A stretch of DNA of 64,000 nucleotides from Kiritimatiellia bacterium. Lineage in GTDB: Bacteria; Verrucomicrobiota; Kiritimatiellia; CAIVKH01. A model generated the notes under the pieces. It made no database searches, had not been told where the DNA came from, and saw nothing but the letters and a program-made list of their open reading frames with translations. The stretch is taken from assembly GCA_023953695.1 (NCBI GenBank), contig JAMLJG010000004.1, positions 1 through 64,000 on the forward strand. Direction: 5' to 3'. Both the position numbers and the translations under genes were made by a program. How positions within the stretch are numbered: the first letter of the stretch is position 1; every line of letters starts with the position of its first letter. Below, piece after piece: positions 1 to 64,000 of this stretch.

Positions 1-172
1 CTTCTGGCGGATCAGGAAGCCGAATGCGCGGCCAGCCTGAAATGGTGAGGCTGGAGCGAGAAGGGTTCGCAGCGTCCATGCCCACGGCAGTGTGGGCGCT
101 CCGCTAATCCTCAGCGGCTAGTCGGAACGCTCCGAACATGCGGATTCGGTCTCTTGACCATAATGCCATGGA

Positions 173-874
173 CTAGAGCAGCCTGTTCTTTATTTTGTAT
201 ATCAACCGCTTAACACCTTTGAGCCTGTGATAAGGCAATAGGTCGCCTCGGAGGCGTTTGTGCTTTTCGGGGACACAGACGTAGTTTCTGAAATCCGGAT
301 GTTGGGGCTGCCCCGCATAGGGTTTTCGGGCTATCAACATGGAATCGGCGCATGTTTCGCTATACCATCCATCGGCATTTGCGCGAGGGGCACAGTTCGT
401 GTGTGCATGAAGGGGTTCAATGCTTACATACCGGGCAAGAGCGAGCATTCCATCGGTGAAAAAGCGATAGCAATCTACCGGATACCTGTGTTCTACAAAC
501 CCATTGGGTGCAATTAGACACAAAAGGCCGCCCCGTTTCAGAACCCGTGTCATTTCCTCCATTGTTTTCCAAAAGAACTCAATGTGTTCAAACGCTTGGC
601 CTGATATCACGATATCAAAGCTGTCCGATTCGATTGCAGCCCAGTCGTATGGATTTTTGAGAACGATATCAATGTTTGGCCCTTCTGCCATATCCAGGCC
701 CGTGTAATGGTATTTGGGATCATCGAAGAGATGTTTGTAGGAGCCATTTACATCATAGCTGCCCACATCAAGAACCTTCACGTTCCCATGGGATATTTGT
801 GACGCATAATTGTCGAGAAACCACTGCATCCGAAGAATAGAACTGTCATGCATGCCCATTTCCTCATAAACCAT
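173..874 (-). CDS. Class I SAM-dependent methyltransferase
   Basis: A 233-residue protein with a Methyltransf_11-type fold. The SAM-binding motif is VLDVGSYDVNGS near residue 34, followed by an acidic beta-2 end (YTGLDMAEG) and the later FDIVISGQAFEHIEF and LKRGGLLCLIAPNG segments. The substrate cannot be named from sequence; relatives often act on small molecules or sugars in surface-polysaccharide loci. The gene is visibly richer in A+T than its neighbours, which hints at acquisition. Met6 and Met8 are alternative starts. No neighbour indicates a pathway, so only the fold is secure. Confidence 0.8.
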   Translation of the reverse strand: MVYEEMGMHDSSILRMQWFLDNYASQISHGNVKVLDVGSYDVNGSYKHLFDDPKYHYTGLDMAEGPNIDIVLKNPYDWAAIESDSFDIVISGQAFEHIEFFWKTMEEMTRVLKRGGLLCLIAPNGFVEHRYPVDCYRFFTDGMLALARYVSIEPLHAHTNCAPRANADGWYSETCADSMLIARKPYAGQPQHPDFRNYVCVPEKHKRLRGDLLPYHRLKGVKRLIYKIKNRLL

Positions 875-1219
875 CTTCGATCAGAATGAGTGTGGATTAG
901 ATAGTATCAGGGCGTGCTGCCGTCAACCCACTGTGGGCCATGGGAAGCGCGACCCTCTGGCGGGTCTTGATGAGAATATTCGTTCGGTGCGCTCACGCCG
1001 CATGCCAGTTCCATTAATTGTTTTTCAAGAACCGGCCCCGCCACCTTCGGGTTCCGCCATCAGCCAGATGTTGTTGATCGCCCGCGATTATTCCGAGATG
1101 AAGAGGTGGCAGAAAGAGCTAGAATTGTTTTTCAAGGGCTGACCCTCGCTGGGGGCTGATTGACCCCGTTGTCAATCGGGCCATCCCGCTCAACAAGGCC
1201 ATTTCTCTCTCCGCCGTTC
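875..1219. other. Intergenic stretch without a supported gene
   Basis: About 345 bp between the methyltransferase and the four-helix-bundle gene. A 69-codon frame at 933-1142 (+) has no recognisable domain or ribosome-binding site and is not called. The 13-mer TCAACAAGGCCAT at 1190-1202 recurs at 2072-2084 on the other side of the four-helix-bundle gene. Confidence 0.5.
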
Positions 1220-1972
1220 TCATGCCGGCCTCGTGCCTTTGCAGTCCGGGTAGGTGGAGCAGCCCCAGAAATCGCCCTTGGCCGATTTGCGCCGGCGCAT
1301 GGGTTTGCCGCACTGCGGGCAGTCCGGGGCGTCGGCCGCTTTTTGCTGGTCGCGCGCTTCGAGGCGCTTGTTCATGAGCCGCTCGCTGAATCCGCCGGTT
1401 TCCTCGAAGGCTTTGCCTTGCGCCTCAATCTGGCTCTTGAGCATGTTCAGTGCGCGGCCGATGATGATGAGCATGGCGTTGGCCACCACCACCGGGTCGT
1501 CGGCATCGAGCCAGCGGGCATATTTCTTGCGCTGTTCCAGCGCATGCTTCGCCGACTCGTGGACCATGTCGTCCTTGAACGGCGGGTCGTCGAGCGAGAT
1601 GGTATTGATGGCCTTGGCTTCAGGCAAATGCACCGACCACGGCAACTCGCCGCGGTCGAGGATGAAGATTTCGTAGTCGCCGCGCAGCTCGCTCAAACTG
1701 GCGCGGGCGACGTCGGTGAGCTTCATCTCCGTGTCCTTCGAGGTCGAGGAGCGCTCCGAGCCTTCGATGATGTTCTGCCGGCCGCTGCGCGCGGCCTGGG
1801 TCATCTGGTCATATTGGCGGCCTTTCGGGTCGTAGAACTTCGCGCCCGTCTCGCGCGGGTCCTGCGTCAGGAACCGTCGGCAGAACCGCAGTGTGTCGAG
1901 TTGCACGATCGTGGCCAGCGTGAACGAATGCAGCCGACGGAAACCGCCGTGTTTGTCGAAAAGCTCAGGCAT
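1220..1972 (-). CDS. Four-helix-bundle 'suffix' protein with C-terminal topoisomerase-type zinc finger
   Basis: A 250-residue protein starting at MPELFDKHGGFRRL; an upstream in-frame Met at 2020 has no family-like sequence behind it. Residues 1-190 or so match the four-helix-bundle family that resembles bacterial 23S rRNA-intervening-sequence proteins (LHSFTLATIVQLDTLRF, then RQNIIEGSERSSTSKDTE). The C-terminal 40 residues form a C4 zinc finger of the topoisomerase I type (CPQCGKP then CSTYPDCKG). Function is unknown; the zinc finger suggests nucleic-acid binding. It lies just downstream of the 3' stub of a type I specificity gene on the same strand, and genes of this family are often found inside type I restriction-modification loci. 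Confidence 0.8.
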   Translation of the reverse strand: MPELFDKHGGFRRLHSFTLATIVQLDTLRFCRRFLTQDPRETGAKFYDPKGRQYDQMTQAARSGRQNIIEGSERSSTSKDTEMKLTDVARASLSELRGDYEIFILDRGELPWSVHLPEAKAINTISLDDPPFKDDMVHESAKHALEQRKKYARWLDADDPVVVANAMLIIIGRALNMLKSQIEAQGKAFEETGGFSERLMNKRLEARDQQKAADAPDCPQCGKPMRRRKSAKGDFWGCSTYPDCKGTRPA

Positions 1973-2088
1973 GGTGAACCTCTGTGTGGTGTTGGGACCT
2001 TGTTGACCGCGTTGACTCAAGTGCTGGCCTCCCGACCCATGTTGCCGCTTTGGTCAGTCCGATCAAATGTGTCAACAAGGCCATCATC

Positions 2089-2187
2089 TCACAACTCCCC
2101 CGCAAACGCCTGATGCAAAAGCGACTTCTTCAATTCCCCCAACGCCGCCAGCTTGCGCTCGTAGATGGCGACAATGGCGCGAATCAG
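2089..2187 (-). pseudogene. hsdS: 3' remnant of a type I restriction-modification specificity subunit (HsdS)
   Basis: The last 30 codons before the stop read as the coiled-coil end of HsdS (AIVAIYERKLAALGELKKSL, then LHQAFAGEL), the very conserved tail of the second conserved helix. Upstream of about 2190 the frame becomes proline/arginine-rich nonsense and runs into the TTCCAA palindromes and the lipoprotein gene, so nearly all of hsdS is gone. No hsdM or hsdR is present. The four-helix-bundle gene next downstream was probably part of the same lost locus. Confidence 0.7.
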
Positions 2188-2200
2188 CGGGCGGGGGGAG

Positions 2201-2279
2201 TTCCAAGGGTTGGAAGTTTTGGGGGCGCTGGCTTCCAAGGGTTGGAAGTTTGCGCGGGTTGGGCTTCCAAGGGTTGGAG
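2201..2279. repeat. Three TTCCAANNNTTGGAA palindromes on a 32-bp period
   Basis: TTCCAAGGGTTGGAA occurs at 2201-2215 and 2233-2247, and TTCCAAGGGTTGGAG at 2265-2279: start-to-start distance is exactly 32 bp each time, with 17-bp spacers that end in GGC. A two-copy array with the same period lies at 30697-30743. The dyad and three-helical-turn phasing look like cooperative binding sites for a dimeric protein or a dispersed repeat family, not a CRISPR array. Confidence 0.85.
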
Positions 2280-2285
2280 GTGGGG

Positions 2286-2720
2286 TTAGCGGTCGGTGGT
2301 TTCGATGGCGGTGACGGTGTTGCTGACGAATTCTACGCGCATTTTGTCGTATTCTTGGCGTCGTTCGACGTCTACCCAGACCCAGTCGGAGACGGTGCGG
2401 CGTCGGCCTTGTGCGTCGTAGACGCGGACGCGGGTGTCGGCGCGTTGGCGTTCCCAGGTGACGCGTTCGGCGGTGTAGGCCCAGACGGTGGTTTGGCCTT
2501 CTTTGGTGCGGCGGGTGTATTCGCGGTTGGGGCGGCCGAGTGCGAGTTGGACGGCGTCTTGGGTGTAGCCGATGTCTATTTGGCCTTTGCGGACGTTTTC
2601 CTGGACGTCGGTGGGGAGGGTGGCGAAGAGTTCGGGGTTGCGTTTGATGCGGTATTCGGGGCTGGCGCAGCCGATGGCGAAGAGGGTGAGGAGCGCGAGG
2701 GCGGGTAGCAGATGTTTCAT
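2286..2720 (-). CDS. Lipoprotein, BamE/SmpA-like
   Basis: A 144-residue protein with a lipoprotein signal (hydrophobic core then lipobox FAIGC, Cys18). The mature part has an early RKGQIDIGYTQDAVQLALG segment, which is the 'G.T..qv...lG.P' signature of the BamE/OmlA fold, followed by WAYTAERV and a basic middle. BamE-fold lipoproteins act in or near the outer-membrane beta-barrel assembly machinery, but many relatives have unrelated roles, so only fold and location are claimed. It is followed on its strand by the palindrome array and preceded by the secreted TSP3 protein gene. Confidence 0.7.
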   Translation of the reverse strand: MKHLLPALALLTLFAIGCASPEYRIKRNPELFATLPTDVQENVRKGQIDIGYTQDAVQLALGRPNREYTRRTKEGQTTVWAYTAERVTWERQRADTRVRVYDAQGRRRTVSDWVWVDVERRQEYDKMRVEFVSNTVTAIETTDR

Positions 2721-2743
2721 GGGGGGATGGTAGCAGATTGGGT

Positions 2744-3697
2744 TTATTCTTCAACCAGGCGTATTCGGATTATGAGGGGTTGTGTGTCGAGGAGGGCGTT
2801 GGTGAGGGTGGTGGTGGTGTGGGTGTTGGGGGTGGGGGCGGCGGGGATGGGGTTGGGGGTGATGTCGCTGAAGGTGGTGTTGAGGAGGTTGGTGGCGAGT
2901 TGGATTTGGTAGGTGCGGCCGGGGATGGTGGCCCAGGTGAGGAGGAGGTTGTTGTTTTGCGGGGTGAGGGTGTTGATGCCGAGGTAGGAGGTGGGGTTGG
3001 TGGGGTTGGTTCCGGCGCGGAGTTCGTGGCTGTCGTTCATGCCGTCGTGGTCGGTGTCGGGGTGGGTGGGGTTGAGTCCGAGGGTGTGTTCGGCGCCGTC
3101 GGTGAGGGTGTCGCCATCGGTGTCGGGGTTGTTGGGGTTGGAGCCGTAGGATTTTTCCCAGGAGTTGTGGAGGCCGTCGGCGTCGTCGTCGGCGGTGTCG
3201 AGTGCGTTGGTGGTGGGGGTGAGTTGGGCGAGGAATTCGGTGTTGCCGTTGATGGTGAAGAGTTGGGAGTCGGCGTAGAAGGAGGATTCTTCGAGGGTGG
3301 GTTTGTTGAAGACGCGGACGAAGATTGTTCCGCTGGTGGGGCGGGGTGTGGCGAGGCTGATGCTGAAGCGGCCGGATTCGAGGAGCCAGGGGGCGATGGA
3401 GCGGCCGATGGCGGTGGCGCCGTTGGCGACGGGTGGGTTGAGGGGATGGGGCTGGCCGTTGGTGTCGGGGGGGTAGATGGTGTTGTTGGTGGCCCAGAGG
3501 AGTTGTACGAGGGGGCCGGGTTGGTCGGCGTTGCCGGGGAGGGTGGCGCCGAATTCGTTGAGGATGGGGGTGGTGTTGCCGACGTGGAGGGGTGTGGTGA
3601 GTTGGGCGTTTGCGCTGGGGGCGAGGGGGGCGAGGAGCGCTGCGAGGAGCAGGGCTGTTATGCGGGGCCTGGTTGCGTTGTGCCTAGAAGCGATCAT
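2744..3697 (-). CDS. Secreted protein with thrombospondin type-3 calcium repeats
   Basis: A 317-residue protein with an N-terminal signal peptide (ITALLLAALLAPLAPSANAQ). Residues from about 165 to 235 contain four tandem Asp-rich calcium loops of the TSP3 kind (TADDDADGLHNSWE, NNPDTDGDTLTDGAE, HPDTDHDGMNDSHE). The C-terminal 75 residues resemble the short beta domain seen at the end of many verrucomicrobial secreted proteins (LTWATIPGRTYQIQLATNL). Its start overlaps the end of the upstream PEP-CTERM gene by 14 bp, so the two are probably co-translated. Likely an exported surface or matrix component; partner unknown. Confidence 0.75.
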   Translation of the reverse strand: MIASRHNATRPRITALLLAALLAPLAPSANAQLTTPLHVGNTTPILNEFGATLPGNADQPGPLVQLLWATNNTIYPPDTNGQPHPLNPPVANGATAIGRSIAPWLLESGRFSISLATPRPTSGTIFVRVFNKPTLEESSFYADSQLFTINGNTEFLAQLTPTTNALDTADDDADGLHNSWEKSYGSNPNNPDTDGDTLTDGAEHTLGLNPTHPDTDHDGMNDSHELRAGTNPTNPTSYLGINTLTPQNNNLLLTWATIPGRTYQIQLATNLLNTTFSDITPNPIPAAPTPNTHTTTTLTNALLDTQPLIIRIRLVEE

Positions 3698-4355
3698 AGG
3701 TGTTTGCGGGGTAGGGCGGGCGCGGTTGTTGTTGGGTGTGTTGGGGTCCTTTCTTCTTTTCTTGTTCTTTTCTTCGCATGGCGCTTTTGAGGGCGGCGAG
3801 CATGCCGGACCAGACCATGACGAGGCTGAGGGTGTTGGGTTCGGGGATGATGGTGAAGGTGTCGGTGTTGGTGGTGCCGTAGCCGCCGGAGAATTCCACG
3901 ACGATGGAGCCGAAGGCGTCGTATTCGACGTTGGTGAGGGGGGCTTCGCCCCAGGAGATGAGGCCGGTGAGTGGGCCGGTGGAGTCGAAGAAGCGGAGGT
4001 ACATGTAGTTGACGTCGTCTGATTCGTAGTAGAGGTTGCCGACGTAGAAGGTGCCGTTGCTGCCGAGTTGAGAGCTGTCTATGGTGATGGTGGCGATGAT
4101 GAGGTCGTCTCCGGTTGTGGTTCCGAGATAGCCCCCACCTGAGGAGCCCATGGGGTCTATGATGCTGTCGTAGCTGCCGATGACTTGGACGATGGAGCCG
4201 TCGGCCAGGGGTGCGGAGCCGTCTTCGTTGAGGAGGGCGATGGTGACATAGGCGGAGAGATTGATGATGGCGGCGGATGCAGAAGAGGCGGTCAAGAATA
4301 CTGCTATCACGCTGGTCCATATCAATTTTCTCAGTTTCTGGAGCTGTGCTCGCAT
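3684..4355 (-). CDS. PEP-CTERM sorting-domain protein
   Basis: A 223-residue exported protein: signal peptide (SVIAVFLTASSASA), a beta-rich body of about 140 residues, then the PEP-CTERM signal beginning at residue 171 (PEPNTLSLVMVWSGMLAAL followed by a basic RRK cluster). PEP-CTERM proteins are processed by an exosortase and sent to the cell surface or extracellular polysaccharide. Oddly, the frame continues about 28 residues past the basic cluster (polar, Q/P-rich) before the stop, which then overlaps the next gene. No exosortase is in the window. Body function unknown. Confidence 0.75.
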   Translation of the reverse strand: MRAQLQKLRKLIWTSVIAVFLTASSASAAIINLSAYVTIALLNEDGSAPLADGSIVQVIGSYDSIIDPMGSSGGGYLGTTTGDDLIIATITIDSSQLGSNGTFYVGNLYYESDDVNYMYLRFFDSTGPLTGLISWGEAPLTNVEYDAFGSIVVEFSGGYGTTNTDTFTIIPEPNTLSLVMVWSGMLAALKSAMRRKEQEKKKGPQHTQQQPRPPYPANTYDRF

Positions 4356-4364
4356 AGGCCATTT

Positions 4365-7300
4365 CTACGGCTTCATATCCCTCGTTGGTTGTGGGTAGTG
4401 GAAGTGGTTGGTCCATGTCATGGGGCCGGAGGCGCGTCGCCAGATGACGATGGCGTCGTCTGGTTTGAAGTAGTTGGTGGGGACGAGGGCGCCGTTGATG
4501 CCGCCGGTGTCGAAGCGCCATGTTTGGTCGGTGGTTTTGAACCAGATTTTTCCGTTGGGTACGCGCTGGTTGTTGCGGTCGTATTTCCAGAGCATATCGG
4601 CGAGGGGGGGGATGGCGGCGCCTTGGAATCCGGCGGCGAGGAGACCGAGTTGGGAGGGGTGGAGTGTTTCCGGGATGTTCACGCTGGTGAGGGAGTGAAA
4701 GCTACCGCCGGGGACGATTTGGATTTGGGCGTTGGTGGGGACGCCAAAGATCATGGGGAGCTTCGTCGGCGGCTGATTGGTGGGCAACTCGACGCAGAAT
4801 CCATCGGCGAGGGGGAGGGCCCAGGAGTCGGCCTTTTGGCCTTCGCGGTGTGTGGGATAGGAGGCCATCCACGCGTTGGAAGATTCGCTCTGTGCGAACC
4901 AGATTTCCTGGGTTGCGGCGAGGTCGAGGTTGATGGCGCGGTTGAACCACATTACGCGCGTTGCGGCGACGGCGCTTTCGCTGCCGGGGAGGGCGTCTTC
5001 CAGGATGTCGCGAATGGTGTTGTTGCAGGGGATGCCCCACGGGCGCACCCAATTTTGGCCGGGTTGGATGCGGGCGACGCCGAAGGCTTTGATTTCGACG
5101 CCAGCGCGGCGGGGTTCTTCTTCCCAGAAGCCGGGCGCGGAGATGCGGTAGAAGCGGAGGGTGCCTTCGGGCAGATTCACGGGCGCGGTGCGGTTGAGTC
5201 CGCCGGTGTCCATGAGGGTGCCGCCCGCGCGGCGGTCGGCGAGTTGCCAGTTGGTCAGTCCTGCGTGGAAGCGGTTGGCATCGGCAAAGAGGAGGTCGTA
5301 GAGCTGTTCGCCGTTGGTGATTTGGTGGCGAATCTCGACGGCGTTGTTGGTTGTGCTGTAGCGACAGTCGGTGATGATGAAGGGCGGGACGATGGTGACG
5401 GAGGCGGATGAGGTGTTGTTGGTGGGGTTGAGGTCGCCTTGTCGCTGCTGAATGATGCGGACCGTGTTGGTCAGTGTCATTCCGGCGGTGCCTGGATTGA
5501 CGGTTGCGAAGAGTTGGAGGGTGGCGGTGGCGTCTGGGGCGATGCTGGGGATGGTCCAGCGATTGCCGAGTGGGTTGAAGGAGCCTGTGGAGGGAATGCT
5601 GGAGGAGTAGGAGAGGCCGGATGGCATGATGTCTTCGACGACGACATCGGTGGCGGCGAAGGGGCCGTGATTGGTGAGGGTGATGGTGAAGGAGACGAGG
5701 GAACCTTCGTCGGGGATGGGGTCTTGCGCGTATTTGCCGATTCCGGTGTCTGCGATTTCGACGCGGTCGGTCACGGAGGCATAGATCCACGCGATTTGCT
5801 GGTCGCTCGTGACTGAGGCGGTGTTGACCACCTGGGAGACCGTGGAGGGGCTGTCCACGATGGCTCGGTAGGTGATGGTGGCGTAGTCTCCGGGGCGCAG
5901 GTAGAGGTTTGTGGCGAGCCAGGGGGGGAGTCCGCCGGGGCGCGTGGTGAAGGTGTCTTTGCTGGCGGTGATGCGGAGGTCGTCAATCCAGACGATGTCG
6001 CCGGAGGACATGGCGTTGTTAGTTGTGGCGAAGCGAATCGCGACGTTGGTAGAAATCCACGTGCGGATGTCGAAGCTTACATTCGTATATTCGGAATCTT
6101 CAGCGGGTCCTTCGAAGCGCTGCAGCGTGCTCCAGGGTCCGTTGACACCGGTGGAGGAAATCTGCGCGAGCGCGACATCGCCGGCTTCGAGGCTTTCGCG
6201 GCGATAGGAGAAGGTGAGCGTGGCGTTGGTGAATTCGCTCAAGTCGGCCGTTCGCCGGAACCATTGTGGACTGCCACTGCCTTGAAACTGCAGGCTGTAG
6301 GTGGAGCCGCGCATGACGTCATAGGTGATCTGAATGTTGCCTGCGAGCGGGTTGTTGCCGCTCTCGCTTTCCTGCCAGTCGGTGAGCCAGTTCGTGTTGC
6401 CGAAATTGTTGTTGAAGAAGCGGCTTCGGAAGTCTTCGAGCCATTCGAAGGGGAAATATTCCGGCGCGGAGATTTCTGTGCTGCTGGCGACGTAGGTCAT
6501 GCCTGCGGGCGGGGTGTCGAAGAGGGAAATCGTTGTGTGGGCAAACGCATTCGGGTTGGTGATGACGATGGTGTAGACGTTGGTGAAGCCCGGGGGCGCT
6601 TGGCCGGGGGTTGTGGCGGTGCCACCGGCGCTGGAGATTTTGCTCAGCAACAGGGGATCGGCGCTCGTTGTGATGAGCACGGCTGTTCCCGTGTTGTTGT
6701 TCGGGTTGAGGTCGGGCAGGGCGGCGGAGGAAATATGCGCGACGTTGGTGATGTAGACGCCGACGACCGAAGTGGTCAGCGCGGCGTTGAGCGTGAGGGT
6801 GGCCTGTGCGCCGACCGCCAGGCTGCCGATGTTCCAGACGTTGGATGAGGGAGCAAATGTGCCTTGGCTTGCGGTGTGGGAGAGGAGTTGCAGGCCCGCG
6901 GGCCACACATCTGTTAGTTGAGCAGAAGTGGTGGCGCTGGGTCCTGCATTGGACACCGTGACCATGAATTGAACATTCGAACCGAGGAGGGGGGAATCGT
7001 CGTCCACCGTCTTGCTGACGATGAGGTCTGCCGCGCCCACTGTCACGATGGCCGTGGCGCTATTGTTTCCCGGGATGGTGTCGGCCAGCGAGGATCCGGA
7101 AAGCGTTGCGATGTTGGTCAGCATGGTGCCGGAATAGACCGGGTTAGTGCTGACGCGCAGTGTGAGCGACAGCGCCACCGCCGTGTTGTTGGTCAGAACG
7201 CCGATAGTCCAGATGCCGGTCCCCTGGCTATAGCTTCCGCGCGAGGCGGAGCTGCTCACATAGCTGAAGCCATCGGGCACGGGATCGGAGAGCGTGACAT

Positions 7301-10300
7301 TCGACGCTGTGCGAGGTCCGTTGTTGGTCACCACGATGGTGAAGATCACATTGCTGCCCGCGTAGGGGGTCGGATTGTTGACGGTTTTGGTCACCCCGAG
7401 GTCCGTCGCCGCGATGGGGTTTGTCGCAGATGCCTGAATGGGGAGCACCTGCTTCGTACTGGTGGCGTAGGCGATGTTGACGATCTGTGTTTCCACTGCG
7501 GGCGTGTCCACGCGCACGGTGTAGGTGACGGTGAGGATTTCGCCCGGTTTGAGTAGATGGCCGGAGGTGAGGTCGGGTGGCGCGCCGCCGGCGACTGTGT
7601 TGGTCCCCGTTTGTGACCAATAGACCTCGACGTTGTCGAAGTGAACATAGTCTGACGATCCGAGTGAGGAGGAACTCAGAAATCGGATCGTGGTGTTGGG
7701 GCCGGAGTAGGCCGAAATATCGAAGTTGGTTGAGAGGAAGGATGCGTCGTTCTGCGGCCCTGCGATCCGCCCGATTTCATCGAAGGGGTTTGAGCCGTTG
7801 GTGGAGACATATATCGCGACATAGTCGGACGAGGAATCGAGCGCCGCGCGGCGATAATCGAAGCGGAGAATGGCATTCGTGATGCCGGTCAGATCCAGGG
7901 GGCGTTCAATGCCGCGGCTTGCGCGCGACATGCGCAGCGCGTTGGTGTAGATGCGGATGTTGCCCGCATTGGGGGAGGTGGATTCGCCGATTTCCACCCA
8001 GTTGCTGTTCCAGTTCACAGTCCCATCGTTACGCGAATACGAAACAGAGTTGAACGTGTCCAACACGTTGTTGGTGGCGATGAAGACGCCGCTCACCCAT
8101 GTGGTGTTGGTGATGTAGGTGGTGCCTGCGGGGAGCGGGTCGGTGATCGTCAGATTTGTGTGTGTGAGGCTGCCCGCATTGGTGACGACGATCGTGTAGG
8201 TGATGTTGCTGCCCGGCATGGCGTCGCCTGAAACGCTCGACGTTTTTGTCATGCGCAGCGAACTCACGGCGATGACCGCGGTGCCGGTGTTGTTCAGCGG
8301 ATTGCCGTCTGCGACATCGGAGGATGTGATGGTGACTCGATTGGTGAGCAGGGTGTTGACGGCATTGGTGCTGACCTGAACGGTGATTTCGAGTGTTTCC
8401 GACGCGCCTGCTGCGAGGGATCCCACATTCCAGATTCCGCTCGCATCGCTGTAGGAGCCTGCACTGGCCGAGTGCGAAACGTAGGTCATGTGATTCGTGA
8501 GTTTTTCCGTCAAGGTCACGCCACCTGCATCGGAAGGACCGTTGTTGGTGACGATAATGGTGTAGATCACGTTATCCCCCGCAAAGGGGCCTTGGGTGTT
8601 CGGCGTTTTGGTTACGCCGAGGTCGGCGCCAATGACGGTGATGATGGCGCTGTCTGTGTCGTTGCTGGGATTGGTGTCGCCGAGTGTGGTGGTCAGGGCG
8701 GTGGCTGTATTGGTGATCACCAGGCCCGCGCTCGCGTTGTCCACTCGCGCCGTAAGGATCAGCCGCGCCACTGCGCCGCTCGCCATCGAGCCGATGCTCC
8801 AGAGTCCGCTGGTGGGGTTGTAGCTGCCGATCGTGGCGGAGGCGTTGCTGAACGTGACCCCGGCGGGTACGCTGTCGGTGACGACGACCGAGGTGGCGCT
8901 GTCCGGGCCATGATTGGTCACGGTGATCGTATAAGTGATCAGCTCGGCCACATCGGGCAGGGGATCATTTACCGTCTTGTTGAGGCTGATGTCCAAACCG
9001 CGCACGGTGACGACGGCGCTCGCAGTGTTGTTTGCCGCGTTGGTGTCGGGGCGATTGCTGCCGGTCAGGGCGACAGTGTTTGTGATGATCCATCCACCGC
9101 TCGTGTAGTCCACACGCGCGGTGATGGTCAGTCGCGCTCCCGCGCCGATCGCGAGGTCACCAATTTCCCATTCGCCCGTGGCAGATGTGTAGGTGCCCGA
9201 CGTGGCGTGGTGCCCGAGATATGTCAGCCCCGGGGGAATCAGATCGGACAGCTCAATCGCGCGAGCGGGATAGGGGCCGAAATTGGTCGCGCTCATGGTG
9301 AAGACGATGTTGGTTCCGACGCGAACCCAGTTGGTGTTCACCGTCTTCGTCACTCCGAGATCGGTGGGCGGCAGAAAGATGCCCGCGTCGTATTGATTGT
9401 TGGTGGTGCGAGGCGGAAGAGAAACGAAGGGCGAGCGCGCGGTGTTGGTATTGATATCGCTATCGAGGTAGTCGTCCGGCCCGACATCTTGCGGAGAGAC
9501 GATCCAGTCCTCCGGCAACACAACTTCGAACTGATAGATGCCCGTTTCGATCGCATACACGTGATAGATGCCGTTTGAGTCCGTGCGCGCTTGGCCCACA
9601 AGGTTGCTGCCGGTGCTGTCCCAGACGCGAACCAGCACATTGTATACGCCCGGTTCGCCGGGGTCCTGTAGCCCGTTCTGGTTGAGATCGTTCCACACGA
9701 GGTCGCCGATGGATGCGTTGTCGCGTTCGTCCAGCACCAGCGCGCCGCCGCTCATCAAATCCAAGCCGCCCGAGTCGCTGCTCTCCGTGGTGTTCAGGGG
9801 GAACTCGTGAACATTCAGCCAGTTCTGGGTGGCGGAAATATCGGCTGCCGCGAGGGAATAGCCATACACCAGCGTGTTGGTGGTGATGTCGAACTCCGTC
9901 CATTCGATGTATTGGCCTGACAGCGGTTGCACGCCCACGTTGGCTGATGGGCGATAGTTGCCGTCGTAGCCGCGATACACAATTGTGTCGAGGGTGATGC
10001 CGGAATCGCCCCAATTCGTCGTGCTCAAATAGACCGGCTTTGAGAAAGACGCCGGCATTCCGTTCGTATCGAGCGAGAGAATGGCCGCAATCCAGAGCGC
10101 GTCGTTTCCGCCTCGATCCATCACCATGAAGCCCTTGCGATTCAGCGCGCCATATGCGGGATAGCCATCGTCGAAGATGTAGTCAATGCGCTCAATGTTG
10201 TTGTTGTTTCCATCGCCGTTTCCCGTGTTGCAAAAGACGTTGTCCGCGCCGCGATTCACGATGCTCGCAAGGAGGATATCCTCCATCGTTTCCGCATAGC

Positions 10301-10724
10301 TCGAAGCGAGCGCGATGTTGGTGCCGCCGACGATGGGCCCGTTTTGCGCGTAGAGGATGATGTGGTGGGCGCCGGTCACGGTCGGGTTGTCCACACGAAC
10401 GAGGACAATCTTTTCGGCGAGCTGGCGAAAAATGAAATTGTTCGTTCCAACGTCGAACGAAGAGATGATCAAGTTGTTGAACTGCCCCTCGTTGAATGAA
10501 CTCTGGTAGGTTGTGTTGGTAGGAAAGGCGCCCGTGCCGGCGCCTCGCGACGAAAAATCGTCGCTCGAATCATCCGCGCTGTCGTAATACGCCTGAATGG
10601 ACGTGATTGGCGAAACGGCAAACGCGGCAGCGCCCGAAAAGACCATCGCGCACAAGATTGCCAGAGCCACGGACCTGTGCCGCGCGCCGCCATGCCTCGA
10701 ACGAAATTGAACAAGAGTGGCCAC
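4365..10724 (-). CDS. Giant secreted DUF11 repeat protein with SdrD B-like domain
   Basis: 2,119 residues. It has a signal peptide (VALAILCAMVFSGAAAFA) and an unassigned domain to about residue 330. An SdrD B-like segment follows (SIGDLVWNDLNQNGLQDPGE, then a DSNGIYHVYAIETG strand). After that come about eight DUF11 repeats, marked by LGVTKTVN-type starts, (V)TNxGP motifs and NNT ends. Two repeats are interrupted by about 150-residue beta-sandwich inserts (one with NWNSNWVEIGESTS, one with NTNWLTDWQESESG). The last 330 residues form a separate domain ending in DDAIVIWRRASGPMTW, as in other verrucomicrobial surface proteins. No PEP-CTERM, LPxTG or autotransporter domain is seen. Likely an extracellular adhesive or structural fibre, first gene of a surface-protein run. 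Confidence 0.85.
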   Translation of the reverse strand: MATLVQFRSRHGGARHRSVALAILCAMVFSGAAAFAVSPITSIQAYYDSADDSSDDFSSRGAGTGAFPTNTTYQSSFNEGQFNNLIISSFDVGTNNFIFRQLAEKIVLVRVDNPTVTGAHHIILYAQNGPIVGGTNIALASSYAETMEDILLASIVNRGADNVFCNTGNGDGNNNNIERIDYIFDDGYPAYGALNRKGFMVMDRGGNDALWIAAILSLDTNGMPASFSKPVYLSTTNWGDSGITLDTIVYRGYDGNYRPSANVGVQPLSGQYIEWTEFDITTNTLVYGYSLAAADISATQNWLNVHEFPLNTTESSDSGGLDLMSGGALVLDERDNASIGDLVWNDLNQNGLQDPGEPGVYNVLVRVWDSTGSNLVGQARTDSNGIYHVYAIETGIYQFEVVLPEDWIVSPQDVGPDDYLDSDINTNTARSPFVSLPPRTTNNQYDAGIFLPPTDLGVTKTVNTNWVRVGTNIVFTMSATNFGPYPARAIELSDLIPPGLTYLGHHATSGTYTSATGEWEIGDLAIGAGARLTITARVDYTSGGWIITNTVALTGSNRPDTNAANNTASAVVTVRGLDISLNKTVNDPLPDVAELITYTITVTNHGPDSATSVVVTDSVPAGVTFSNASATIGSYNPTSGLWSIGSMASGAVARLILTARVDNASAGLVITNTATALTTTLGDTNPSNDTDSAIITVIGADLGVTKTPNTQGPFAGDNVIYTIIVTNNGPSDAGGVTLTEKLTNHMTYVSHSASAGSYSDASGIWNVGSLAAGASETLEITVQVSTNAVNTLLTNRVTITSSDVADGNPLNNTGTAVIAVSSLRMTKTSSVSGDAMPGSNITYTIVVTNAGSLTHTNLTITDPLPAGTTYITNTTWVSGVFIATNNVLDTFNSVSYSRNDGTVNWNSNWVEIGESTSPNAGNIRIYTNALRMSRASRGIERPLDLTGITNAILRFDYRRAALDSSSDYVAIYVSTNGSNPFDEIGRIAGPQNDASFLSTNFDISAYSGPNTTIRFLSSSSLGSSDYVHFDNVEVYWSQTGTNTVAGGAPPDLTSGHLLKPGEILTVTYTVRVDTPAVETQIVNIAYATSTKQVLPIQASATNPIAATDLGVTKTVNNPTPYAGSNVIFTIVVTNNGPRTASNVTLSDPVPDGFSYVSSSASRGSYSQGTGIWTIGVLTNNTAVALSLTLRVSTNPVYSGTMLTNIATLSGSSLADTIPGNNSATAIVTVGAADLIVSKTVDDDSPLLGSNVQFMVTVSNAGPSATTSAQLTDVWPAGLQLLSHTASQGTFAPSSNVWNIGSLAVGAQATLTLNAALTTSVVGVYITNVAHISSAALPDLNPNNNTGTAVLITTSADPLLLSKISSAGGTATTPGQAPPGFTNVYTIVITNPNAFAHTTISLFDTPPAGMTYVASSTEISAPEYFPFEWLEDFRSRFFNNNFGNTNWLTDWQESESGNNPLAGNIQITYDVMRGSTYSLQFQGSGSPQWFRRTADLSEFTNATLTFSYRRESLEAGDVALAQISSTGVNGPWSTLQRFEGPAEDSEYTNVSFDIRTWISTNVAIRFATTNNAMSSGDIVWIDDLRITASKDTFTTRPGGLPPWLATNLYLRPGDYATITYRAIVDSPSTVSQVVNTASVTSDQQIAWIYASVTDRVEIADTGIGKYAQDPIPDEGSLVSFTITLTNHGPFAATDVVVEDIMPSGLSYSSSIPSTGSFNPLGNRWTIPSIAPDATATLQLFATVNPGTAGMTLTNTVRIIQQRQGDLNPTNNTSSASVTIVPPFIITDCRYSTTNNAVEIRHQITNGEQLYDLLFADANRFHAGLTNWQLADRRAGGTLMDTGGLNRTAPVNLPEGTLRFYRISAPGFWEEEPRRAGVEIKAFGVARIQPGQNWVRPWGIPCNNTIRDILEDALPGSESAVAATRVMWFNRAINLDLAATQEIWFAQSESSNAWMASYPTHREGQKADSWALPLADGFCVELPTNQPPTKLPMIFGVPTNAQIQIVPGGSFHSLTSVNIPETLHPSQLGLLAAGFQGAAIPPLADMLWKYDRNNQRVPNGKIWFKTTDQTWRFDTGGINGALVPTNYFKPDDAIVIWRRASGPMTWTNHFHYPQPTRDMKP

Positions 10725-11221
10725 GCCTCATTAAGAGCATAAAGCGCGCCATGTTCTAAAACGGCACAAGGTTAATCGGTTCAGTTGTGAAGAGGGAGGA
10801 TTTTGCCTAAGAACCGGCGATGCGATCTGCGAAAACGAGGTGAGAATCCGTGTCGAGATTGTTGGCATGCGTTCTGCTTGTTCAAGTTTGTGTGGAAAAC
10901 GCAAATGTGAACAGTGTGGACTGGAGGCGTGTGCGAGCCACCCAGTTGCGGCACGTGGAGGAGATCCGTCGCGCGTGGCAACCCGCAGGATCGCGCGGCT
11001 CACATTTCGCGGATGGGCCGTCGCGAACCGAATCGGCCACCCTGCATTACGGCGAATCGGATCGCTCGAGCGACGCCGATGGGGAGCGAGCTTCGCGTTG
11101 AGGGTTCGCGCGATTCGCAGCGCTTGCACTTCTCGCGCTCATCGGCGATGTTGATGGCTGGAAATCAGGTTCGCCTTGTGGTCACAATCGGCCCGCTTTC
11201 CTCAACTTGGAGACTTCAACG
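10725..11221. other. Intergenic region without a confident gene
   Basis: About 500 bp between the divergent DUF11 gene and the outer-membrane protein gene, expected to hold promoters for both. A GTG-started frame at 10850-11101 (+; 83 codons, hydrophobic start LLACVLLVQVCV) has no recognisable homology pattern and no clear ribosome-binding site; it is left uncalled. Confidence 0.5.
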
Positions 11222-12088
11222 ATGAGAATTGCTGCTTCGCTTTGTTTGGCATCTGCACTGCTCGCCCCGCACGCCTTCGCACAGGGAACACCGCCCTCGT
11301 GTCAGATTTTGGATGGAACGGAAACGCCAGCGTGGACCGCCAACATTGGCTACACGGCAAATGCCAAAGTTCAATCGGCCAATTCGAGCGATGTCGCGGT
11401 GTGGTCCGTGGATGGCGGTGGCGGGCTCTACTATTGGCGCACGGACTCGGGCGATTGGGATTTATCCGGCGCGTATGACTTGCGCATCTTGGATGGGTCG
11501 GGCGGCGCGAACCTTCCCGACCGCCTCGCCGCGCTGCGCCTCGATCTTGCTTATGTGTTGCGCAACATGGATGGCAGCGCACTGAAGGTGGATATTTTCC
11601 CCGGCATCTATTCGGACACCGAAGACCTTTCCCTGGACGACCTCTATCTGCCGGTTCAAGTGCTCGCCATTCAGGCGTTCAATCCGCAGATGTCGGGCTT
11701 GATCGGCATTGCGGTCTATCCAGGATTTGATCACACCTTTGATCCGCGCTTTGGCGTTCGCTATGCGCCCGTGGAAAATCTGCGTGTGGATGTGATGTAT
11801 CCCGAGAGCCGCGTGACATTCCGCCCCGACGAGTTGGAACTCTACGCCGGTTTGCGCCACACGGCGGTGAATGAATTTCGACTGGAAGACGGCGACGCCC
11901 GCAAATCCATCGGTTTCCGTGAAACCCGTGCCTTTGTCGGCGCGGCATGGCCCCTCAGCGATCTGCTGCGCTTCAATGCGGAAGTGGGATATGCCTTCAA
12001 TCGTGAAATCGAGTTCAAGCGCGCCGAGGCGGATCGCGACTGGGACGAAGCCTTCCTCATTCGCGTGGGAATCGGCGGACCGATCTGA
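11222..12088 (+). CDS. Putative outer-membrane beta-barrel protein
   Basis: 288 residues starting at MRIAASLCLASALL; a Met five codons earlier lies before the signal peptide. The signal ends near AFAQG. The remainder alternates short amphipathic strands (GLYYWRTDSGDWDLSGAYDL, LFGVRYAPVENLRVDVMYPE-like strands, ELYAGLRHTAVNEFRL), as in small transmembrane or periplasm-facing barrels of the DUF6268 kind. The final residues GGPI lack the usual terminal Phe. Function unknown. It is followed 22 bp later by a metallophosphoesterase gene that starts with GTG, so the two may be one transcript. Confidence 0.6.
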   Translation: MRIAASLCLASALLAPHAFAQGTPPSCQILDGTETPAWTANIGYTANAKVQSANSSDVAVWSVDGGGGLYYWRTDSGDWDLSGAYDLRILDGSGGANLPDRLAALRLDLAYVLRNMDGSALKVDIFPGIYSDTEDLSLDDLYLPVQVLAIQAFNPQMSGLIGIAVYPGFDHTFDPRFGVRYAPVENLRVDVMYPESRVTFRPDELELYAGLRHTAVNEFRLEDGDARKSIGFRETRAFVGAAWPLSDLLRFNAEVGYAFNREIEFKRAEADRDWDEAFLIRVGIGGPI

Positions 12089-12110
12089 TTGAAGCTCGGA
12101 GCGGGACCTC

Positions 12111-13130
12111 GTGCAGATTGCGGTTATATCAGACATTCACCTGGTCGGGCCGTCTGAGCTCGCCCTTGCCGAACGGACCTACGGGCGACTGCGCCGCAAT
12201 CCCGACATTCTGATGCGCGCCGTGCGCAGCGGGCTCTATCGCGTACGGCGCCGATTTTGGAATGGCCATTTGAAGTGGCGCCACACGGCGTTCCTTCGCG
12301 CTTTGGACGAAATCGCGGAGAAAAAGCCCGAATGGGTCATTGCGAACGGAGATTATGGAGGCGACCTTGGCGGCGTCGGGTTGAGTCACAAGGCGACGTT
12401 CGACAGCGCGAGCATTGTGATCGAAATGATCCGCCAGCGATTCCCCAATCGGAGTCGCTTCGTGTTTGGCGACCACGATCTCGGGAAATACAGCACCGTG
12501 TTGCGCAAGGGCGGAATTCGCCTGAATAGCCTTGAGATCGGCGAGCGCCAATTGCATATCCCATCCTTTTGGCACGAGACGGCTGAAGAGGTGCATCTCC
12601 TCGGGATCAACTCCTCGCTATTCACGCTCGACCTCTTTTTGCCGGAAGCCATCGCGGAAGAAATCCCGGAGTGGCAGCGCCGCCGCGCGGAACACCTTGA
12701 ACAAGTGGAGAGCGCCTTCGACGAACTCGCCCGCGATGCGCGCGTGATTCTATTTTGCCACGACCCGAGCGCCTTAACCGCCCTCAGCCAGCTCGCCGTG
12801 GTTCGCGAGCGGCTTTCGCAAATCGAACTCACCGTGATCGGCCACCTGCACAGCCCCACGCTGCTGCGACTTTCTCGTTACGCCGCGCGTCTGAGCAATT
12901 TGAAGCCTCACTATCCGGTTGCTCGCATTGTCGCCAATGGGCTCAGTGGCGCGCGCGAGTGGAACATGTTCCGCCCGGTTGTTTGTCCCTCCACCTTTGG
13001 CACGGGCCACCACGTCGCCGGGGGAATCCTGCTCATTCAGCGCGATGAGCGCGGAAAAATCGAGGCGGTTCGCACATCCGTTCGACGCCAATACTATCGC
13101 CGGCACCGCGCGCCCAGTGGCCACGCCTGA
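12111..13130 (+). CDS. Metallophosphoesterase (calcineurin-like)
   Basis: 339 residues, GTG start. The dimetal motifs of the calcineurin-like phosphoesterase fold are mostly visible: DIH at residues 8-10, GDYG (family GDxx) near 82, GDHD (family GNHD/E) near 121, an FCHD segment near 222 and GHLHSP near 244. Asp replaces the usual Asn in GDHD, a conservative change in a metal/phosphate ligand. No signal peptide, so probably cytoplasmic. The substrate (nucleotide, phosphoprotein or lipid) cannot be deduced. Confidence 0.8.
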   Translation: MQIAVISDIHLVGPSELALAERTYGRLRRNPDILMRAVRSGLYRVRRRFWNGHLKWRHTAFLRALDEIAEKKPEWVIANGDYGGDLGGVGLSHKATFDSASIVIEMIRQRFPNRSRFVFGDHDLGKYSTVLRKGGIRLNSLEIGERQLHIPSFWHETAEEVHLLGINSSLFTLDLFLPEAIAEEIPEWQRRRAEHLEQVESAFDELARDARVILFCHDPSALTALSQLAVVRERLSQIELTVIGHLHSPTLLRLSRYAARLSNLKPHYPVARIVANGLSGAREWNMFRPVVCPSTFGTGHHVAGGILLIQRDERGKIEAVRTSVRRQYYRRHRAPSGHA

Positions 13131-13312
13131 CGGATGTTCAACGCGCGGCGGGAACGGTCTCTCGCTCGCCCTCTGAGCGCGCGTCGGGCGCGCGACCCGG
13201 TGTTGGATTTCTCGCGGGAGCGCGCTCTTGGCAAGGCGCTCTTTCAGGTGGATGTTTCGCGCTGAATCCAATACACTGGCCGTGAATATCAAAATCGTAC
13301 TGGAGTTGAATC

Positions 13313-13660
13313 ATGGCCGCCGCCCCCAAACAGCGAAAAACGCAGCGCACAGTGACCTTTGAAGTCAAGACTGCCCGCCCCTTGAATGTCGGGCAGCAGG
13401 TATTCGTCGCCGGTGGCGTCAACGTGTTGGGCAACTGGCGGCCGGACGGGCTTCCGCTCACGCGCATGGGTGAGAATCTCTGGTCGGGCTACGCCATTCT
13501 CCCTGTCGGCGAAACGGTGGAATATAAAATCACACTCGGCGATTGGGCCAGCGAAGCGTTGGATGAAGCAGGTGTGACGCCGGGGAACTTTTCCTTGAAG
13601 CCCGGTGGCGATGTGGTGGCCCGTCACACGGTCACCACCTGGCTCTCCGATCGCGCCTGA
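13313..13660 (+). CDS. Stand-alone CBM20-like starch-binding-domain protein
   Basis: 115 residues that are almost entirely one carbohydrate-binding module of the CBM20/CBM48 type: TVTFEVKTARPLNVGQQVFV, then GGVNVLGNWRPDG, W.GYAILPVGETVEYKI and a terminal VARHTVTTWL strand. The NVLGNW loop and the following Trp and Tyr are typical alpha-glucan contacts. There is no signal peptide and no catalytic domain, unlike most CBM20 proteins. It may target glycogen inside the cell or be an accessory subunit; no amylase or glycogen gene is adjacent. Confidence 0.75.
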   Translation: MAAAPKQRKTQRTVTFEVKTARPLNVGQQVFVAGGVNVLGNWRPDGLPLTRMGENLWSGYAILPVGETVEYKITLGDWASEALDEAGVTPGNFSLKPGGDVVARHTVTTWLSDRA

Positions 13661-13768
13661 CCCCAAATCACCCGGCGGTGAAAACCAAATGGCGCTCTTG
13701 ACCGAGTGGGGTCAGCTTCCTATTCTGGCCCATTCACATCCAAGTTTTTCAGAAGGAGCGCGCAACCC

Positions 13769-14473
13769 ATGTCAACTGCAGCAGAAGCCACAATATCGTC
13801 CGGAAACATTCCTTCCTCCGCATTGCTTATCGAATTGGAAGGCGCTGCACTCCCGGCCCGCGCCGTGTTGTTCGAGACGGCACAGAAGTATTTCAAGAAA
13901 CAGGGTGTCGCCCTAACCGAGGCGCACTTCGCGCGTTGCGCTGGGCCCGTTTCGCAGTTAGCCGCTCAACTCACGGCCCTCCTCGCGCCGGACAGCGAGA
14001 GTGGCGATCTCGCCGATGTGTTGAATCGCGCGCTGGCCGACCGCTTCGCGAGTCGCGCTGAATTGGCTGCCGGCCTCGCCAAGATTCTGAAAGTTGCCGA
14101 ACAGCGCGGCGTATCCATTGCCATTCTCACCGGCTTGCCCGAAGTAATTGCGCAGGCGATTTTCTCTGCGGCTGACTTCGATGGTCGCGGAATCCAGACC
14201 TTCGTCTTCAGCGAAGACGAAAAGGGATTCCCGCGCGCCGATGCCTGGTTGAAAGTCGCCAAGCAGCTCGGCAAGAACCCCCGCTTTTGTATCGCGTTTG
14301 GCAGCAGCCACACCGCGTGCAAGTCTGCGCTCTCTGCGGGAATGCGTACGATCGCCGTCCCCGATGCCTACACGGGCCATCACGATTTCAGCGGCTCCGA
14401 TTTGGTTGTGGATAGCTGGGACGACGTCAGCGCGACCGAGTTGCTCGACACGCTCCTGCCTCCCCTGCGCTGA
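13769..14473 (+). CDS. HAD-superfamily-like protein lacking the catalytic aspartates
   Basis: 234 residues; ATG at 13769 has a good ribosome-binding site (AGAAGGAG), preferred over a longer frame. The layout is that of a beta-phosphoglucomutase/phosphatase HAD protein with an alpha-helical cap. Motif I DxDGT is ELEGA (Glu22, Glu24), motif II is ILTG with its Thr, the motif III Lys is in KGFPRADAW, and motif IV GDSxxD is replaced by FGSSHTACKSALSAGM. Loss of both motif-I aspartates and the motif-IV acid predicts no phosphatase activity, so a binding or regulatory role is more likely. mazG follows after 15 bp. Confidence 0.75.
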   Translation: MSTAAEATISSGNIPSSALLIELEGAALPARAVLFETAQKYFKKQGVALTEAHFARCAGPVSQLAAQLTALLAPDSESGDLADVLNRALADRFASRAELAAGLAKILKVAEQRGVSIAILTGLPEVIAQAIFSAADFDGRGIQTFVFSEDEKGFPRADAWLKVAKQLGKNPRFCIAFGSSHTACKSALSAGMRTIAVPDAYTGHHDFSGSDLVVDSWDDVSATELLDTLLPPLR

Positions 14474-14488
14474 CGGTGGCACCGTTTC

Positions 14489-15322
14489 ATGTCTGACACT
14501 TCGCCATCTCCGCAGACCGGCGGCCATCCTCCACCCGAGGGGCCGCCCGTACAGCGGCTGTTGAAAATTATGGCCATCTTGCGCGGCCCCGGCGGATGCC
14601 CGTGGGATCACAAGCAGACGTTCATTTCGCTCAAGGAGCATTTGATCGAAGAGAGCCACGAAGTGCTCGATGCCATTGACGATGGCGATCGGTCCAAACT
14701 GTGCGATGAGCTGGGCGATCTCCTGCTGCAAATTGTTTTCCAAAGCCAAATCGCGACGGAAGAGGGATCGTTCACATTTGACGATGTGGCGCGGACCATT
14801 GGCGACAAGCTCGTTCGTCGGCACCCGCACGTTTTTGGCGCCGTCAAAGCGGACAGCGCCGAAGAGGTGCTGAAAAACTGGGAAGCGATCAAGAAAACGG
14901 AACGCGGCGACAAGCCGCGTGGAACCCTGGAAGGCATCCCGCGAAGTCTCCCCGCGCTGCACCGTGCCCACCTTATTCAGAAGCGGGCCGCCCGCGTGGG
15001 TTTTGATTGGGACAACGTCGAGGGCGCCGTCGCAAAACTCGAAGAGGAAGTGGCGGAAATCCGAGAAGCCCTCGCGGGCGGGAATATGGCCGAGATTCGG
15101 GAGGAAATCGGCGACTTGCTGTTTGCCGCCGTCAATGTGAGCCGCTTTCTCGATCAAAACCCCGAAGAACTGCTCGAGCAGACCATTCGCAAGTTCACGC
15201 GCCGATTCGACGATCTCGAAAAAATTGTTCGCTCGCGCGGAAAGAACGTCGCCGATCTCCCGCTGGCCGACCTCGATCTGGTTTGGGAAGAAGTCAAACG
15301 CGGCGAACGCGGAGCGCAATAA
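14489..15322 (+). CDS. mazG: Nucleoside triphosphate pyrophosphohydrolase MazG
   Basis: 277 residues, the usual length for full two-domain MazG. It hydrolyses NTPs to NMP and PPi, cleaning aberrant nucleotides and affecting (p)ppGpp-related stress. The first domain has LMAILRGPGGCPWDHKQT and the metal-binding acidic motif EESHEVLDAIDDGD followed by ELGDLLLQIVF; the second repeats it as KLEEEVAEIREAL and EIGDLLFAAVNVSR. It is probably co-transcribed with the degenerate HAD gene. It converges on dapF with a 19-bp gap. Confidence 0.95.
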   Translation: MSDTSPSPQTGGHPPPEGPPVQRLLKIMAILRGPGGCPWDHKQTFISLKEHLIEESHEVLDAIDDGDRSKLCDELGDLLLQIVFQSQIATEEGSFTFDDVARTIGDKLVRRHPHVFGAVKADSAEEVLKNWEAIKKTERGDKPRGTLEGIPRSLPALHRAHLIQKRAARVGFDWDNVEGAVAKLEEEVAEIREALAGGNMAEIREEIGDLLFAAVNVSRFLDQNPEELLEQTIRKFTRRFDDLEKIVRSRGKNVADLPLADLDLVWEEVKRGERGAQ

Positions 15323-15341
15323 ACCCGCGCTCGCAGGCGGA

Positions 15342-16157
15342 TCAACCGTAGCTCAATTCGCCGCGGAACACGTGCACGGCCGGCCCCTTGAGCGTGACGT
15401 TTTCTGCGCCTTCGGGCGTGAGCTGATAGTCCACTGTCAGGCGATCACCGCTGGCAGGGGTAATGCAGACGGGCGTCTTGACGCGCCCCGTCTTTCCCGC
15501 AAGCAGGCCCGCGGCGACGATGCCCGTTCCGCAGGCGAGTGTTTCCGCTTCAACTCCGCGTTCATAGGTGCGCACGGAGAGGTCGTTGGGGCCTGTGATT
15601 TGGACAAAGTTCGCGTTGGTGCCCTTGGGCGCGAAGTCTTCGTGATAGCGAATTGCCGCGCCCAGTTGCGCAACATCGGTCGCCGCCAGGTTGTGGACCA
15701 CCATGACGACGTGAGGAACGCCACTGTTGACGAAGTCATAAGCCAAACGGCTCCCCTCGATTTCCAACTCGCGGCCGAGCCGCCAGTCGTACGGCGTAGT
15801 CATGGTCAACTGCACCGTGTCGCCTGCCACATCGGCGCGCACGATGCCCGCGCCGGTTTCGAAGCTCATGCGCGCGGGCGCGACGCCCAGTTCGTGAGCG
15901 AGGCGGGCAATGCACCGCGCGCCGTTTCCGCACATATCCACCTCGCCGCCATCCGGGTTGAAGAAGCGCATGCGGAAGTCCGTCTTGGCGCTGGGTTGAA
16001 TCAGCAGGATGCCTTCCGATCCGACACCCGTTCTCCTCGCCATCACGGACTGCATCCACGCGGCATCGTGTGAAGGGAATGTGAGGGCGCGGTCGTCCAC
16101 CACGACAAAGTCGTTTGCCGCTCCGTGCATTTTCCAGAAAGGAATCGTCTTGCTCAT
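15342..16157 (-). CDS. dapF: Diaminopimelate epimerase
   Basis: 271 residues, typical length. It converts LL- to meso-diaminopimelate for lysine and peptidoglycan synthesis. Both catalytic cysteines are in their family contexts: GNGARC (first half) and ETLACGTG (second half). The N-terminal FWKMHGAANDFVVVDD is the classic start. The first half faces the second as a pseudo-symmetric fold. It stands alone on the minus strand, convergent with mazG and divergent from the CpXC gene. Confidence 0.95.
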   Translation of the reverse strand: MSKTIPFWKMHGAANDFVVVDDRALTFPSHDAAWMQSVMARRTGVGSEGILLIQPSAKTDFRMRFFNPDGGEVDMCGNGARCIARLAHELGVAPARMSFETGAGIVRADVAGDTVQLTMTTPYDWRLGRELEIEGSRLAYDFVNSGVPHVVMVVHNLAATDVAQLGAAIRYHEDFAPKGTNANFVQITGPNDLSVRTYERGVEAETLACGTGIVAAGLLAGKTGRVKTPVCITPASGDRLTVDYQLTPEGAENVTLKGPAVHVFRGELSYG

Positions 16158-16268
16158 GACCGCTGAACGCTACGCGCCCAGGCCCTGATTTTCAAGCGGA
16201 AGAAGTTTCGCCCGCGCCGGGTTTGCGTGCGATTGACGAGGCGGAATGCCTTCGCTACGTTGCGAAGC

Positions 16269-16994
16269 ATGTCTCAGCAATCCAGCTATCCGATCCGTTG
16301 TCCGAAGTGCGCAGCGGAGCAAACCATTTCTCTCTATGACGCCATCAACGTCGCCGATGAGCCACTTCTGCGAAAACAGTTGTTGGAGAACAAGCTCAAC
16401 GCGGTGACATGCCCGGACTGCGGCTTCCTTTTCCGTGTGGACAAGAATCTTGTGTATAGCGATGCGGGGCAGAAGCTCCTCATCTTTCTCGTGCCCACTC
16501 CCGAGGAGAAATATGAGCAGGGCGAGGAGCAGTTCATTTCCATGCTCAGCGAGCTTTCCGGGATGCTTCCGGACGACATGAATGCTCCATCCGTGCATCT
16601 GGTGTTTTCACGGGTGGAGTTGGTGGAACGAATTTTTCTGATCGAAGCCGGGTTGGACGAGCGACTGGTGGAATACATCAAATACACGCTCTACACCCGA
16701 AACGCATCGCAAGTGGATCCGGCGCGAAAGGCGCTGCTGTTCAACGCGACAGACTCGACGCCCGACCACTTGTGCTTTGTGGTGCAGGATGTGGAGACGC
16801 GGAAACTCGAAGCGATGCTTCAGTACACGCGCGAAGCCTATGATGGGCTCGTCGAGATGTTCTCGGCGGATGGCAACTCGGCCGATCTGTTCGAGTTATT
16901 CCCCGGACCCCACATCAGCGCTCGCGCGCTCTTGCTCAGGGAGATGTCGGAATCTCAAGAGCCGGAGTCGTTTGATTCAGACCCGGAAAACTGA
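16269..16994 (+). CDS. CpXC-domain zinc-ribbon protein
   Basis: 241 residues starting at MSQQSSYPIRCPKCAAEQ; a longer frame upstream lacks similarity. The N-terminal 70 residues are a CpXC domain with paired CPKC and CPDC knuckles (about residues 11-14 and 54-57), expected to bind zinc. The remaining 170 residues are an uncharacterised alpha/beta domain. Function is unknown for the family. Its last 59 bp overlap the 3' end of the convergent TPR gene. Confidence 0.75.
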   Translation: MSQQSSYPIRCPKCAAEQTISLYDAINVADEPLLRKQLLENKLNAVTCPDCGFLFRVDKNLVYSDAGQKLLIFLVPTPEEKYEQGEEQFISMLSELSGMLPDDMNAPSVHLVFSRVELVERIFLIEAGLDERLVEYIKYTLYTRNASQVDPARKALLFNATDSTPDHLCFVVQDVETRKLEAMLQYTREAYDGLVEMFSADGNSADLFELFPGPHISARALLLREMSESQEPESFDSDPEN

Positions 16995-17721
16995 ACGCAG
17001 GTGTTTCGGGCGCCAGTAGCGCCACGGTTTCCCCACGGGCCCGCGCGCGGTTATCGCGCTTCAGGAGGGCGAGTGACGACTGCGCGCGCGCGCGCCAATT
17101 GTCGTCTTCAGGGCGGCTTTCGATGAAGGCTTCATAGGTCTTTTCCGCGGCTTCGAACTGACCGAGAAATTCCTGGCTGCGCGCGATGCCGAATGTGGCG
17201 GAGGGCAGGAGGAAATTTTCAGGGTATTCCGCAATGAATCGGTTATAGCCTGCAAGCGCATCCGCGTAGCGGCCGGCTGCTTCGAGGCACTGGTTGATTC
17301 CCAGCGCGGCGTTTGCGCGGAGCTCATGCTTCGGATAGCGCTCCAAGAATTGAGCGAACAGATTTTGGGCCACTTCATACTGCCCCTGATCGAACGCCTG
17401 GCTCGCGAGCAGCAATTGCGCCATGGGCGCGGATGGTGTATTCGGAAATTCGGCGATGACTTGCTGGACTTGCTCCGATGATTGCGCGCTGAAGAGGCGG
17501 CTGGCCGCAGCGGCGCTCTTGGAGTTCTGGAGGTTGCGATAGAGCGACCACCCCAGGAAGATGGCTGCGGCAACGGCCGCGCCGACCAGGATTGAAACGC
17601 CATTGTCCTTGAGAAAATCGAGGACTTCAGGCACCTCGCTCGTTTCGAGGGCTTTGTTGTTCAGTGGGTTGTGACTGGCCGCCTTGGAGGTCGGCTCTGA
17701 GGAAGTGTTTTCCGTACTCAT
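16936..17721 (-). CDS. Membrane-anchored TPR protein
   Basis: 261 residues. There is one transmembrane helix near residues 40-60 (VSILVGAAVAAAIFLGWSLY) after a polar N-terminus, then about 170 residues of tetratricopeptide helices (SQAFDQGQYEVAQNLFAQFL, INQCLEAAGRYADALAGYNR, ARSQEFLGQFEAAEKTYEAF). The design resembles YfgM/BamD-like periplasmic scaffold proteins: short cytoplasmic tail, helix, periplasmic TPRs. Specific partners cannot be named. The 3' end overlaps the convergent CpXC gene by 59 bp. Confidence 0.75.
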   Translation of the reverse strand: MSTENTSSEPTSKAASHNPLNNKALETSEVPEVLDFLKDNGVSILVGAAVAAAIFLGWSLYRNLQNSKSAAAASRLFSAQSSEQVQQVIAEFPNTPSAPMAQLLLASQAFDQGQYEVAQNLFAQFLERYPKHELRANAALGINQCLEAAGRYADALAGYNRFIAEYPENFLLPSATFGIARSQEFLGQFEAAEKTYEAFIESRPEDDNWRARAQSSLALLKRDNRARARGETVALLAPETPAFSFPGLNQTTPALEIPTSP

Positions 17722-17797
17722 AGGGGCGGCTATTTATCGGCAGAATTGCCCAAAAGGCAAGGATTATGCTCTTGCGTCCTGGCGTGAGCGGATGTTC

Positions 17798-18451
17798 TCA
17801 GGGCAATTTGTCGGCAAACGCGGCTGCGATCACGGCGGAGCCCTCTTCATTGGGGTGCAGTCCGTCGCACTCGAGCGATTTGCCATCGCCAAACTCTTTT
17901 TCAATGTCCACGAGCTGAACGCCCATTTCTTTGGCCAGCGAGCGAATTTCGACGCTGTAGCTCTTGGCCGGTTCCGTTGCGAAGCGGCGCGGTGCGCCGA
18001 TGGGGAGAAGGGTGCCGACGATGGGCACCACTTTTCGATTTTGCGCGGATTGAATGATGGACCGGATATTTCCGCGAACGCTGCCGGGGCTGCGGTCGAA
18101 TATGGCGTCGTTATGGCCAGTCAGGATGAGGATGAACCCCGGTTTGTGCTTATCCATCAGGCGGCCCGCGCGCGAGGCGGCGCCGGAGCTTTGTTCTCCA
18201 CCGGAGCCTGCGTTGATCACGGTGAGGCCCGTCATTTGTGCGACGCGGTCGGGATAGGCCCTCGTTTCGTCGTCGCACGAGTAGCCCTCTGTGATGCTAT
18301 CGCCAAGCGCGACGACCTTCTTGGGGTCGTTGTCGCCGAAATCGTGGCTGCTGTAGGAAGGGCCGCCACCGCCGCCGCTACCCAGGCAAGACACCACCAG
18401 CGGCACGGCCCCGATCAATGCGAAGCTGAAGAACTTTCGTAATGCACCCAT
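17798..18451 (-). CDS. SGNH/GDSL hydrolase lipoprotein
   Basis: 217 residues from the ATG at 18451, preceded by GGAGG at good spacing. It has a lipoprotein signal with Cys22 or so (VPLVVSC) and a glycine/serine linker. The esterase blocks are VVALGDSITEG (nucleophile Ser), block II INAGSGGEQS, block III LTGHNDAIF, and block V DGLHPNEEG with the catalytic Asp and His. Likely an envelope-anchored arylesterase/lysophospholipase or acetyl-esterase; the substrate is unknown. A tRNA gene lies upstream on the same strand. Confidence 0.85.
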   Translation of the reverse strand: MGALRKFFSFALIGAVPLVVSCLGSGGGGGPSYSSHDFGDNDPKKVVALGDSITEGYSCDDETRAYPDRVAQMTGLTVINAGSGGEQSSGAASRAGRLMDKHKPGFILILTGHNDAIFDRSPGSVRGNIRSIIQSAQNRKVVPIVGTLLPIGAPRRFATEPAKSYSVEIRSLAKEMGVQLVDIEKEFGDGKSLECDGLHPNEEGSAVIAAAFADKLP

Positions 18452-18561
18452 GAACTGCCTCCGGGGGATCACAGTAGCGAAAACGCGCAGAAAAACTCAA
18501 GCAGCGCGTGCGGTGGAAATGAGGAGATTTTTCGGCGGTTTTGAGGGGGCGCGGTGCGGAA

Positions 18562-18638
18562 TGGTGCGCTCGGCGGGGGTCGAACCCACAACCTTCGGCT
18601 TCGGAGGCCGACGCTCTATCCAATTGAGCTACGAGCGC
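18562..18638 (-). tRNA. tRNA-Arg (anticodon CCG)
   Basis: The minus strand folds into a full cloverleaf. The acceptor stem GCGCTCG (18638-18632) pairs with CGAGCGC (18572-18566), the D-loop is AGCTCAATTGGATAGAGC, the anticodon loop CTCCGAA contains CCG, and the T-arm contains GGTTCGACCCC. The discriminator A is followed by an encoded CCA at 18564-18562. It reads the arginine codon CGG. Confidence 0.95.
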
Positions 18639-18652
18639 AATCTGTCCGAGCT

Positions 18653-19735
18653 TTATCCATTCTTCGCTTGGAAATCACGCATAAATGAAACCAGTGTCTC
18701 GACGCCTGCGCGCGGGAATGCGTTGTAGATCGAGGCGCGCACGCCGCCGACGGAGCGGTGGCCCTTCAGTCCTTTGAGCGCATGGGATGCGGCTTCTTTG
18801 ATGAACTTCTCCTCCAGCTCCTCGCTGGGCAGGCGATAGGTGACGTTCATGTCAGAGCGATCTTCTTTCGCTGCGGTTCCGCGATAGAACCCGCCGGAGT
18901 TGTCGATGGCTGCATAGAGGAGGGCCGCTTTCTCCGCATTGGCCTTTGCGATGGCAGCGAGGCCTCCTTGCGCGTCAATCCAGCGAGTGACGAGCATCAC
19001 GATATAGATCGGAAATGTCGGCGGCGTGTTGTAGAGCGAACCTTCTGCGGCATGGGTCTTGTAGCGCATGATCGCGGGGATGGTCTCGGAGCTGCGATCG
19101 AGGAGGTCTTTGCGGATGGCGACGAGTGTGACGCCAGCCGGCCCCATGTTCTTCTGTGCGCCTGCATAAATGAGCCCGTATTTCGCAAAGTCCCGCGGGC
19201 GCGAGAGAATGTCGGATGACATATCGGCGACGAGGGGCGCTTCCACGCGAGGTGTCTCTTTGACCTGCGTGCCTTCGATCGTTTCGTTGGTCGTCAGGTG
19301 CAAATAGGAGGCGCCGGGAGTGAGTTTCAGCTCGCTGTCCTTCGGCATGCGGGAGGGCTTCTCCTTGCTCGTATCGGCGGCGATGTTGACGTTGCCGATG
19401 AGCTTGGCCTCTTTGATTGCTTTTTTCCCCCATGCGCCTGCATTGATGTAATCCGCCGTTTGGCCGGGACCCAGCAGGTTCATGGGGACAAGGGCGAATT
19501 GCATGCTTGCGCCGCCGGTTTGGAAAAGAATGGAAAAGTCGTCGTCAAGCCCCATCAGGCGCTTGAGGTTCGCGATCGCTTCCGTGTGAACGGCGTCATA
19601 TTCCTTGCCGCGATGGCTCATTTCCATGAGCGACATGCCCGCGCCTTTGTAGTCCACCAGATTGGCTTGAGCTTCCTGCAAAACCGCTTCCGGGAGAATT
19701 GCCGGACCGGCGCTGAAATTATAGATGCGTGCCAT
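18653..19735 (-). CDS. serC: Phosphoserine aminotransferase
   Basis: 360 residues, standard length. A PLP enzyme (fold type I) that makes phosphoserine from 3-phosphohydroxypyruvate, and acts in the B6 pathway. N-terminal YNFSAGPAILPEAVLQEA and SLMEMSHRGKEYD, the PLP lysine in YAGAQKNMGPAGVTLV, and the C-terminal GHRSVGGVRASIYNAFP are family signatures. ATG has CAGGAGC upstream. It is followed by tRNA-Arg and the SGNH gene on the same strand and preceded by gltX. Confidence 0.96.
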   Translation of the reverse strand: MARIYNFSAGPAILPEAVLQEAQANLVDYKGAGMSLMEMSHRGKEYDAVHTEAIANLKRLMGLDDDFSILFQTGGASMQFALVPMNLLGPGQTADYINAGAWGKKAIKEAKLIGNVNIAADTSKEKPSRMPKDSELKLTPGASYLHLTTNETIEGTQVKETPRVEAPLVADMSSDILSRPRDFAKYGLIYAGAQKNMGPAGVTLVAIRKDLLDRSSETIPAIMRYKTHAAEGSLYNTPPTFPIYIVMLVTRWIDAQGGLAAIAKANAEKAALLYAAIDNSGGFYRGTAAKEDRSDMNVTYRLPSEELEEKFIKEAASHALKGLKGHRSVGGVRASIYNAFPRAGVETLVSFMRDFQAKNG

Positions 19736-19845
19736 GTGCGTGCTCCTGAATCAAACGGGTTGAAAAGGGTGTAGAATACAACTGCGCTTCCGGACTGCAA
19801 GGAGGCAATGGAACTTTCCGCCTCCCGCCTTCTGCCCGCTTTCCT

Positions 19846-21153
19846 TTAGGCCGGAATGGGCCGCGCCATTCGCGCAAGGACGCGCTCGCGCCCGATCACT
19901 TCGAGCAGGTGAAAGAGGCTGGGGCCGCCTGGCTGACCTGTGACAATGACGCGGAGTGGGTGGATCAGTTCCGATGCATTGACCCCTCGCGTTTCGGCGA
20001 GGGCGCGCAACGCGGTTTCCGTACTTGCGGCATCAAAGTTTGGCAGTGCGGAAAAGGCCTCGCGCAGCGCCGCAAGCAGTTCCGGTGCGCCTTCCTTCTT
20101 GAGCCGTTTGCGAACGGCGTCGGGGTCGAAGGAGTAGTGCTCTGTGAAAAAGTATCCGGCTTGGAGCGTCGTCTCGGGCCAGCTCTTGATGCGCTCGCGC
20201 AGGAGGGAACTGACGCTGTCCAGATAGTTTTCAGAAATATCGGCGGGCAGGAGTTTGCTCTCTTCCAACTCGCGGCGGAAGCGAGCGCGATAGCTGTCGG
20301 GCGGGAGGCGTTTGAGGTATTCCGCGTTCATCCACTCGAACTTTCTGAAGTCGAATTGCGCGGCCTTTGACTGCACGCGGTCGAGCGAGAACGCGGCGAC
20401 CAATTCCTCGCGCGGCATCACTTCCCGGTCGTCGCCGGGGTTCCAGCCGAGGAGCGCGAGATAATTGAAAAGCGCATCGGGCTCGTAGCCCTTGTCGCGG
20501 AAATCGCCGACGTAGGCGGCGCCATCGCGTTTCGAGTAGGGCTTGCCCTGCGCGTTCACGATCATCGGCAAGTGGGCGAATCGAGGAACCGGCGCGCCGA
20601 GCGCTTGGTAGAGCGCGACGTGGCGGTAGGTGTTTTCCACATGGTCATCGCCGCGAATGACATGGGTGATGCCCATGTGAATGTCATCCACGACATTGGC
20701 GAGGTGGAAGACCGGGTTTCCGTCCGAACGGACAATCACGAAATCCGGCAGATCGGCGGCGGCTTTGTGAAGGTCTCCTTTAATGAGGTCGCGAAACGCC
20801 ATATCCGTGCCCGGCATTTTGAAGAGTACGGCTTCGCCCTTGCCGGTTCCGCCTTTGTCGAGCTTGTAGGCATGCCCGCTCTGCAGCAGCGTTTCTGCGG
20901 CGGCGAGATGCGCCTCGCGGCGCGTGGATTGGTAGAGCGCCTCGCCGTCGGTGGTCAGTCCGAGCCACTGCATCGCGTTCAGAACGGCTTGCACCGCCTC
21001 GGGCGTCGAGCGTTCGCGATCGGTATCCTCGATACGGAGGAGAAATTCGCCACCCGCGTGTCGGGTGAAGAGCCAGTTGAAAATGGCGGCGCGGAGGTTG
21101 CCAATGTGAACTTGGCCAGTTGGGCTGGGAGCAAAACGTGTTCGGAGTGTCAT
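19846..21153 (-). CDS. gltX: Glutamate--tRNA ligase
   Basis: 435 residues, shorter than the usual 470-500 but with both class I signatures: RFAPSPTGQVHIGNLRAA (HIGH) and PYSKRDGAAYVGDF (KMSKS). The C-terminal alpha-helical anticodon-binding part is present (WNPGDDREVMPREELV and beyond, ending near PGGPSLFHLLEVIG) but compact. No zinc-binding cysteine cluster is seen, as in many bacterial GluRS of this subgroup. It attaches glutamate to tRNA-Glu. Whether it also charges tRNA-Gln (non-discriminating) cannot be told here. Confidence 0.93.
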   Translation of the reverse strand: MTLRTRFAPSPTGQVHIGNLRAAIFNWLFTRHAGGEFLLRIEDTDRERSTPEAVQAVLNAMQWLGLTTDGEALYQSTRREAHLAAAETLLQSGHAYKLDKGGTGKGEAVLFKMPGTDMAFRDLIKGDLHKAAADLPDFVIVRSDGNPVFHLANVVDDIHMGITHVIRGDDHVENTYRHVALYQALGAPVPRFAHLPMIVNAQGKPYSKRDGAAYVGDFRDKGYEPDALFNYLALLGWNPGDDREVMPREELVAAFSLDRVQSKAAQFDFRKFEWMNAEYLKRLPPDSYRARFRRELEESKLLPADISENYLDSVSSLLRERIKSWPETTLQAGYFFTEHYSFDPDAVRKRLKKEGAPELLAALREAFSALPNFDAASTETALRALAETRGVNASELIHPLRVIVTGQPGGPSLFHLLEVIGRERVLARMARPIPA

Positions 21154-21271
21154 GATTTCTTTGTTGGCTGTTTCGTTTCAGTATGGGAGCCCCGCTTCGT
21201 TCGGACAACGCTAAACCGACTTGGATTTGTCTGTGAGTCGCACTACACTGCGACCAGGAGGGAACAGAATA

Positions 21272-22408
21272 ATGCGGGTGTCGCAGTCCATCTGGACAGA
21301 GGAGAAGGGTTGGCAGTCGGAACCGGCGGAAGGAGAGGCGAGTCGCGCACAGGTGGTTTTCATCTTTGGCGCACGCCGGTTGTTGGCGCGCGCGAATCTG
21401 CTCGCCGAGATTCAGGCGCGCAGTCCAATGGCCATGCTGATGGGGTGCTCGACGGCGGGCGAAATTTGCGGTCCGCACGTGTTCGACGATTCGGTCGTGG
21501 CGACCGCAGTGGAGTTTGAAAGAACGAATGTGCGTTCGGCGTGGGTCTCCATCACGGCGGACTCGAGCCAGGCCGCGGGGCGCGCCTTGGGCGAGCAGTT
21601 GGCCGCTCCCAATCTCTCGCACGTCTTTCTTCTGTCCGAAGGCTTGAATGTCAATGGCAGCGCGCTGGTCGCCGGCTTGCGCGAAGGCCTGCCGCCCGGT
21701 GTGCAGATGACCGGCGGTCTATCAGCGGACGGCGCCGCCTTTCAGTCCACGGGCGTTCTCATCGGTGGCGAGCTGCGCGGAGGCGTGGTTTGCGGCATTG
21801 GGTTTTATGGGTCGGCTCTCCGCGCTGGATATGGCTCCATGGGCGGGTGGGATCCGTTTGGACCCCATCGGGTCATCACGCGTTCCGACGGAAATATTCT
21901 GTATGAGCTCGATGGCCAGTCTGCGCTCGCGCTCTACAAGAAATATCTCGGCGACTATGCGAAAGACCTTCCGTCGTCCGGGCTTCTCTTCCCGCTGTTG
22001 GTGCGCCGAACGGAGCGCGAGCCGGGGTTTGTTCGCACCATTCTTTCTGTGGACGAAGCGTCGCATAGCCTCCGGTTTGCGGGCGATGTTCCGCAGGGCG
22101 CGATCGCTCAGCTCATGCGCGCCAATTTTGATCGCTTGATTGATGGCGCGAGCGGCGCGGCCACGGTCACGCAACTGGCGCAGGGTCGCCACGCTGCTCA
22201 GTTGGCTTTGCTGATCAGTTGCGTGGGGCGAAAACTGGTGTTGCAGCAACGGATTGAGGAAGAGGTGGAGGCCGTGCGCGATATTCTGGGCGATGCCGCG
22301 ACGATGGCGGGCTTCTATTCGTATGGCGAAATCTCGCCCCTTACGCCGGGTGCGCGTTGCGATCTGCACAACCAAACCATGACGATTACTACACTTAGCG
22401 AAGCATGA
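21272..22408 (+). CDS. FIST-domain sensory protein
   Basis: 378 residues; the ATG at 21272 has a strong ribosome-binding site (CCAGGAGGGAAC). FIST_N (about 20-210) has AMLMGCSTAGEICGPHVFDD and TGGLSADGAAF, and FIST_C (about 220-360) ends in GFYSYGEISPLTPG. FIST domains are proposed to bind small ligands such as amino acids and normally sit with signal-transduction modules. Its stop overlaps the start of the hybrid histidine kinase (ATGA), so the two are almost certainly a sensor pair made together. No transmembrane segment: a cytoplasmic sensor. Confidence 0.9.
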   Translation: MRVSQSIWTEEKGWQSEPAEGEASRAQVVFIFGARRLLARANLLAEIQARSPMAMLMGCSTAGEICGPHVFDDSVVATAVEFERTNVRSAWVSITADSSQAAGRALGEQLAAPNLSHVFLLSEGLNVNGSALVAGLREGLPPGVQMTGGLSADGAAFQSTGVLIGGELRGGVVCGIGFYGSALRAGYGSMGGWDPFGPHRVITRSDGNILYELDGQSALALYKKYLGDYAKDLPSSGLLFPLLVRRTEREPGFVRTILSVDEASHSLRFAGDVPQGAIAQLMRANFDRLIDGASGAATVTQLAQGRHAAQLALLISCVGRKLVLQQRIEEEVEAVRDILGDAATMAGFYSYGEISPLTPGARCDLHNQTMTITTLSEA

Positions 22409-24447
22409 CTCGAGACGAGCTCCATCCTCTGCTGAAGCGCCAGGTTCATCGTATCTGGGGCGCTCGCGCGATCCCGGATGAGTGGACTGCGCTCCTGCGC
22501 GCCGTGGATCAGTCGTATCGTCAAGCGGATGCGGATCGTGAAATGCTTGAGCGTTCGATGGAGTTGAGCTCGCAAGAGCTGCTGCAAGCCAATCGGGATT
22601 TGCGCGCGATCTTCGCCATGCTGCCCGATATGTTTTTGCGCGTGAGCGCGGACGGGATCATCCTCGATTGTGATTTGGGCGAGTTTATTGGCGATCGAGG
22701 ACTCGACGACTGGCGGGGACAGCGCCTGAACGATTGTGCGTGCTCGTGCAATGGCGCCTTTCGCGAAATGGTTGAGGAGTCGCAGCGCACGGGCGAGCGA
22801 ATCGTGCGCGAAATTGAAATGCAGCGCGGCGACATTCTGCTCCACGTGGAGGCCAGCGTCATCCCGATGCACGCGGGCGAATGTGTGCTCTTTGTTCGCG
22901 ACATCACCGCGCGCCACAAGGCGGAAGAGACCGAGCGGCGTCTATCCGTCGCCATCGAGCAGTCGGCCGACAGTGTGTTGATCACCGATCCCGACGGCGC
23001 ACTTCTCTATGTGAACTCCGCGTTCGAGGCGATGTTTGGCTATAGTCGCGATGAGGTGATTGGACGGCGCCCCTCGATTCTCAAGTCGGGCCAGCACGAT
23101 CAGCCGTTCTATGAAGCGCTTTGGCGGATCATCAAGGCGGGGCAGATGTGGCGCGGTCGGCTGACAGATCGCTGCAAGGACGGCTCGCTCATCGAGCTCC
23201 ATACCGTCATCTCGCCCATTCGCAATACCGCGGGTGCGATCACGAACTATGTCGCCATTTCGCAGGACGTCACCCGCGCCATCGCGTTGGAAGAGCAACT
23301 GCGCCAAGCGCAAAAAATGGAGGCCATCGGGCGGCTGGCAGGCGGCATTGCGCACGACTTCAACAATTTGCTTTCTTCCATTATCGGCAACACCGATCTC
23401 ACCCTGCGGCGAATAGGGCCGGGTGCGCCCATGCGGGAGGATTTGGAACTGATTCGAATGGCCGCTGAACGCGGCGCGTCGCTGATTGCGCAATTATTGA
23501 CGTTCAGTCGAAAGCAGGTTGCCAATTTGCGCGTGCTCCAAGTGAACGAGTTGGTCGAAAATATGGTGCGTTTGTTGAAGGGATCCCTCAGCGACAAGAT
23601 CGAGCTGATCGTGAATCTGGCCGAAGACCCGGGTCTCGTGCGTGGCGATCAGACGCAGATAGAGCAGACCATCATGAACCTGGTTCTCAACGCGCGCGAT
23701 GCCATGCCGGATGGCGGGCGTTTGACCCTCAGCACGCGCAGCGTGAGGCTTGACAATCCGCGCGAGGCGGGCTTCGCCGACTTGCGGCCGGGGCCTCATG
23801 TCGTGCTGGCCGTCAGCGATACCGGCGTAGGCATTTCACCGGAAATCCAGTCGCGAATTTTCGAGCCATTTTTCACGACAAAAGAAGTGGGTCGCGGTAC
23901 GGGGCTTGGCCTATCCACTGTATATGGAATCGTTCAGCAAGCTGGCGGAAGTATTCAGGTTCAAAGCGAATTGGGAAAAGGCACCACATTCACCGTCTAT
24001 TGGCCACAAGTGCGGGCCGGTCTGCCCATGAACCCGCCGCCTGCTGCTTCACCACAACCTGCGCGCGCCCGTCGGACCATTTTGCTGGTGGATGACGATC
24101 CATCTGTGCGAAAAATGATTTCTCGAACGCTTGTGGAAGAGGGCTACAATGTGCTGGAGGCGCGCGATGGCGAGGAGGCGATAGGCGTGTTGCGCCTGAC
24201 CGGCTCTGACATTAACCTGGTGTTGAGTGATATCGTCATGCCGAAGGTGGATGGAGCCGAATTGGCTCGGCTGTTGCGCACTGAATTTCCAGCGTTGCCA
24301 GTCATTTTTATGACCGGCTTTTGCGCTGATGAAAAGGTGGTGGGGCTCGACTTGCGAGAGGGCGTGAACCTCATCTGCAAGCCCTTTCACCCCAGCCAAC
24401 TTTTCGCGATGGTTGCGGCCGTGTTTTCTCCAGCTCCGCAAGCCTGA
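22405..24447 (+). CDS. Hybrid sensor histidine kinase/response regulator with PAS domains
   Basis: 680 residues. The order is a coiled N-terminus, PAS (about 60-180), PAS/PAC (about 185-300), HisKA with the phospho-acceptor His317 in GGIAHDFNNLLSSIIGN, an HATPase (NLVLNARDAMPDGG; DTGVGISPEI; GTGLGLSTVYGIV), and a C-terminal receiver domain with phospho-acceptor Asp609 in LSDIVMPKVDG and Lys in LICKPFHP. No transmembrane helix. The second PAS has DITARH/DVTRAI ends typical of PAC motifs. It is translationally coupled to the FIST gene, which probably supplies ligand sensing. No separate output regulator lies adjacent. Confidence 0.93.
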   Translation: MTRDELHPLLKRQVHRIWGARAIPDEWTALLRAVDQSYRQADADREMLERSMELSSQELLQANRDLRAIFAMLPDMFLRVSADGIILDCDLGEFIGDRGLDDWRGQRLNDCACSCNGAFREMVEESQRTGERIVREIEMQRGDILLHVEASVIPMHAGECVLFVRDITARHKAEETERRLSVAIEQSADSVLITDPDGALLYVNSAFEAMFGYSRDEVIGRRPSILKSGQHDQPFYEALWRIIKAGQMWRGRLTDRCKDGSLIELHTVISPIRNTAGAITNYVAISQDVTRAIALEEQLRQAQKMEAIGRLAGGIAHDFNNLLSSIIGNTDLTLRRIGPGAPMREDLELIRMAAERGASLIAQLLTFSRKQVANLRVLQVNELVENMVRLLKGSLSDKIELIVNLAEDPGLVRGDQTQIEQTIMNLVLNARDAMPDGGRLTLSTRSVRLDNPREAGFADLRPGPHVVLAVSDTGVGISPEIQSRIFEPFFTTKEVGRGTGLGLSTVYGIVQQAGGSIQVQSELGKGTTFTVYWPQVRAGLPMNPPPAASPQPARARRTILLVDDDPSVRKMISRTLVEEGYNVLEARDGEEAIGVLRLTGSDINLVLSDIVMPKVDGAELARLLRTEFPALPVIFMTGFCADEKVVGLDLREGVNLICKPFHPSQLFAMVAAVFSPAPQA

Positions 24448-24458
24448 TTCCGTCGTCT

Positions 24459-25259
24459 TTAGCGCGGCGAACGATTCGGCAGGTCCATGACATCCAGGAA
24501 GGGGATGGCGCCGTTGCCCGTGACCATGGGGAGAACGCCGTTCCAGCGCTCGAGTGCGCGGAGCTGGAGAACTTGTGGATTTTTCGCCAGCGCGGCGCTT
24601 TCGATTTCCATGGCCTCGGCCTTGCCCTTGGCGATGGCGATGGCTTGCTGCGCTTCATATTGTTTCTGGGCGAGAAGGTTCTTTGCTGCCAGCGCGTTCT
24701 GTTCCGCCGTAACTTTGGCTTCAATCGCCTCGTTGAAGGAGCGGCTGAACGTGAAGTTCACAATGCTCAAGGCCTCGATGCGTATGCCGAGGGGCGTGAG
24801 TTTCGACGAGATGAGGCGAATCATTTCTTCGCGCACCAACTCGCGGCGGGAGATCATCTCTTCAGCCGTGAATTGAGCGACGACGGATTTGATGCTTTCC
24901 TGCATCGCGGGCGCGACGACCTTGGGCATGTAGTCGGCGCCGATGGTCTGATAGACGTGTGCGCATTTTTGCGGATCGAGCGAAAAGTTGAGCGCGACGT
25001 TTGCGGAGACGGTCTGCAGATCTTTGCTCGCGCCTTCGGATTCGACCTGTTCCTTTTGCGTGCGAACGTCCAGCTCGCGCACTTGCTCAATCCAGGGTGT
25101 TTTGGTGTAGAACCCCTCGCCCTTGATTTCACCCGTCACAGCGCCCATCCGCAAAACAATGCCGCGATGTCCGGCGCTCACCGTGCCCCATGAACTTAGG
25201 GCCAGGCCCGCTAAGAGAAGAAGAAGGGTTGCTCCAACAACTGCGCTTGATGATTTCAT
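24459..25259 (-). CDS. Prohibitin/SPFH (band 7) family protein
   Basis: 266 residues: N-terminal membrane anchor (VVGATLLLLLAGLALSSWG), then a band-7/SPFH domain (HRGIVLRMGAVTGEIKGEGF; VQVDVRTQKEQV-like; DYMPKVVAPAMQESIKSVVA) and a coiled coil rich in Ala/Glu/Lys (SFNEAIEAKVTAEQNALAAK). Prohibitin-type proteins form membrane scaffolds that influence protease or lipid-domain organisation. AGGAGTG precedes the start. It converges on the hybrid kinase gene with an 11-bp gap; no HflC- or FtsH-like partner is adjacent. Confidence 0.88.
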   Translation of the reverse strand: MKSSSAVVGATLLLLLAGLALSSWGTVSAGHRGIVLRMGAVTGEIKGEGFYTKTPWIEQVRELDVRTQKEQVESEGASKDLQTVSANVALNFSLDPQKCAHVYQTIGADYMPKVVAPAMQESIKSVVAQFTAEEMISRRELVREEMIRLISSKLTPLGIRIEALSIVNFTFSRSFNEAIEAKVTAEQNALAAKNLLAQKQYEAQQAIAIAKGKAEAMEIESAALAKNPQVLQLRALERWNGVLPMVTGNGAIPFLDVMDLPNRSPR

Positions 25260-25285
25260 TCCGACACTCCTGTGACTCCAATGGA

Positions 25286-26242
25286 TTAGGCTTCGACCAA
25301 TCGCCGCACGTGCGCGGCCACTGCCAAGGCGAGCCCGCTGAGGTTATAGCCGCCCTCCAATATGGAAACAACTCGGCCGTTTGCAAATTGTTTGGCTTGC
25401 GCGAGGACCCAGTCGGTCAGATCGGCAAAGTCGTCGTCCGCCAACCGAAACTCGCCGAGGGGATCGTCTATGCGTGAATCGAAACCTGCGGATATGACAA
25501 AGAAATCCGGCTGGAATCGCGCCAGCGCGGGGCCGAGTTCCTGTGTGAAGGCCGAGAATATCTCGTTGCGTCCGCTTCCGCGGGGCAGGGGAACGTTCAG
25601 GGTCGTTCCGGCTCCGGGGCCGCGACCCGTCTCGTCGCGCGCGCCGGTGCCGGGATAGTCCGGCGCTTGGTGCGTGCTGAAATAGAACACGGAGCCGTCG
25701 TCATAGAAAATGTCCTGTGTTCCATTTCCGTGGTGGAGGTCCCAATCAATAATGGCGACGCGGCGCGCGCCGTGTTTTTGCTGCGCGTGGCGCGCGGCCA
25801 GCGCGGCGTTGTTGAACAGGCAGAATCCCATTCCGCGATCGGCCGTTGCGTGGTGGCCCGGAGGGCGGATCAGACAAAATGCGTTTTTGACGCGCGCGTC
25901 ATAAACCGCATCCACCGCGTTCAGGACGCCGCCTACGGCGTAGCGGGCGGCTCGCGCGGAGTGCGCACAGATTTCCGCATCGCCGGTGCTCAGCGTGGTG
26001 TCGCCCGAAGCCACCTCGCGCTCGACAAGATCAATGTAGGTCTGGGGGTGGCACAGAAGCAGTTCGGAGTCGAGCGCTTCGCGGCAGGGAATCTTTTCGA
26101 GAAGATCAATGAGGCCGCGTGTGCAGAGTGCGCGAAATGCGGCGTCATAGCGGGATGGCGCCTCGGGATGACCCCAGCCCGTGTCGTGAATCTTGCATAT
26201 CGGATCTGCGACAAGACCGGTGTGCAAAAAGCGTTCGTACAT
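25286..26242 (-). CDS. Histone-deacetylase-family (acetoin utilization-like) amidohydrolase
   Basis: 318 residues starting at MYERFLHTGLVADP; the longer upstream frame overlaps rsmE and lacks similarity. The zinc-hydrolase motifs of the HDAC/AcuC/polyamine deacetylase superfamily are present: RPPGHHATADRGMGFCLFNN, IDWDLHHGNGTQDIFY (zinc ligands Asp and His), SAGFDSRIDDPLG (zinc Asp) and LEGGYN. Bacterial members remove acetyl groups from proteins or polyamines. Last gene of a rightward-to-left run ABC-ABC-rsmE-HDAC. Confidence 0.9.
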   Translation of the reverse strand: MYERFLHTGLVADPICKIHDTGWGHPEAPSRYDAAFRALCTRGLIDLLEKIPCREALDSELLLCHPQTYIDLVEREVASGDTTLSTGDAEICAHSARAARYAVGGVLNAVDAVYDARVKNAFCLIRPPGHHATADRGMGFCLFNNAALAARHAQQKHGARRVAIIDWDLHHGNGTQDIFYDDGSVFYFSTHQAPDYPGTGARDETGRGPGAGTTLNVPLPRGSGRNEIFSAFTQELGPALARFQPDFFVISAGFDSRIDDPLGEFRLADDDFADLTDWVLAQAKQFANGRVVSILEGGYNLSGLALAVAAHVRRLVEA

Positions 26243-26322
26243 CCTTTGACTATCGCAAAATGTGGACGTTCCAGCAAGACGGCACGGGCGCGCGAGCGAA
26301 GATCGAAGGTCGGCGGGGGCAG

Positions 26323-27051
26323 CTAGAGGAGGTGGTGAAGTGTCGCGAGCGCTGCGATGCACGCGGTGTCCGTGCGGAGGATACGGCTGCCAAAGTTCAC
26401 CGCGCGAAAGCCGTGCGCGGCGAGGAGATCGAGCTCGAAGGAAACCCAGCCGCCTTCGGGCCCGATGGCGAGGAGGATGCGGTCTTCGGCGCGCGGGTGA
26501 ATTGCTTCTCTTGCCTGTTCGTGGGCGTAGGGATGTGCGATGAGTCGAATCGAAATGTCGGAAAGAGCGGCTTGCTCAACCTCGATCAGCGGCTTGAGGC
26601 GGCGGTGAATGGAAACCTCGGGCAGGTGCGTGTCCTGCGCCTGCTGCAGGCCTTCGATGAGCAGCGGGGTGAAAAATGCGGGGTCAAGCACGTGGGTGTC
26701 GAAGTAGTTCCGTTCCACGCGCGCGGCGTTGGTCAGGAAAATGCGGCCGACGCCGAGCGCGGCGAGTTGTGCCCAGAGCCGTTTCATCACCTTCGGGCGC
26801 GGCAATGCGAGGAGAAGATCAATGCGCGGCCTCGGTGGGGGGCGATCTTCAAATGTGCAGGAGAGTGTTGCGGAGTGGTCGGTCAGCGCGATGACGGTTC
26901 CTGTGCCGCGCGGACCGTTGATGGCGCCGATGCGAACGGTGTCGCCAATGGCGACACGCAGGACGCGGGTGAGATGGGTCGCGCGGGAATTGGTGAGGGT
27001 CAGCGTTCGGTTGGGGGAGAACTCTGCCGCGTCTGCGAGAAGGAGGTTCAC
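26323..27051 (-). CDS. rsmE: 16S rRNA (uracil1498-N3)-methyltransferase RsmE
   Basis: 242 residues, GTG start overlapping the upstream ABC gene stop (GTGA). A SPOUT-fold methyltransferase with an N-terminal PUA-like beta domain (NSRATHLTRVLRVAIGDTVR), LPRPKVMKRLWAQLAALGVG, the SAM-knot motif LLAIGPEGGWVSFELDLL and the terminal NFGSRILRTDTA. It methylates U1498 of 16S rRNA. Confidence 0.93.
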   Translation of the reverse strand: MNLLLADAAEFSPNRTLTLTNSRATHLTRVLRVAIGDTVRIGAINGPRGTGTVIALTDHSATLSCTFEDRPPPRPRIDLLLALPRPKVMKRLWAQLAALGVGRIFLTNAARVERNYFDTHVLDPAFFTPLLIEGLQQAQDTHLPEVSIHRRLKPLIEVEQAALSDISIRLIAHPYAHEQAREAIHPRAEDRILLAIGPEGGWVSFELDLLAAHGFRAVNFGSRILRTDTACIAALATLHHLL

Positions 27052-28859
27052 GGATCGCGTCCCGCGGTGGGGTCGCGCCCCAGAAGTTCATAGAGCTGTT
27101 TATAGTAGCCATCGCGCGCGAGGAGGTCGCGATGCGAGCCCTGCTCGACGAGTTCGCCCTGGCGCAGCACAAGGATTTGATCCACGTGGCGAATGGTGGA
27201 GAGGCGGTGCGCGATGATGATGCTGGTGCGACCTTTCATCAGTTTCTTCAGCGCGTCCTGAATGAGGATCTCGGTTTCGGTGTCCACATTGGCCGTGGCT
27301 TCATCGAGAATCAGCAGGATGTCGGGGTTGTGCGCAATGGCGCGGGCGAGGGCGAGGAGTTGTTTTTGGCCCGTGGATAGTCCAGCGCCGCGCTCCATCA
27401 CCGCCGTGTCGTAGCCGTTGGACATGTGTTCGATGAACGTGTGCGCATTGACATATTTCGCCGCCTCCTCAATGCGCTCTCGCGACAGGGTTGGATCGTG
27501 CAGTGCGATGTTTTCCGCCACCGTGCCCGCGAAGATGAAGGGGTCTTGAAGAACGATGCCGATGCGTCTGCGCAGGTCGGCCTGAGCATAGTGTCGGACG
27601 TCAATTCCATCCACGCGCACGGCGCCGCGCTGGATGTCGTAGAAGCGCGCGAGCAGGCCGATGAGCGATGATTTGCCCGCGCCGGTCGCGCCGACAATGG
27701 CAAGCGAAGATCCCGCCGGAATGGACACCGATAGATCGCGCAGCACCCAGTGTTTCTCTTGATAGGCGAACCAGACGTGGTCGAACTCGATGTCTCCTCG
27801 GAACTCGGTGGGCGCGGTGGGGTGGGGCGGATCTTCGATTTCTTCCGGTGTATCCATCAGCCCGAAGACGCGCTCGCCCGAGGCCATGGCGGATTGAAGC
27901 AAATTCGATTTTTCGGAGAGATCGTCCAGTGGGCGGAAGAACTCGCGCAAATAGGCGAGGAAGGCCAGCAGTTCGCCGATGGTGAGCGATCCGTCGCCGC
28001 GCAGGATGTGCCATCCGCCGATACCCAAGAGCAAGACGATTGCGGCGCTGCCCATGATTTCGGTTGCGGGAAAGGTAAAACTGAACCATTTGACCGAGCG
28101 CAGGAAGGCATCGCGGAGCGGTCCGTTCTGACGCGCAAAACCGGCGTTGGCGGTCGGTTCGCGGTTGAACAACTGGATGGTGCTCATGCCGGTGATCATT
28201 TCCTGCAGATAGGCGTTCAGCGAAGACTGCCGCTGGCGCACGGCGCGATGGCAGGAGCGGACGCGCTTGTTGAGCAAGACGAGAACCGCCAGCAGCGGTG
28301 GGAAGAGCAGCAACATGACCAGCGCTAACCGCGTGTTCAGCCAGAACATGTAGGAAAGCACGCCGATGAGCATCAAGAAGTCGGTGGTGAGGCCGATGAT
28401 GCCGTCGGTCAGCAGTTGCTGCATGGCGTCCACATCCGATGTCACGCGCGTGAGCAGGCGTCCGACCGGGTTTCGATCGAAGTAGCGGAAGGGCAGGCGC
28501 AGGATCTTGTTGAAGATGTCCGCGCGCATATCGAAAAGCATTCGCTGGCCGAGCCACGCGAGGAGATAGCCTTGGGCGAAGCGCATCAGAAATGCGCCGA
28601 ATCCGATGAGCAGGTAGAGCCCGCCAATCCGGAGCAAAATGGCCCAGCGCGCATCGGGCGCGGCATCCGTGGGCACGAGCGCGTGATCAATCGCGTCGCG
28701 TATCAATAGGGGGAGCGTGTTGGAGAGCAGCGTCAGCGGGGCCACGATGATCAGCGCCAGCGCCATGTGACCGCGATAGGGGCGGACATAGCGCAGCATC
28801 CGCAGCAGCAGGCTGCGGTCGAACAATTTGGCCGGGATCTCTGACTCAACTGGGTCCAT
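27048..28859 (-). CDS. ABC exporter half-transporter (catalytic NBD)
   Basis: 603 residues from ATG 28859 (MDPVESEIPAKLFDRSL); the longer frame upstream is a shadow of the preceding gene. Six-helix type IV exporter TMD (residues 20-310) then an NBD with Walker A VGATGAGKSS, signature LSTGQ, Walker B ILLILDEATANVD (catalytic Glu present) and H-loop IIAHRLSTIRH. The signature is degenerate (LSTGQ), whereas the partner gene carries LSGGQ but lacks the Walker-B Glu, exactly the complementary pattern of heterodimeric exporters (TM287/288, LmrCD, BmrCD). It overlaps the partner by 14 bp. Likely drug or lipid export; substrate unknown. Confidence 0.93.
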   Translation of the reverse strand: MDPVESEIPAKLFDRSLLLRMLRYVRPYRGHMALALIIVAPLTLLSNTLPLLIRDAIDHALVPTDAAPDARWAILLRIGGLYLLIGFGAFLMRFAQGYLLAWLGQRMLFDMRADIFNKILRLPFRYFDRNPVGRLLTRVTSDVDAMQQLLTDGIIGLTTDFLMLIGVLSYMFWLNTRLALVMLLLFPPLLAVLVLLNKRVRSCHRAVRQRQSSLNAYLQEMITGMSTIQLFNREPTANAGFARQNGPLRDAFLRSVKWFSFTFPATEIMGSAAIVLLLGIGGWHILRGDGSLTIGELLAFLAYLREFFRPLDDLSEKSNLLQSAMASGERVFGLMDTPEEIEDPPHPTAPTEFRGDIEFDHVWFAYQEKHWVLRDLSVSIPAGSSLAIVGATGAGKSSLIGLLARFYDIQRGAVRVDGIDVRHYAQADLRRRIGIVLQDPFIFAGTVAENIALHDPTLSRERIEEAAKYVNAHTFIEHMSNGYDTAVMERGAGLSTGQKQLLALARAIAHNPDILLILDEATANVDTETEILIQDALKKLMKGRTSIIIAHRLSTIRHVDQILVLRQGELVEQGSHRDLLARDGYYKQLYELLGRDPTAGRDP

Positions 28860-30642
28860 GATCCGATCCGTGTTCGCTCGGCGCGTGGGTGGCTTCCAGG
28901 CGCGCTTCGAGGCGCTGGATTTCATCGAGGTTTTGGTAGTAGCCCGGCTGCGCGACCAATTCTTCGTGCGAGCCGTCCTGCACGATGCGGCCGTGGTCGA
29001 GCACAACGATCCGGTCGGCGTGGCGAAGTGTGGAGACGCGGTGGCTGATGAGGAGGGACGTGCGCCCTTTGAGTACGGGCAAGAGTTGTTCGAGAATGCG
29101 CGCCTCGGTTTGAGTGTCCACCGCGGAGAGCACATCGTCGAGAATGAGCAGATCGGGATCGCGCGCGAGCGCGCGGCCGATGGCGGTGCGCTGGCGCTGA
29201 CCGCCGGAGAGCGTCACGCCGCGCTCGCCGAGGAGGGTGCGGTAGCGTTGGGGGAATTGTTGAACTTCATCGCTCAGACGCGCGATTTCTGCGGCGCGAA
29301 GAATGTTCGATTCGTAGGTCGTCATGGGGTCGCGCGTGGGCTCGAGGCCGAATGCGAGGTTGTTGGCCAGCGTGTCGGAGAAGAGGAACGGCTCTTGCGG
29401 AGCGAGGCCGATATGGCGGCGCAGTTCGGCCAGAGAAATCAGGCGCACATCGCGACCTCCGATGCGGACAGCGCCGGCTGTCGGATCGAGCAGCCGAACC
29501 AAGAGGGAGATGAGCATCGTCTTGCCGCTGCCCGTTGGACCGGTGATGCCAATCCACTGTCCCGCCGGGATTTTGAGATCAATTTGGTCGAGAATTGTGC
29601 GGCCCTCCAGCTCCAGTGTGACGCCAGAAAACTCGATGTCGCCGCGCAGATGTTCAGTGGGTCGGATCTCGGCCGCATCGTGGATTCGCGGTTGGGACTG
29701 GAGGATCGTCTGAATTCGCGCCCAACTCGTTTTCCCGCGCTGGAGGATATTGATCGTCCACCCGAGCGCCAGCATGGGCCACTGCAGGAACATCATGTGC
29801 TGCTGAAACTGGACATACATCCCGAGCGTGGTGGTTCCGGCGATGATTTGCCGACCGGCGAACCAGAGCAGAAGCACGGCGCCAAACCAATAGAGGAGCA
29901 TCATCAGCGGCCAGACGGGCTCCTCGATGCGCGTCAGCGTCATGTTTCGGCGGATATATTCGGTGTTTAGCGCGGTGAATTGATTGCGGCGACGAGACTC
30001 GATTCCAAACCCTTTGATGGTTCGAATGCCTGCGAACGTTTCCTGCGCGAAGTTGGCAATCTCCGAAAACTGTTCCTGCGAGAGGTCGTAGTATTTGCGG
30101 ATCAGGCGAATGAGGAAGAAGAAGATGATGCTGACTGCGGGCAAGAGGGCCGCGACGATCAGCGCCAGTTGCATATCCGCCGCGAACATGATGCTGAAGG
30201 CCAGCGGGAAGCCGATCGCGATGCGGGTGCCTTGCAGCAATCCCTGGCCGATCATTTCTCGGACCGCGCCGAGGTCGGACGTCATCTTCGTCATCAGATC
30301 GCCCGTGCGCTCTTTCTGATAGAACGCGGCATCCAGTGTGGTCAGGTGCGCAAACACATCGCGGCGAATGTCGTGTTCGACGCGGTTGGCGAGGCCGAGC
30401 AGTTTCCACCGCATGATGACCGCTGCGCCGAATGAGAGAAGCGCCAGCGCGAGAAAAATGGCGAGCTGTGTGAAGAAGACGCGCGCACCGCGTCCCTGCT
30501 GGAGTGCGTCAATGGCGTGGCGCAGAATAATCGGGTTCACCAAGCTCGCCGTGAGATAGATCCCGACGGTGGCCAAGCCCAGTGAGGCTCCTCGGCGATA
30601 GGTCCACATATAGCGCCAGAGCGATGTGGAAGAGTGCGACAT
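28846..30642 (-). CDS. ABC exporter half-transporter (degenerate-site NBD)
   Basis: 598 residues from ATG 30642 (MSHSSTSLWRYMWTYRRG); the upstream frame runs into the TTCCAA palindromes. Exporter TMD (about 10-310, with FFFLIRLIRKYYDLSQEQFS) then an NBD with Walker A ITGPTGSGKT, signature TLSGGQRQR and Walker B LLILDDVLSAVD: Asp replaces the catalytic Glu, so this subunit contributes the degenerate ATP site. It pairs with the next gene (overlap 14 bp). The operon continues to rsmE and the HDAC-family gene. The palindrome pair at 30697-30743 lies in its promoter region. Confidence 0.93.
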   Translation of the reverse strand: MSHSSTSLWRYMWTYRRGASLGLATVGIYLTASLVNPIILRHAIDALQQGRGARVFFTQLAIFLALALLSFGAAVIMRWKLLGLANRVEHDIRRDVFAHLTTLDAAFYQKERTGDLMTKMTSDLGAVREMIGQGLLQGTRIAIGFPLAFSIMFAADMQLALIVAALLPAVSIIFFFLIRLIRKYYDLSQEQFSEIANFAQETFAGIRTIKGFGIESRRRNQFTALNTEYIRRNMTLTRIEEPVWPLMMLLYWFGAVLLLWFAGRQIIAGTTTLGMYVQFQQHMMFLQWPMLALGWTINILQRGKTSWARIQTILQSQPRIHDAAEIRPTEHLRGDIEFSGVTLELEGRTILDQIDLKIPAGQWIGITGPTGSGKTMLISLLVRLLDPTAGAVRIGGRDVRLISLAELRRHIGLAPQEPFLFSDTLANNLAFGLEPTRDPMTTYESNILRAAEIARLSDEVQQFPQRYRTLLGERGVTLSGGQRQRTAIGRALARDPDLLILDDVLSAVDTQTEARILEQLLPVLKGRTSLLISHRVSTLRHADRIVVLDHGRIVQDGSHEELVAQPGYYQNLDEIQRLEARLEATHAPSEHGSDHGPS

Positions 30643-30696
30643 GTGAGGGCGGACTATGCCCAATTCCGGAGCGATGCGCAACGCGCGACGCAACCC

Positions 30697-30743
30697 TTCC
30701 AACGATTGGAAATGCGCGCCCAATTGGCTTCCAACACTTGGAA
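30697..30743. repeat. Two TTCCAANNNTTGGAA palindromes on a 32-bp period
   Basis: TTCCAACGATTGGAA at 30697-30711 and TTCCAACACTTGGAA at 30729-30743, start-to-start exactly 32 bp with a 17-bp spacer ending in GGC, the same geometry as the three-copy array at 2201-2279. It lies between the divergent ABC exporter and msrB genes, about 55 bp upstream of the exporter start. Confidence 0.85.
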
Positions 30744-30821
30744 ATCGGTCGCGTGGGGGCGTGTGTAAGGTTTGGGGTGTGTTGAACGACTTATTGAAAG
30801 CCGCGCGAGGAGTGCGCGGGT

Positions 30822-30848
30822 GGCGCGATTGGCGCGATTGGCGCGAGG
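30822..30848. repeat. Short tandem repeat of 9 bp (three copies)
   Basis: GGCGCGATT twice, then GGCGCGAGG, immediately upstream of msrB. It is a low-complexity tandem run with no evident function; its position suggests it is in the msrB 5' leader. Confidence 0.6.
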
Positions 30849-30856
30849 GGTTGGAT

Positions 30857-31399
30857 ATGCGAACGTGGATACCCATTGTTTTGGTCGCTGCTGCGGCTTC
30901 GGCTTGGTGGCTGGGTCGCGGGGCGACGGGAGAGGAACCGATGACCGAGCCGGGCACAGTCGAGATCTATTCCGTGGCGGAGGGGAAGCTGATTCAGGTG
31001 GAGCGCGTATCGCTGTCCGATGCGGAGTGGAAGCAGCGGTTGACGCCAATGCAGTATGCGGTGCTGCGGCATCACAATACCGAGCGCCCGTTCACGGGTG
31101 AGCACTGCGAGAAGCCGTCGGGGGTTGGCGTTTATCAATGCGCGGGGTGTGGCACGGATTTGTTCGTTGTGGGTACGAAGTTTGAGAGCGGAACGGGATG
31201 GCCGAGTTTTTACGAGCCGATTCACAAGAATAACACGGGCGCGACGGTGGATCGGAGTTACGGAATGGTTCGCACGGAGGTGCACTGCGCACGGTGCGGG
31301 GGCCATCTGGGTCATATTTTTGATGACGGGCCGCCTCCGACAGGGCTTCGCTATTGCATCAATAGTGCGTCGTTGGTGTTTGTTCCGAAAGCGGAGTGA
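30857..31399 (+). CDS. msrB: Peptide-methionine (R)-S-oxide reductase, exported
   Basis: 180 residues from MRTWIPIV; the longer frame back to 30656 covers palindromes and tandem repeats and is rejected. N-terminal signal/anchor (VLVAAAASAWWLG). The MsrB domain has the zinc cysteines CAGCG and CARCGGHLGH, the substrate segment SGTGWPSFYEP and the catalytic RYCINSASL. It reduces methionine-(R)-sulfoxide in proteins; the N-terminal signal implies periplasmic repair. It has no MsrA partner here. Confidence 0.93.
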   Translation: MRTWIPIVLVAAAASAWWLGRGATGEEPMTEPGTVEIYSVAEGKLIQVERVSLSDAEWKQRLTPMQYAVLRHHNTERPFTGEHCEKPSGVGVYQCAGCGTDLFVVGTKFESGTGWPSFYEPIHKNNTGATVDRSYGMVRTEVHCARCGGHLGHIFDDGPPPTGLRYCINSASLVFVPKAE

Positions 31400-33943
31400 T
31401 CAGCGCCATTCGTGCTTCGGATATTTCCGCTGCAGCTCTTGTTTCACGCGCGGGTACTGATCGCGCCAGAAACCGGCGAGGTCTTGCGTGATTTGGACGG
31501 GGCGCTGGCTGGGCGCGAGGATGTGCACGGTGAGCGGAACGCGGCCCATGGCGATGCGGGGCGTTTCGTTCATGCCGTAGAGATTCTGAATGGTGGCGCC
31601 GAAGTGGGGCGGGGCCTCGCCGGAGTAGATGATTTTTGCCGAACGGCCGTTGGGCAGGGCAATTCGCTCAGGCGCGTGCTTGGCGAGGAGTGCGCGTTGG
31701 GCGGGATTGAGCCAGTCGTGGACAAAGGGCCACACGTCGCGCTCTTTGATGTCTTTATAACTCACGGCGCCGTGGCAGATGTTGGCGATCATCAACTTGC
31801 GATCTTCTGCCGTGGCGATGGGGAGATTCAGTTCGGGGCACCAGGCGGCGAGTGAGTTGGCGCGGAGGAGCCATTGCTCGACAGCTTCGTCCCACTGCTT
31901 GAGCGTCAGCTCGCCGCGGAGGACGCGCTCGGCGAGCAACTCGGCGGCGGCATCGGCGGGCGGCTGATCCGAGCGCGATGTTTCCAGAATGAGATCGCGG
32001 AAGACGAGGCGGCGCTCGGCATAGACGCGGCGCGCGGTGTCGTCCCAGACGGCGACCGATTCTTCGCGAAATCCGGAGGGGAACAGCTCGCGCAGCCACT
32101 TCGCTTCAACAGCTGTGGCGAGGGAAAGTTGGACATCCACCTCGCGCCCTTCGATTTCGGCCACTTCCGCAGCGACGATGAGCTTGCTGTGCTGTACGGC
32201 GCTTGAGCGCGAGAGATTGCCGCGCCGGTTGTGGACCAACTGGCAGCGCGAGGTGCCGCCGTCGAGGCGGCGCGCGAGTTGATCGGCAAATCCGGTGAGG
32301 ATGCATTTCTGGATGACTTCATCATCGGCGACGGGCGCGGCGACGCGGAGGCCTTGTTGCTCGGCGAGCCGCAGAAAATACTGAAACAATGGGCGCACCT
32401 GGCGCGCGGCCTGCGCGTGAATGCCAATGCGACGGCAGGCCTCGAGCGCATAGTGATTCTTGTCGGCAAACGACCATGCGCGCATGAGGATAAAAAAGTC
32501 GGATGCCGCTTGATCGCCCAGCAGGTCGTCGCGGCGCGACGCGGAATCGCGGTCGGTCCGGCGCAGGAGAATATCGCGCCCCTGAGTGAGCGCAGCGATA
32601 AGGGCGACTTGACGGACGCCGCCGAATTGACCCGCAGCCAGGAGCATGCGGGCGTAGCGCGGGTGAACGGGGAATGCCAACATGCGGCGGCCGAGTTCGG
32701 TGATCTCGCCGGTGTGCTCATCTGCTGCGCCCAGATCGCGCAAGAGTGTCTCCGCGCGCTCCAGCGATTTGTCTTCGGGACGCTCCAGCCACGGGAACGC
32801 GGCGACGTCGGGATAGTCCGCCGCCTTGAGTGTGAGCGCAATCTCAGCGAGGTCGAGTCGGCGCACTTCCGGCAGCTCTTGCGCCGGGCGCGCGCGGTGT
32901 TCGATTTCGCTCCAGAGTCGAATGCAGCGCCCGGGCGCGGTTCGGCCCGCGCGCCCGGCGCGCTGGTCGGCTGATGCGCGGCTGATCCGCTCAATGAGGA
33001 GCGTGTTGATGCCGCGATGCGGGTCGAAGCGAGGAATCCGCGCGAAGCCGGAGTCAATGACGATCCGGACTCCGTCAATGGTGAGCGAGGTTTCCGCGAC
33101 GTTGGTTGCGACGATGATCTTGCGGCGGCTGTAGCGCGCGACGGCTTGGTCTTGCTGCTCGGGAGGCAGGTCGCCGTGCAGAGGGAGAACAGGGCACGAC
33201 GCGGCCTCCGGTGTGTTTTGGAGCGCGATGATGGTGCGGCTGATTTCGTAGGCGCCGGGCATGAAAATCAGCGCGTCGCCCTCCGCGCCCTGGCGAACGG
33301 CGTCGGCGAAGGCTTCGGCAGCTTGCTCCCACATCGGAACGTCATCGCGCGGATCGCGCGCAGGCGGCGTGCCGCGATAGCGAATGTCCACGGGGAAGGT
33401 GCGGCCGCGGGATTCGAGGACATCGCACGGCGCGAGATAGTCTTCGACTCGTCCGATGTCGAGTGTGGCCGACATGACGACGAGGGCGAGATCGGGGCGG
33501 CGCGTTCTTTGCAATTCGCGCGCGCGGGCGAGCGTGATGTCGCCGTAGAGGTGGCGCTCGTGGAATTCGTCGAAGATGATGCAAGAGACGCCGCGCAGTT
33601 CCGGATCGGAGAGCATTTGGCGGAGGAGTATACCTTCCGTGACGTAGCGGATTCGCGTGGCGGGTGAGGTGACATCCTCAAAGCGGATTTGATAGCCGAC
33701 CTCTTGCCCCAGTTTGGCGCTGCGCTCCTGGGCCACTCGCGCGGCGAGCATGCGCGCGGCGATTCGGCGGGGCTGGAGAATCACCACCTGCCCCTCGCCG
33801 AGAAGGCCGTGATCGAGCAGCATCTGGGGCACCTGCGTGGACTTGCCGGAGCCGGTGGGCGCTTGCACAACGAGTCTCCGATTGCGCGAGTAGGCAGCGA
33901 CGAAGGACGGTTCTATTTCATAAATGGGCAAGCGTTCAGACAT
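31400..33943 (-). CDS. hrpB: ATP-dependent helicase HrpB
   Basis: 847 residues from MSERLPIYEIEPSF; a Met 13 codons earlier is less likely. DEAH/RHA helicase: motif I QAPTGSGKSTQVP, Ia QPRRIAA, II IIFDEFHERHL, III VMSATLD, V and VI around ATNVAETSLTIDGVR and QRAGRAGRTAPGRC. The C-terminal HrpB-specific domain (SPVQFPVHPRYAR-like; HFGATIQNLYGMNETP) is complete to the end. HrpB is non-essential in Escherichia coli and its RNA target is unsettled. Stop is adjacent to the msrB stop (convergent). Confidence 0.93.
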   Translation of the reverse strand: MSERLPIYEIEPSFVAAYSRNRRLVVQAPTGSGKSTQVPQMLLDHGLLGEGQVVILQPRRIAARMLAARVAQERSAKLGQEVGYQIRFEDVTSPATRIRYVTEGILLRQMLSDPELRGVSCIIFDEFHERHLYGDITLARARELQRTRRPDLALVVMSATLDIGRVEDYLAPCDVLESRGRTFPVDIRYRGTPPARDPRDDVPMWEQAAEAFADAVRQGAEGDALIFMPGAYEISRTIIALQNTPEAASCPVLPLHGDLPPEQQDQAVARYSRRKIIVATNVAETSLTIDGVRIVIDSGFARIPRFDPHRGINTLLIERISRASADQRAGRAGRTAPGRCIRLWSEIEHRARPAQELPEVRRLDLAEIALTLKAADYPDVAAFPWLERPEDKSLERAETLLRDLGAADEHTGEITELGRRMLAFPVHPRYARMLLAAGQFGGVRQVALIAALTQGRDILLRRTDRDSASRRDDLLGDQAASDFFILMRAWSFADKNHYALEACRRIGIHAQAARQVRPLFQYFLRLAEQQGLRVAAPVADDEVIQKCILTGFADQLARRLDGGTSRCQLVHNRRGNLSRSSAVQHSKLIVAAEVAEIEGREVDVQLSLATAVEAKWLRELFPSGFREESVAVWDDTARRVYAERRLVFRDLILETSRSDQPPADAAAELLAERVLRGELTLKQWDEAVEQWLLRANSLAAWCPELNLPIATAEDRKLMIANICHGAVSYKDIKERDVWPFVHDWLNPAQRALLAKHAPERIALPNGRSAKIIYSGEAPPHFGATIQNLYGMNETPRIAMGRVPLTVHILAPSQRPVQITQDLAGFWRDQYPRVKQELQRKYPKHEWR

Positions 33944-34047
33944 AGCGCTGCCCAGTTGGCCACAAGGGATGCGATTCGACAAGTGTTCGTCTTTGCGCGC
34001 GCCAGTTTCTACTGGTATGCCAGTGGGGTTGAATGCATGCTGGCGGC

Positions 34048-35256
34048 ATGCCAGCCCCCGACATCATCGTTCACCTCAAGAAGGATCGCGATAGACCCAT
34101 TCGCCTTGGCCACCCGTGGATTTTTTCCGGCGCCATCGCAAAGTGGGAAGGAGCGATGAAGCAACCGGGTGTGGCGGTGGTGTTGTCATCCGAGGGCGAG
34201 TGGCTCGGGCGCGGATTCGCGAATGCACAATCGAACCTCGCGGTCCGCCTCCTCACGCGCCGCGAGAGCGAGGCGGTGGATGAAGAGCTGATCGCAGATC
34301 GCTTGGACGCAGCGCTTGCGCTGCGCGAACAACTGTTTGGCCCCGTGGGGTTGGATGGCGATACAAACGCATATCGCCTCGTTTTTTCGGAGGCCGATGG
34401 ATTGTCGGGCTTGATTGTGGACCGCTATGCAAACGCGCTGGCCGTGCGCGTGGGCGCGGCCGCATGGTTGCCGTGGCTTCGTTTCGTGCGAGAGCACCTC
34501 GCCGCGCGCACGGGGCTGCGCCAAATCCTGTTTCGTGTGGAAGCCGATGCGCACGAGCGAGAGGGGTTGAGCGAAGAGGCGGTGTCTGACGAGAGCCGCA
34601 ACGCGCCGGAAACCATTTCGATTTGCGAGTCGGGCTTTGTCTATGACGTGGATTTGGCGGGCGGCCAGAAGACGGGTTTCTATCTCGACCAACGCGAAGC
34701 TCGTCGCCGCGTGGCGGCGTATGCCGCCGGCCGCGATGTGTTGAGCGCCTATTGCTATTCGGGCGCCTTCGAGATGCACGCGGCAGCTGCGGGCGCGCGC
34801 GCCATCCTCGGACTCGATTCGTCGGAACCAGCGCTGGTTCGTGCGCGCGCTCACCACGCGCGGAACGGATTGACGGTTCCGGTTGAGTATCGAAATGCGG
34901 ATGTGCCCGTTGCGCTGCGTCGGTTTCGCGATGAACGGCGCTCGTTTGACATGATTATTCTGGATCCCCCGCGTTTTGTCTCCAACGCCGGGCAGCGAGA
35001 GAAGGGGCTGCGCGCGTATAAAGACATCAACCTGCTCGCGTTGAAGCTCCTGCGCCCCGATGGGATCCTTGCGACATTTTCCTGCTCCGGCTGGGTCGGC
35101 ATGGATGAATTGCGCACGACCTTGAGCTGGGCGGCGACCGATGCGAGTCGCGATGTGCAAATCCTCGAGACGATCGGGCAGCCGCCGGATCACCCGGTGC
35201 TACTCGCATTTCCCGAGGGCGCTTATCTCCACGGCATCATCGCGCGCGCGCTTTGA
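34048..35256 (+). CDS. Class I SAM rRNA methyltransferase (RlmI-type)
   Basis: 402 residues from MPAPDIIVHL. An N-terminal PUA domain (GHPWIFSGAIAKWEG), a central domain with GLSGLIVDRYANALAVRV and a C-terminal SAM domain (QKTGFYLDQREARRRVAAYA; LSAYCYSGAFEMHAAAAGA; IILDPPRFVSN; ATFSCSGW with the cysteine typical of m5C enzymes). Closest family is RlmI/YccW, which makes m5C1962 in 23S rRNA. Placed alone between hrpB (divergent) and an outer-membrane protein gene (convergent). Confidence 0.88.
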   Translation: MPAPDIIVHLKKDRDRPIRLGHPWIFSGAIAKWEGAMKQPGVAVVLSSEGEWLGRGFANAQSNLAVRLLTRRESEAVDEELIADRLDAALALREQLFGPVGLDGDTNAYRLVFSEADGLSGLIVDRYANALAVRVGAAAWLPWLRFVREHLAARTGLRQILFRVEADAHEREGLSEEAVSDESRNAPETISICESGFVYDVDLAGGQKTGFYLDQREARRRVAAYAAGRDVLSAYCYSGAFEMHAAAAGARAILGLDSSEPALVRARAHHARNGLTVPVEYRNADVPVALRRFRDERRSFDMIILDPPRFVSNAGQREKGLRAYKDINLLALKLLRPDGILATFSCSGWVGMDELRTTLSWAATDASRDVQILETIGQPPDHPVLLAFPEGAYLHGIIARAL

Positions 35257-35282
35257 TGCCGCGTTCTGTTCGGTGGGAAGCG

Positions 35283-36326
35283 CTAGAAGCGCAAGCCTGC
35301 GAAGATGTTGACGATCGTGAGGTCGAAGGTGATGTCCTTATCCCACTTTTCACGATTTTTCTGGGCCTCTTCGAGATTCGCCGCCTTCGATTTGCTCGAA
35401 GCATCGGTTGAGATGGCCTTGTATTCCGCGCCGATTAGAAAGTCGGACGCTGTGCTGATGGGCAGAAAATACGTCGCGCGAAACTCGATCTTGTCGCAAT
35501 CAATATCGAGATCCTTCTCGTTTCGCGAGCTGATTCCGAGCGCGTCTGAGGAGCCCTTATATTTGAGGAAGCCGTAGCTGCCCTGCACCGCGAGTTCGCG
35601 CGCGCCATAATTGTTCTCACCGAACCAGAAGCGGAATTCACCGCCGATCCCGATTTCCGGAATGACGCCGCCCACCGTGCCTTCGCCATGACCTCCGACG
35701 ACATACTCGCGTGGAGGGTTCTCATAGATCTGGATGCGTTGGGGTTCGCCTTGGTCCACTTCGAATGTGCCGGCGAGTCCGAACAGGCCGAGATGAACGA
35801 TGGGTGTGAACGAAATCGTGTATTCCTCTGCGAGGGTGAAGGGGGTGTATTCGAGGCGAAAGTCGAATAGGGCGGCATCAATCGAAGCATCGTAAGGAAT
35901 GCCGTCTTCGAGTTTCATATATTCATAAGACTTGCCTTCGAATTCTATATCGCTGACGCCGATAAAGAAGTCGCGTGGCGGGACTCCGCTGGCGCTGGCG
36001 CGCATGTAGGAAAGGTCTGCGCGAAAGGTGAAGTATTTCCAATTCTTCTCCATCGCGAGGCCGAAGGTCATGTCGCTGTCTTCAATGCCGAGCTCTTCGA
36101 AGGTGTAGCTTTCGGGATCGAACGTGGAGGGATCGCGACCCTCGAGTTCAAACAGGCGCCGCGTGGTTTCGGTCACACCGCCGCTGATATCGCTCACTTT
36201 GCCGACCGTCGCGCGGAGGCTGAATGACTTGTCTGGATTCACGGGACGACCAGCCGTGAGGAAGTCGGCCATTGCGAATTCGGGCATCATCAAGAGGCCA
36301 GCGGTCAAGAGTCGGTATAACTTCAT
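35283..36326 (-). CDS. Putative outer-membrane beta-barrel protein
   Basis: 347 residues: signal peptide (LLTAGLLMMPEFAMA), then alternating amphipathic strands with conspicuous acidic turns and a C-terminal Phe (VNIFAGLRF), the usual barrel end signal. Strands such as YFTFRADLSYMRAS, IDAALFDFRLEYTPF and FLIGAEYKAIST are clear. No named family recognised. The gene ends next to the RlmI gene (convergent) and its promoter lies upstream, in the direction of the insertion graveyard. Confidence 0.6.
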   Translation of the reverse strand: MKLYRLLTAGLLMMPEFAMADFLTAGRPVNPDKSFSLRATVGKVSDISGGVTETTRRLFELEGRDPSTFDPESYTFEELGIEDSDMTFGLAMEKNWKYFTFRADLSYMRASASGVPPRDFFIGVSDIEFEGKSYEYMKLEDGIPYDASIDAALFDFRLEYTPFTLAEEYTISFTPIVHLGLFGLAGTFEVDQGEPQRIQIYENPPREYVVGGHGEGTVGGVIPEIGIGGEFRFWFGENNYGARELAVQGSYGFLKYKGSSDALGISSRNEKDLDIDCDKIEFRATYFLPISTASDFLIGAEYKAISTDASSKSKAANLEEAQKNREKWDKDITFDLTIVNIFAGLRF

Positions 36327-36424
36327 ACGGGTTCCTTCTTAAGAATCCGCGGAGTAGAGCACATCGAGCCTGTGCGGGGGAGAATAATTTGATCGGGCAA
36401 ACGATCCGCACAGCCGCGACGGCA

Positions 36425-36552
36425 TCAGATCGAGTAATCGGGAGAGGCCGAATAGCGGTGTTAACGCTCTTGTTCGGCCAGGCAGGCAAAGGTGGATTTG
36501 GCGAAGAGGGTATTCAGCGCGGTTTCTGTATCGCGCCAAACGCGAGGGTGCG
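36425..36552 (-). pseudogene. Truncated copy of the rrf2 regulator gene (C-terminal fragment)
   Basis: The minus strand reads VWRDTETALNTLFAKSTFA and continues to SPDYSI followed by the same TGA context as the intact Rrf2 gene at 39094-39534. An in-frame TAA at 36461-36463 breaks the last 12 codons and the N-terminal half is missing. The remaining ~43 codons share most residues with the intact gene. It ends where the solo IS end begins, so an IS-linked deletion or duplication is likely. Confidence 0.75.
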
Positions 36553-36556
36553 GGGG

Positions 36557-36618
36557 TTGGTACTGTCCACAAAAGTTCAGCAAAATGAAGAGGGTCATGG
36601 TAGTTCCTTCGGTTAGAG
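36557..36618. repeat. Solo terminal fragment of the IS256-family element (right-end type)
   Basis: About 61 bp nearly identical to the reverse complement of the right end of the IS at 37449-38839 (TGTCC, AAAAGTTC, GCAAAATGAAGAGGGTCATG and TAGTTCCTTCGGTTAGAG), differing at about four positions including a one-base insertion. It is in inverted orientation, without its transposase. It marks where a second copy once stood or recombined. Confidence 0.7.
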
Positions 36619-36773
36619 GTCGGGTATTGGGGTCAAGTCTTGGACATGCGTCATCATTGCCTCCGCTTCGCGCAATGTAGTTCTGAGCACTCGGTCATGG
36701 ACCGCTCGTTTCTTGATGCGACGAATTGCCGTCGCCACACCGCTCCCCGCCATCCGCCAGCGCGTAGCGAGGG
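36613..36773 (-). pseudogene. C-terminal fragment of a Y1/REP-type transposase
   Basis: Minus-strand frame ending at the TAA 36613-36615 with SGVATAIRRIKKRAVHDRVL and LREAEAMM; this pattern resembles the DnaA-like helix-turn-helix that ends some IS200-like Y1 transposases of the REP-associated type. The final codons overlap GTCCAAGACTTGACCCC (about 36633-36649), a motif often seen beside such genes. The catalytic HUH and Tyr region is absent, so it is a dead remnant. Moderate confidence because only the tail is present. Confidence 0.5.
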
Positions 36774-36775
36774 GA

Positions 36776-37192
36776 TCAGGATGTAACCAAGCGAATAATC
36801 TCGGCAACCGTAGGGGCCTTCTCAACAACGGTCTTCAACTCGTCAAAATCGCCTCGCGTCTGCCAACCGTGGCGGTTCTTGAACGAGCCGAGAACGAGAT
36901 TCCGCACTTCGTCAACGGTCATCGGAAACAAGTCGCCATCGTAGACAAGTTCAACTTTGATTCGTCGGTCAACCATAGGGTTGAAGCCCCAAAAGAGCCC
37001 GACGCCGTGGAGTTTTCGCGCCGACTTGACGCGGATGGCCTTTCCATTCGAGTCGACCACAAGCATGTTGTCGAACATGCCGTTCTTGACGCCCGCCGTC
37101 GTTGTTGTGACAAGGGCGTCCCAGTCATTTCTGACCCTCAGAAGATGACGATGGAAGCAGACAACCGGAAAAGTAAGTTCATTTGCAGTCAT
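36776..37192 (-). CDS. Putative immunity protein of a polymorphic toxin
   Basis: 138 residues from the ATG at 37192 (MTANELTFPV), which has AGGGG just upstream; ATG 37216 would overlap the toxin stop and lacks a Shine-Dalgarno sequence. The sequence (NMLVVDSNGKAIRV; HGWQTRGDFDELKTVVEKAP) is not one I can assign to a named family. Position directly after the C-terminal end of an Rhs-type toxin on the same strand, with 14 bp between, is the standard arrangement for a cognate immunity gene. Function is inference from context. Confidence 0.55.
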   Translation of the reverse strand: MTANELTFPVVCFHRHLLRVRNDWDALVTTTTAGVKNGMFDNMLVVDSNGKAIRVKSARKLHGVGLFWGFNPMVDRRIKVELVYDGDLFPMTVDEVRNLVLGSFKNRHGWQTRGDFDELKTVVEKAPTVAEIIRLVTS

Positions 37193-37205
37193 CTTGCCCC
37201 TGGTC

Positions 37206-37446
37206 TCAAAGTTCATTGCCAACACGTCCGTATTCCGAGATCAACAGTGCCTTGAACCAGTCGGGCGAGCCGTACATGAACCGGCCGAATTCGCCGAGTT
37301 CACCAGCACCGTGCAAGGCATCGTGTAACTCAAGACTCTCCATCGGCATGAGATTCCAAGGTTGGTTCTTGATGGCGTCAGGAACATTCTTCCCCCATCG
37401 CCCTTGAGGGATTGCCCAATGATGAACTTCCTGCCCCGCCTCCGAG
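37206..37446 (-). pseudogene. 3' end of an Rhs/polymorphic-toxin gene (HNH-like toxin tip), cut by the IS
   Basis: The minus strand reads VHHWAIPQGRWGKNVP, IKNQPWNLMPM, ELHDALHGAG and FGRFMYGSPDWFKAL before the TGA at 37206-37208. The HHW..P / NQPWN..PM / H..LHG order is a recurrent C-terminal toxin module that looks like a His-Me finger nuclease. Upstream the frame runs into the IS left end at about 37449, so the Rhs body is lost. With no delivery part this piece cannot be an intact toxin. Confidence 0.65.
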
Positions 37447-37448
37447 TT

Positions 37449-38839
37449 GTGTCCGTCAAGTTCTGCAAAAAGGTCATGGCTCGTTCCTTCAAGGAGTTAT
37501 CCATGGCCACCGCGGAGGCTCCATCGGCCGGAGCGGGGGCTGTGGGTAACTCCGTTTCGACTAGGCGGCATCTTTCCGCTGTTGCTGTTTCCTTTGTTCG
37601 CGTAGCAGTTCCATGTTCAGGTACCGGTGCTGTTCGATCCAGTCCTCGTGAATCTCCACCGCCAGCGCCCGGATCAACCGCAACGCGCTCTCCGCGTTTG
37701 GAAAGATCCTGACTACCAAGGTTCGTCGCTTGATCTCCTGGTTGAGTCGCTCCAACAGATTCGTGCTCTTCAGGTGTTTGTGATGCGCCCTCGGCAACCG
37801 GTAGAACGTGAACGTTTCCTCGATGTTCTCTTCCACCCAGTCGCATAGCTTCGCGTACTTTCCCGACCACTTCTTTAGCCACCCGGCCAGATCTCTCCGC
37901 GCCTCTTCCAGATCACGCCGATCGTACAACCACCTCAGCTCCGTCAGGCAGTCGTCATCCCCTTTGCGCGGCAGGTAATCGAGCGCGTTCCTCAGAAAGT
38001 GCACGTAGCAACGCTGCCAGGCCGCCTCCGTGAACACCTCCCGGATCGCCTTTCTCAGGCCCGCATGATCGTCGCTCACCACGAACTCTACTCCGCGCAA
38101 CCCGCGCTCCTTCAGCCCGTGCAGAAAACCTTTCCAACTTGTTTCCGTTTCCCGGTTTGCCAGTTCTACCCCCAAGACTTCCCGGCGCCCATCCCAGCTG
38201 ATCCCCAGCCCAATCAGTACGGCTCGGGGCTGCACATGCCCGGCCTCTCGCACGCGCTCATAGCGCGCATCCACGATCAGATACGCGTATTCCTGATCCA
38301 GTCGACGGTGACTGAACGCTATCAACTGTTCATCCAGGTTCTTATTCAGCTCGCTGATTGTGCTTGCGCTGAACGCGTGCCCGCACAGTTCCTCGGTGAT
38401 CGTCTTGACCTTCCGCGTCGAGACCCCCTGGACGTACATCTCCGCCAGCGTTGTCACCAACGCCTTCTCACTCCGCTGGTACCGCGCAAAGACCTCCGTC
38501 GAAAATCGGCCCGAACGGTCCTGGGGTACCCGCAGCTCGATCTTGCCCACCCGCGTGATCAAGTTTCGCCGATAGTAACCGCTCCGGTACCCTTGCCGGC
38601 TCTCGGTCCGTTCTCCCTTATCCGCCCCAAGTGCTTCGGCCATCTCCGCTTCCAACACGTCCTGCACCACCTTCTGCACCAACGGCCGCAGAAAATCCTC
38701 CTGGCTGGTCAATGCGGCTTTGATCTCTTCCACGTTCAGCATACTCTTCTTTCGGGTCCTGGTTCTCCTGTTCCTTTCTGGTCTCTCTAACCGAAGGAAC
38801 TACCATGACCCTCTTCATTTTGCAGAACTTTTTGGACAC
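37449..38839 (-). mobile_element. IS256-family insertion sequence
   Basis: About 1.39 kb, the typical size. The ends are imperfect inverted repeats: left GTGTCCGTCAAGTTCTGCAA and right (reverse complement) GTGTCCAAAAAGTTCTGCAA, 17 of 20 identical, with further internal similarity (GGTCATGG..GTTCCTTC). It encodes one full transposase. No 8-9 bp target-site duplication is apparent: the left flank is toxin-gene DNA and the right flank is unrelated, which fits recombination between copies after insertion. Confidence 0.85.
37561..38742 (-). CDS. IS256-family (Mutator-type) transposase
   Basis: 393 residues, full length. N-terminal QGYRSGYYRRNLITRVGKIE, the LRVPQDRSGRF segment, the DDE carboxylates Asp158 (IVDARYERVRE), Asp224/225 (VVSDDHAGLR) and a Glu in STNLLERLNQEIKRRT, plus the family YVHFLRN and RIFPNAESALRLIRAL blocks. 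All catalytic residues are intact, so the element may still move. Confidence 0.95.
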   Translation of the reverse strand: MLNVEEIKAALTSQEDFLRPLVQKVVQDVLEAEMAEALGADKGERTESRQGYRSGYYRRNLITRVGKIELRVPQDRSGRFSTEVFARYQRSEKALVTTLAEMYVQGVSTRKVKTITEELCGHAFSASTISELNKNLDEQLIAFSHRRLDQEYAYLIVDARYERVREAGHVQPRAVLIGLGISWDGRREVLGVELANRETETSWKGFLHGLKERGLRGVEFVVSDDHAGLRKAIREVFTEAAWQRCYVHFLRNALDYLPRKGDDDCLTELRWLYDRRDLEEARRDLAGWLKKWSGKYAKLCDWVEENIEETFTFYRLPRAHHKHLKSTNLLERLNQEIKRRTLVVRIFPNAESALRLIRALAVEIHEDWIEQHRYLNMELLREQRKQQQRKDAA

Positions 38840-38847
38840 TACCAAAT

Positions 38848-39093
38848 CATTGAGAATATTGACGATTCCATCTCTTTTGTTTCGTGTGCAGCAGGGAAGA
38901 CGCCCACCGGCAGGGTTTTTCAGCGGAACCGATATTCAGGGGTTGACCCTGCGCGGCCTAAGTGCTGGCGTCCACGTTGATTGTTCCGTAGCGCTGAAAT
39001 TGCCACAGATCGAATGATGTGGTCACCTCGCCGAATAGGCGAAACTCGCCGAGCTGCCTCTGGATTGGAAGCCGGCGGGGAGTCGGATTGCGA
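38848..39093. other. Intergenic stretch right of the IS, no supported gene
   Basis: About 245 bp between the IS and rrf2. A minus-strand frame ending at a TAG near 38960 (FGEVTTSFDLWQFQRYGTI) reads plausibly but is too short and partly overlaps the rrf2 end. Not called. Confidence 0.4.
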
Positions 39094-39534
39094 TCAGATC
39101 GAGTAATCGGGAGAGGTCGAGTAGCGATGTTTGCGCTCTTGCTCTGCGATACGCGCGAACGTGGACTTGGAGAAGAGTGTCTTCAGCGCGGCTTCGGCAT
39201 CGCGCCAGACGTGAGTGAAGACGTCTTGCTGTGTGTCTACAATGGCGTGGGGCCCTCGCTGCTCCACATCGGTGAACAGGGGACCTTCGAATAAGGCGAG
39301 AACATCGCCAATGTGAATTTTTGTAGCGGGGCGCGCCAGAAAGTAGCCGCCTTCTTTCCCGCGCATGGAGTCGGCTAAACCCGCTTGCTTGAGTTGGCGC
39401 ATGATGGCTTCCAGAAATCGCGCGGGGATTTTCTGAGCCGTGGCGATGTCGGCGATGGTTACGGGCCCGGCTCCCTCGCGGAGTGCGAGTTCCAGCATGG
39501 CGCGCAGCGCATAATGACATCGGTTGGAAATCAT
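39094..39534 (-). CDS. Rrf2-family transcriptional regulator
   Basis: 146 residues. Winged helix-turn-helix with MISNRCHYALRAMLELAL, VTIADIATAQKIPARFLEAI and the wing SMRGKEGGYFLARP. Apart from Cys6 it has no cysteines, so it lacks the Fe-S ligands of IscR/NsrR and resembles CymR, the Fe-S-free cysteine-metabolism repressor that works with CysK in Firmicutes. It lies directly downstream of cysK on the same strand, and the sulfur genes around it support that role. A truncated copy exists at 36425-36552. Confidence 0.88.
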   Translation of the reverse strand: MISNRCHYALRAMLELALREGAGPVTIADIATAQKIPARFLEAIMRQLKQAGLADSMRGKEGGYFLARPATKIHIGDVLALFEGPLFTDVEQRGPHAIVDTQQDVFTHVWRDAEAALKTLFSKSTFARIAEQERKHRYSTSPDYSI

Positions 39535-39615
39535 GGCGGAATCAGAACGGCGGATGGCGAACTTCGAAAGAGGAACATGCCCCTTCGTTATTCGCCATCG
39601 CGCTGTTCGTCAATC

Positions 39616-40575
39616 TTATACTCCAATTCCCTGGAAAAGAGCTGTGGACAGATAGCGTTCGCCCGCGTCTGGGAGGATCGCGACAATCACTTTGCCCGCA
39701 AACTCGTCCAAGTGGGCGAGGCGATTGGCCACTGCAATCGCTGCGCCGCTGGAGATTCCGCTGAGGAGGCCTTCCTCGGCGGCGAGGCGACGAGAAGCTT
39801 CGAGCGCATCGTCGCTGTTCACCTGCTCCACGCGGTCCACAATGCTCAGGTCGAGCGTATCGGGAATGAAGCCCGCGCCGATGCCCTGGATTTTGTGAGG
39901 GCCCGGCTTGATTGGCTGACCAGCCAATCGCTGGGTGATGACGGGACTCTCGACCGGTTCAACGGCTACGGAGAGAATCTTTTTGCCCTTGGTGTTTTTG
40001 ATGTATCGCGAAACGCCGGTGATGGTTCCGCCAGTGCCCACGCCGGAGACCAGCACGTCAATTGCGCCATCTGTGTCGGCCCAGATTTCTGCGCCCGTGG
40101 TCTTTTCGTGGATTGCCGGATTGGCCGGGTTCTTGAATTGCTGCGGCTGGAAATAGCGAGAGGGATCCGAGCTGGCAATTTCTTCCGCGCGCCGAACTGC
40201 GCCGATGGTGCCTTCGGGGCCTGGGGTCAAGACGAGGTTGGCGCCGAAAGCGGCGACAACGCGGCGGCGCTCAATGCTCATGGTTTCGGGCATTGTCAGT
40301 GTCAGCTTGTAGCCGCGCGCGGCTGCGACGTAGGCGAGGGCGATGCCCGTGTTGCCACTGGTCGCTTCGATGATTTCCATGCCGGGCTTCAGGACTCCGC
40401 GTTGCTCAGCGTCCCAGATCATGGCTGCGCCGATACGGCACTTTACGGAATAGGAGGGGTTGCGCCCTTCAACTTTTGCCAGCACGGTGGCTTTGGCGCC
40501 CTTTGTAATGCGGTTAATTTTGACAATCGGCGTGCGGCCAATTGACAGCGAATTGTCGGTGTAGATGTTGCTCAC
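39616..40575 (-). CDS. cysK: Cysteine synthase A (O-acetylserine sulfhydrylase)
   Basis: 319 residues, GTG start with AAAGG upstream. Fold type II PLP enzyme making cysteine from O-acetylserine and sulfide. The PLP Lys45 lies in [18 protein letters not shown], with the substrate loop [12 protein letters not shown] and the PLP-phosphate loop [16 protein letters not shown]. Followed by rrf2; the upstream region holds the candidate operator at 40602-40633. In CymR-type systems CysK itself acts as co-repressor, so the pair may be an autoregulated unit. Confidence 0.95.
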
Positions 40576-40601
40576 GGTTTACCTTTCTTTCTCGTTCCAG
40601 A

Positions 40602-40633
40602 ATCAATCACATATAATCCGATTGATAAAGTAG
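40602..40633. promoter_or_regulatory. Candidate Rrf2/CymR-type operator upstream of cysK
   Basis: ATCAATC (40602-40608) and GATTGAT (40620-40626) form a perfect inverted repeat separated by 11 bp, about 27 bp upstream of the cysK GTG. The overlapping minus-strand 20-mer CTACTTTATCAATCGGATTA (40633-40614) is 16/20 identical to CTACTTATTCAATCGGGATA at 45976-45995. Location in front of cysK-rrf2 suggests autoregulation; binding not proven. Confidence 0.5.
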
Positions 40634-40690
40634 AGATATACGTCTGGCTGGCGTGGTTGTCGAGCGATTTATGAAGAAAAGTTAAGTCGG

Positions 40691-42052
40691 CTAGAAGGCG
40701 ATTTGGACTCGCGCTATCGCAACCTGCTCATCTGGGCGGTCGGCGCCGTCGGGTGCGCCACCGTCGAACACGGTTTGCTCGAGATCCATGGCAATTTTTG
40801 CGTTTCGCGATAGGTACCAGTTCAAGCCTGTGCCGATGGCGTTGGCTGACGAAGCCGATTTTGATGGATCCGCGTAGCCGCCGGAAAAGGTGTCGTCATC
40901 AATCGTTAGCTTGCCCGCGCGCGCTTTGAGTTCGAGTGCGCCCCACTGGGCGCGAGACGCATTGAAAGGTTTGAGTGGTGTGACTCCTTTGAGCGATGGC
41001 GTCTCGCCGGTCAGCACCCACGATGCGGAAGTCTGCCAGGCGGTGTTCTTTAGCGAGGTGGCGGCTTTGTTGCCGAGCTTCACTTCCTGCTGGGAGAGGA
41101 TGTATTCGGCCAAGAGGCCGATCGGTCCCGCGGCGAAGTAGAGATGTGGCGCTATGCGCGTGTGGTCGCCATCTGCGCGGGGAGTCGGTTCGCCGCTTTC
41201 CGAAGTGCGGTAGGTGAAAAACTTGTTTTGGCCGCTCGTGCTGTAGGAGGGCAGACCGGAGTTTTTCGCAGAGCCCTCTTGTTTTCCATAACTCGCGCCG
41301 ATGCCGAGCAGGAGACCGCGCAGCGCGGTGTGCTCTCCATTTTTGAAGGGAGAAATGGCGAACCGCGCGGCGACATCTTTTCCGTCGTTGCTATCGGTCT
41401 CAACGCTCTCGCCGTCCGGAGCGCCGTTGAAGATTCCGATTGCATATTCCCAGGCCCCTGTGTTGGCCGAACCGAAGAGCATGAGTCCTTCGTCGTATGA
41501 CGGAGTGAGCAGGGTGGTGAAGCCCGACTCGCTGAAGAGCGTTGTGGAGAGCGATTGGGAGCGCTCCAGGCCCACGGGCGCTTTCGTGCGGCCAACGCGC
41601 AAGTTGACGCGCGGGAAGAGCGCGAAATTGACGTATGCATCCTGGATGCGCGAGGACCCGCCGCTGAAGTCGGGCATGAAGAAGAAGGAGATGGGCTCGC
41701 CAAGTTGCCCCTCGAGGATGAGGCGCACGCGCCGAATCAAAAAGGTGTCGTTGAATTGATTCGCGTCGTCGTTTGCAAAAAAGCGCGCATCTGCGTGTGC
41801 GTATCCACCGAGGCGAAGCCGAAAGAGCCCATCGGCCGAAGATAAGGAGAAGCCCGTGGGGCCTGCGGCTGGGCGCGGGCTTTCGCTCGCGGGCGACAGG
41901 GTGTGGAGCGAAGAGGCGTCGCGCGCTTCGAGTTGGCGCACTCGCTGTTCCAGTTCCTGCAGGCGGAGCGAGGGGGTGTCGTCACTATCGGCGCGCAGAG
42001 TCTGCGAGCCGAGCAACCATGCGGCAGCGAGAAAAATCCGTCCATATCTCAT
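40691..42052 (-). CDS. OprO/OprP-family phosphate/anion-type porin
   Basis: 453 residues from the ATG at 42052, which sits 9 bases after GGGAG; the ATG at 42061 abuts it. Signal peptide (RIFLAAAWLLGSQTLRA), a short coiled coil (LRLQELEQRVRQLEARD) of the kind that trimerises OprO/P-like porins, then a beta barrel (FRLRLGGYAHADARFFANDD; RVNLRVGRTKAPVGLE) ending in VQIAF. Selectivity unknown; next to sulfur genes it might serve sulfate or phosphate. Confidence 0.85.
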   Translation of the reverse strand: MRYGRIFLAAAWLLGSQTLRADSDDTPSLRLQELEQRVRQLEARDASSLHTLSPASESPRPAAGPTGFSLSSADGLFRLRLGGYAHADARFFANDDANQFNDTFLIRRVRLILEGQLGEPISFFFMPDFSGGSSRIQDAYVNFALFPRVNLRVGRTKAPVGLERSQSLSTTLFSESGFTTLLTPSYDEGLMLFGSANTGAWEYAIGIFNGAPDGESVETDSNDGKDVAARFAISPFKNGEHTALRGLLLGIGASYGKQEGSAKNSGLPSYSTSGQNKFFTYRTSESGEPTPRADGDHTRIAPHLYFAAGPIGLLAEYILSQQEVKLGNKAATSLKNTAWQTSASWVLTGETPSLKGVTPLKPFNASRAQWGALELKARAGKLTIDDDTFSGGYADPSKSASSANAIGTGLNWYLSRNAKIAMDLEQTVFDGGAPDGADRPDEQVAIARVQIAF

Positions 42053-42228
42053 CGCGATCATCTCCCGGTGTTTGTCAGCGAAGGGCGAACATGCCGCGCG
42101 AGCAGGCCTCTGTGCAATCTTCTTTCTCGCGGGCTCTCGGATTATTTTGAAGCGTTGTTTGCGGGTTGTGTATAGTTGCCGCCCTGCGCGCGACGCCGAC
42201 GGAGCGGAGCGCTCGGGGAGGAGAGAAA

Positions 42229-43404
42229 ATGACAGTTGCCCATCTTGCCGTTACTTTGAAGAGCCCGTTGCCCGATCTTTCGAGCGAGGAACTCGCCCGC
42301 TACAGCCGCCACATCATTCTGCCGGAGATTGGACTGGAGGGGCAACGCCGCCTCAAGCAGTCGCGGGTCTTGCTCATTGGCGCGGGCGGTCTGGGTGCGC
42401 CGTTGGGAATGTATCTCGCCGCCGCCGGGGTGGGGCACATTGGGATTGTGGACTTCGACCTCGTGGATTCGTCGAACCTGCAGCGACAGGTGATTCACGA
42501 CACGCGCGATGTCGGCCGCAGCAAGATCGAATCGGCGCGCGACCGCATTCTCAACATCAATCCTCACATCGAGGTCGCGACCTATGAAATGCGGCTCACC
42601 AGCCAGAATGCGCTCGATTTGTTTCGCGATTACGACGTGATCGCGGACGGCACGGACAATTTCCCGACGCGCTATCTGATCAATGACGCCTGCGTTCTGC
42701 TGGGCAAGCCGAATGTGTACGGCTCGATTTTCCGTTTTGAGGGGCAAGTGAGTGTCTTTTGGGCTCTGCATGGGGCTTGCTATCGCTGTCTCTATCCCGA
42801 GCCGCCTCCGCCCGGCCTCGTTCCCTCGTGCGCGGAGGGCGGCGTGTTGGGTGTGTTGCCGGGGATTATCGGTTCCATTCAGGCGAACGAAGTTATTAAA
42901 CTCATCGCCGGCTGCGGGGAGCCTATGATCAATCGCGTTTTGGCCTTTGACGCGCTGAGAATGAACTTTCGTGAGCTCAAGTTGGAGAAGAACCCCGGGT
43001 GCCCCGCGTGCGGCGAAAAGCCGCTCATCACCGGGTTGATTGATTATGAAAATTTCTGCGGCCTTGCGCCGATCCCGACCGATGTGCAGGAAATTGACGT
43101 CCTTGAGCTCAAGCGACGAATGGATGCAGGGGCGGACTTGCAGCTTATTGACGTGCGCGAGGCGAACGAATTTGCCATCGCGCGGATTCCTGGAGGTCGC
43201 TTGATTCCTCTCAGCCAGCTTGCGGGGCGGATGGGAGAACTGAATCCTGCGCGCGAGGCAGTGATTTTCTGCCGCAGTGGCGGGCGCAGTGCGAAAGCAA
43301 TCGGCCAACTGCGCGACGCGGGATATGCCGGCCGTCTTGTGAACCTCAAAGGCGGAACGCTCGCGTGGTCAGCGGAAGTGGATCCGAGCGTGCCGCGCTA
43401 TTAG
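42229..43404 (+). CDS. ThiF/MoeB-type adenylyltransferase with C-terminal rhodanese
   Basis: 391 residues from ATG 42229 (GGGGAGGAG upstream). MoeB/ThiF/MOCS3-like: ARYSRHIILPEIGLEGQ, Rossmann LLIGAGGLGAPLG, zinc CxxC pairs (CYRC, CPAC) and SCAEGGVLGVLPG. The C-terminal 110 residues form a rhodanese with catalytic FCRSGGRSAKAIG. Such fused proteins (MoeZ, MOCS3) adenylate and thiocarboxylate small sulfur carriers (MoaD, ThiS, CysO). The nearest carrier here is the MoaD/ThiS-like gene at 60788. The neighbouring metY and cysK suggest sulfur delivery. Confidence 0.9.
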   Translation: MTVAHLAVTLKSPLPDLSSEELARYSRHIILPEIGLEGQRRLKQSRVLLIGAGGLGAPLGMYLAAAGVGHIGIVDFDLVDSSNLQRQVIHDTRDVGRSKIESARDRILNINPHIEVATYEMRLTSQNALDLFRDYDVIADGTDNFPTRYLINDACVLLGKPNVYGSIFRFEGQVSVFWALHGACYRCLYPEPPPPGLVPSCAEGGVLGVLPGIIGSIQANEVIKLIAGCGEPMINRVLAFDALRMNFRELKLEKNPGCPACGEKPLITGLIDYENFCGLAPIPTDVQEIDVLELKRRMDAGADLQLIDVREANEFAIARIPGGRLIPLSQLAGRMGELNPAREAVIFCRSGGRSAKAIGQLRDAGYAGRLVNLKGGTLAWSAEVDPSVPRY

Positions 43405-43453
43405 CGGCAACTCGGGCGTTGACTTGGCGAGAGGGGTGGATTCTTAAACGAGA

Positions 43454-43487
43454 GCGGCGCCGGACATCGCGAGATGCCCGGCGCCGC
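43454..43487. terminator. Strong hairpin between convergent genes
   Basis: GCGGCGCCGGACATC pairs with GATGCCCGGCGCCGC around a GCGA loop, a 15-bp stem with one mismatch, in the gap between the rhodanese-fused MoeB and metY. No T-run follows, so it may act as a bidirectional pause or a Rho-independent terminator of weak type. Confidence 0.55.
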
Positions 43488-43510
43488 GCGGTTAATTCGC
43501 TGGCGCTCGC

Positions 43511-44914
<1,404 letters not shown>

Positions 44915-45739
44915 CTAGAACGCGTACTGAAGACTGACCACGGCGCCGTCACCCAAGCCGACTTTCGAGGCATCCTTGTGGTCGCCCGCGTTGACGTAGG
45001 CGCCAATCACAGAGAGGTTCGGGCTCGCGAACCAGATTAGGTGTGCATTCCAGTAGTCTGCATTCTTGAAGCCGTCGCCGACATCGGCGCCCTGCTTGTA
45101 TTCCGCGCCGATTCCGATGTTGGAGAAGGGCAGGACGGCAACGTTGCCGAAGCCCACAACATCGCGGTCGTCACCGAAGCCGAAGACGCCCGTCGTGCGC
45201 GCTGCTGTCGAAAGGAGTCCCGCGGACAAAACGACCGGCCGCGGCAATTGCGTGATGAGCTTCGTTGCGACGACGTAGAAGTCCGCATCGCTGTCGTCCA
45301 CCCCCTCGGCCGATTCGGAGATCGTCTTGTAGACCGCGCCGATCGAAATGGCCGGAACGGCCGATCCGCCGGTGTTCTCGGGCAGGAGGTTCAATTTTGC
45401 GCCGATGTTGTTCTTGCTGAGGTCCTCACCCGATTTCGCAATCAACTCGTAGCTGTAGGAAAGCTCCAAGCGATCGGCCACGGTGATACCTGCGCCTAGC
45501 GAGCTCCAATCCACATCCACATCGCCGAGGTTGACGTACCAAGCGCCGACTTGCGGCTTTCCGAAGATGGAATCATCGCCTTCTGCCTTGTTCTGACCCA
45601 AGGTCCAAGCGAGTGGGTTGAGCGCACCGCCGCCATAGCCCTCGATGCCGTTGAAGGGTGCGCCCGCATACGCGCCAGCGGCGCCCGCGAGAACGATGCT
45701 TCCGATGATGAGCTTCTTGAATGTATTGCTGTGTTTCAT
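44915..45739 (-). CDS. DUF3034-like outer-membrane protein
   Basis: 274 residues: signal peptide (KLIIGSIVLAGAAGAYA), an early EGYGGGALNPLAWTL like that of DUF3034-family proteins, amphipathic strands (WYVNLGDVDVDWSSLGAGI; YELIAKSGEDLSKNNIGAKL) and a terminal Phe (VVSLQYAF). Likely a small barrel in the outer membrane. Precedes metY on its strand, so it may be co-transcribed with sulfur genes; function unknown. Confidence 0.65.
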   Translation of the reverse strand: MKHSNTFKKLIIGSIVLAGAAGAYAGAPFNGIEGYGGGALNPLAWTLGQNKAEGDDSIFGKPQVGAWYVNLGDVDVDWSSLGAGITVADRLELSYSYELIAKSGEDLSKNNIGAKLNLLPENTGGSAVPAISIGAVYKTISESAEGVDDSDADFYVVATKLITQLPRPVVLSAGLLSTAARTTGVFGFGDDRDVVGFGNVAVLPFSNIGIGAEYKQGADVGDGFKNADYWNAHLIWFASPNLSVIGAYVNAGDHKDASKVGLGDGAVVSLQYAF

Positions 45740-46200
45740 GACTGGTTTCCTAATTTGTCTGCTATTTCTGAATAAACTGATGATGGGTGAATGTTGCTTG
45801 TGAATCTTGGCGCTGGCCCGCTCGCGGATGTCCGCACCGGCTTGACGTTTTCTAGGGTTGAGTCATCCGGTGCATCCAACGGCTGCGGGCCCCATACAGG
45901 TGCAAGAGCGGATATCTCCAGCACCCGTCGAAAAGAGTGCGCGCGACAATCTGGATGAATGTCTGTCCATAATTCCTACTTATTCAATCGGGATAGGAGA
46001 ATATACGGCGAAGTCAGCTTTGCAAGCTCTTTTCAAAACTTTTTTTCACTGCGTCCATTTTGCCCGGAAGGACAGCATTTCGCGGGGTTTTGAGCCAATC
46101 GTCCTGTGGGCACAGAGAAAATGGGAAGAGATTATGCCCTTCGCTCGCGACGCGAAAGTCACCTTCGTGCGTACGTTGCTGGCCGCGCGCGCCGCAGGGC
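45740..46200. other. Intergenic region with a candidate regulatory motif
   Basis: 461 bp with no gene. At 45976-45995 the plus strand carries CTACTTATTCAATCGGGATA, 16/20 identical to the motif in front of cysK; flanking ATTCCTAC and ATAGGAGAAT give weak dyad symmetry. It is about 240 bp upstream of the DUF3034-like gene start on the opposite strand orientation. Frames here are shadows. Confidence 0.45.
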
Positions 46201-47463
46201 TCAAGAAAGAATCTTCAGCACGGCATCCATGGTTGCATCCACGGCGATTGGATCGCCGACGGCTCGCCGAACGCTCGCAATATCTTTGAGCCCACTTCCC
46301 GTGACCACGCAGACGACCTTGTCATCGGGCGAAAAGCGGCCAGCGGCTGCGAGTCGTTTCATGGCGGCCCAGCAGGCGGTGGCGGCTGGCTCGGCAAAGA
46401 CGCCGGTGGAGCGCGCGAGATCGGGAATTGCATCGAGAATCTCTTGGTCCGAAACGGTGACGGCGTCGCCGCCGGTTTCGATGACCGCGCGGACGGCGGC
46501 CAGGCCGTCGCTCGGAAAATCAACTGCGATGGAATCGGCGAGGGTATCTGCTTGTACCGTTGGCAGCGCAAGAGCTTTCCAATCGGGTGCGATTCCCATG
46601 CGGCGCGCTTCGCGAACGGCACGGCTCACAGCGGCGCTTCTTTCCGATTGCGAGGCGTAGAGGCGCGGCATTTTCTCGATGAGCTTCAATGCGAGGAGGT
46701 CTCGGAATCCCTTCCAGATTCCGCTGATGATGTTGCCATCGCCCGTTCCGACGAAAAGGTGATCGGGCGCCTGGCCGCCGAGTTGCTCCCAGATTTCGAA
46801 TGAGCACGTCTTTTTCCCTTCGCGCGTGAATGGATTATAGCCCGTGTTTCGGTTGAACCATCCGCGCTGCGCGCACACTTCTTCGCACAGGTCATAGGCC
46901 TGGTCATACGTTCCGCGCACGGCAATGACCTTCACTCCAAAGGCGAGGATTTGGGCCAACTTGGCGGGTGGCGCGGACGCAGGGACGAAGATGGCGCAGG
47001 GGAAGTTCACGCCTCCGGCCAATGCGGCCATGGAACTGCCCGCGTTGCCCGTGGTGGCGGCGGCAATACTCCCCGCGTTCCGCTCGCGCGCGACGACGAG
47101 GGCCACCGCCCCCGCTCGATCCTTGAAAGATCCGCTTGGGTTCAGTCCGTCATCCTTTACATAGAGATTGCGCAAGCCGAGCGATGCGCCCGCGCGCACA
47201 GCGTGATAAAGCGGCGTGTGTCCCACGCGCTGGACAGGGGTGAGAGAGAGGTCGGAAATGGGCAGAAGCGCGGAATAGCGAAAGATGTCATCGCGCTCGC
47301 GCATCCAGTTGCGCGGGTTGATTGCCGCATAGTCATAGAGGACATCCAGATTGCCCTCGCAAGTGGGGCAGAGCATTCCGGTGAAGGTCTTGGGCTCCTG
47401 ATGCCCGCAGCGAAGGCATTGGAAACCGGCGAGGTGATTCTGCGGGTGTTGCGATGTTTTCAT
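46201..47463 (-). CDS. Threonine-synthase-like PLP enzyme
   Basis: 420 residues. N-terminal zinc-ribbon (Cys16, Cys19, Cys32, Cys35), then a fold type II PLP core with Lys114 in NPSGSFKDRAGA, the AATTGNAGSSMAALA substrate loop and FVGTGDGNIISGIWKGF. It looks like threonine synthase, but its start overlaps the arcC stop (ATGA), placing it in the ygeW-arcC purine operon and not beside hom/thrB. It may act on diaminopropionate, serine or threonine as an ammonia-lyase. Assignment of the reaction is inference. Confidence 0.8.
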   Translation of the reverse strand: MKTSQHPQNHLAGFQCLRCGHQEPKTFTGMLCPTCEGNLDVLYDYAAINPRNWMRERDDIFRYSALLPISDLSLTPVQRVGHTPLYHAVRAGASLGLRNLYVKDDGLNPSGSFKDRAGAVALVVARERNAGSIAAATTGNAGSSMAALAGGVNFPCAIFVPASAPPAKLAQILAFGVKVIAVRGTYDQAYDLCEEVCAQRGWFNRNTGYNPFTREGKKTCSFEIWEQLGGQAPDHLFVGTGDGNIISGIWKGFRDLLALKLIEKMPRLYASQSERSAAVSRAVREARRMGIAPDWKALALPTVQADTLADSIAVDFPSDGLAAVRAVIETGGDAVTVSDQEILDAIPDLARSTGVFAEPAATACWAAMKRLAAAGRFSPDDKVVCVVTGSGLKDIASVRRAVGDPIAVDATMDAVLKILS

Positions 47464-48419
47464 GGCGTGATGTGTGTCCCTGTTTTCCCTGCCACGGCTT
47501 CCTCAAGCAAATGAGGTTGCGTGATGATGACTCTTTTCCCGCCCGCTTGAAGATAGCGAACGGCCGCTTGAATCTTGGGCAGCATGCTTCCGGCAGCAAA
47601 ATGGCCTTCGGCCGTATAGCGGAGCGCGTCGGCCAGCGTGATGTCGCGAAGCGCCTCCTGGTTCGGCTTCCCGTAACGGATGTACACGCAATCTACGGCG
47701 GTGGAAATGATCAAGAGATCGGCTTTCAGGTGCCCGGCAAGCAAGCTGGATGCGGCATCCTTGTCAATCACGGCTGCGCAACCGCGAAGACGCCCCGCGC
47801 GATCGCGCGTCACGGGGATTCCCCCGCCGCCGACGGCGATGACAATGATGTCCTGCTCCAGCAGCGCTTTGATGATGGGCTCTTCAATGATCTCCATGGG
47901 CTCGGGAGACGGCACGACGCGCCGCCACCCGCGGCCGGCATCTTCCCGAACGGTCCATCCGTCTTTCACCTCGTGTGCGCGGGCCTGTTCTTCGGTATAG
48001 AATGGGCCGATCGGTTTTGTGGGCTTCTGGAATGCCGGATCTTTGGCGCTCACCACGGATTGCGTCACCACGGTGACCGCTTCCTTCTGAATCCCCATCC
48101 GCCGCATTTCGTTCCGCAGCGTTTGTTGAATTTGATAGCCGATCGCGCCCTGCGTGTCGGCCACGCAACTTTCGAGCGGAACGGAGTGCAGCTTATCCTT
48201 TGCCATTTCCGAACGCAGCAGAATGAAGCCCACTTGCGGGCCATTGCCGTGCGTGACGACGACGCGGTAGCCATCGCGAATGAGCGCCGAGATGTGGCGG
48301 CTGGTTTCGCCCGCCGCGCGATATTGATCCGGAACCGACATGTGGCTGCTGTCGCTGATGAGCGAATTGCCGCCGATCGCGATTACCGCCAGTCTAGTGC
48401 TTTGTCGGTTCTTGCGCAT
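47460..48419 (-). CDS. arcC: Carbamate kinase
   Basis: 319 residues, standard length. Amino-acid-kinase fold: IGGNSLISDSSHMSVPDQYR, VVTHGNGPQVGFILLRSEMA, ACRLGVVPSPEPMEI-type lid and ILIISTAVDCVYIRYGKP. It transfers phosphate from carbamoyl phosphate to ADP. Sits 3 bp after ygeW, so carbamoyl phosphate released by YgeW can be turned into ATP. Confidence 0.95.
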   Translation of the reverse strand: MRKNRQSTRLAVIAIGGNSLISDSSHMSVPDQYRAAGETSRHISALIRDGYRVVVTHGNGPQVGFILLRSEMAKDKLHSVPLESCVADTQGAIGYQIQQTLRNEMRRMGIQKEAVTVVTQSVVSAKDPAFQKPTKPIGPFYTEEQARAHEVKDGWTVREDAGRGWRRVVPSPEPMEIIEEPIIKALLEQDIIVIAVGGGGIPVTRDRAGRLRGCAAVIDKDAASSLLAGHLKADLLIISTAVDCVYIRYGKPNQEALRDITLADALRYTAEGHFAAGSMLPKIQAAVRYLQAGGKRVIITQPHLLEEAVAGKTGTHITP

Positions 48420-48422
48420 TCA

Positions 48423-49613
48423 TCAGATATCCACACGCGGTTTGTTCTTCTTGAGCAATCCTTCCAACACGCCGATGGGATCCTTCGCGCGATTCGCGAG
48501 AATCATCGCCGCGATGATGAAGGGTTTGCGGCCCGCTTCGTGGTAGGTGCGGATGCGATATTTCTCAAAGACATCCGCCTCCACTTCGCCTTGTTTGCAG
48601 GAAACGCCGGTGATATCGGCAGGCAGGCAATGCATGTAGAGTGCGTCGCCACCTTTCGTGCGCTTCATCTGCGACGCGGTGCACTCCCAATTCGTGTGCG
48701 ACGCGTTCTCGGCCAGACACGCTTTCTCCAATTCCTTCAGCCCTTCGCGATCATTCTGTTGGAGCAGCGTCGTCCGCTTTTGCATCACCGAATAGGACGC
48801 CCATGACTTCGGATACACAATGTCGGCATCTTCAAATGCCTCTTCCATGGAATGCGTGTGCGTGAACGAGCCGCCGGACTCTTGGGCCTGGCGTTCGGCG
48901 CGCTGCACGACCTCGGGAATCAAGTCGTAGCCCTTGGGATGCGCGAGCGCCACCTTCATGCCAAATCGGCTCATCAGCCCAATGATGCCTTGCGGCACCG
49001 AGAGCGGTTTCCCATAGCTTGGCGAATAGGCCCAGGTCATCGCGATCTTCTTGCCGCGCAGATTGCCGAGCGATCCGAACGTCTTTTCGAGCCAGAGCAG
49101 ATCGGCCATGGACTGCGTGGGGTGGTCTATGTCGCACTGTAGATTCACGATTCCGGGGCGTTGCGCCAACACGCCATCGCCGAAGCTCTCGTCCAGCGCT
49201 GCTGCCACTTCGAGCATGTAGGTGTGTCCCGCGCCGAGGAACATGTCGTCGCGAATGCCGATGACCTCGGTCAGGAATGAAATCATCGTCGCCGTTTCGC
49301 GGACCGTCTCGCCGTGGGCGATTTGCGATTTGCCCTCGTCGAGGTCCTGCACCGCCAGGCCCAACAGGTTCGACGCAGAGGCGAAAGAGAATCGCGTGCG
49401 CGTGGAATTATCGCGGAAATTGGAGACGGCGAGGCCGGATTTGAAGACGCGCGCGGAGATGCCTTGTTGGTGCATCAGGCGCAGCGTCTCGGCGAGACCC
49501 AACACAAGTTTGAGCTGATCGAGCGAATGGTCCCACGTCAACAGGAAGTCTTTTCCGAAGAGCGAGGCGGGGCGTTCGCGCAAGGAGGCGAGGATCGAAG
49601 TTGGCGTACTCAT
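48423..49613 (-). CDS. ygeW: Knotted carbamoyltransferase YgeW
   Basis: 396 residues, the family length. Carbamoyl-phosphate loop STRTRFSFASA, FLGAGHTYMLEVAAALDES and MHCLPADITG are the knotted-carbamoyltransferase signatures; the length and insertion set YgeW apart from ornithine and aspartate transcarbamylases. Within purine-catabolic clusters it is proposed to phosphorolyse a ureido-propionate to carbamoyl phosphate. First gene of the leftward operon (ygeW-arcC-PLP). Confidence 0.93.
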   Translation of the reverse strand: MSTPTSILASLRERPASLFGKDFLLTWDHSLDQLKLVLGLAETLRLMHQQGISARVFKSGLAVSNFRDNSTRTRFSFASASNLLGLAVQDLDEGKSQIAHGETVRETATMISFLTEVIGIRDDMFLGAGHTYMLEVAAALDESFGDGVLAQRPGIVNLQCDIDHPTQSMADLLWLEKTFGSLGNLRGKKIAMTWAYSPSYGKPLSVPQGIIGLMSRFGMKVALAHPKGYDLIPEVVQRAERQAQESGGSFTHTHSMEEAFEDADIVYPKSWASYSVMQKRTTLLQQNDREGLKELEKACLAENASHTNWECTASQMKRTKGGDALYMHCLPADITGVSCKQGEVEADVFEKYRIRTYHEAGRKPFIIAAMILANRAKDPIGVLEGLLKKNKPRVDI

Positions 49614-49651
49614 GTGCTGCCTTTCTGCATGGCGTTGAGTCCATGCGTGTC

Positions 49652-49668
49652 GCGCGTGTCACACGCGC
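49652..49668. promoter_or_regulatory. Inverted repeat GCGCGTG-TCA-CACGCGC upstream of ygeW
   Basis: Perfect 7-bp arms around TCA, 39 bp upstream of the ygeW start, in the divergent intergenic region. Could be an operator for a local regulator or a leader hairpin. Confidence 0.45.
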
Positions 49669-49723
49669 TTCATTTCTGTGGCGCGAGTATCCCGCTCCGC
49701 GTGCGGCGATTCAATCGGGGATA

Positions 49724-49743
49724 CCCTGATGAAATCATCAGGG
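49724..49743. promoter_or_regulatory. Perfect 20-bp palindrome CCCTGATGAAATCATCAGGG
   Basis: A perfect 9+9 dyad with a 2-bp AA centre in the 206-bp divergent gap between ygeW and sdaA, roughly 77 bp from the sdaA start and 111 bp from the ygeW start. Sole large symmetric site between the two purine operons, so a plausible shared operator. Confidence 0.55.
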
Positions 49744-49819
49744 CTTGCCCTGCGGCATTCTGCTGGGCACGGCGCGCATCGGAACTAGACTCGGGATGAG
49801 ACGCTTCTGCTGAGGAATA

Positions 49820-51139
49820 ATGGCGCAGGTTGAGTCCATATTCGAAACGTTCAAGATCGGCGCGGGTCCGTCGAGTTCGCATAGCATCGGGCCCCAGCGC
49901 GCGGCCCGCCTTTTTCTCGATCGCCAACGCGCGCGGCCCGCGCGCGTCTCCGTCGTGTTGCAGGGCAGTTTGGCGGAGACCGGGCGCGGTCACCTCACGG
50001 ATCGAACCCTCATTGCCGCGCTCTATCCCATCGCGTGCGAGATTGTGTGGGATGCGGAGACACAATCCTTGCCGCATCCCAACACGATGATTTGGCGCGC
50101 GTTCGATTCCGCGGGACATCCGGTGGATGAGTGGAGAGTGATGAGCGTCGGTGGGGGCTCGCTTCGCGATGAGCGCGGGCCGATCAACGCCGAGCCGATC
50201 GTCTGTTATCCCGCGGCGAACATCACCGAAGCCATGGCGTGGTGCGAGCGCGAACACGCACACTTCTGGCAGTTTGTGGAGCTGCACGAAGTGGATCTCT
50301 GGCGGCGTCTGGACGTTGTGTGGATGGCGATGCGCGACAGTGTGGAGCGCGGGCTGAAAAATACCGAGTCCCTGCTGCCCGGCTCGTTGAAGCTCCAGCG
50401 CCGCGCCCGCACGACATGGCTGCGCGCGCAGAATCTGAAGCGACCGCAGCGCGATCTCGCGCTGCTTTCCGCCTTTGCGCTGGCTGTGGCGGAGGAGAAC
50501 GCCAGCGCGGGGACCATTGTCACCGCGCCCTCGTGCGGCGCGGCGGGCGTGGTGTCTGCGCTTCTCTATTACTTTGAAACTGTCAAGGAGATGCCGCGCG
50601 AAGATGTGCTCCACGCCCTCGCCACGGCGGGTCTGTTCGGTTCCGTGATTCGAGCCAATGCCTCCGTATCGGGCGCAGAAGTGGGATGCCAGGGCGAGAT
50701 TGGCTCCGCCTGCTCGATGGCATCGGCGGCGGGCTCGCAGTTGCTCGGCGGCAGTGTCCGGCAAGTCGAGTATGCGGCGGAAATTGGGATGGAGCATCAC
50801 CTGGGCCTCACCTGCGATCCGGTGGAAGGCTACGTGCAGATTCCCTGCATTGAGCGAAACATGGCCGCGTGTCTTCGCGCATTTGAGTGCGCCTCGTTCT
50901 CTCTACTCACCGATGGGCGTCACTTGGTGAGTTTCGATGAGGTGATTGAGGTGATGTATCGCACGGGGCTGGACCTGCAGAGCGAATACCGGGAGACCGC
51001 GCGCGGCGGACTCGCAGCGCTGTGGAGTCGGCGCTTGGCGCAGCCAACCGCGGCGCCGCCGCCGGCCGTGAGGGAAGACTGCGGAAGGGACGCTCGCGAC
51101 GAATGCGCGGGGCAGAAAGAGGAATGCCATGAGCGATAG
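49820..51139 (+). CDS. sdaA: L-serine ammonia-lyase (iron-sulfur dependent, SdaA type)
   Basis: 439 residues with both fused domains: N-terminal ESIFETFKIGAGPSSSHSIG, and a C-terminal catalytic domain with the Fe-S cysteines in TAPSCGAAGVVSALLYY, AEVGCQGEIGSACSMASA and LTCDPVEGYVQIPC. Converts serine to pyruvate and ammonia. Its 3' end overlaps ygfK by 11 bp, so it is translationally coupled to purine catabolism; that suggests a C3 amino acid from purine breakdown is deaminated. The last 40 residues are a low-complexity tail beyond the usual end. Confidence 0.92.
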   Translation: MAQVESIFETFKIGAGPSSSHSIGPQRAARLFLDRQRARPARVSVVLQGSLAETGRGHLTDRTLIAALYPIACEIVWDAETQSLPHPNTMIWRAFDSAGHPVDEWRVMSVGGGSLRDERGPINAEPIVCYPAANITEAMAWCEREHAHFWQFVELHEVDLWRRLDVVWMAMRDSVERGLKNTESLLPGSLKLQRRARTTWLRAQNLKRPQRDLALLSAFALAVAEENASAGTIVTAPSCGAAGVVSALLYYFETVKEMPREDVLHALATAGLFGSVIRANASVSGAEVGCQGEIGSACSMASAAGSQLLGGSVRQVEYAAEIGMEHHLGLTCDPVEGYVQIPCIERNMAACLRAFECASFSLLTDGRHLVSFDEVIEVMYRTGLDLQSEYRETARGGLAALWSRRLAQPTAAPPPAVREDCGRDARDECAGQKEECHER

Positions 51140-54100
51140 AATGTTTCCACTGCAACTGGATAGAACGGCGCGCTGGATTCGCGACGAGCTCCGCGCGAAC
51201 GACTCGATCTATGGGATTTCACGCGACCTGTTCTTCGTTCCCAGCGAAGGGGATCCATTCCGCACATCGGTTTTCGAGCAGGCGCTCGGAACGCCTATCG
51301 GCGTTGCCGCCGGTCCGCATACCCAAATGACGCAGAACATTCTCGCGGCGTGGCTGTGCGGTGCGCGTTTCATTGAGCTGAAGACGGTTCAGACCCTCGA
51401 CGAGTTGACGGTCTCGAAACCCTGCATAGACATGGAAGATGCGGGCTACAATGTGGAGTGGTCGCAGGAGCTGCGCATTCACGAATCCATCCAGGAATAT
51501 GTCAACGCGTGGATGTTGATTCACTATTTGCACCGACTGCTGGGATTCAAGGGGCGAGGGCCGGGAACGGTGTTCAACATGAGCGTGGGCTACAACATGG
51601 AGGGCATCCTCAAGCCGAATGTGCAGGGCTTCCTCGACGCCATGGCGAACGCATCGGCGCCGATTGCGCGTGGACGCGAGATGCTCACCTCCATCTTCCC
51701 CGACCTCGGCGATGTCGAGGTCCCGAAGCGGATTTCCGACAATGTCACCCTTTCGACCATGCACGGGTGCCCACCGGGCGAGATTGGCGCTATTAGTCGC
51801 TATTTGCTGGAAGAGCGAAAGCTGCACACCTATGTGAAACTCAACCCCACACTGTTGGGGCCGAAGCATCTGCGCTCCATTCTCAACGATCAGCTGGGGT
51901 TCGAAGACATCGAGGTTCCCGATGCAGCGTTTGAGCACGACATCACCTTCGATAGCGCGGTGGCGTTGATTCGCGAATTGCGCGCGGTGGCTGCGAATCA
52001 GGGCCTGTCTTTCGGCATCAAACTCTCAAACACCTTGGAGGTGATCAATCACCGGGCTGTGTTCGATGGGCGCGAGAAACAGATGTATATGTCCGGCCGC
52101 CCGCTTCACGCCGTGACGATCCACGCCGTGCAGCGATTGCAGGAGGTGTTCGATGGCGAACTGAACATCTCGTTTGCGGGCGGCGCCGATGCATTCAACA
52201 TCGCGGAGCTGATGGCGTGCGGCATGAAGACCGTCACTGTCTGCTCCGACGTCCTCCGCTCGGGGGGATACGGCCGCCTGCCGCAATACCTCGCTCATCT
52301 TCGCGAGGCGATGCAAGCGGCAGGGGCATCGAACCTCGACGACTTCGTACGTGCGAAGGGAGGCGAAGAGGATCGAATCGCCGCCGCGCAGCGCAATGTG
52401 ACGCGCTATGCGGCGGAGACACTCGCCCAGCCGTTCTATCGCGAAGCCACCTATGACCGAGCCGACACCAAATCGCAGCGCCCGCTTGGCCTGTTCGATT
52501 GCATCAAGGCGCCCTGCACAGAAGTCTGCCCCATTGAACAGGGCGTGCCTGAATATATGCGCGCCGTTGCCGCCGGGCAGTTTGAGGAAGCGGCTCTCAT
52601 TGTGGGTCGCGACAACACCATGCCGTCCGTGTTGGGACGCGCCTGTCATCATCCCTGCCAGATGCGATGTGTGCGGACGCATCTCGATGAGCCGCTCGCC
52701 ATTCGCGAAATCAAGCGCTTCATTCTCGATCAGGCGCGCGCGAGCTGGGTGACGGGCCCGAAGCGTGGGCAATCCGTTGCCATCATCGGCGCGGGTCCGT
52801 GCGGACTGGCCACCGCAGATTTTCTTTCGCGCGCGGGCTATCGCGTGACCCTCTTCGATGCGCACGATCGAGAAGGCGGAATGGTCGCGCTCTCCATTCC
52901 CGGCTATCGCTCCTCCGACAACGCGCTCACGCGCGACCTCTCCTTCCTCCGCGAGCGCGGCGTGAACGTTCGATATGGTCAACGCGCGGGTGTTGATTTT
53001 CAACTGGACGATCTGCGCCGCGAAGGTTTCCGGGCCATTGTTGTTGCCATTGGAGCACAGCGCGCCGGAAAGCTGGGCGTGGAAGGAGAAGACGTTGCGG
53101 GCGTTTGGGATTCCCTCTCCTTCCTGCGCGAGGCGCGAGAGGGACGGCATCCGAAGATTGGCCGCCGCGTGGGCGTGGTGGGTGGCGGCGATGTGGCGAT
53201 GGATTGCGCGCGCACGGCGTGGCGACTTGGCGCTGATGAGGTGTGTGTGATTTATCGGCGCACGCGCAAGGAAATGCCGGCGCAGCGCGATGAATTGCAG
53301 GGCTTGCTGGACGAGAACATCCCGATCCATGAGCTGCTGGCGCCGGAGCGGGTTTTATCGGAGGGTGGAGCGCTGACCGGCTTGGTGTGCTCGGTGATGG
53401 AGCTGGGCGATCCCGACGCGAGCGGGCGCCGCCGCCCGCAGCCCATTCCCGGAAAAGTCGAGACCCTTCCGCTCGACACGCTGATTGTGGCGATCAGCCA
53501 GGCGGGCGATTTCGCATGGCTCGAAAAGGCGGGCGTTCGGCTGAATCGGCAGCGCTTTGTGGACGTGAACCCCACCACGCTGGAGACGGCCGTGCCCGGC
53601 GTGTATGCCGGTGGCGACGCGATCGGGAGCGGTCCGGCGACCATCGTGAAGGCGCTGGGCGATGGCAAACGCATCGCGCGCGCCATTCGCGAACACTTCG
53701 AAGGGCCACTCCGCACTCGTCAAGCGGCGGCGCAGGAGCGCGTGGATCGGGCTCTCTTGCAGAAGCATCGCGCGACGCGCGCGCATGCCGCCGTGCCTAC
53801 GGAGCGCGAACTCACCCAGCGCCGCAACTTCGAGGAAGTGATGTTCACCCTCGACACGGAGACCGCAAAGAAGGAGGCCGCGCGCTGCCTGGATTGCGAC
53901 AAGCTGTGCAGCTATTGCGTGGGCGTGTGTCCCAACCTCGCGCTTTTCACCTATGAGCACACCCCCCTGGAGCGAGCGCTGCCGGTAGGGCGGATTGCAG
54001 ATGGCGTTTGGCATGCGACGGGCAGCGAAAAGATATCCATTTCGCAGCGCTATCAAGTCGCGGTATTCGCCGATCTCTGCAATGAATGCGGCAACTGTGT

Positions 54101-54461
54101 CACGTTCTGTCCATCGGCCGGTCGGCCCTATCGAGACAAGCCCCGAATCTATTCGCGTCGCGATGAGTGGCAGCGCGAGTCGGACAACGCCTTTTTGTTG
54201 CAGAAGCGACACGATGGTTGCGTCATTGAGGCGCGCATCGCGGGAACCACGCACCGTTTGGAGATGAACGGAACGCTGATCTATTCCTCTCCGATGGTGC
54301 GGGCCGAATGGTCGCGCCACTGGGATTTGATCTCCGTCGTAGCGGCGGCGGAGGCCGTTTCGGCAGAGCGCGTGTCGCTGCGGCCCGCCCTGGAGATGGC
54401 TGCGCTGCTTTTGGGCATGATCGAGTCTGTTCCGTATATTCCGCTATGGGAGACTGCCTGA
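51129..54461 (+). CDS. ygfK: Putative selenate reductase subunit YgfK
   Basis: 1,110 residues (Escherichia coli protein is about 1,030). TIM-barrel dihydropyrimidine/dihydroorotate-dehydrogenase-like part (to about 420), a 4Fe-4S block with CIKAPCTEVCP and CHHPCQMRCV, a GltD-like NAD(P)/FAD domain (AIIGAGPCGLATADFLSRAG; VGVVGGGDVAMDCAR; YAGGDAIGSGPATIVKAL) and C-terminal ferredoxin cysteines (CLDCDKLCSYCVGVCP; CNECGNCVTFCP). Despite the name it is now tied to anaerobic purine breakdown, where it likely reduces a purine-derived ring. Followed by ssnA after 1 bp. Confidence 0.93.
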   Translation: MSDRMFPLQLDRTARWIRDELRANDSIYGISRDLFFVPSEGDPFRTSVFEQALGTPIGVAAGPHTQMTQNILAAWLCGARFIELKTVQTLDELTVSKPCIDMEDAGYNVEWSQELRIHESIQEYVNAWMLIHYLHRLLGFKGRGPGTVFNMSVGYNMEGILKPNVQGFLDAMANASAPIARGREMLTSIFPDLGDVEVPKRISDNVTLSTMHGCPPGEIGAISRYLLEERKLHTYVKLNPTLLGPKHLRSILNDQLGFEDIEVPDAAFEHDITFDSAVALIRELRAVAANQGLSFGIKLSNTLEVINHRAVFDGREKQMYMSGRPLHAVTIHAVQRLQEVFDGELNISFAGGADAFNIAELMACGMKTVTVCSDVLRSGGYGRLPQYLAHLREAMQAAGASNLDDFVRAKGGEEDRIAAAQRNVTRYAAETLAQPFYREATYDRADTKSQRPLGLFDCIKAPCTEVCPIEQGVPEYMRAVAAGQFEEAALIVGRDNTMPSVLGRACHHPCQMRCVRTHLDEPLAIREIKRFILDQARASWVTGPKRGQSVAIIGAGPCGLATADFLSRAGYRVTLFDAHDREGGMVALSIPGYRSSDNALTRDLSFLRERGVNVRYGQRAGVDFQLDDLRREGFRAIVVAIGAQRAGKLGVEGEDVAGVWDSLSFLREAREGRHPKIGRRVGVVGGGDVAMDCARTAWRLGADEVCVIYRRTRKEMPAQRDELQGLLDENIPIHELLAPERVLSEGGALTGLVCSVMELGDPDASGRRRPQPIPGKVETLPLDTLIVAISQAGDFAWLEKAGVRLNRQRFVDVNPTTLETAVPGVYAGGDAIGSGPATIVKALGDGKRIARAIREHFEGPLRTRQAAAQERVDRALLQKHRATRAHAAVPTERELTQRRNFEEVMFTLDTETAKKEAARCLDCDKLCSYCVGVCPNLALFTYEHTPLERALPVGRIADGVWHATGSEKISISQRYQVAVFADLCNECGNCVTFCPSAGRPYRDKPRIYSRRDEWQRESDNAFLLQKRHDGCVIEARIAGTTHRLEMNGTLIYSSPMVRAEWSRHWDLISVVAAAEAVSAERVSLRPALEMAALLLGMIESVPYIPLWETA

Positions 54462-54462
54462 T

Positions 54463-55779
54463 ATGAACCGTCTACTGATCAAGAATGGGACGCTCGTCAC
54501 CTTGGACGATGCGGGAACGATCATCGAGAATGGGTCTCTCTTGATAGAAGGATCCAAGATCGCGGCGGTTGGCGCGGTGCCGGATGTTCCTGTTGAGCGC
54601 GTGGTGGATGCGGGCGGTGGCGTTGTGATGCCGGGCCTCATCAATGTTCACCATCATTTCTATTCGACGCTGGCGCGCGGCTTTTCAGCGCCGGGTGTGC
54701 CCGCTGCAAACTTCAAAGAGATCCTCGAGCGACTCTGGTGGAAGCTCGACCGCGCGCTCGATGCGGAAGATGTCTATTCCTCCTCCATCATTCCCTGCAT
54801 CGAAGCGATTCGCGCTGGGTGCACCACAATCATTGACCATCACGCTTCGCCGGCCTGCGCCGATGGCAGTCTCGACATCCTCGAACGGGCCTTTCGCGAA
54901 GCGGGGCTCAACGGGTCGCTGTGTTACGAGGTCTCCGATCGCAACGCAGTGGGGGAAGGGATCGAAGAGAATGTGCGCTTTGCGAAAAAGTGCCGACGCG
55001 AGGGCGACACGCAGATTCAGCCGCTCTTCGGCCTCCACGCTTCCATGACGCTGGGGCCAGCGACGTTGGAGCGCTGTGCTGCGGAGGGCAAGGCGCTGGG
55101 AGTTGGGTTCCATGTCCATATTGATGAAGCGGAGTGCGATGCCGAAGAGTCCTTGCGCCAGTTTGGTGCGCTGCCCATTGACCGGTTTCAGCAGGCGGGG
55201 ATTGTCGGGCGCAAGTCGCTTTTTGCGCACGGCATTCATCTCGATGAGCGCGGGCGCAACATCCTGGCCGATTCGGACAGCATGATGGCGACAAACCCGG
55301 AATCCAACGCGAACAACGGACTGAGCGCGACGCCGCTGCTCGAAATCATGCGGACGGGGATCCTGATCGGACTCGGAACGGATGGCATGTCGAATCAGAT
55401 GATCAGCCAAGCGCGAGCGGCCTATCTCGTTCAGCGGGCGACGCGTCGCGATCCGCGAGTCGCATTTGGCGAAGCCTGCGCGATGCTGTTGTCGAACAAT
55501 CGCCGCATCTGCGACCGCGTCTTCCCCGAGAAGCGCGGCCAACTGATGGAGGGCCAGTTGGCTGATATCGCAATATTCGACTATCAGCCGTTCACGCCCA
55601 TGCGCGCGACCAACTTCTACGGGCACCTTCTCTTTGGCCTGGTTCAAGCTCCGGTGACCACGACCATCTGCCGCGGGCGCGTGTTGCTGGAAGGCGGGAA
55701 GATTCCGCATCTCGACGAAGTGGGGCTTCGACGCCAAGCGGTGGAGCGCGCGCGGCGGCTATGGGAGCGAATCCGATGA
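54463..55779 (+). CDS. ssnA: Putative aminohydrolase SsnA
   Basis: 438 residues, family length. Amidohydrolase with metal motif GLINVHHHFYSTLARGF, the GCTTIIDHHASP segment, FHVHIDEAE, FAHGIHLDERG and metal Asp in LGTDGMSNQM. Always seen with ygfK; presumed hydrolase or deaminase of a purine catabolite. Between ygfK (gap 1 bp) and a second amidohydrolase (ATGA overlap). Confidence 0.9.
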   Translation: MNRLLIKNGTLVTLDDAGTIIENGSLLIEGSKIAAVGAVPDVPVERVVDAGGGVVMPGLINVHHHFYSTLARGFSAPGVPAANFKEILERLWWKLDRALDAEDVYSSSIIPCIEAIRAGCTTIIDHHASPACADGSLDILERAFREAGLNGSLCYEVSDRNAVGEGIEENVRFAKKCRREGDTQIQPLFGLHASMTLGPATLERCAAEGKALGVGFHVHIDEAECDAEESLRQFGALPIDRFQQAGIVGRKSLFAHGIHLDERGRNILADSDSMMATNPESNANNGLSATPLLEIMRTGILIGLGTDGMSNQMISQARAAYLVQRATRRDPRVAFGEACAMLLSNNRRICDRVFPEKRGQLMEGQLADIAIFDYQPFTPMRATNFYGHLLFGLVQAPVTTTICRGRVLLEGGKIPHLDEVGLRRQAVERARRLWERIR

Positions 55780-57161
55780 GCCGGATCCTTCTCAAGAATG
55801 TCCACACCCTGGTGTGCATGGAGGGCAACGCGCCACCGAAGCACGGAATGGACGTGTGGATTGAGGGAAACCGCATCGCGGCGATCCACGCGAGTGGGCT
55901 GCGCGCGACGCCCGATTCAGAAACGACGGTGATCGATGCGAGCTGCCACGTCGTCTATCCGGGTTTTGTCAATACGCACCACCATCTGTATCAAACGCTC
56001 ACCCGCAATATCCCGGCTGTGCAGAATGCCAAGTTGTTCGATTGGCTCCTCTATCTCTACGAAGTCTGGCGCGGAATCACGCCCGAGGCGGTGGATGTGA
56101 GCACGCGGGTGGGGGTGGGAGAATTGCTTTTGTCGGGTTGCACCACCACATCTGACCACTTTTATGTATTTCCGCACGGCGTGACGCGCGAGTTGGTGGA
56201 TGTGGAGATTGAGGCCGCCCGGGAGATGGGGATTCGCTTCTATCCCACGCGCGGGAGCATGAGCCGCGGAAAATCGCACGGCGGCCTTCCTCCGGATGAT
56301 GTGGTTCAGCACCATGAAGATATCGTGCGCGACTGCGAGCGTCTGATCGCGAAATACCACAACAGCGCGCCGGATTCGATGTGCCGCATTGCGCTGGCGC
56401 CGTGTTCGCCGTTTTCTGTGACGACAGACTTGCTGCGAGAGACGATTCGCTTTGCGCGCGCGCACGGAGTGATCTGCCACACGCATCTGTGCGAAACGGT
56501 GGACGAGGAGCGCTATTGCCGCGAGGTGCACGGCGTTCGCCCGCTCGACTATATGGAGGAGAATGAGTGGTTGGGCGCGGATGTGTGGTATGCGCACGGT
56601 ATCTATTTCAACGAGAGCGAGATTTGCAGGTTGGCGGCGACGAAGACGGGCATTGCGCACTGCCCGACCTCCAATCTCCGGCTCGGTTCCGGTATCGCGC
56701 CGATCCCGCGCATGTTGGAATCGGGCGTTCCCGTGGGATTGGGCGTGGATGGATCGGCCAGCAACGACAGCTCCAGCCTCAGCCGTGAATTGCAGCAGGC
56801 GCTGCTGGTTCATCGGGTCGGCACGGCGGTGGATTCCATGCCGCCGAACCACGTGTTGCAGATGGCGACGCTCGGCGGGGCGGATATTCTTGCGTGGCCC
56901 GAAATTGGGCGAATCGCGCCCGGCGCTCTGGCGGATGTGGCGATGTTTCGGTTGGATCGAATTGAATATGCCGGGGCCATGACGGACCCGGCGTCGGCCA
57001 TTCTCTTCTGCGGCGCAGGAGCGCGCGCAGATTACACAATTGTGAACGGAGTGATTCGCGTGGCGAAGGGCGAGCTGCTGAGTGTGGACGAGCGGGAGCT
57101 TTTTCATCGCGCGAACGAATTGACCAGCAGCATGTTGAAGAAAGCAGGAGGTTCGCCATGA
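55776..57161 (+). CDS. 8-oxoguanine-deaminase-like amidohydrolase
   Basis: 461 residues from ATG 55776 (ATGA overlap with ssnA). Chlorohydrolase/cytosine-deaminase-like amidohydrolase: GFVNTHHHLYQTLTRNIPAV, CTTTSDHFYVFP, CHTHLCETVDEE, VWYAHGIYFNE and LGVDGSASNDSSSL; these match the 8-oxoguanine deaminase subgroup. It would deaminate 8-oxoguanine or guanine-like purines to urate/xanthine-type compounds feeding the xdh genes that follow (ATGA overlap). An extra gene here compared with the Escherichia coli order. Confidence 0.85.
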   Translation: MSRILLKNVHTLVCMEGNAPPKHGMDVWIEGNRIAAIHASGLRATPDSETTVIDASCHVVYPGFVNTHHHLYQTLTRNIPAVQNAKLFDWLLYLYEVWRGITPEAVDVSTRVGVGELLLSGCTTTSDHFYVFPHGVTRELVDVEIEAAREMGIRFYPTRGSMSRGKSHGGLPPDDVVQHHEDIVRDCERLIAKYHNSAPDSMCRIALAPCSPFSVTTDLLRETIRFARAHGVICHTHLCETVDEERYCREVHGVRPLDYMEENEWLGADVWYAHGIYFNESEICRLAATKTGIAHCPTSNLRLGSGIAPIPRMLESGVPVGLGVDGSASNDSSSLSRELQQALLVHRVGTAVDSMPPNHVLQMATLGGADILAWPEIGRIAPGALADVAMFRLDRIEYAGAMTDPASAILFCGAGARADYTIVNGVIRVAKGELLSVDERELFHRANELTSSMLKKAGGSP

Positions 57162-58003
57162 AATTGATCGCTTATCACCGCCCGGCCGCTCTGGCCGAGG
57201 CGCGCCATCTCCTGCGGGAGTTGGGGGCGGCAGCCATGCCGCTGGCGGGTTGCACCTCGCACTCGTTTGTCAAAGGCGACGAGGAGCGGATTGGTGTGGA
57301 CCTTGCAAAAATTGGATTCGATACGATTGAGCGCGCCGATGGAGGTTTCATCGTGGGCGCCAATGCGCGAGTGGCAGACCTGCAGGCCCACCGCGCGCCG
57401 GGTTGGGTGCTGGATCGCGTCGCGCTTCGGTTTGTCAGCCAGCCGGTTCGCAACATGACGACCCTCGGGGGGAATATCGCGCGGATCTTTCCGTGGAATG
57501 ATTTCCCGGTTGCCCTATTGGCGCTGAATGCAACGGTCACCATAGCAGGCGAGGAGGATCGTCAACTGCCCGCGGATATCTACTTCGATGGACAACCCGC
57601 GCGGCATTTCAAGGCGGGCGACATTCTGATTCGCGTGTTTGTGCCGGACGTCGGCGCGGGCTGCGGCTTTGCCTATCGCAAGGACACCTTGGTGAGCATG
57701 GCCTTCAGCCGACTGACGGCAGCGGTCTGGCTGCAACGCGAAGGGAAAACCATCCGCGATGCGCGCATTGCGCTGGGCGCGGCCGTTCCGCTTCCGCTTC
57801 GCTTGGAGCTGGTCGAAGAGGCGGTGGTCGGAAAGGTCTATTCCGCAGAATTGATCGCAGACGCAATGGAGCGCCAGATCGCGGCGTTGCGGTGGAGAAG
57901 CAGCGATGCGTTCAGCGAGGAATATGTTCAGCAACTAGCGCGGGCGCATGTGCCCGACGCCCTGGAAGAAGCGTTTCGCGCAGCGGGAGGAGGCCGGAAA
58001 TGA
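57158..58003 (+). CDS. Xanthine-dehydrogenase-family FAD-binding subunit (YgfM/XdhB-like)
   Basis: 281 residues. FAD-binding domain of the molybdenum hydroxylases: AGCTSHSFVKGDEERIGVDL, VGANARVADLQAH and RFVSQPVRNMTTLGGNIAR. Accepts electrons from the 2Fe-2S subunit. Overlaps the neighbours on both sides by ATGA. Corresponds to YgfM in Escherichia coli (ygfK-ssnA-ygfM-xdhD). Confidence 0.9.
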   Translation: MKLIAYHRPAALAEARHLLRELGAAAMPLAGCTSHSFVKGDEERIGVDLAKIGFDTIERADGGFIVGANARVADLQAHRAPGWVLDRVALRFVSQPVRNMTTLGGNIARIFPWNDFPVALLALNATVTIAGEEDRQLPADIYFDGQPARHFKAGDILIRVFVPDVGAGCGFAYRKDTLVSMAFSRLTAAVWLQREGKTIRDARIALGAAVPLPLRLELVEEAVVGKVYSAELIADAMERQIAALRWRSSDAFSEEYVQQLARAHVPDALEEAFRAAGGGRK

Positions 58004-58461
58004 ACATCGCATTCACACTCAATGGCAAACCACAGGAACTGACCATCTCGCCCAACGAAAAGCTCACCGAGGCGCTGCGTCGGCTCGGTGTGTATAGCGT
58101 CAAGACGGGTTGCAACGAAGGGGCCTGCGGCTCCTGTGTCGTCAACGTGAACGGGCGCGCGGTCAAGTCGTGTTTGATGTATGCGGCACAGGTGGATGGC
58201 GGATGTGTTGAAACGGTGGAGTTCATTGGCTCGCTCGACAATCCGCACCCCATTCAGAGCGCACTGGTGGAGGAGGGGGCCGTACAGTGCGGATTCTGCA
58301 TGGGCGGGTTGATCATGTCGGCCAAGGCGGTGTTCGACAAGAACCCGTCTCCCACGGATGAGGAGTTGGCGATTCATCTCGATGGCCATCTCTGTCGGTG
58401 CACGGGTTATGAGAAGATCCAATCCGCGTTGAGGAAGGTTTCCTCGGGAGCTGCGTCATGA
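58000..58461 (+). CDS. Xanthine-dehydrogenase-family 2Fe-2S subunit
   Basis: 153 residues. Plant-type ferredoxin part with CNEGACGSC, then the four-helix half with the second cluster CGFCMGG and LCRCTGYEKIQSAL. Electron relay between molybdopterin and FAD subunits. In Escherichia coli XdhD this domain is fused to the molybdopterin part; here it is a separate gene (153 + 774 residues versus about 956 fused). ATGA overlaps at both ends. Confidence 0.92.
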   Translation: MNIAFTLNGKPQELTISPNEKLTEALRRLGVYSVKTGCNEGACGSCVVNVNGRAVKSCLMYAAQVDGGCVETVEFIGSLDNPHPIQSALVEEGAVQCGFCMGGLIMSAKAVFDKNPSPTDEELAIHLDGHLCRCTGYEKIQSALRKVSSGAAS

Positions 58462-60782
58462 AAAAGAACTTCAACGTCGTCAATAAATCGGTCCGCAAAA
58501 TTGACTCGCTGTCGCTGATCACCGGCAAGCCGATGTTTGTGGGGGACCTCAAACCCGCGGATGCGCTCGTGGTCAAAATGCTGTGGAGCCCGCATGCGCA
58601 CGCGCGGATTGTTTCCCTCGATGCCTCGGCTGCGGAGAAGATGCCGGGCGTGCACGCGGTGTTGCACCACGGAAATGTTCCGCGCGTTTTGCACACAACG
58701 GCGGGGCAGGGTTTTCCTGAGCCCTCGCCCTACGACTCGGTCATGTTTGATAACAAAGTGCGGCATGTGGGCGATCGCGTTGCCGCTGTGGCCGCGGAGA
58801 CGGCAGAGCAGGCGGCGGCGGCGCTGAAAGCCATCAAGGTGGTGTATGAGGAGCTTCCGGCCGTGATGTCCATAGAGGATGCGATGAAGCCTGGCGCTCC
58901 CATCATTCACGATGAGCCGGATGCTCACGCCGCGATTCCGGTGCCCTATGAGCCGGAGCGCAATCTCGCCGCGCGCGTCGCGATGGACGTGGGCGATCTC
59001 GAAGCGGGGCTGAAGGCATCGGATGTTGTGCTGGATCGCGAATACTACACGGACTATGCGCAGCATTGCCCGATCGAGCCTCACGTGGCGATGGCGCAAA
59101 TCGCCGTAGATGGACGCATCGTGATAACGACCAGCACACAGGTGCCGTTTCACGTGCGGCGGATCGTTGCGCAGGTGCTGCAGATTCCGGTCCGTCGAAT
59201 TCGTGTGATCAAGCCCCGCATCGGAGGTGGGTTCGGCGCGAAACAGGAAGTCCTGCTCGAATCGGTCGTTGCGCTGTTTGCGCTGCGAACGGGCCGCGCC
59301 GTGTATTGGAAATACACGCGCGAGGAGGAGTTTGTCTCCAGCCGCACGCGGCATCCGGAGAAGATGCGGGTGCGCGTGGGCGCGGGCAAGGATGGGAAGA
59401 TTCGCGCGATCGGGTTGGATTGCATTTCCAATAGCGGCGCGTATGGCGCGCATGCGCTGACCGTGGTGTGCAACAGCGGAAGCAAGATTCTGCCGCTCTA
59501 CCGCAGCGACATCATCCATTTTGTCGGTGAATCGGTTTATACCAATCTGCCGGTGGGCGGCGCCTACCGCGGGTATGGAGCGACGCAATCGAGCTTCGCG
59601 ATCGATTGCCACATGGACGAATTGGCCGAGCAGCTCGGGATGGACTCGCTGGAGTTCCGGAGAATCAACACCGTGCGCTCCGGCGAAACCTCTCCGGTCT
59701 TTCGCGCGTTGGGCGAGGGCAAGGCCGGGGTCGAGCAATCGGTCGGAAGCTGCGAGCTGGAAAGGTGCATGAAACTCGGTGCGAAAGAAATCGGGTGGAA
59801 GAGACGTGGCCGCTGGCAAGACAAGACGGGGCGCTTCCGCCGGGGGATTGGCATGGCGGCGCTGATGCAGGGATCGAGCATCCCGGAAATTGATATGGGT
59901 GCGGTGTCGCTGAAGATCAACGACGACGGATCGTTCAACATGCTCATGGGCGCGACGGACATCGGCACGGGAAGTGACACCGTGTTGGCTCAGATTGCAG
60001 CGGAGACGCTCGGCTGCGACCTGGACAAATTGATCGTCTATTCGTCCGACACGGACATGACGCCGTTTGACGTCGGCGCATACGCATCCAGCACCACCTA
60101 CCTGACCGGCATGGCGGTGAAGAACACGGCCGAGAAAGTGGTCAAACAAATGAAGGACGTGGCCGCGGCCATGATGGAGTGCAGCGCAAAGGATATATCC
60201 CTCTCCGACAACAAGGCCCACGGTCCCGGAGGAAGGTCGGTGACCTTCTCCGAGATCGCGCTGCGCGCGCTCTATGGAACGGATCAGTTCCAGATCGGCG
60301 CGATTTCATCCGCGATTTCGCACAAATCGCCATCGCCCTTCTCTGCGCACTTTGCAGAGGTCGAGGTGGACACGCAGACGGGGAAGGTGAGCGTGTTGCG
60401 CTACGTCGCCGCTGTGGATTGCGGGACAGCGATCAATCCGAAGCTCTCGGAAGGGCAGACGGAGGGCGGCGTGCTCAATGGAATCAGCTATGCGCTGACA
60501 GAGGAATATCGCTTCAGTCCGAAGGGGCGCATGCTGAATTCGTCGTTCCTGCACTATAAGATCATGACCATGCGCGATAAGCCGGAGATCAAGACGATCT
60601 TGGTGCCGAGCTATGAGAAGACGGGCCCATACGGCGCCAAGAGCGTTTCGGAGATTTGCATCAACGGCCCGATGCCCAGCATTGCCAATGCGATCTACAA
60701 CGCGGTTGGGGTTCGCATGCGGTCATCGCCCTTCACGCCGGAGCGCGTCTGGCGCGCGATGAAAGAGCAGGGTCGGATCTAG
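58458..60782 (+). CDS. Xanthine-dehydrogenase-family molybdopterin-binding subunit
   Basis: 774 residues. Aldehyde oxidase/xanthine dehydrogenase large subunit: GRPMFVGDLKPADAL-type start, IGGGFGAKQEVLLES (MoCo loop), GGAYRGYGATQSSFAIDCHM, and the catalytic base Glu732 in GAKSVSEICINGP. Oxidises purine C-H positions (xanthine/hypoxanthine). Members of this branch in yge-type clusters are often labile-selenium-dependent hydroxylases. It ends 5 bp from the convergent MoaD-like gene. Confidence 0.92.
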   Translation: MKKNFNVVNKSVRKIDSLSLITGKPMFVGDLKPADALVVKMLWSPHAHARIVSLDASAAEKMPGVHAVLHHGNVPRVLHTTAGQGFPEPSPYDSVMFDNKVRHVGDRVAAVAAETAEQAAAALKAIKVVYEELPAVMSIEDAMKPGAPIIHDEPDAHAAIPVPYEPERNLAARVAMDVGDLEAGLKASDVVLDREYYTDYAQHCPIEPHVAMAQIAVDGRIVITTSTQVPFHVRRIVAQVLQIPVRRIRVIKPRIGGGFGAKQEVLLESVVALFALRTGRAVYWKYTREEEFVSSRTRHPEKMRVRVGAGKDGKIRAIGLDCISNSGAYGAHALTVVCNSGSKILPLYRSDIIHFVGESVYTNLPVGGAYRGYGATQSSFAIDCHMDELAEQLGMDSLEFRRINTVRSGETSPVFRALGEGKAGVEQSVGSCELERCMKLGAKEIGWKRRGRWQDKTGRFRRGIGMAALMQGSSIPEIDMGAVSLKINDDGSFNMLMGATDIGTGSDTVLAQIAAETLGCDLDKLIVYSSDTDMTPFDVGAYASSTTYLTGMAVKNTAEKVVKQMKDVAAAMMECSAKDISLSDNKAHGPGGRSVTFSEIALRALYGTDQFQIGAISSAISHKSPSPFSAHFAEVEVDTQTGKVSVLRYVAAVDCGTAINPKLSEGQTEGGVLNGISYALTEEYRFSPKGRMLNSSFLHYKIMTMRDKPEIKTILVPSYEKTGPYGAKSVSEICINGPMPSIANAIYNAVGVRMRSSPFTPERVWRAMKEQGRI

Positions 60783-60787
60783 GCGCG

Positions 60788-61021
60788 CTATCCGCCGCCG
60801 ATAGGCATGGAGAGAAATACGCGATCGCCTTCGCGCAGGGTATAGCTGCGCGAAGCCGAGGCGTTGTTGACGAATGGCGAAATCACGCCGCGGTGCCGCT
60901 CGGGGACGCCGAGCTGTTCCAGCAAGTCTGCGAGCGAGGTTCCTTCGGCGACTTGAATCGTCGAGCCCGTGGCCGGACCGTTGATTTTCAGCATCGCCAC
61001 ATATTCCAGCACAATGTCCAT
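60788..61021 (-). CDS. MoaD/ThiS-like sulfur-carrier protein
   Basis: 77 residues from MDIVLEYVAMLKING; the longer start lacks similarity. Beta-grasp with LADLLEQLGVPERHRGV and VNNASASRSYTLREGDRVFL, ending SMPIGGG: three C-terminal glycines, instead of the usual two. Such proteins carry a C-terminal thiocarboxylate. It runs against the xdh operon; a role in molybdopterin or selenium/sulfur modification of the hydroxylase is suggested by location. Its likely activator is the MoeB-rhodanese protein at 42229. Confidence 0.8.
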   Translation of the reverse strand: MDIVLEYVAMLKINGPATGSTIQVAEGTSLADLLEQLGVPERHRGVISPFVNNASASRSYTLREGDRVFLSMPIGGG

Positions 61022-61183
61022 GCCGCAAGGGTAGGCGAATTGTGCGGGCCTGGCGAACGCAATGTTGTGCGGGCCCATCGGGGAATGTCCGATAGCCTAA
61101 TCAGGGCTTCCCGCGCGGTTAATGCGTTGCCTCCGCCTCCGTTCCTGACGACCCTTAACGCAACCATCAAATGGGTGTTCACG

Positions 61184-62671
61184 ATGAAAAAGGCGAGAAC
61201 GAGGGAAGCGGAAGTATTGCAGCGGGCCATCGCGCGAGCGCGCGAAAGAAAGGTCATTCTGCCGACGATTGAGCAGCAGAAAAATCCGGCCAGCATCCCG
61301 CCCCTGATCAAGCGCAAGCTCGCCTCGTTGGGGTTGTGGGATGTGAATCCGCTCAATCTCTTTCGCATCACGTGGAAGAACGAGCCGAAGCGGCACGGCG
61401 GCGGATTTGGCGATGGGACCTGGCTTGAGTTTCCATCGGCGTTGACGGGAGTCAGCGCGCGCATCATCGGGCTTGCGGGGAAGTGGTTCCCGACCGGTGC
61501 GCACAAGGTGGGCGCGGCGTATGGATGCCTCGTTCCTCGGTTGGTGTCGGGCCAATTCGACCCGACGCAGCAGAAGGCGGTGTGGCCGTCCACGGGCAAT
61601 TACTGCCGCGGCGGCGCGTATGACTGCGCGCTGTTGGGGTGTCCCGCCATTGCGATTCTGCCGGAGGGGATGAGTCGCGAGCGCTTTGATTGGCTGCGCG
61701 AGATCGGGACAGACGAGATCATCGCGACACCGGGCACGGAATCGAATGTGAAGGAGATCTACGATAAGTGCTGGGAGTTGAGGCGCACGCGCGGCGATGG
61801 GATTGTGATTTTCAATCAGTTTGAAGAGTTTGGAAATTCGATCTGGCACTACCACGTCACCGGTTCGTGCATGGACGAAATCTACGAAAAGCACATTCGC
61901 ACGCCTGCCTCGCGACTGGCGGGTTTCATCAGCGCGACGGGCTCGGCGGGCACGATTGCGGCCGGCGATTATCTGAGGGCGAAGCATTCGCACGTGCGCG
62001 TTGTGGCGGCCGAGGCGTTGCAGTGTCCGACGTTGTATCAGTTCGGCTTTGGCGCGCACCGGATCGAGGGCATTGGCGACAAGCACATTCCCTGGGTGCA
62101 CAACGTGCGCAACACAGACGCTGTGGCGGCGATTGACGACGAAGCCGTTATGCAGGTGATGCGTCTCTTCAATGAGCCGAACGGGAAGAAGCGTCTCGCG
62201 GCGTGCGGTGTTTCGGAAGAGACGATTGAGGCGCTGAACATGGCGGGCATTTCTTCCATTTGCAACCTGATTGCCGCCATGAAGACGGCGGCCTATTACG
62301 ACATGTCGTCGGACGATGTGCTGTTCTTCCCCATGACCGACTCGATGGAGATGTATGGGTCGCGCCTTGCGGAAATGAGGGCGGAGCACGGTGCCTTCAG
62401 CGCGCGCCATGCGGATGCGGTCAAGTCGCGCTATCTCGACGGCAACACGATCGCTCACTTTCGCGAGTTGGGCTATGCGGATCGCAAGGCGCTGCACCAA
62501 TTCAAATACTTCACCTGGATTGAGCAGCAGGGCAAGACCTCGGACGAGCTTCGTCAGTTGTGGGACGAATCGTTCTGGCAGGACATTTTCTCCTCCGCGC
62601 GGGTTGCGGAGTGGGATCGGCAAATCCACGCATTCAATGAGGCGACGGGAGTGTTGAAAGAGCTGAGGTAA
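61184..62671 (+). CDS. Fold-type-II PLP enzyme in the YgeX position
   Basis: 495 residues from ATG 61184 (a longer frame back to 60656 overlaps xdh and is rejected). PLP lysine Lys108 in GAHKVGAAYGCL, cofactor/substrate loop WPSTGNYCRGGAYDCALL, FISATGSAGTIAAGDYL. Related to a little-studied family annotated as PLP-dependent subunit-beta-like proteins, not to the 398-residue DpaL/YgeX. Located where ygeX normally sits, before ygeY (1-bp overlap). Likely a diaminopropionate- or amino-acid ammonia-lyase, by context only. Confidence 0.8.
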   Translation: MKKARTREAEVLQRAIARARERKVILPTIEQQKNPASIPPLIKRKLASLGLWDVNPLNLFRITWKNEPKRHGGGFGDGTWLEFPSALTGVSARIIGLAGKWFPTGAHKVGAAYGCLVPRLVSGQFDPTQQKAVWPSTGNYCRGGAYDCALLGCPAIAILPEGMSRERFDWLREIGTDEIIATPGTESNVKEIYDKCWELRRTRGDGIVIFNQFEEFGNSIWHYHVTGSCMDEIYEKHIRTPASRLAGFISATGSAGTIAAGDYLRAKHSHVRVVAAEALQCPTLYQFGFGAHRIEGIGDKHIPWVHNVRNTDAVAAIDDEAVMQVMRLFNEPNGKKRLAACGVSEETIEALNMAGISSICNLIAAMKTAAYYDMSSDDVLFFPMTDSMEMYGSRLAEMRAEHGAFSARHADAVKSRYLDGNTIAHFRELGYADRKALHQFKYFTWIEQQGKTSDELRQLWDESFWQDIFSSARVAEWDRQIHAFNEATGVLKELR

Positions 62672-63864
62672 TGATCATGAATATACTAGCTGAAGCGCGC
62701 GCGCTGGAGCCCAAGCTCCTGCAGTTTATGAAGGACATCATTTCGATCAAGTCCTTGAGCAGTGAAGAGGGGCCGGTGGCCAAGCGTATTGAAGCCGAGA
62801 TGAAGGCGCTCGGCTACGATCGCGTTCGAGTGGACAAGATGGGCAATGTTATCGGGCGGATGGGGAAGGGTCCGGTGCATATTGCTATTGATGGGCACAT
62901 TGACACGGTGGATGTGGGCGATCGCAACGCGTGGAAGACCGACCCATTCAAGCCGATCGTCAAGAACGGCGTGTTGTACGGGCGGGGCACCAGCGATATG
63001 AAGGGCGGCGTGGCTGCGGCGGTCTATGCCGGGGCGCTGCTGAAAAAGATCGGCCTGCCGAAGAATGTATCCCTCTTCGTGACGGGAACGGTGCAGGAAG
63101 AGGACTGCGATGGTTTGTGCTGGCAGTATCTGGTGCGCGAGGAGAAATTGCGTCCGGCTGTCGTCGTTATCACCGAGCCGACGAGTCTGCGAATCTATCG
63201 CGGCCACCGCGGGCGGATGGAAATCGAGGTGGAGACCACGGGCGTTTCCTGCCATGGGTCCGCGCCGGAGCGCGGGGTGAACGCGATCTACAAAATGGCG
63301 AACATCATTAAGGACATTGAGCAGCTCAACGAGCGTCTGAAGCCGCGCAAGCCGCTGGGGAAGGGCACGGTGACCATCAGCCACATTCGCTCGCGCTCGC
63401 CGAGTCTATGCGCGGTGGCCGATGGCTGCGTCATTCATCTCGATCGCCGTTTGACGGTCGGAGAAACCGAGAAGGTTGCCGTGAATCAGATCAAGGCGCT
63501 CCCCTCGGTGAAGAAGGCAAGAGCTGTTGTTCGCGTCTTGGAATATGACACCCCCAGCTACACTGGATTGCGCTATCCGACGAAGAAGTATTTCCCCACG
63601 TGGGAGATGCCGGAGAGCACGCGGGAGGTGAAGAAGGCGCGGGAGGCGTACAAAGTTGTCTTCCAGGATGAGCCGGTTGTGGGCCACTGGGTGTTCAGCA
63701 CCAACGGGATTGCCACGGCGGGCATGCACGATATTCCCACGATCGGCTTTGGGCCGGGTCATGAACACATGGCCCATGCGCCGAATGAGTGTGTGGAAAT
63801 CGAGCATTTGACCCGCGCTTGTGCGTTCTATGCGGGTTTCGTGCGTGCCTACAGCGAGAAGTAG
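62671..63864 (+). CDS. ygeY: YgeY family selenium-metabolism-linked M20 hydrolase
   Basis: 397 residues; start overlaps the PLP gene stop by one base (TAATG), with a later alternative at 62677. M20/ArgE/DapE fold: metal motif AIDGHIDTVDVGDRNAW, GRGTSDMKGGVAAAV, GTVQEEDCDGLCWQYL with the catalytic Glu pair, EPTSLRIYRGHRGRMEIEV, and C-terminal GFGPGHEHMAHAPNECVEIE. In yge clusters it is proposed to open or trim a ureido intermediate. Last gene of the rightward run; hairpin follows. Confidence 0.93.
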   Translation: MIMNILAEARALEPKLLQFMKDIISIKSLSSEEGPVAKRIEAEMKALGYDRVRVDKMGNVIGRMGKGPVHIAIDGHIDTVDVGDRNAWKTDPFKPIVKNGVLYGRGTSDMKGGVAAAVYAGALLKKIGLPKNVSLFVTGTVQEEDCDGLCWQYLVREEKLRPAVVVITEPTSLRIYRGHRGRMEIEVETTGVSCHGSAPERGVNAIYKMANIIKDIEQLNERLKPRKPLGKGTVTISHIRSRSPSLCAVADGCVIHLDRRLTVGETEKVAVNQIKALPSVKKARAVVRVLEYDTPSYTGLRYPTKKYFPTWEMPESTREVKKAREAYKVVFQDEPVVGHWVFSTNGIATAGMHDIPTIGFGPGHEHMAHAPNECVEIEHLTRACAFYAGFVRAYSEK

Positions 63865-63894
63865 AATCGCCGCGCGAAAATGTTGGCGCTCTGC

Positions 63895-63924
63895 CTTTGG
63901 CAGCCCGCGTCAGGGCTGCCAGAG
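63895..63924. terminator. Hairpin after ygeY
   Basis: CTTTGGCAGCCC pairs with GGGCTGCCAGAG around GCGTCA: a 12-bp stem with one G-T pair, 31 bp after the ygeY stop. No T-run follows, so an intrinsic terminator is only probable. Confidence 0.5.
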
Positions 63925-64000
63925 GTAGAGGAATCGCGAGCGGAGCTGCGAGAGCCAGTTCGCAGGCTGGATGGGGTTGCGAATGCTCATGAGCCATTTC

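Follow-up and report, generated by a model that had tools for sequence, protein, structure and literature searches.

The PLP enzyme encoded at 61184-62671 of the window (the whole stretch of DNA that was analysed, 64,000 nucleotides in length) belongs to a coherent, very conserved and hitherto undescribed family that is tied to the reductive uric-acid pathway. What is new here is the make-up of the last step, in a pathway that is itself known. YgeX, a DpaL enzyme, converts 2,3-diaminopropionate (DAP) into pyruvate in the end reaction of this pathway (PMC12507026). A literature search found neither the PLP family nor a threonine-synthase-like (TS-like) family, represented by a second PLP enzyme of the window, described in the urate pathway. 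It is quite possible, if short of probable, that the two enzymes jointly do the work of DpaL at the end of the pathway, with the substrate, the reaction and the division of labour that we infer below. Through the two families, the range of the pathway now includes Kiritimatiellae, Planctomycetota, Woeseiaceae-type Gammaproteobacteria and Riflebacteria.

The PLP gene and the urate cluster

YgfK, SsnA, YgeW and YgeY of the window all exceeded their NCBIfam cut-offs, and thus the markers of a reductive uric-acid cluster are present. The cluster extends over 46201-63864. Its minus-strand part (46201-49613) consists of ygeW, arcC and the TS-like gene, and the gene order on the plus strand is sda, ygfK, ssnA, an 8-oxoguanine-deaminase-type gene, xdhB, xdhC, xdhA, the PLP gene and ygeY. 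The features are as follows.

46201-47463, minus strand: TS-like PALP enzyme, 420 aa; 4-base overlap with arcC; possible partner, or else rival, in the YgeX step
47460-48419, minus strand: carbamate kinase (arcC/yqeA type), 50% identity to E. coli YqeA
48423-49613, minus strand: ygeW, knotted carbamoyltransferase (TIGR03316, 620.2 bits, cut-off 500)
49820-51139, plus strand: sda, Fe-S L-serine ammonia-lyase (TIGR00720, 374.6 bits); 11-bp overlap with ygfK
51129-54461, plus strand: ygfK, reductase (TIGR03315, 883 bits, cut-off 835)
54463-55779, plus strand: ssnA, aminohydrolase (TIGR03314, 460.2 bits, cut-off 455.5)
55761-57161, plus strand: 8-oxoguanine deaminase-type amidohydrolase (PRK08203, 602.9 bits, cut-off 532)
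57158-58003, plus strand: xdhB/ygfM-like FAD subunit
57988-58461, plus strand: xdhC-like 2Fe-2S subunit, 43% identity to E. coli XdhC; start uncertain, near 57988
58458-60782, plus strand: xdhA/xdhD-like Mo-binding subunit, 41% identity to E. coli XdhD
60788-61021, minus strand: ThiS/MoaD-like protein, 77 aa, ending in GGG (Pfam ThiS, 30 bits, cut-off 22.5)
61184-62671, plus strand: PLP enzyme, 495 aa; CysK/CBS-like core at residues ~85-390; Lys108 as the PLP lysine
62671-63864, plus strand: ygeY, M20-family hydrolase for ureido cleavage (TIGR03526, 541.8 bits, cut-off 321.5)

A HyuA hydantoinase had no match in the window beyond the weak similarity of SsnA, and hyuA was found in 2 of 80 related loci (the best 80 of at least 582). 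The 8-oxoguanine-deaminase-type gene occurs in some clusters of this pathway variant. In sda, a partial beta domain match was seen.

The ThiS/MoaD-like gene separates xdhA from the PLP gene and runs antisense to both, which gives the PLP gene and ygeY the look of a separate unit. A promoter scan of 60700-62750 gave no signal above chance. The ThiS/MoaD-like gene keeps the same position in two relatives (L131 and L137). A ThiF-rhodanese gene was found at 42166-43404, and Mo cofactor or sulfur transfer are candidate roles for the ThiS/MoaD-like protein.

The reading frame of the PLP gene contains no internal stops, and its ATG start matches that of its homologues. Its TAA stop (62669-62671) shares one base with the ATG of ygeY (62671), forming TAATG; an alternative in-frame ygeY start is the ATG at 62677. 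The initial annotation, which described a 495-residue fold type II enzyme with a one-base overlap with ygeY, was therefore accurate with regard to the gene. It is also right in placing the gene in the ygeX slot, immediately before ygeY, given the order ygeW-ygeX-ygeY in E. coli K-12. In an alignment of 78 homologues, 122 positions were invariant, including the catalytic Lys108, and the PLP gene is therefore real and under selection; an S-T-G-N-x-C-R-G-G loop and Ser357 also belong to this invariant set. Frameshifts appear to split the gene in two long-contig relatives, L137 (G052) and L138 (G068). In L137, ssnA, ygfK and xdhA are likewise split, which suggests assembly error rather than decay.

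PALP (PF00291) was the sole Pfam domain of the PLP enzyme. Extensions of ~85 aa at the N-terminus and ~100 aa at the C-terminus flank the CysK/CBS-like core, and a Pfam search with the C-terminal extension matched no family. The NCBIfam models for DpaL gave 15.4, 12.1 and 10.9 bits (cut-offs 276, 274 and 532, respectively); because these scores are far under the cut-offs and at noise level, the enzyme is not a DpaL. The top NCBIfam model was cysK (TIGR01139), with 91.7 bits and a cut-off of 351. In a phylogenetic tree, the PLP family was placed on a very long branch beside CysK/CysM (support 0.97), separate from DpaL and from threonine-synthase-like proteins. Comparison of a profile of 47 homologues by hhalign gave 97.7% against CysK and 62% against DpaL. 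An AlphaFold2 model of the enzyme (pLDDT 88.7, pTM 0.91) had O-acetylserine sulfhydrylases as its predicted nearest folds in the PDB (TM up to 0.87 by target). Judged from sequence comparison, the PLP family arose from the CysK/CBS branch within the fold-type-II PLP enzymes. The view of the initial annotation that the family differs from DpaL is thus borne out by the DpaL model scores (11-15 bits versus 274-532) and by the clade next to CysK/CysM, and the predicted fold is consistent with it.

Within the active site, Lys108 aligned with Lys77 of DpaL and with the lysine of CysK, and the CysK residues Gln212 and Ser357 were retained. Thr137, which is invariant in the family, occupies the position of DpaL Asp120, an Asp in all 12 DpaLs compared; the TS-like enzyme also has Thr in place of this residue. 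We take Asp120 to be the second base of the two-base mechanism of DpaL. If so, the presence of Thr137 predicts that the PLP enzyme would act on one isomer only.

Since CysK and CBS were the top family matches, the protein might be a standard cysteine synthase or cystathionine synthase whose presence in the cluster is due to chance. We regard this as highly improbable: scores were far under the curated cut-offs, a genuine CysK (450 bits) is encoded elsewhere in the window, at 39616-40575, identity to CysK was 20-24% on a long separate branch, and the PLP family tracks the urate pathway and not sulfur genes.

Distribution of the PLP family and of DpaL

The PLP family is widespread in genomes, with at least 582 stretches confirmed. 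Among the best 80 of these loci, 55 had at least one of ssnA, ygfK, ygeW or ygeY within the fetched stretch, 39 had the TS-like gene and none had ygeX; neither a core urate gene nor the TS-like gene was nearby in 18. A link to the urate pathway was detected in Verrucomicrobiota/Kiritimatiellae, Gammaproteobacteria, Planctomycetota, Elusimicrobiota, Riflebacteria and Myxococcota. Consistent association with unrelated pathways, which the initial annotation had named as evidence against its idea, was not what the neighbourhood survey revealed; the family was linked to urate genes across phyla.

Co-occurrence at the genome level was similarly close. The sample of the window's class comprised 58 relatives, of which 19 were carriers of the PLP family and 39 were non-carriers. 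SsnA was present in all 19 carriers and absent from 37 of the 39 non-carriers (p 2e-13, shared ancestry ignored). In addition, ygeW and ygeY were each found in 16 of the 19 carriers and in no non-carrier. Among 295 genomes of Elusimicrobiota, 68 contained SsnA, 73 contained the PLP family and 61 contained both (p 1e-42, shared ancestry ignored); half of the 12 family-only genomes (6/12) had an ssnA-like gene in the operon of the PLP gene, under the cut-off used. SsnA was also detected in 48 of 51 carrier genomes from other phyla. SsnA is rare in Gammaproteobacteria (2/274), and the survey of this group is therefore uninformative on exclusion.

Neither the window's genome nor 46 of the 51 carrier genomes across phyla had a DpaL over the NCBIfam cut-off. 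Because of this absence and because the PLP family is tied to the pathway, replacement of DpaL by the PLP enzyme is plausible. Within the window's class, DpaL was absent from 14 of the 19 carriers and present in 5; in Elusimicrobiota, it was found in 2 of 295 genomes, one of them a carrier, and was missing from 72 of the 73 carriers. Carriers that also hold DpaL include G002, G008, G014, G043 and G601, with a urate context in G002, G008 and G601. DpaL-positive carriers have kept the PLP enzyme, implying that it is not simply redundant with DpaL. In the elusimicrobial genome G601, the gene order is DpaL-xdhC-xdhA-ssnA, and sister genomes have TS-like/PLP-xdhC-xdhA-ssnA (XdhA 65-72% identical), suggesting that DpaL and the TS-like/PLP pair are interchangeable in position. 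G601 retains both, with its own TS-like/PLP pair at another locus.

The TS-like enzyme and the end of the pathway

The TS-like PALP gene (46201-47463) lies ~14 kb from the PLP gene, and its product also carries PF00291. This gene was missing from the initial annotation. It adjoins arcC in Kiritimatiellae, Gammaproteobacteria and Myxococcota, and the PLP gene in Planctomycetota and Elusimicrobiota. The protein passed the NCBIfam thrC model (192 bits, cut-off 167), ammonia-lyase families also scored well on it, and databases probably list it as a threonine synthase. Neither thrA nor thrB turned up in the surroundings of those copies that were inspected. In most TS-like copies, the NPxRLEGQKT motif of a solved threonine synthase, whose arginine presumably binds phosphate, corresponds to NP(F/Y)TREGKKT or NPYLVEGKKT. 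When E. coli YgeX was used as a query, the TS-like gene was the only match in the window at E 1e-4 (25%, E 5e-7).

Twelve carrier genomes without a local TS-like gene were checked and had copies elsewhere, 5 of the 12 in an arcC/ygeW/ssnA context, including DpaL-positive G014; in DpaL-positive G073 and G043 the copies were outside this context. Identity was 54-58% for the TS-like genes of DpaL-positive G008, G014 and G073, and G043 had a weaker match of 41%. At a few loci, e.g., L070 and L079, a compact cluster is present without a local TS-like gene, and in the genomes concerned only more distant copies (42-44%) were detected elsewhere. Mutual exclusion between the TS-like gene and DpaL was clean in ygeW neighbourhoods only and was broken by TS-like copies in DpaL-positive genomes. 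As the PLP enzyme occurs in such genomes too, neither enzyme is cleanly mutually exclusive with DpaL.

One explanation of these data is that diaminopropionate ammonia-lyase activity rests with the PLP enzyme alone, which would replace YgeX one for one as a non-orthologous enzyme, and that the TS-like enzyme works elsewhere, e.g., in threonine synthesis. The position of the PLP gene directly before ygeY, as for ygeX in E. coli, the near-perfect co-occurrence with SsnA, the absence of DpaL from most carriers, the aminoacrylate route of CysK-type chemistry and the thrC score of the TS-like protein all agree with it. However, across phyla the TS-like gene belongs to the arcC/ygeW operon or to the PLP operon, the checked copies had neither thrA nor thrB nearby, and the PLP enzyme is kept in carriers that also have DpaL. 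We consider this explanation unlikely. The replacement proposed in the initial annotation thus stood with regard to the distinct family, the urate linkage and the missing DpaL of most carriers; as sole replacer, the PLP enzyme was weakened by the 5 of 19 class carriers that keep DpaL and by the TS-like enzyme as an equally good candidate.

The roles might also be reversed, with the TS-like enzyme as the DAP ammonia-lyase and the PLP enzyme in another conserved step, e.g., on albizziin, or in a beta-replacement making serine or cysteine. That YgeX as a query matched the TS-like gene only, that the TS-like sequences have no NPxRLEGQKT arginine, that ammonia-lyase families scored well and that sda is located beside urate genes in several relatives would fit such a reversal, but some compact clusters (L070 and L079) have no local TS-like gene and only the 42-44% copies elsewhere, and we find the reversal rather doubtful.

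Two PALP enzymes occur with a pathway in which the two-isomer DpaL is usually missing, and we therefore favour a shared role of the PLP and TS-like enzymes. The PLP enzyme would be a dedicated urate-pathway enzyme at the C3 end, acting after YgeW and YgeY free amino groups. At Lys108, a 2,3-diaminopropionate-type substrate, or albizziin, its 3-ureido precursor, would most likely be bound as an external aldimine; the alpha proton would be removed, the beta nitrogen eliminated and aminoacrylate released, which would yield pyruvate and ammonia. The job of the single two-base DpaL would probably be split, the PLP enzyme and the TS-like enzyme each acting on a different isomer or substrate. More tentatively, a large variant of the urate pathway that spans phyla may end in a two-enzyme PLP module, one CysK-derived and one ThrC-derived, between whose members the task of the two-base DpaL is divided by isomer or by substrate.

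In the window's lineage, the module may even release serine, which the Fe-S serine ammonia-lyase of the operon would then convert to pyruvate. Such a route is conceivable because sda overlaps ygfK and adjoins urate genes in several relatives; it lies near ygeW or ygeY in G052, G055, G056, G057, G067 and G079. Its location beside urate genes in the window and in these relatives may indicate that serine is an intermediate. Two questions have been named as open (PMC12990295), namely in which order ureido cleavage takes place and which stereochemistry the intermediates have; the PLP and TS-like families offer a direct handle on both.

Comparison with known systems

The PLP enzyme shares with YgeX/DpaL (TIGR03528, TIGR01747) the fold-type-II PALP architecture, the slot before ygeY, the pathway, the aligned catalytic Lys and a G-N-x-x-R-G motif. 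It differs in its low identity (~17%), its separate clade nearer CysK, Thr137 for Asp120 and a length greater by ~100 residues. By sequence and predicted fold, CysK/O-acetylserine sulfhydrylase and cystathionine beta-synthase are closest to it. The PLP Lys, TGN loop, QF, GT/GS-GT phosphate loop and the Ser near the PLP ring nitrogen of CysK all aligned, whereas identity is 20-24%, N- and C-terminal extensions are present, the genomic role is another one, and a true CysK is encoded separately. OrtB (2-amino-4-oxopentanoate thiolase beta, NF040741) is also a long PALP protein, similar in size to the PLP enzyme. As a candidate, OrtB/AKP thiolase was rejected: NF040741 matched the CysK of the window and not the PLP enzyme, even at E 10.

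In a published survey of SsnA neighbourhoods, any PF00291 protein was coloured as YgeX (PMC12507026). As both PALP proteins described here carry PF00291, many clusters, including most of those in Elusimicrobiota, would wrongly be counted as YgeX-containing. The urate cluster of E. coli and C. difficile (PMC12507026) has XDH, YgfK, SsnA, YgeW, carbamate kinase and YgeY in common with the window. In contrast to that cluster, the window's genome is without YgeX and the window without HyuA, and a pair of CysK-like and TS-like PLP enzymes is present instead.
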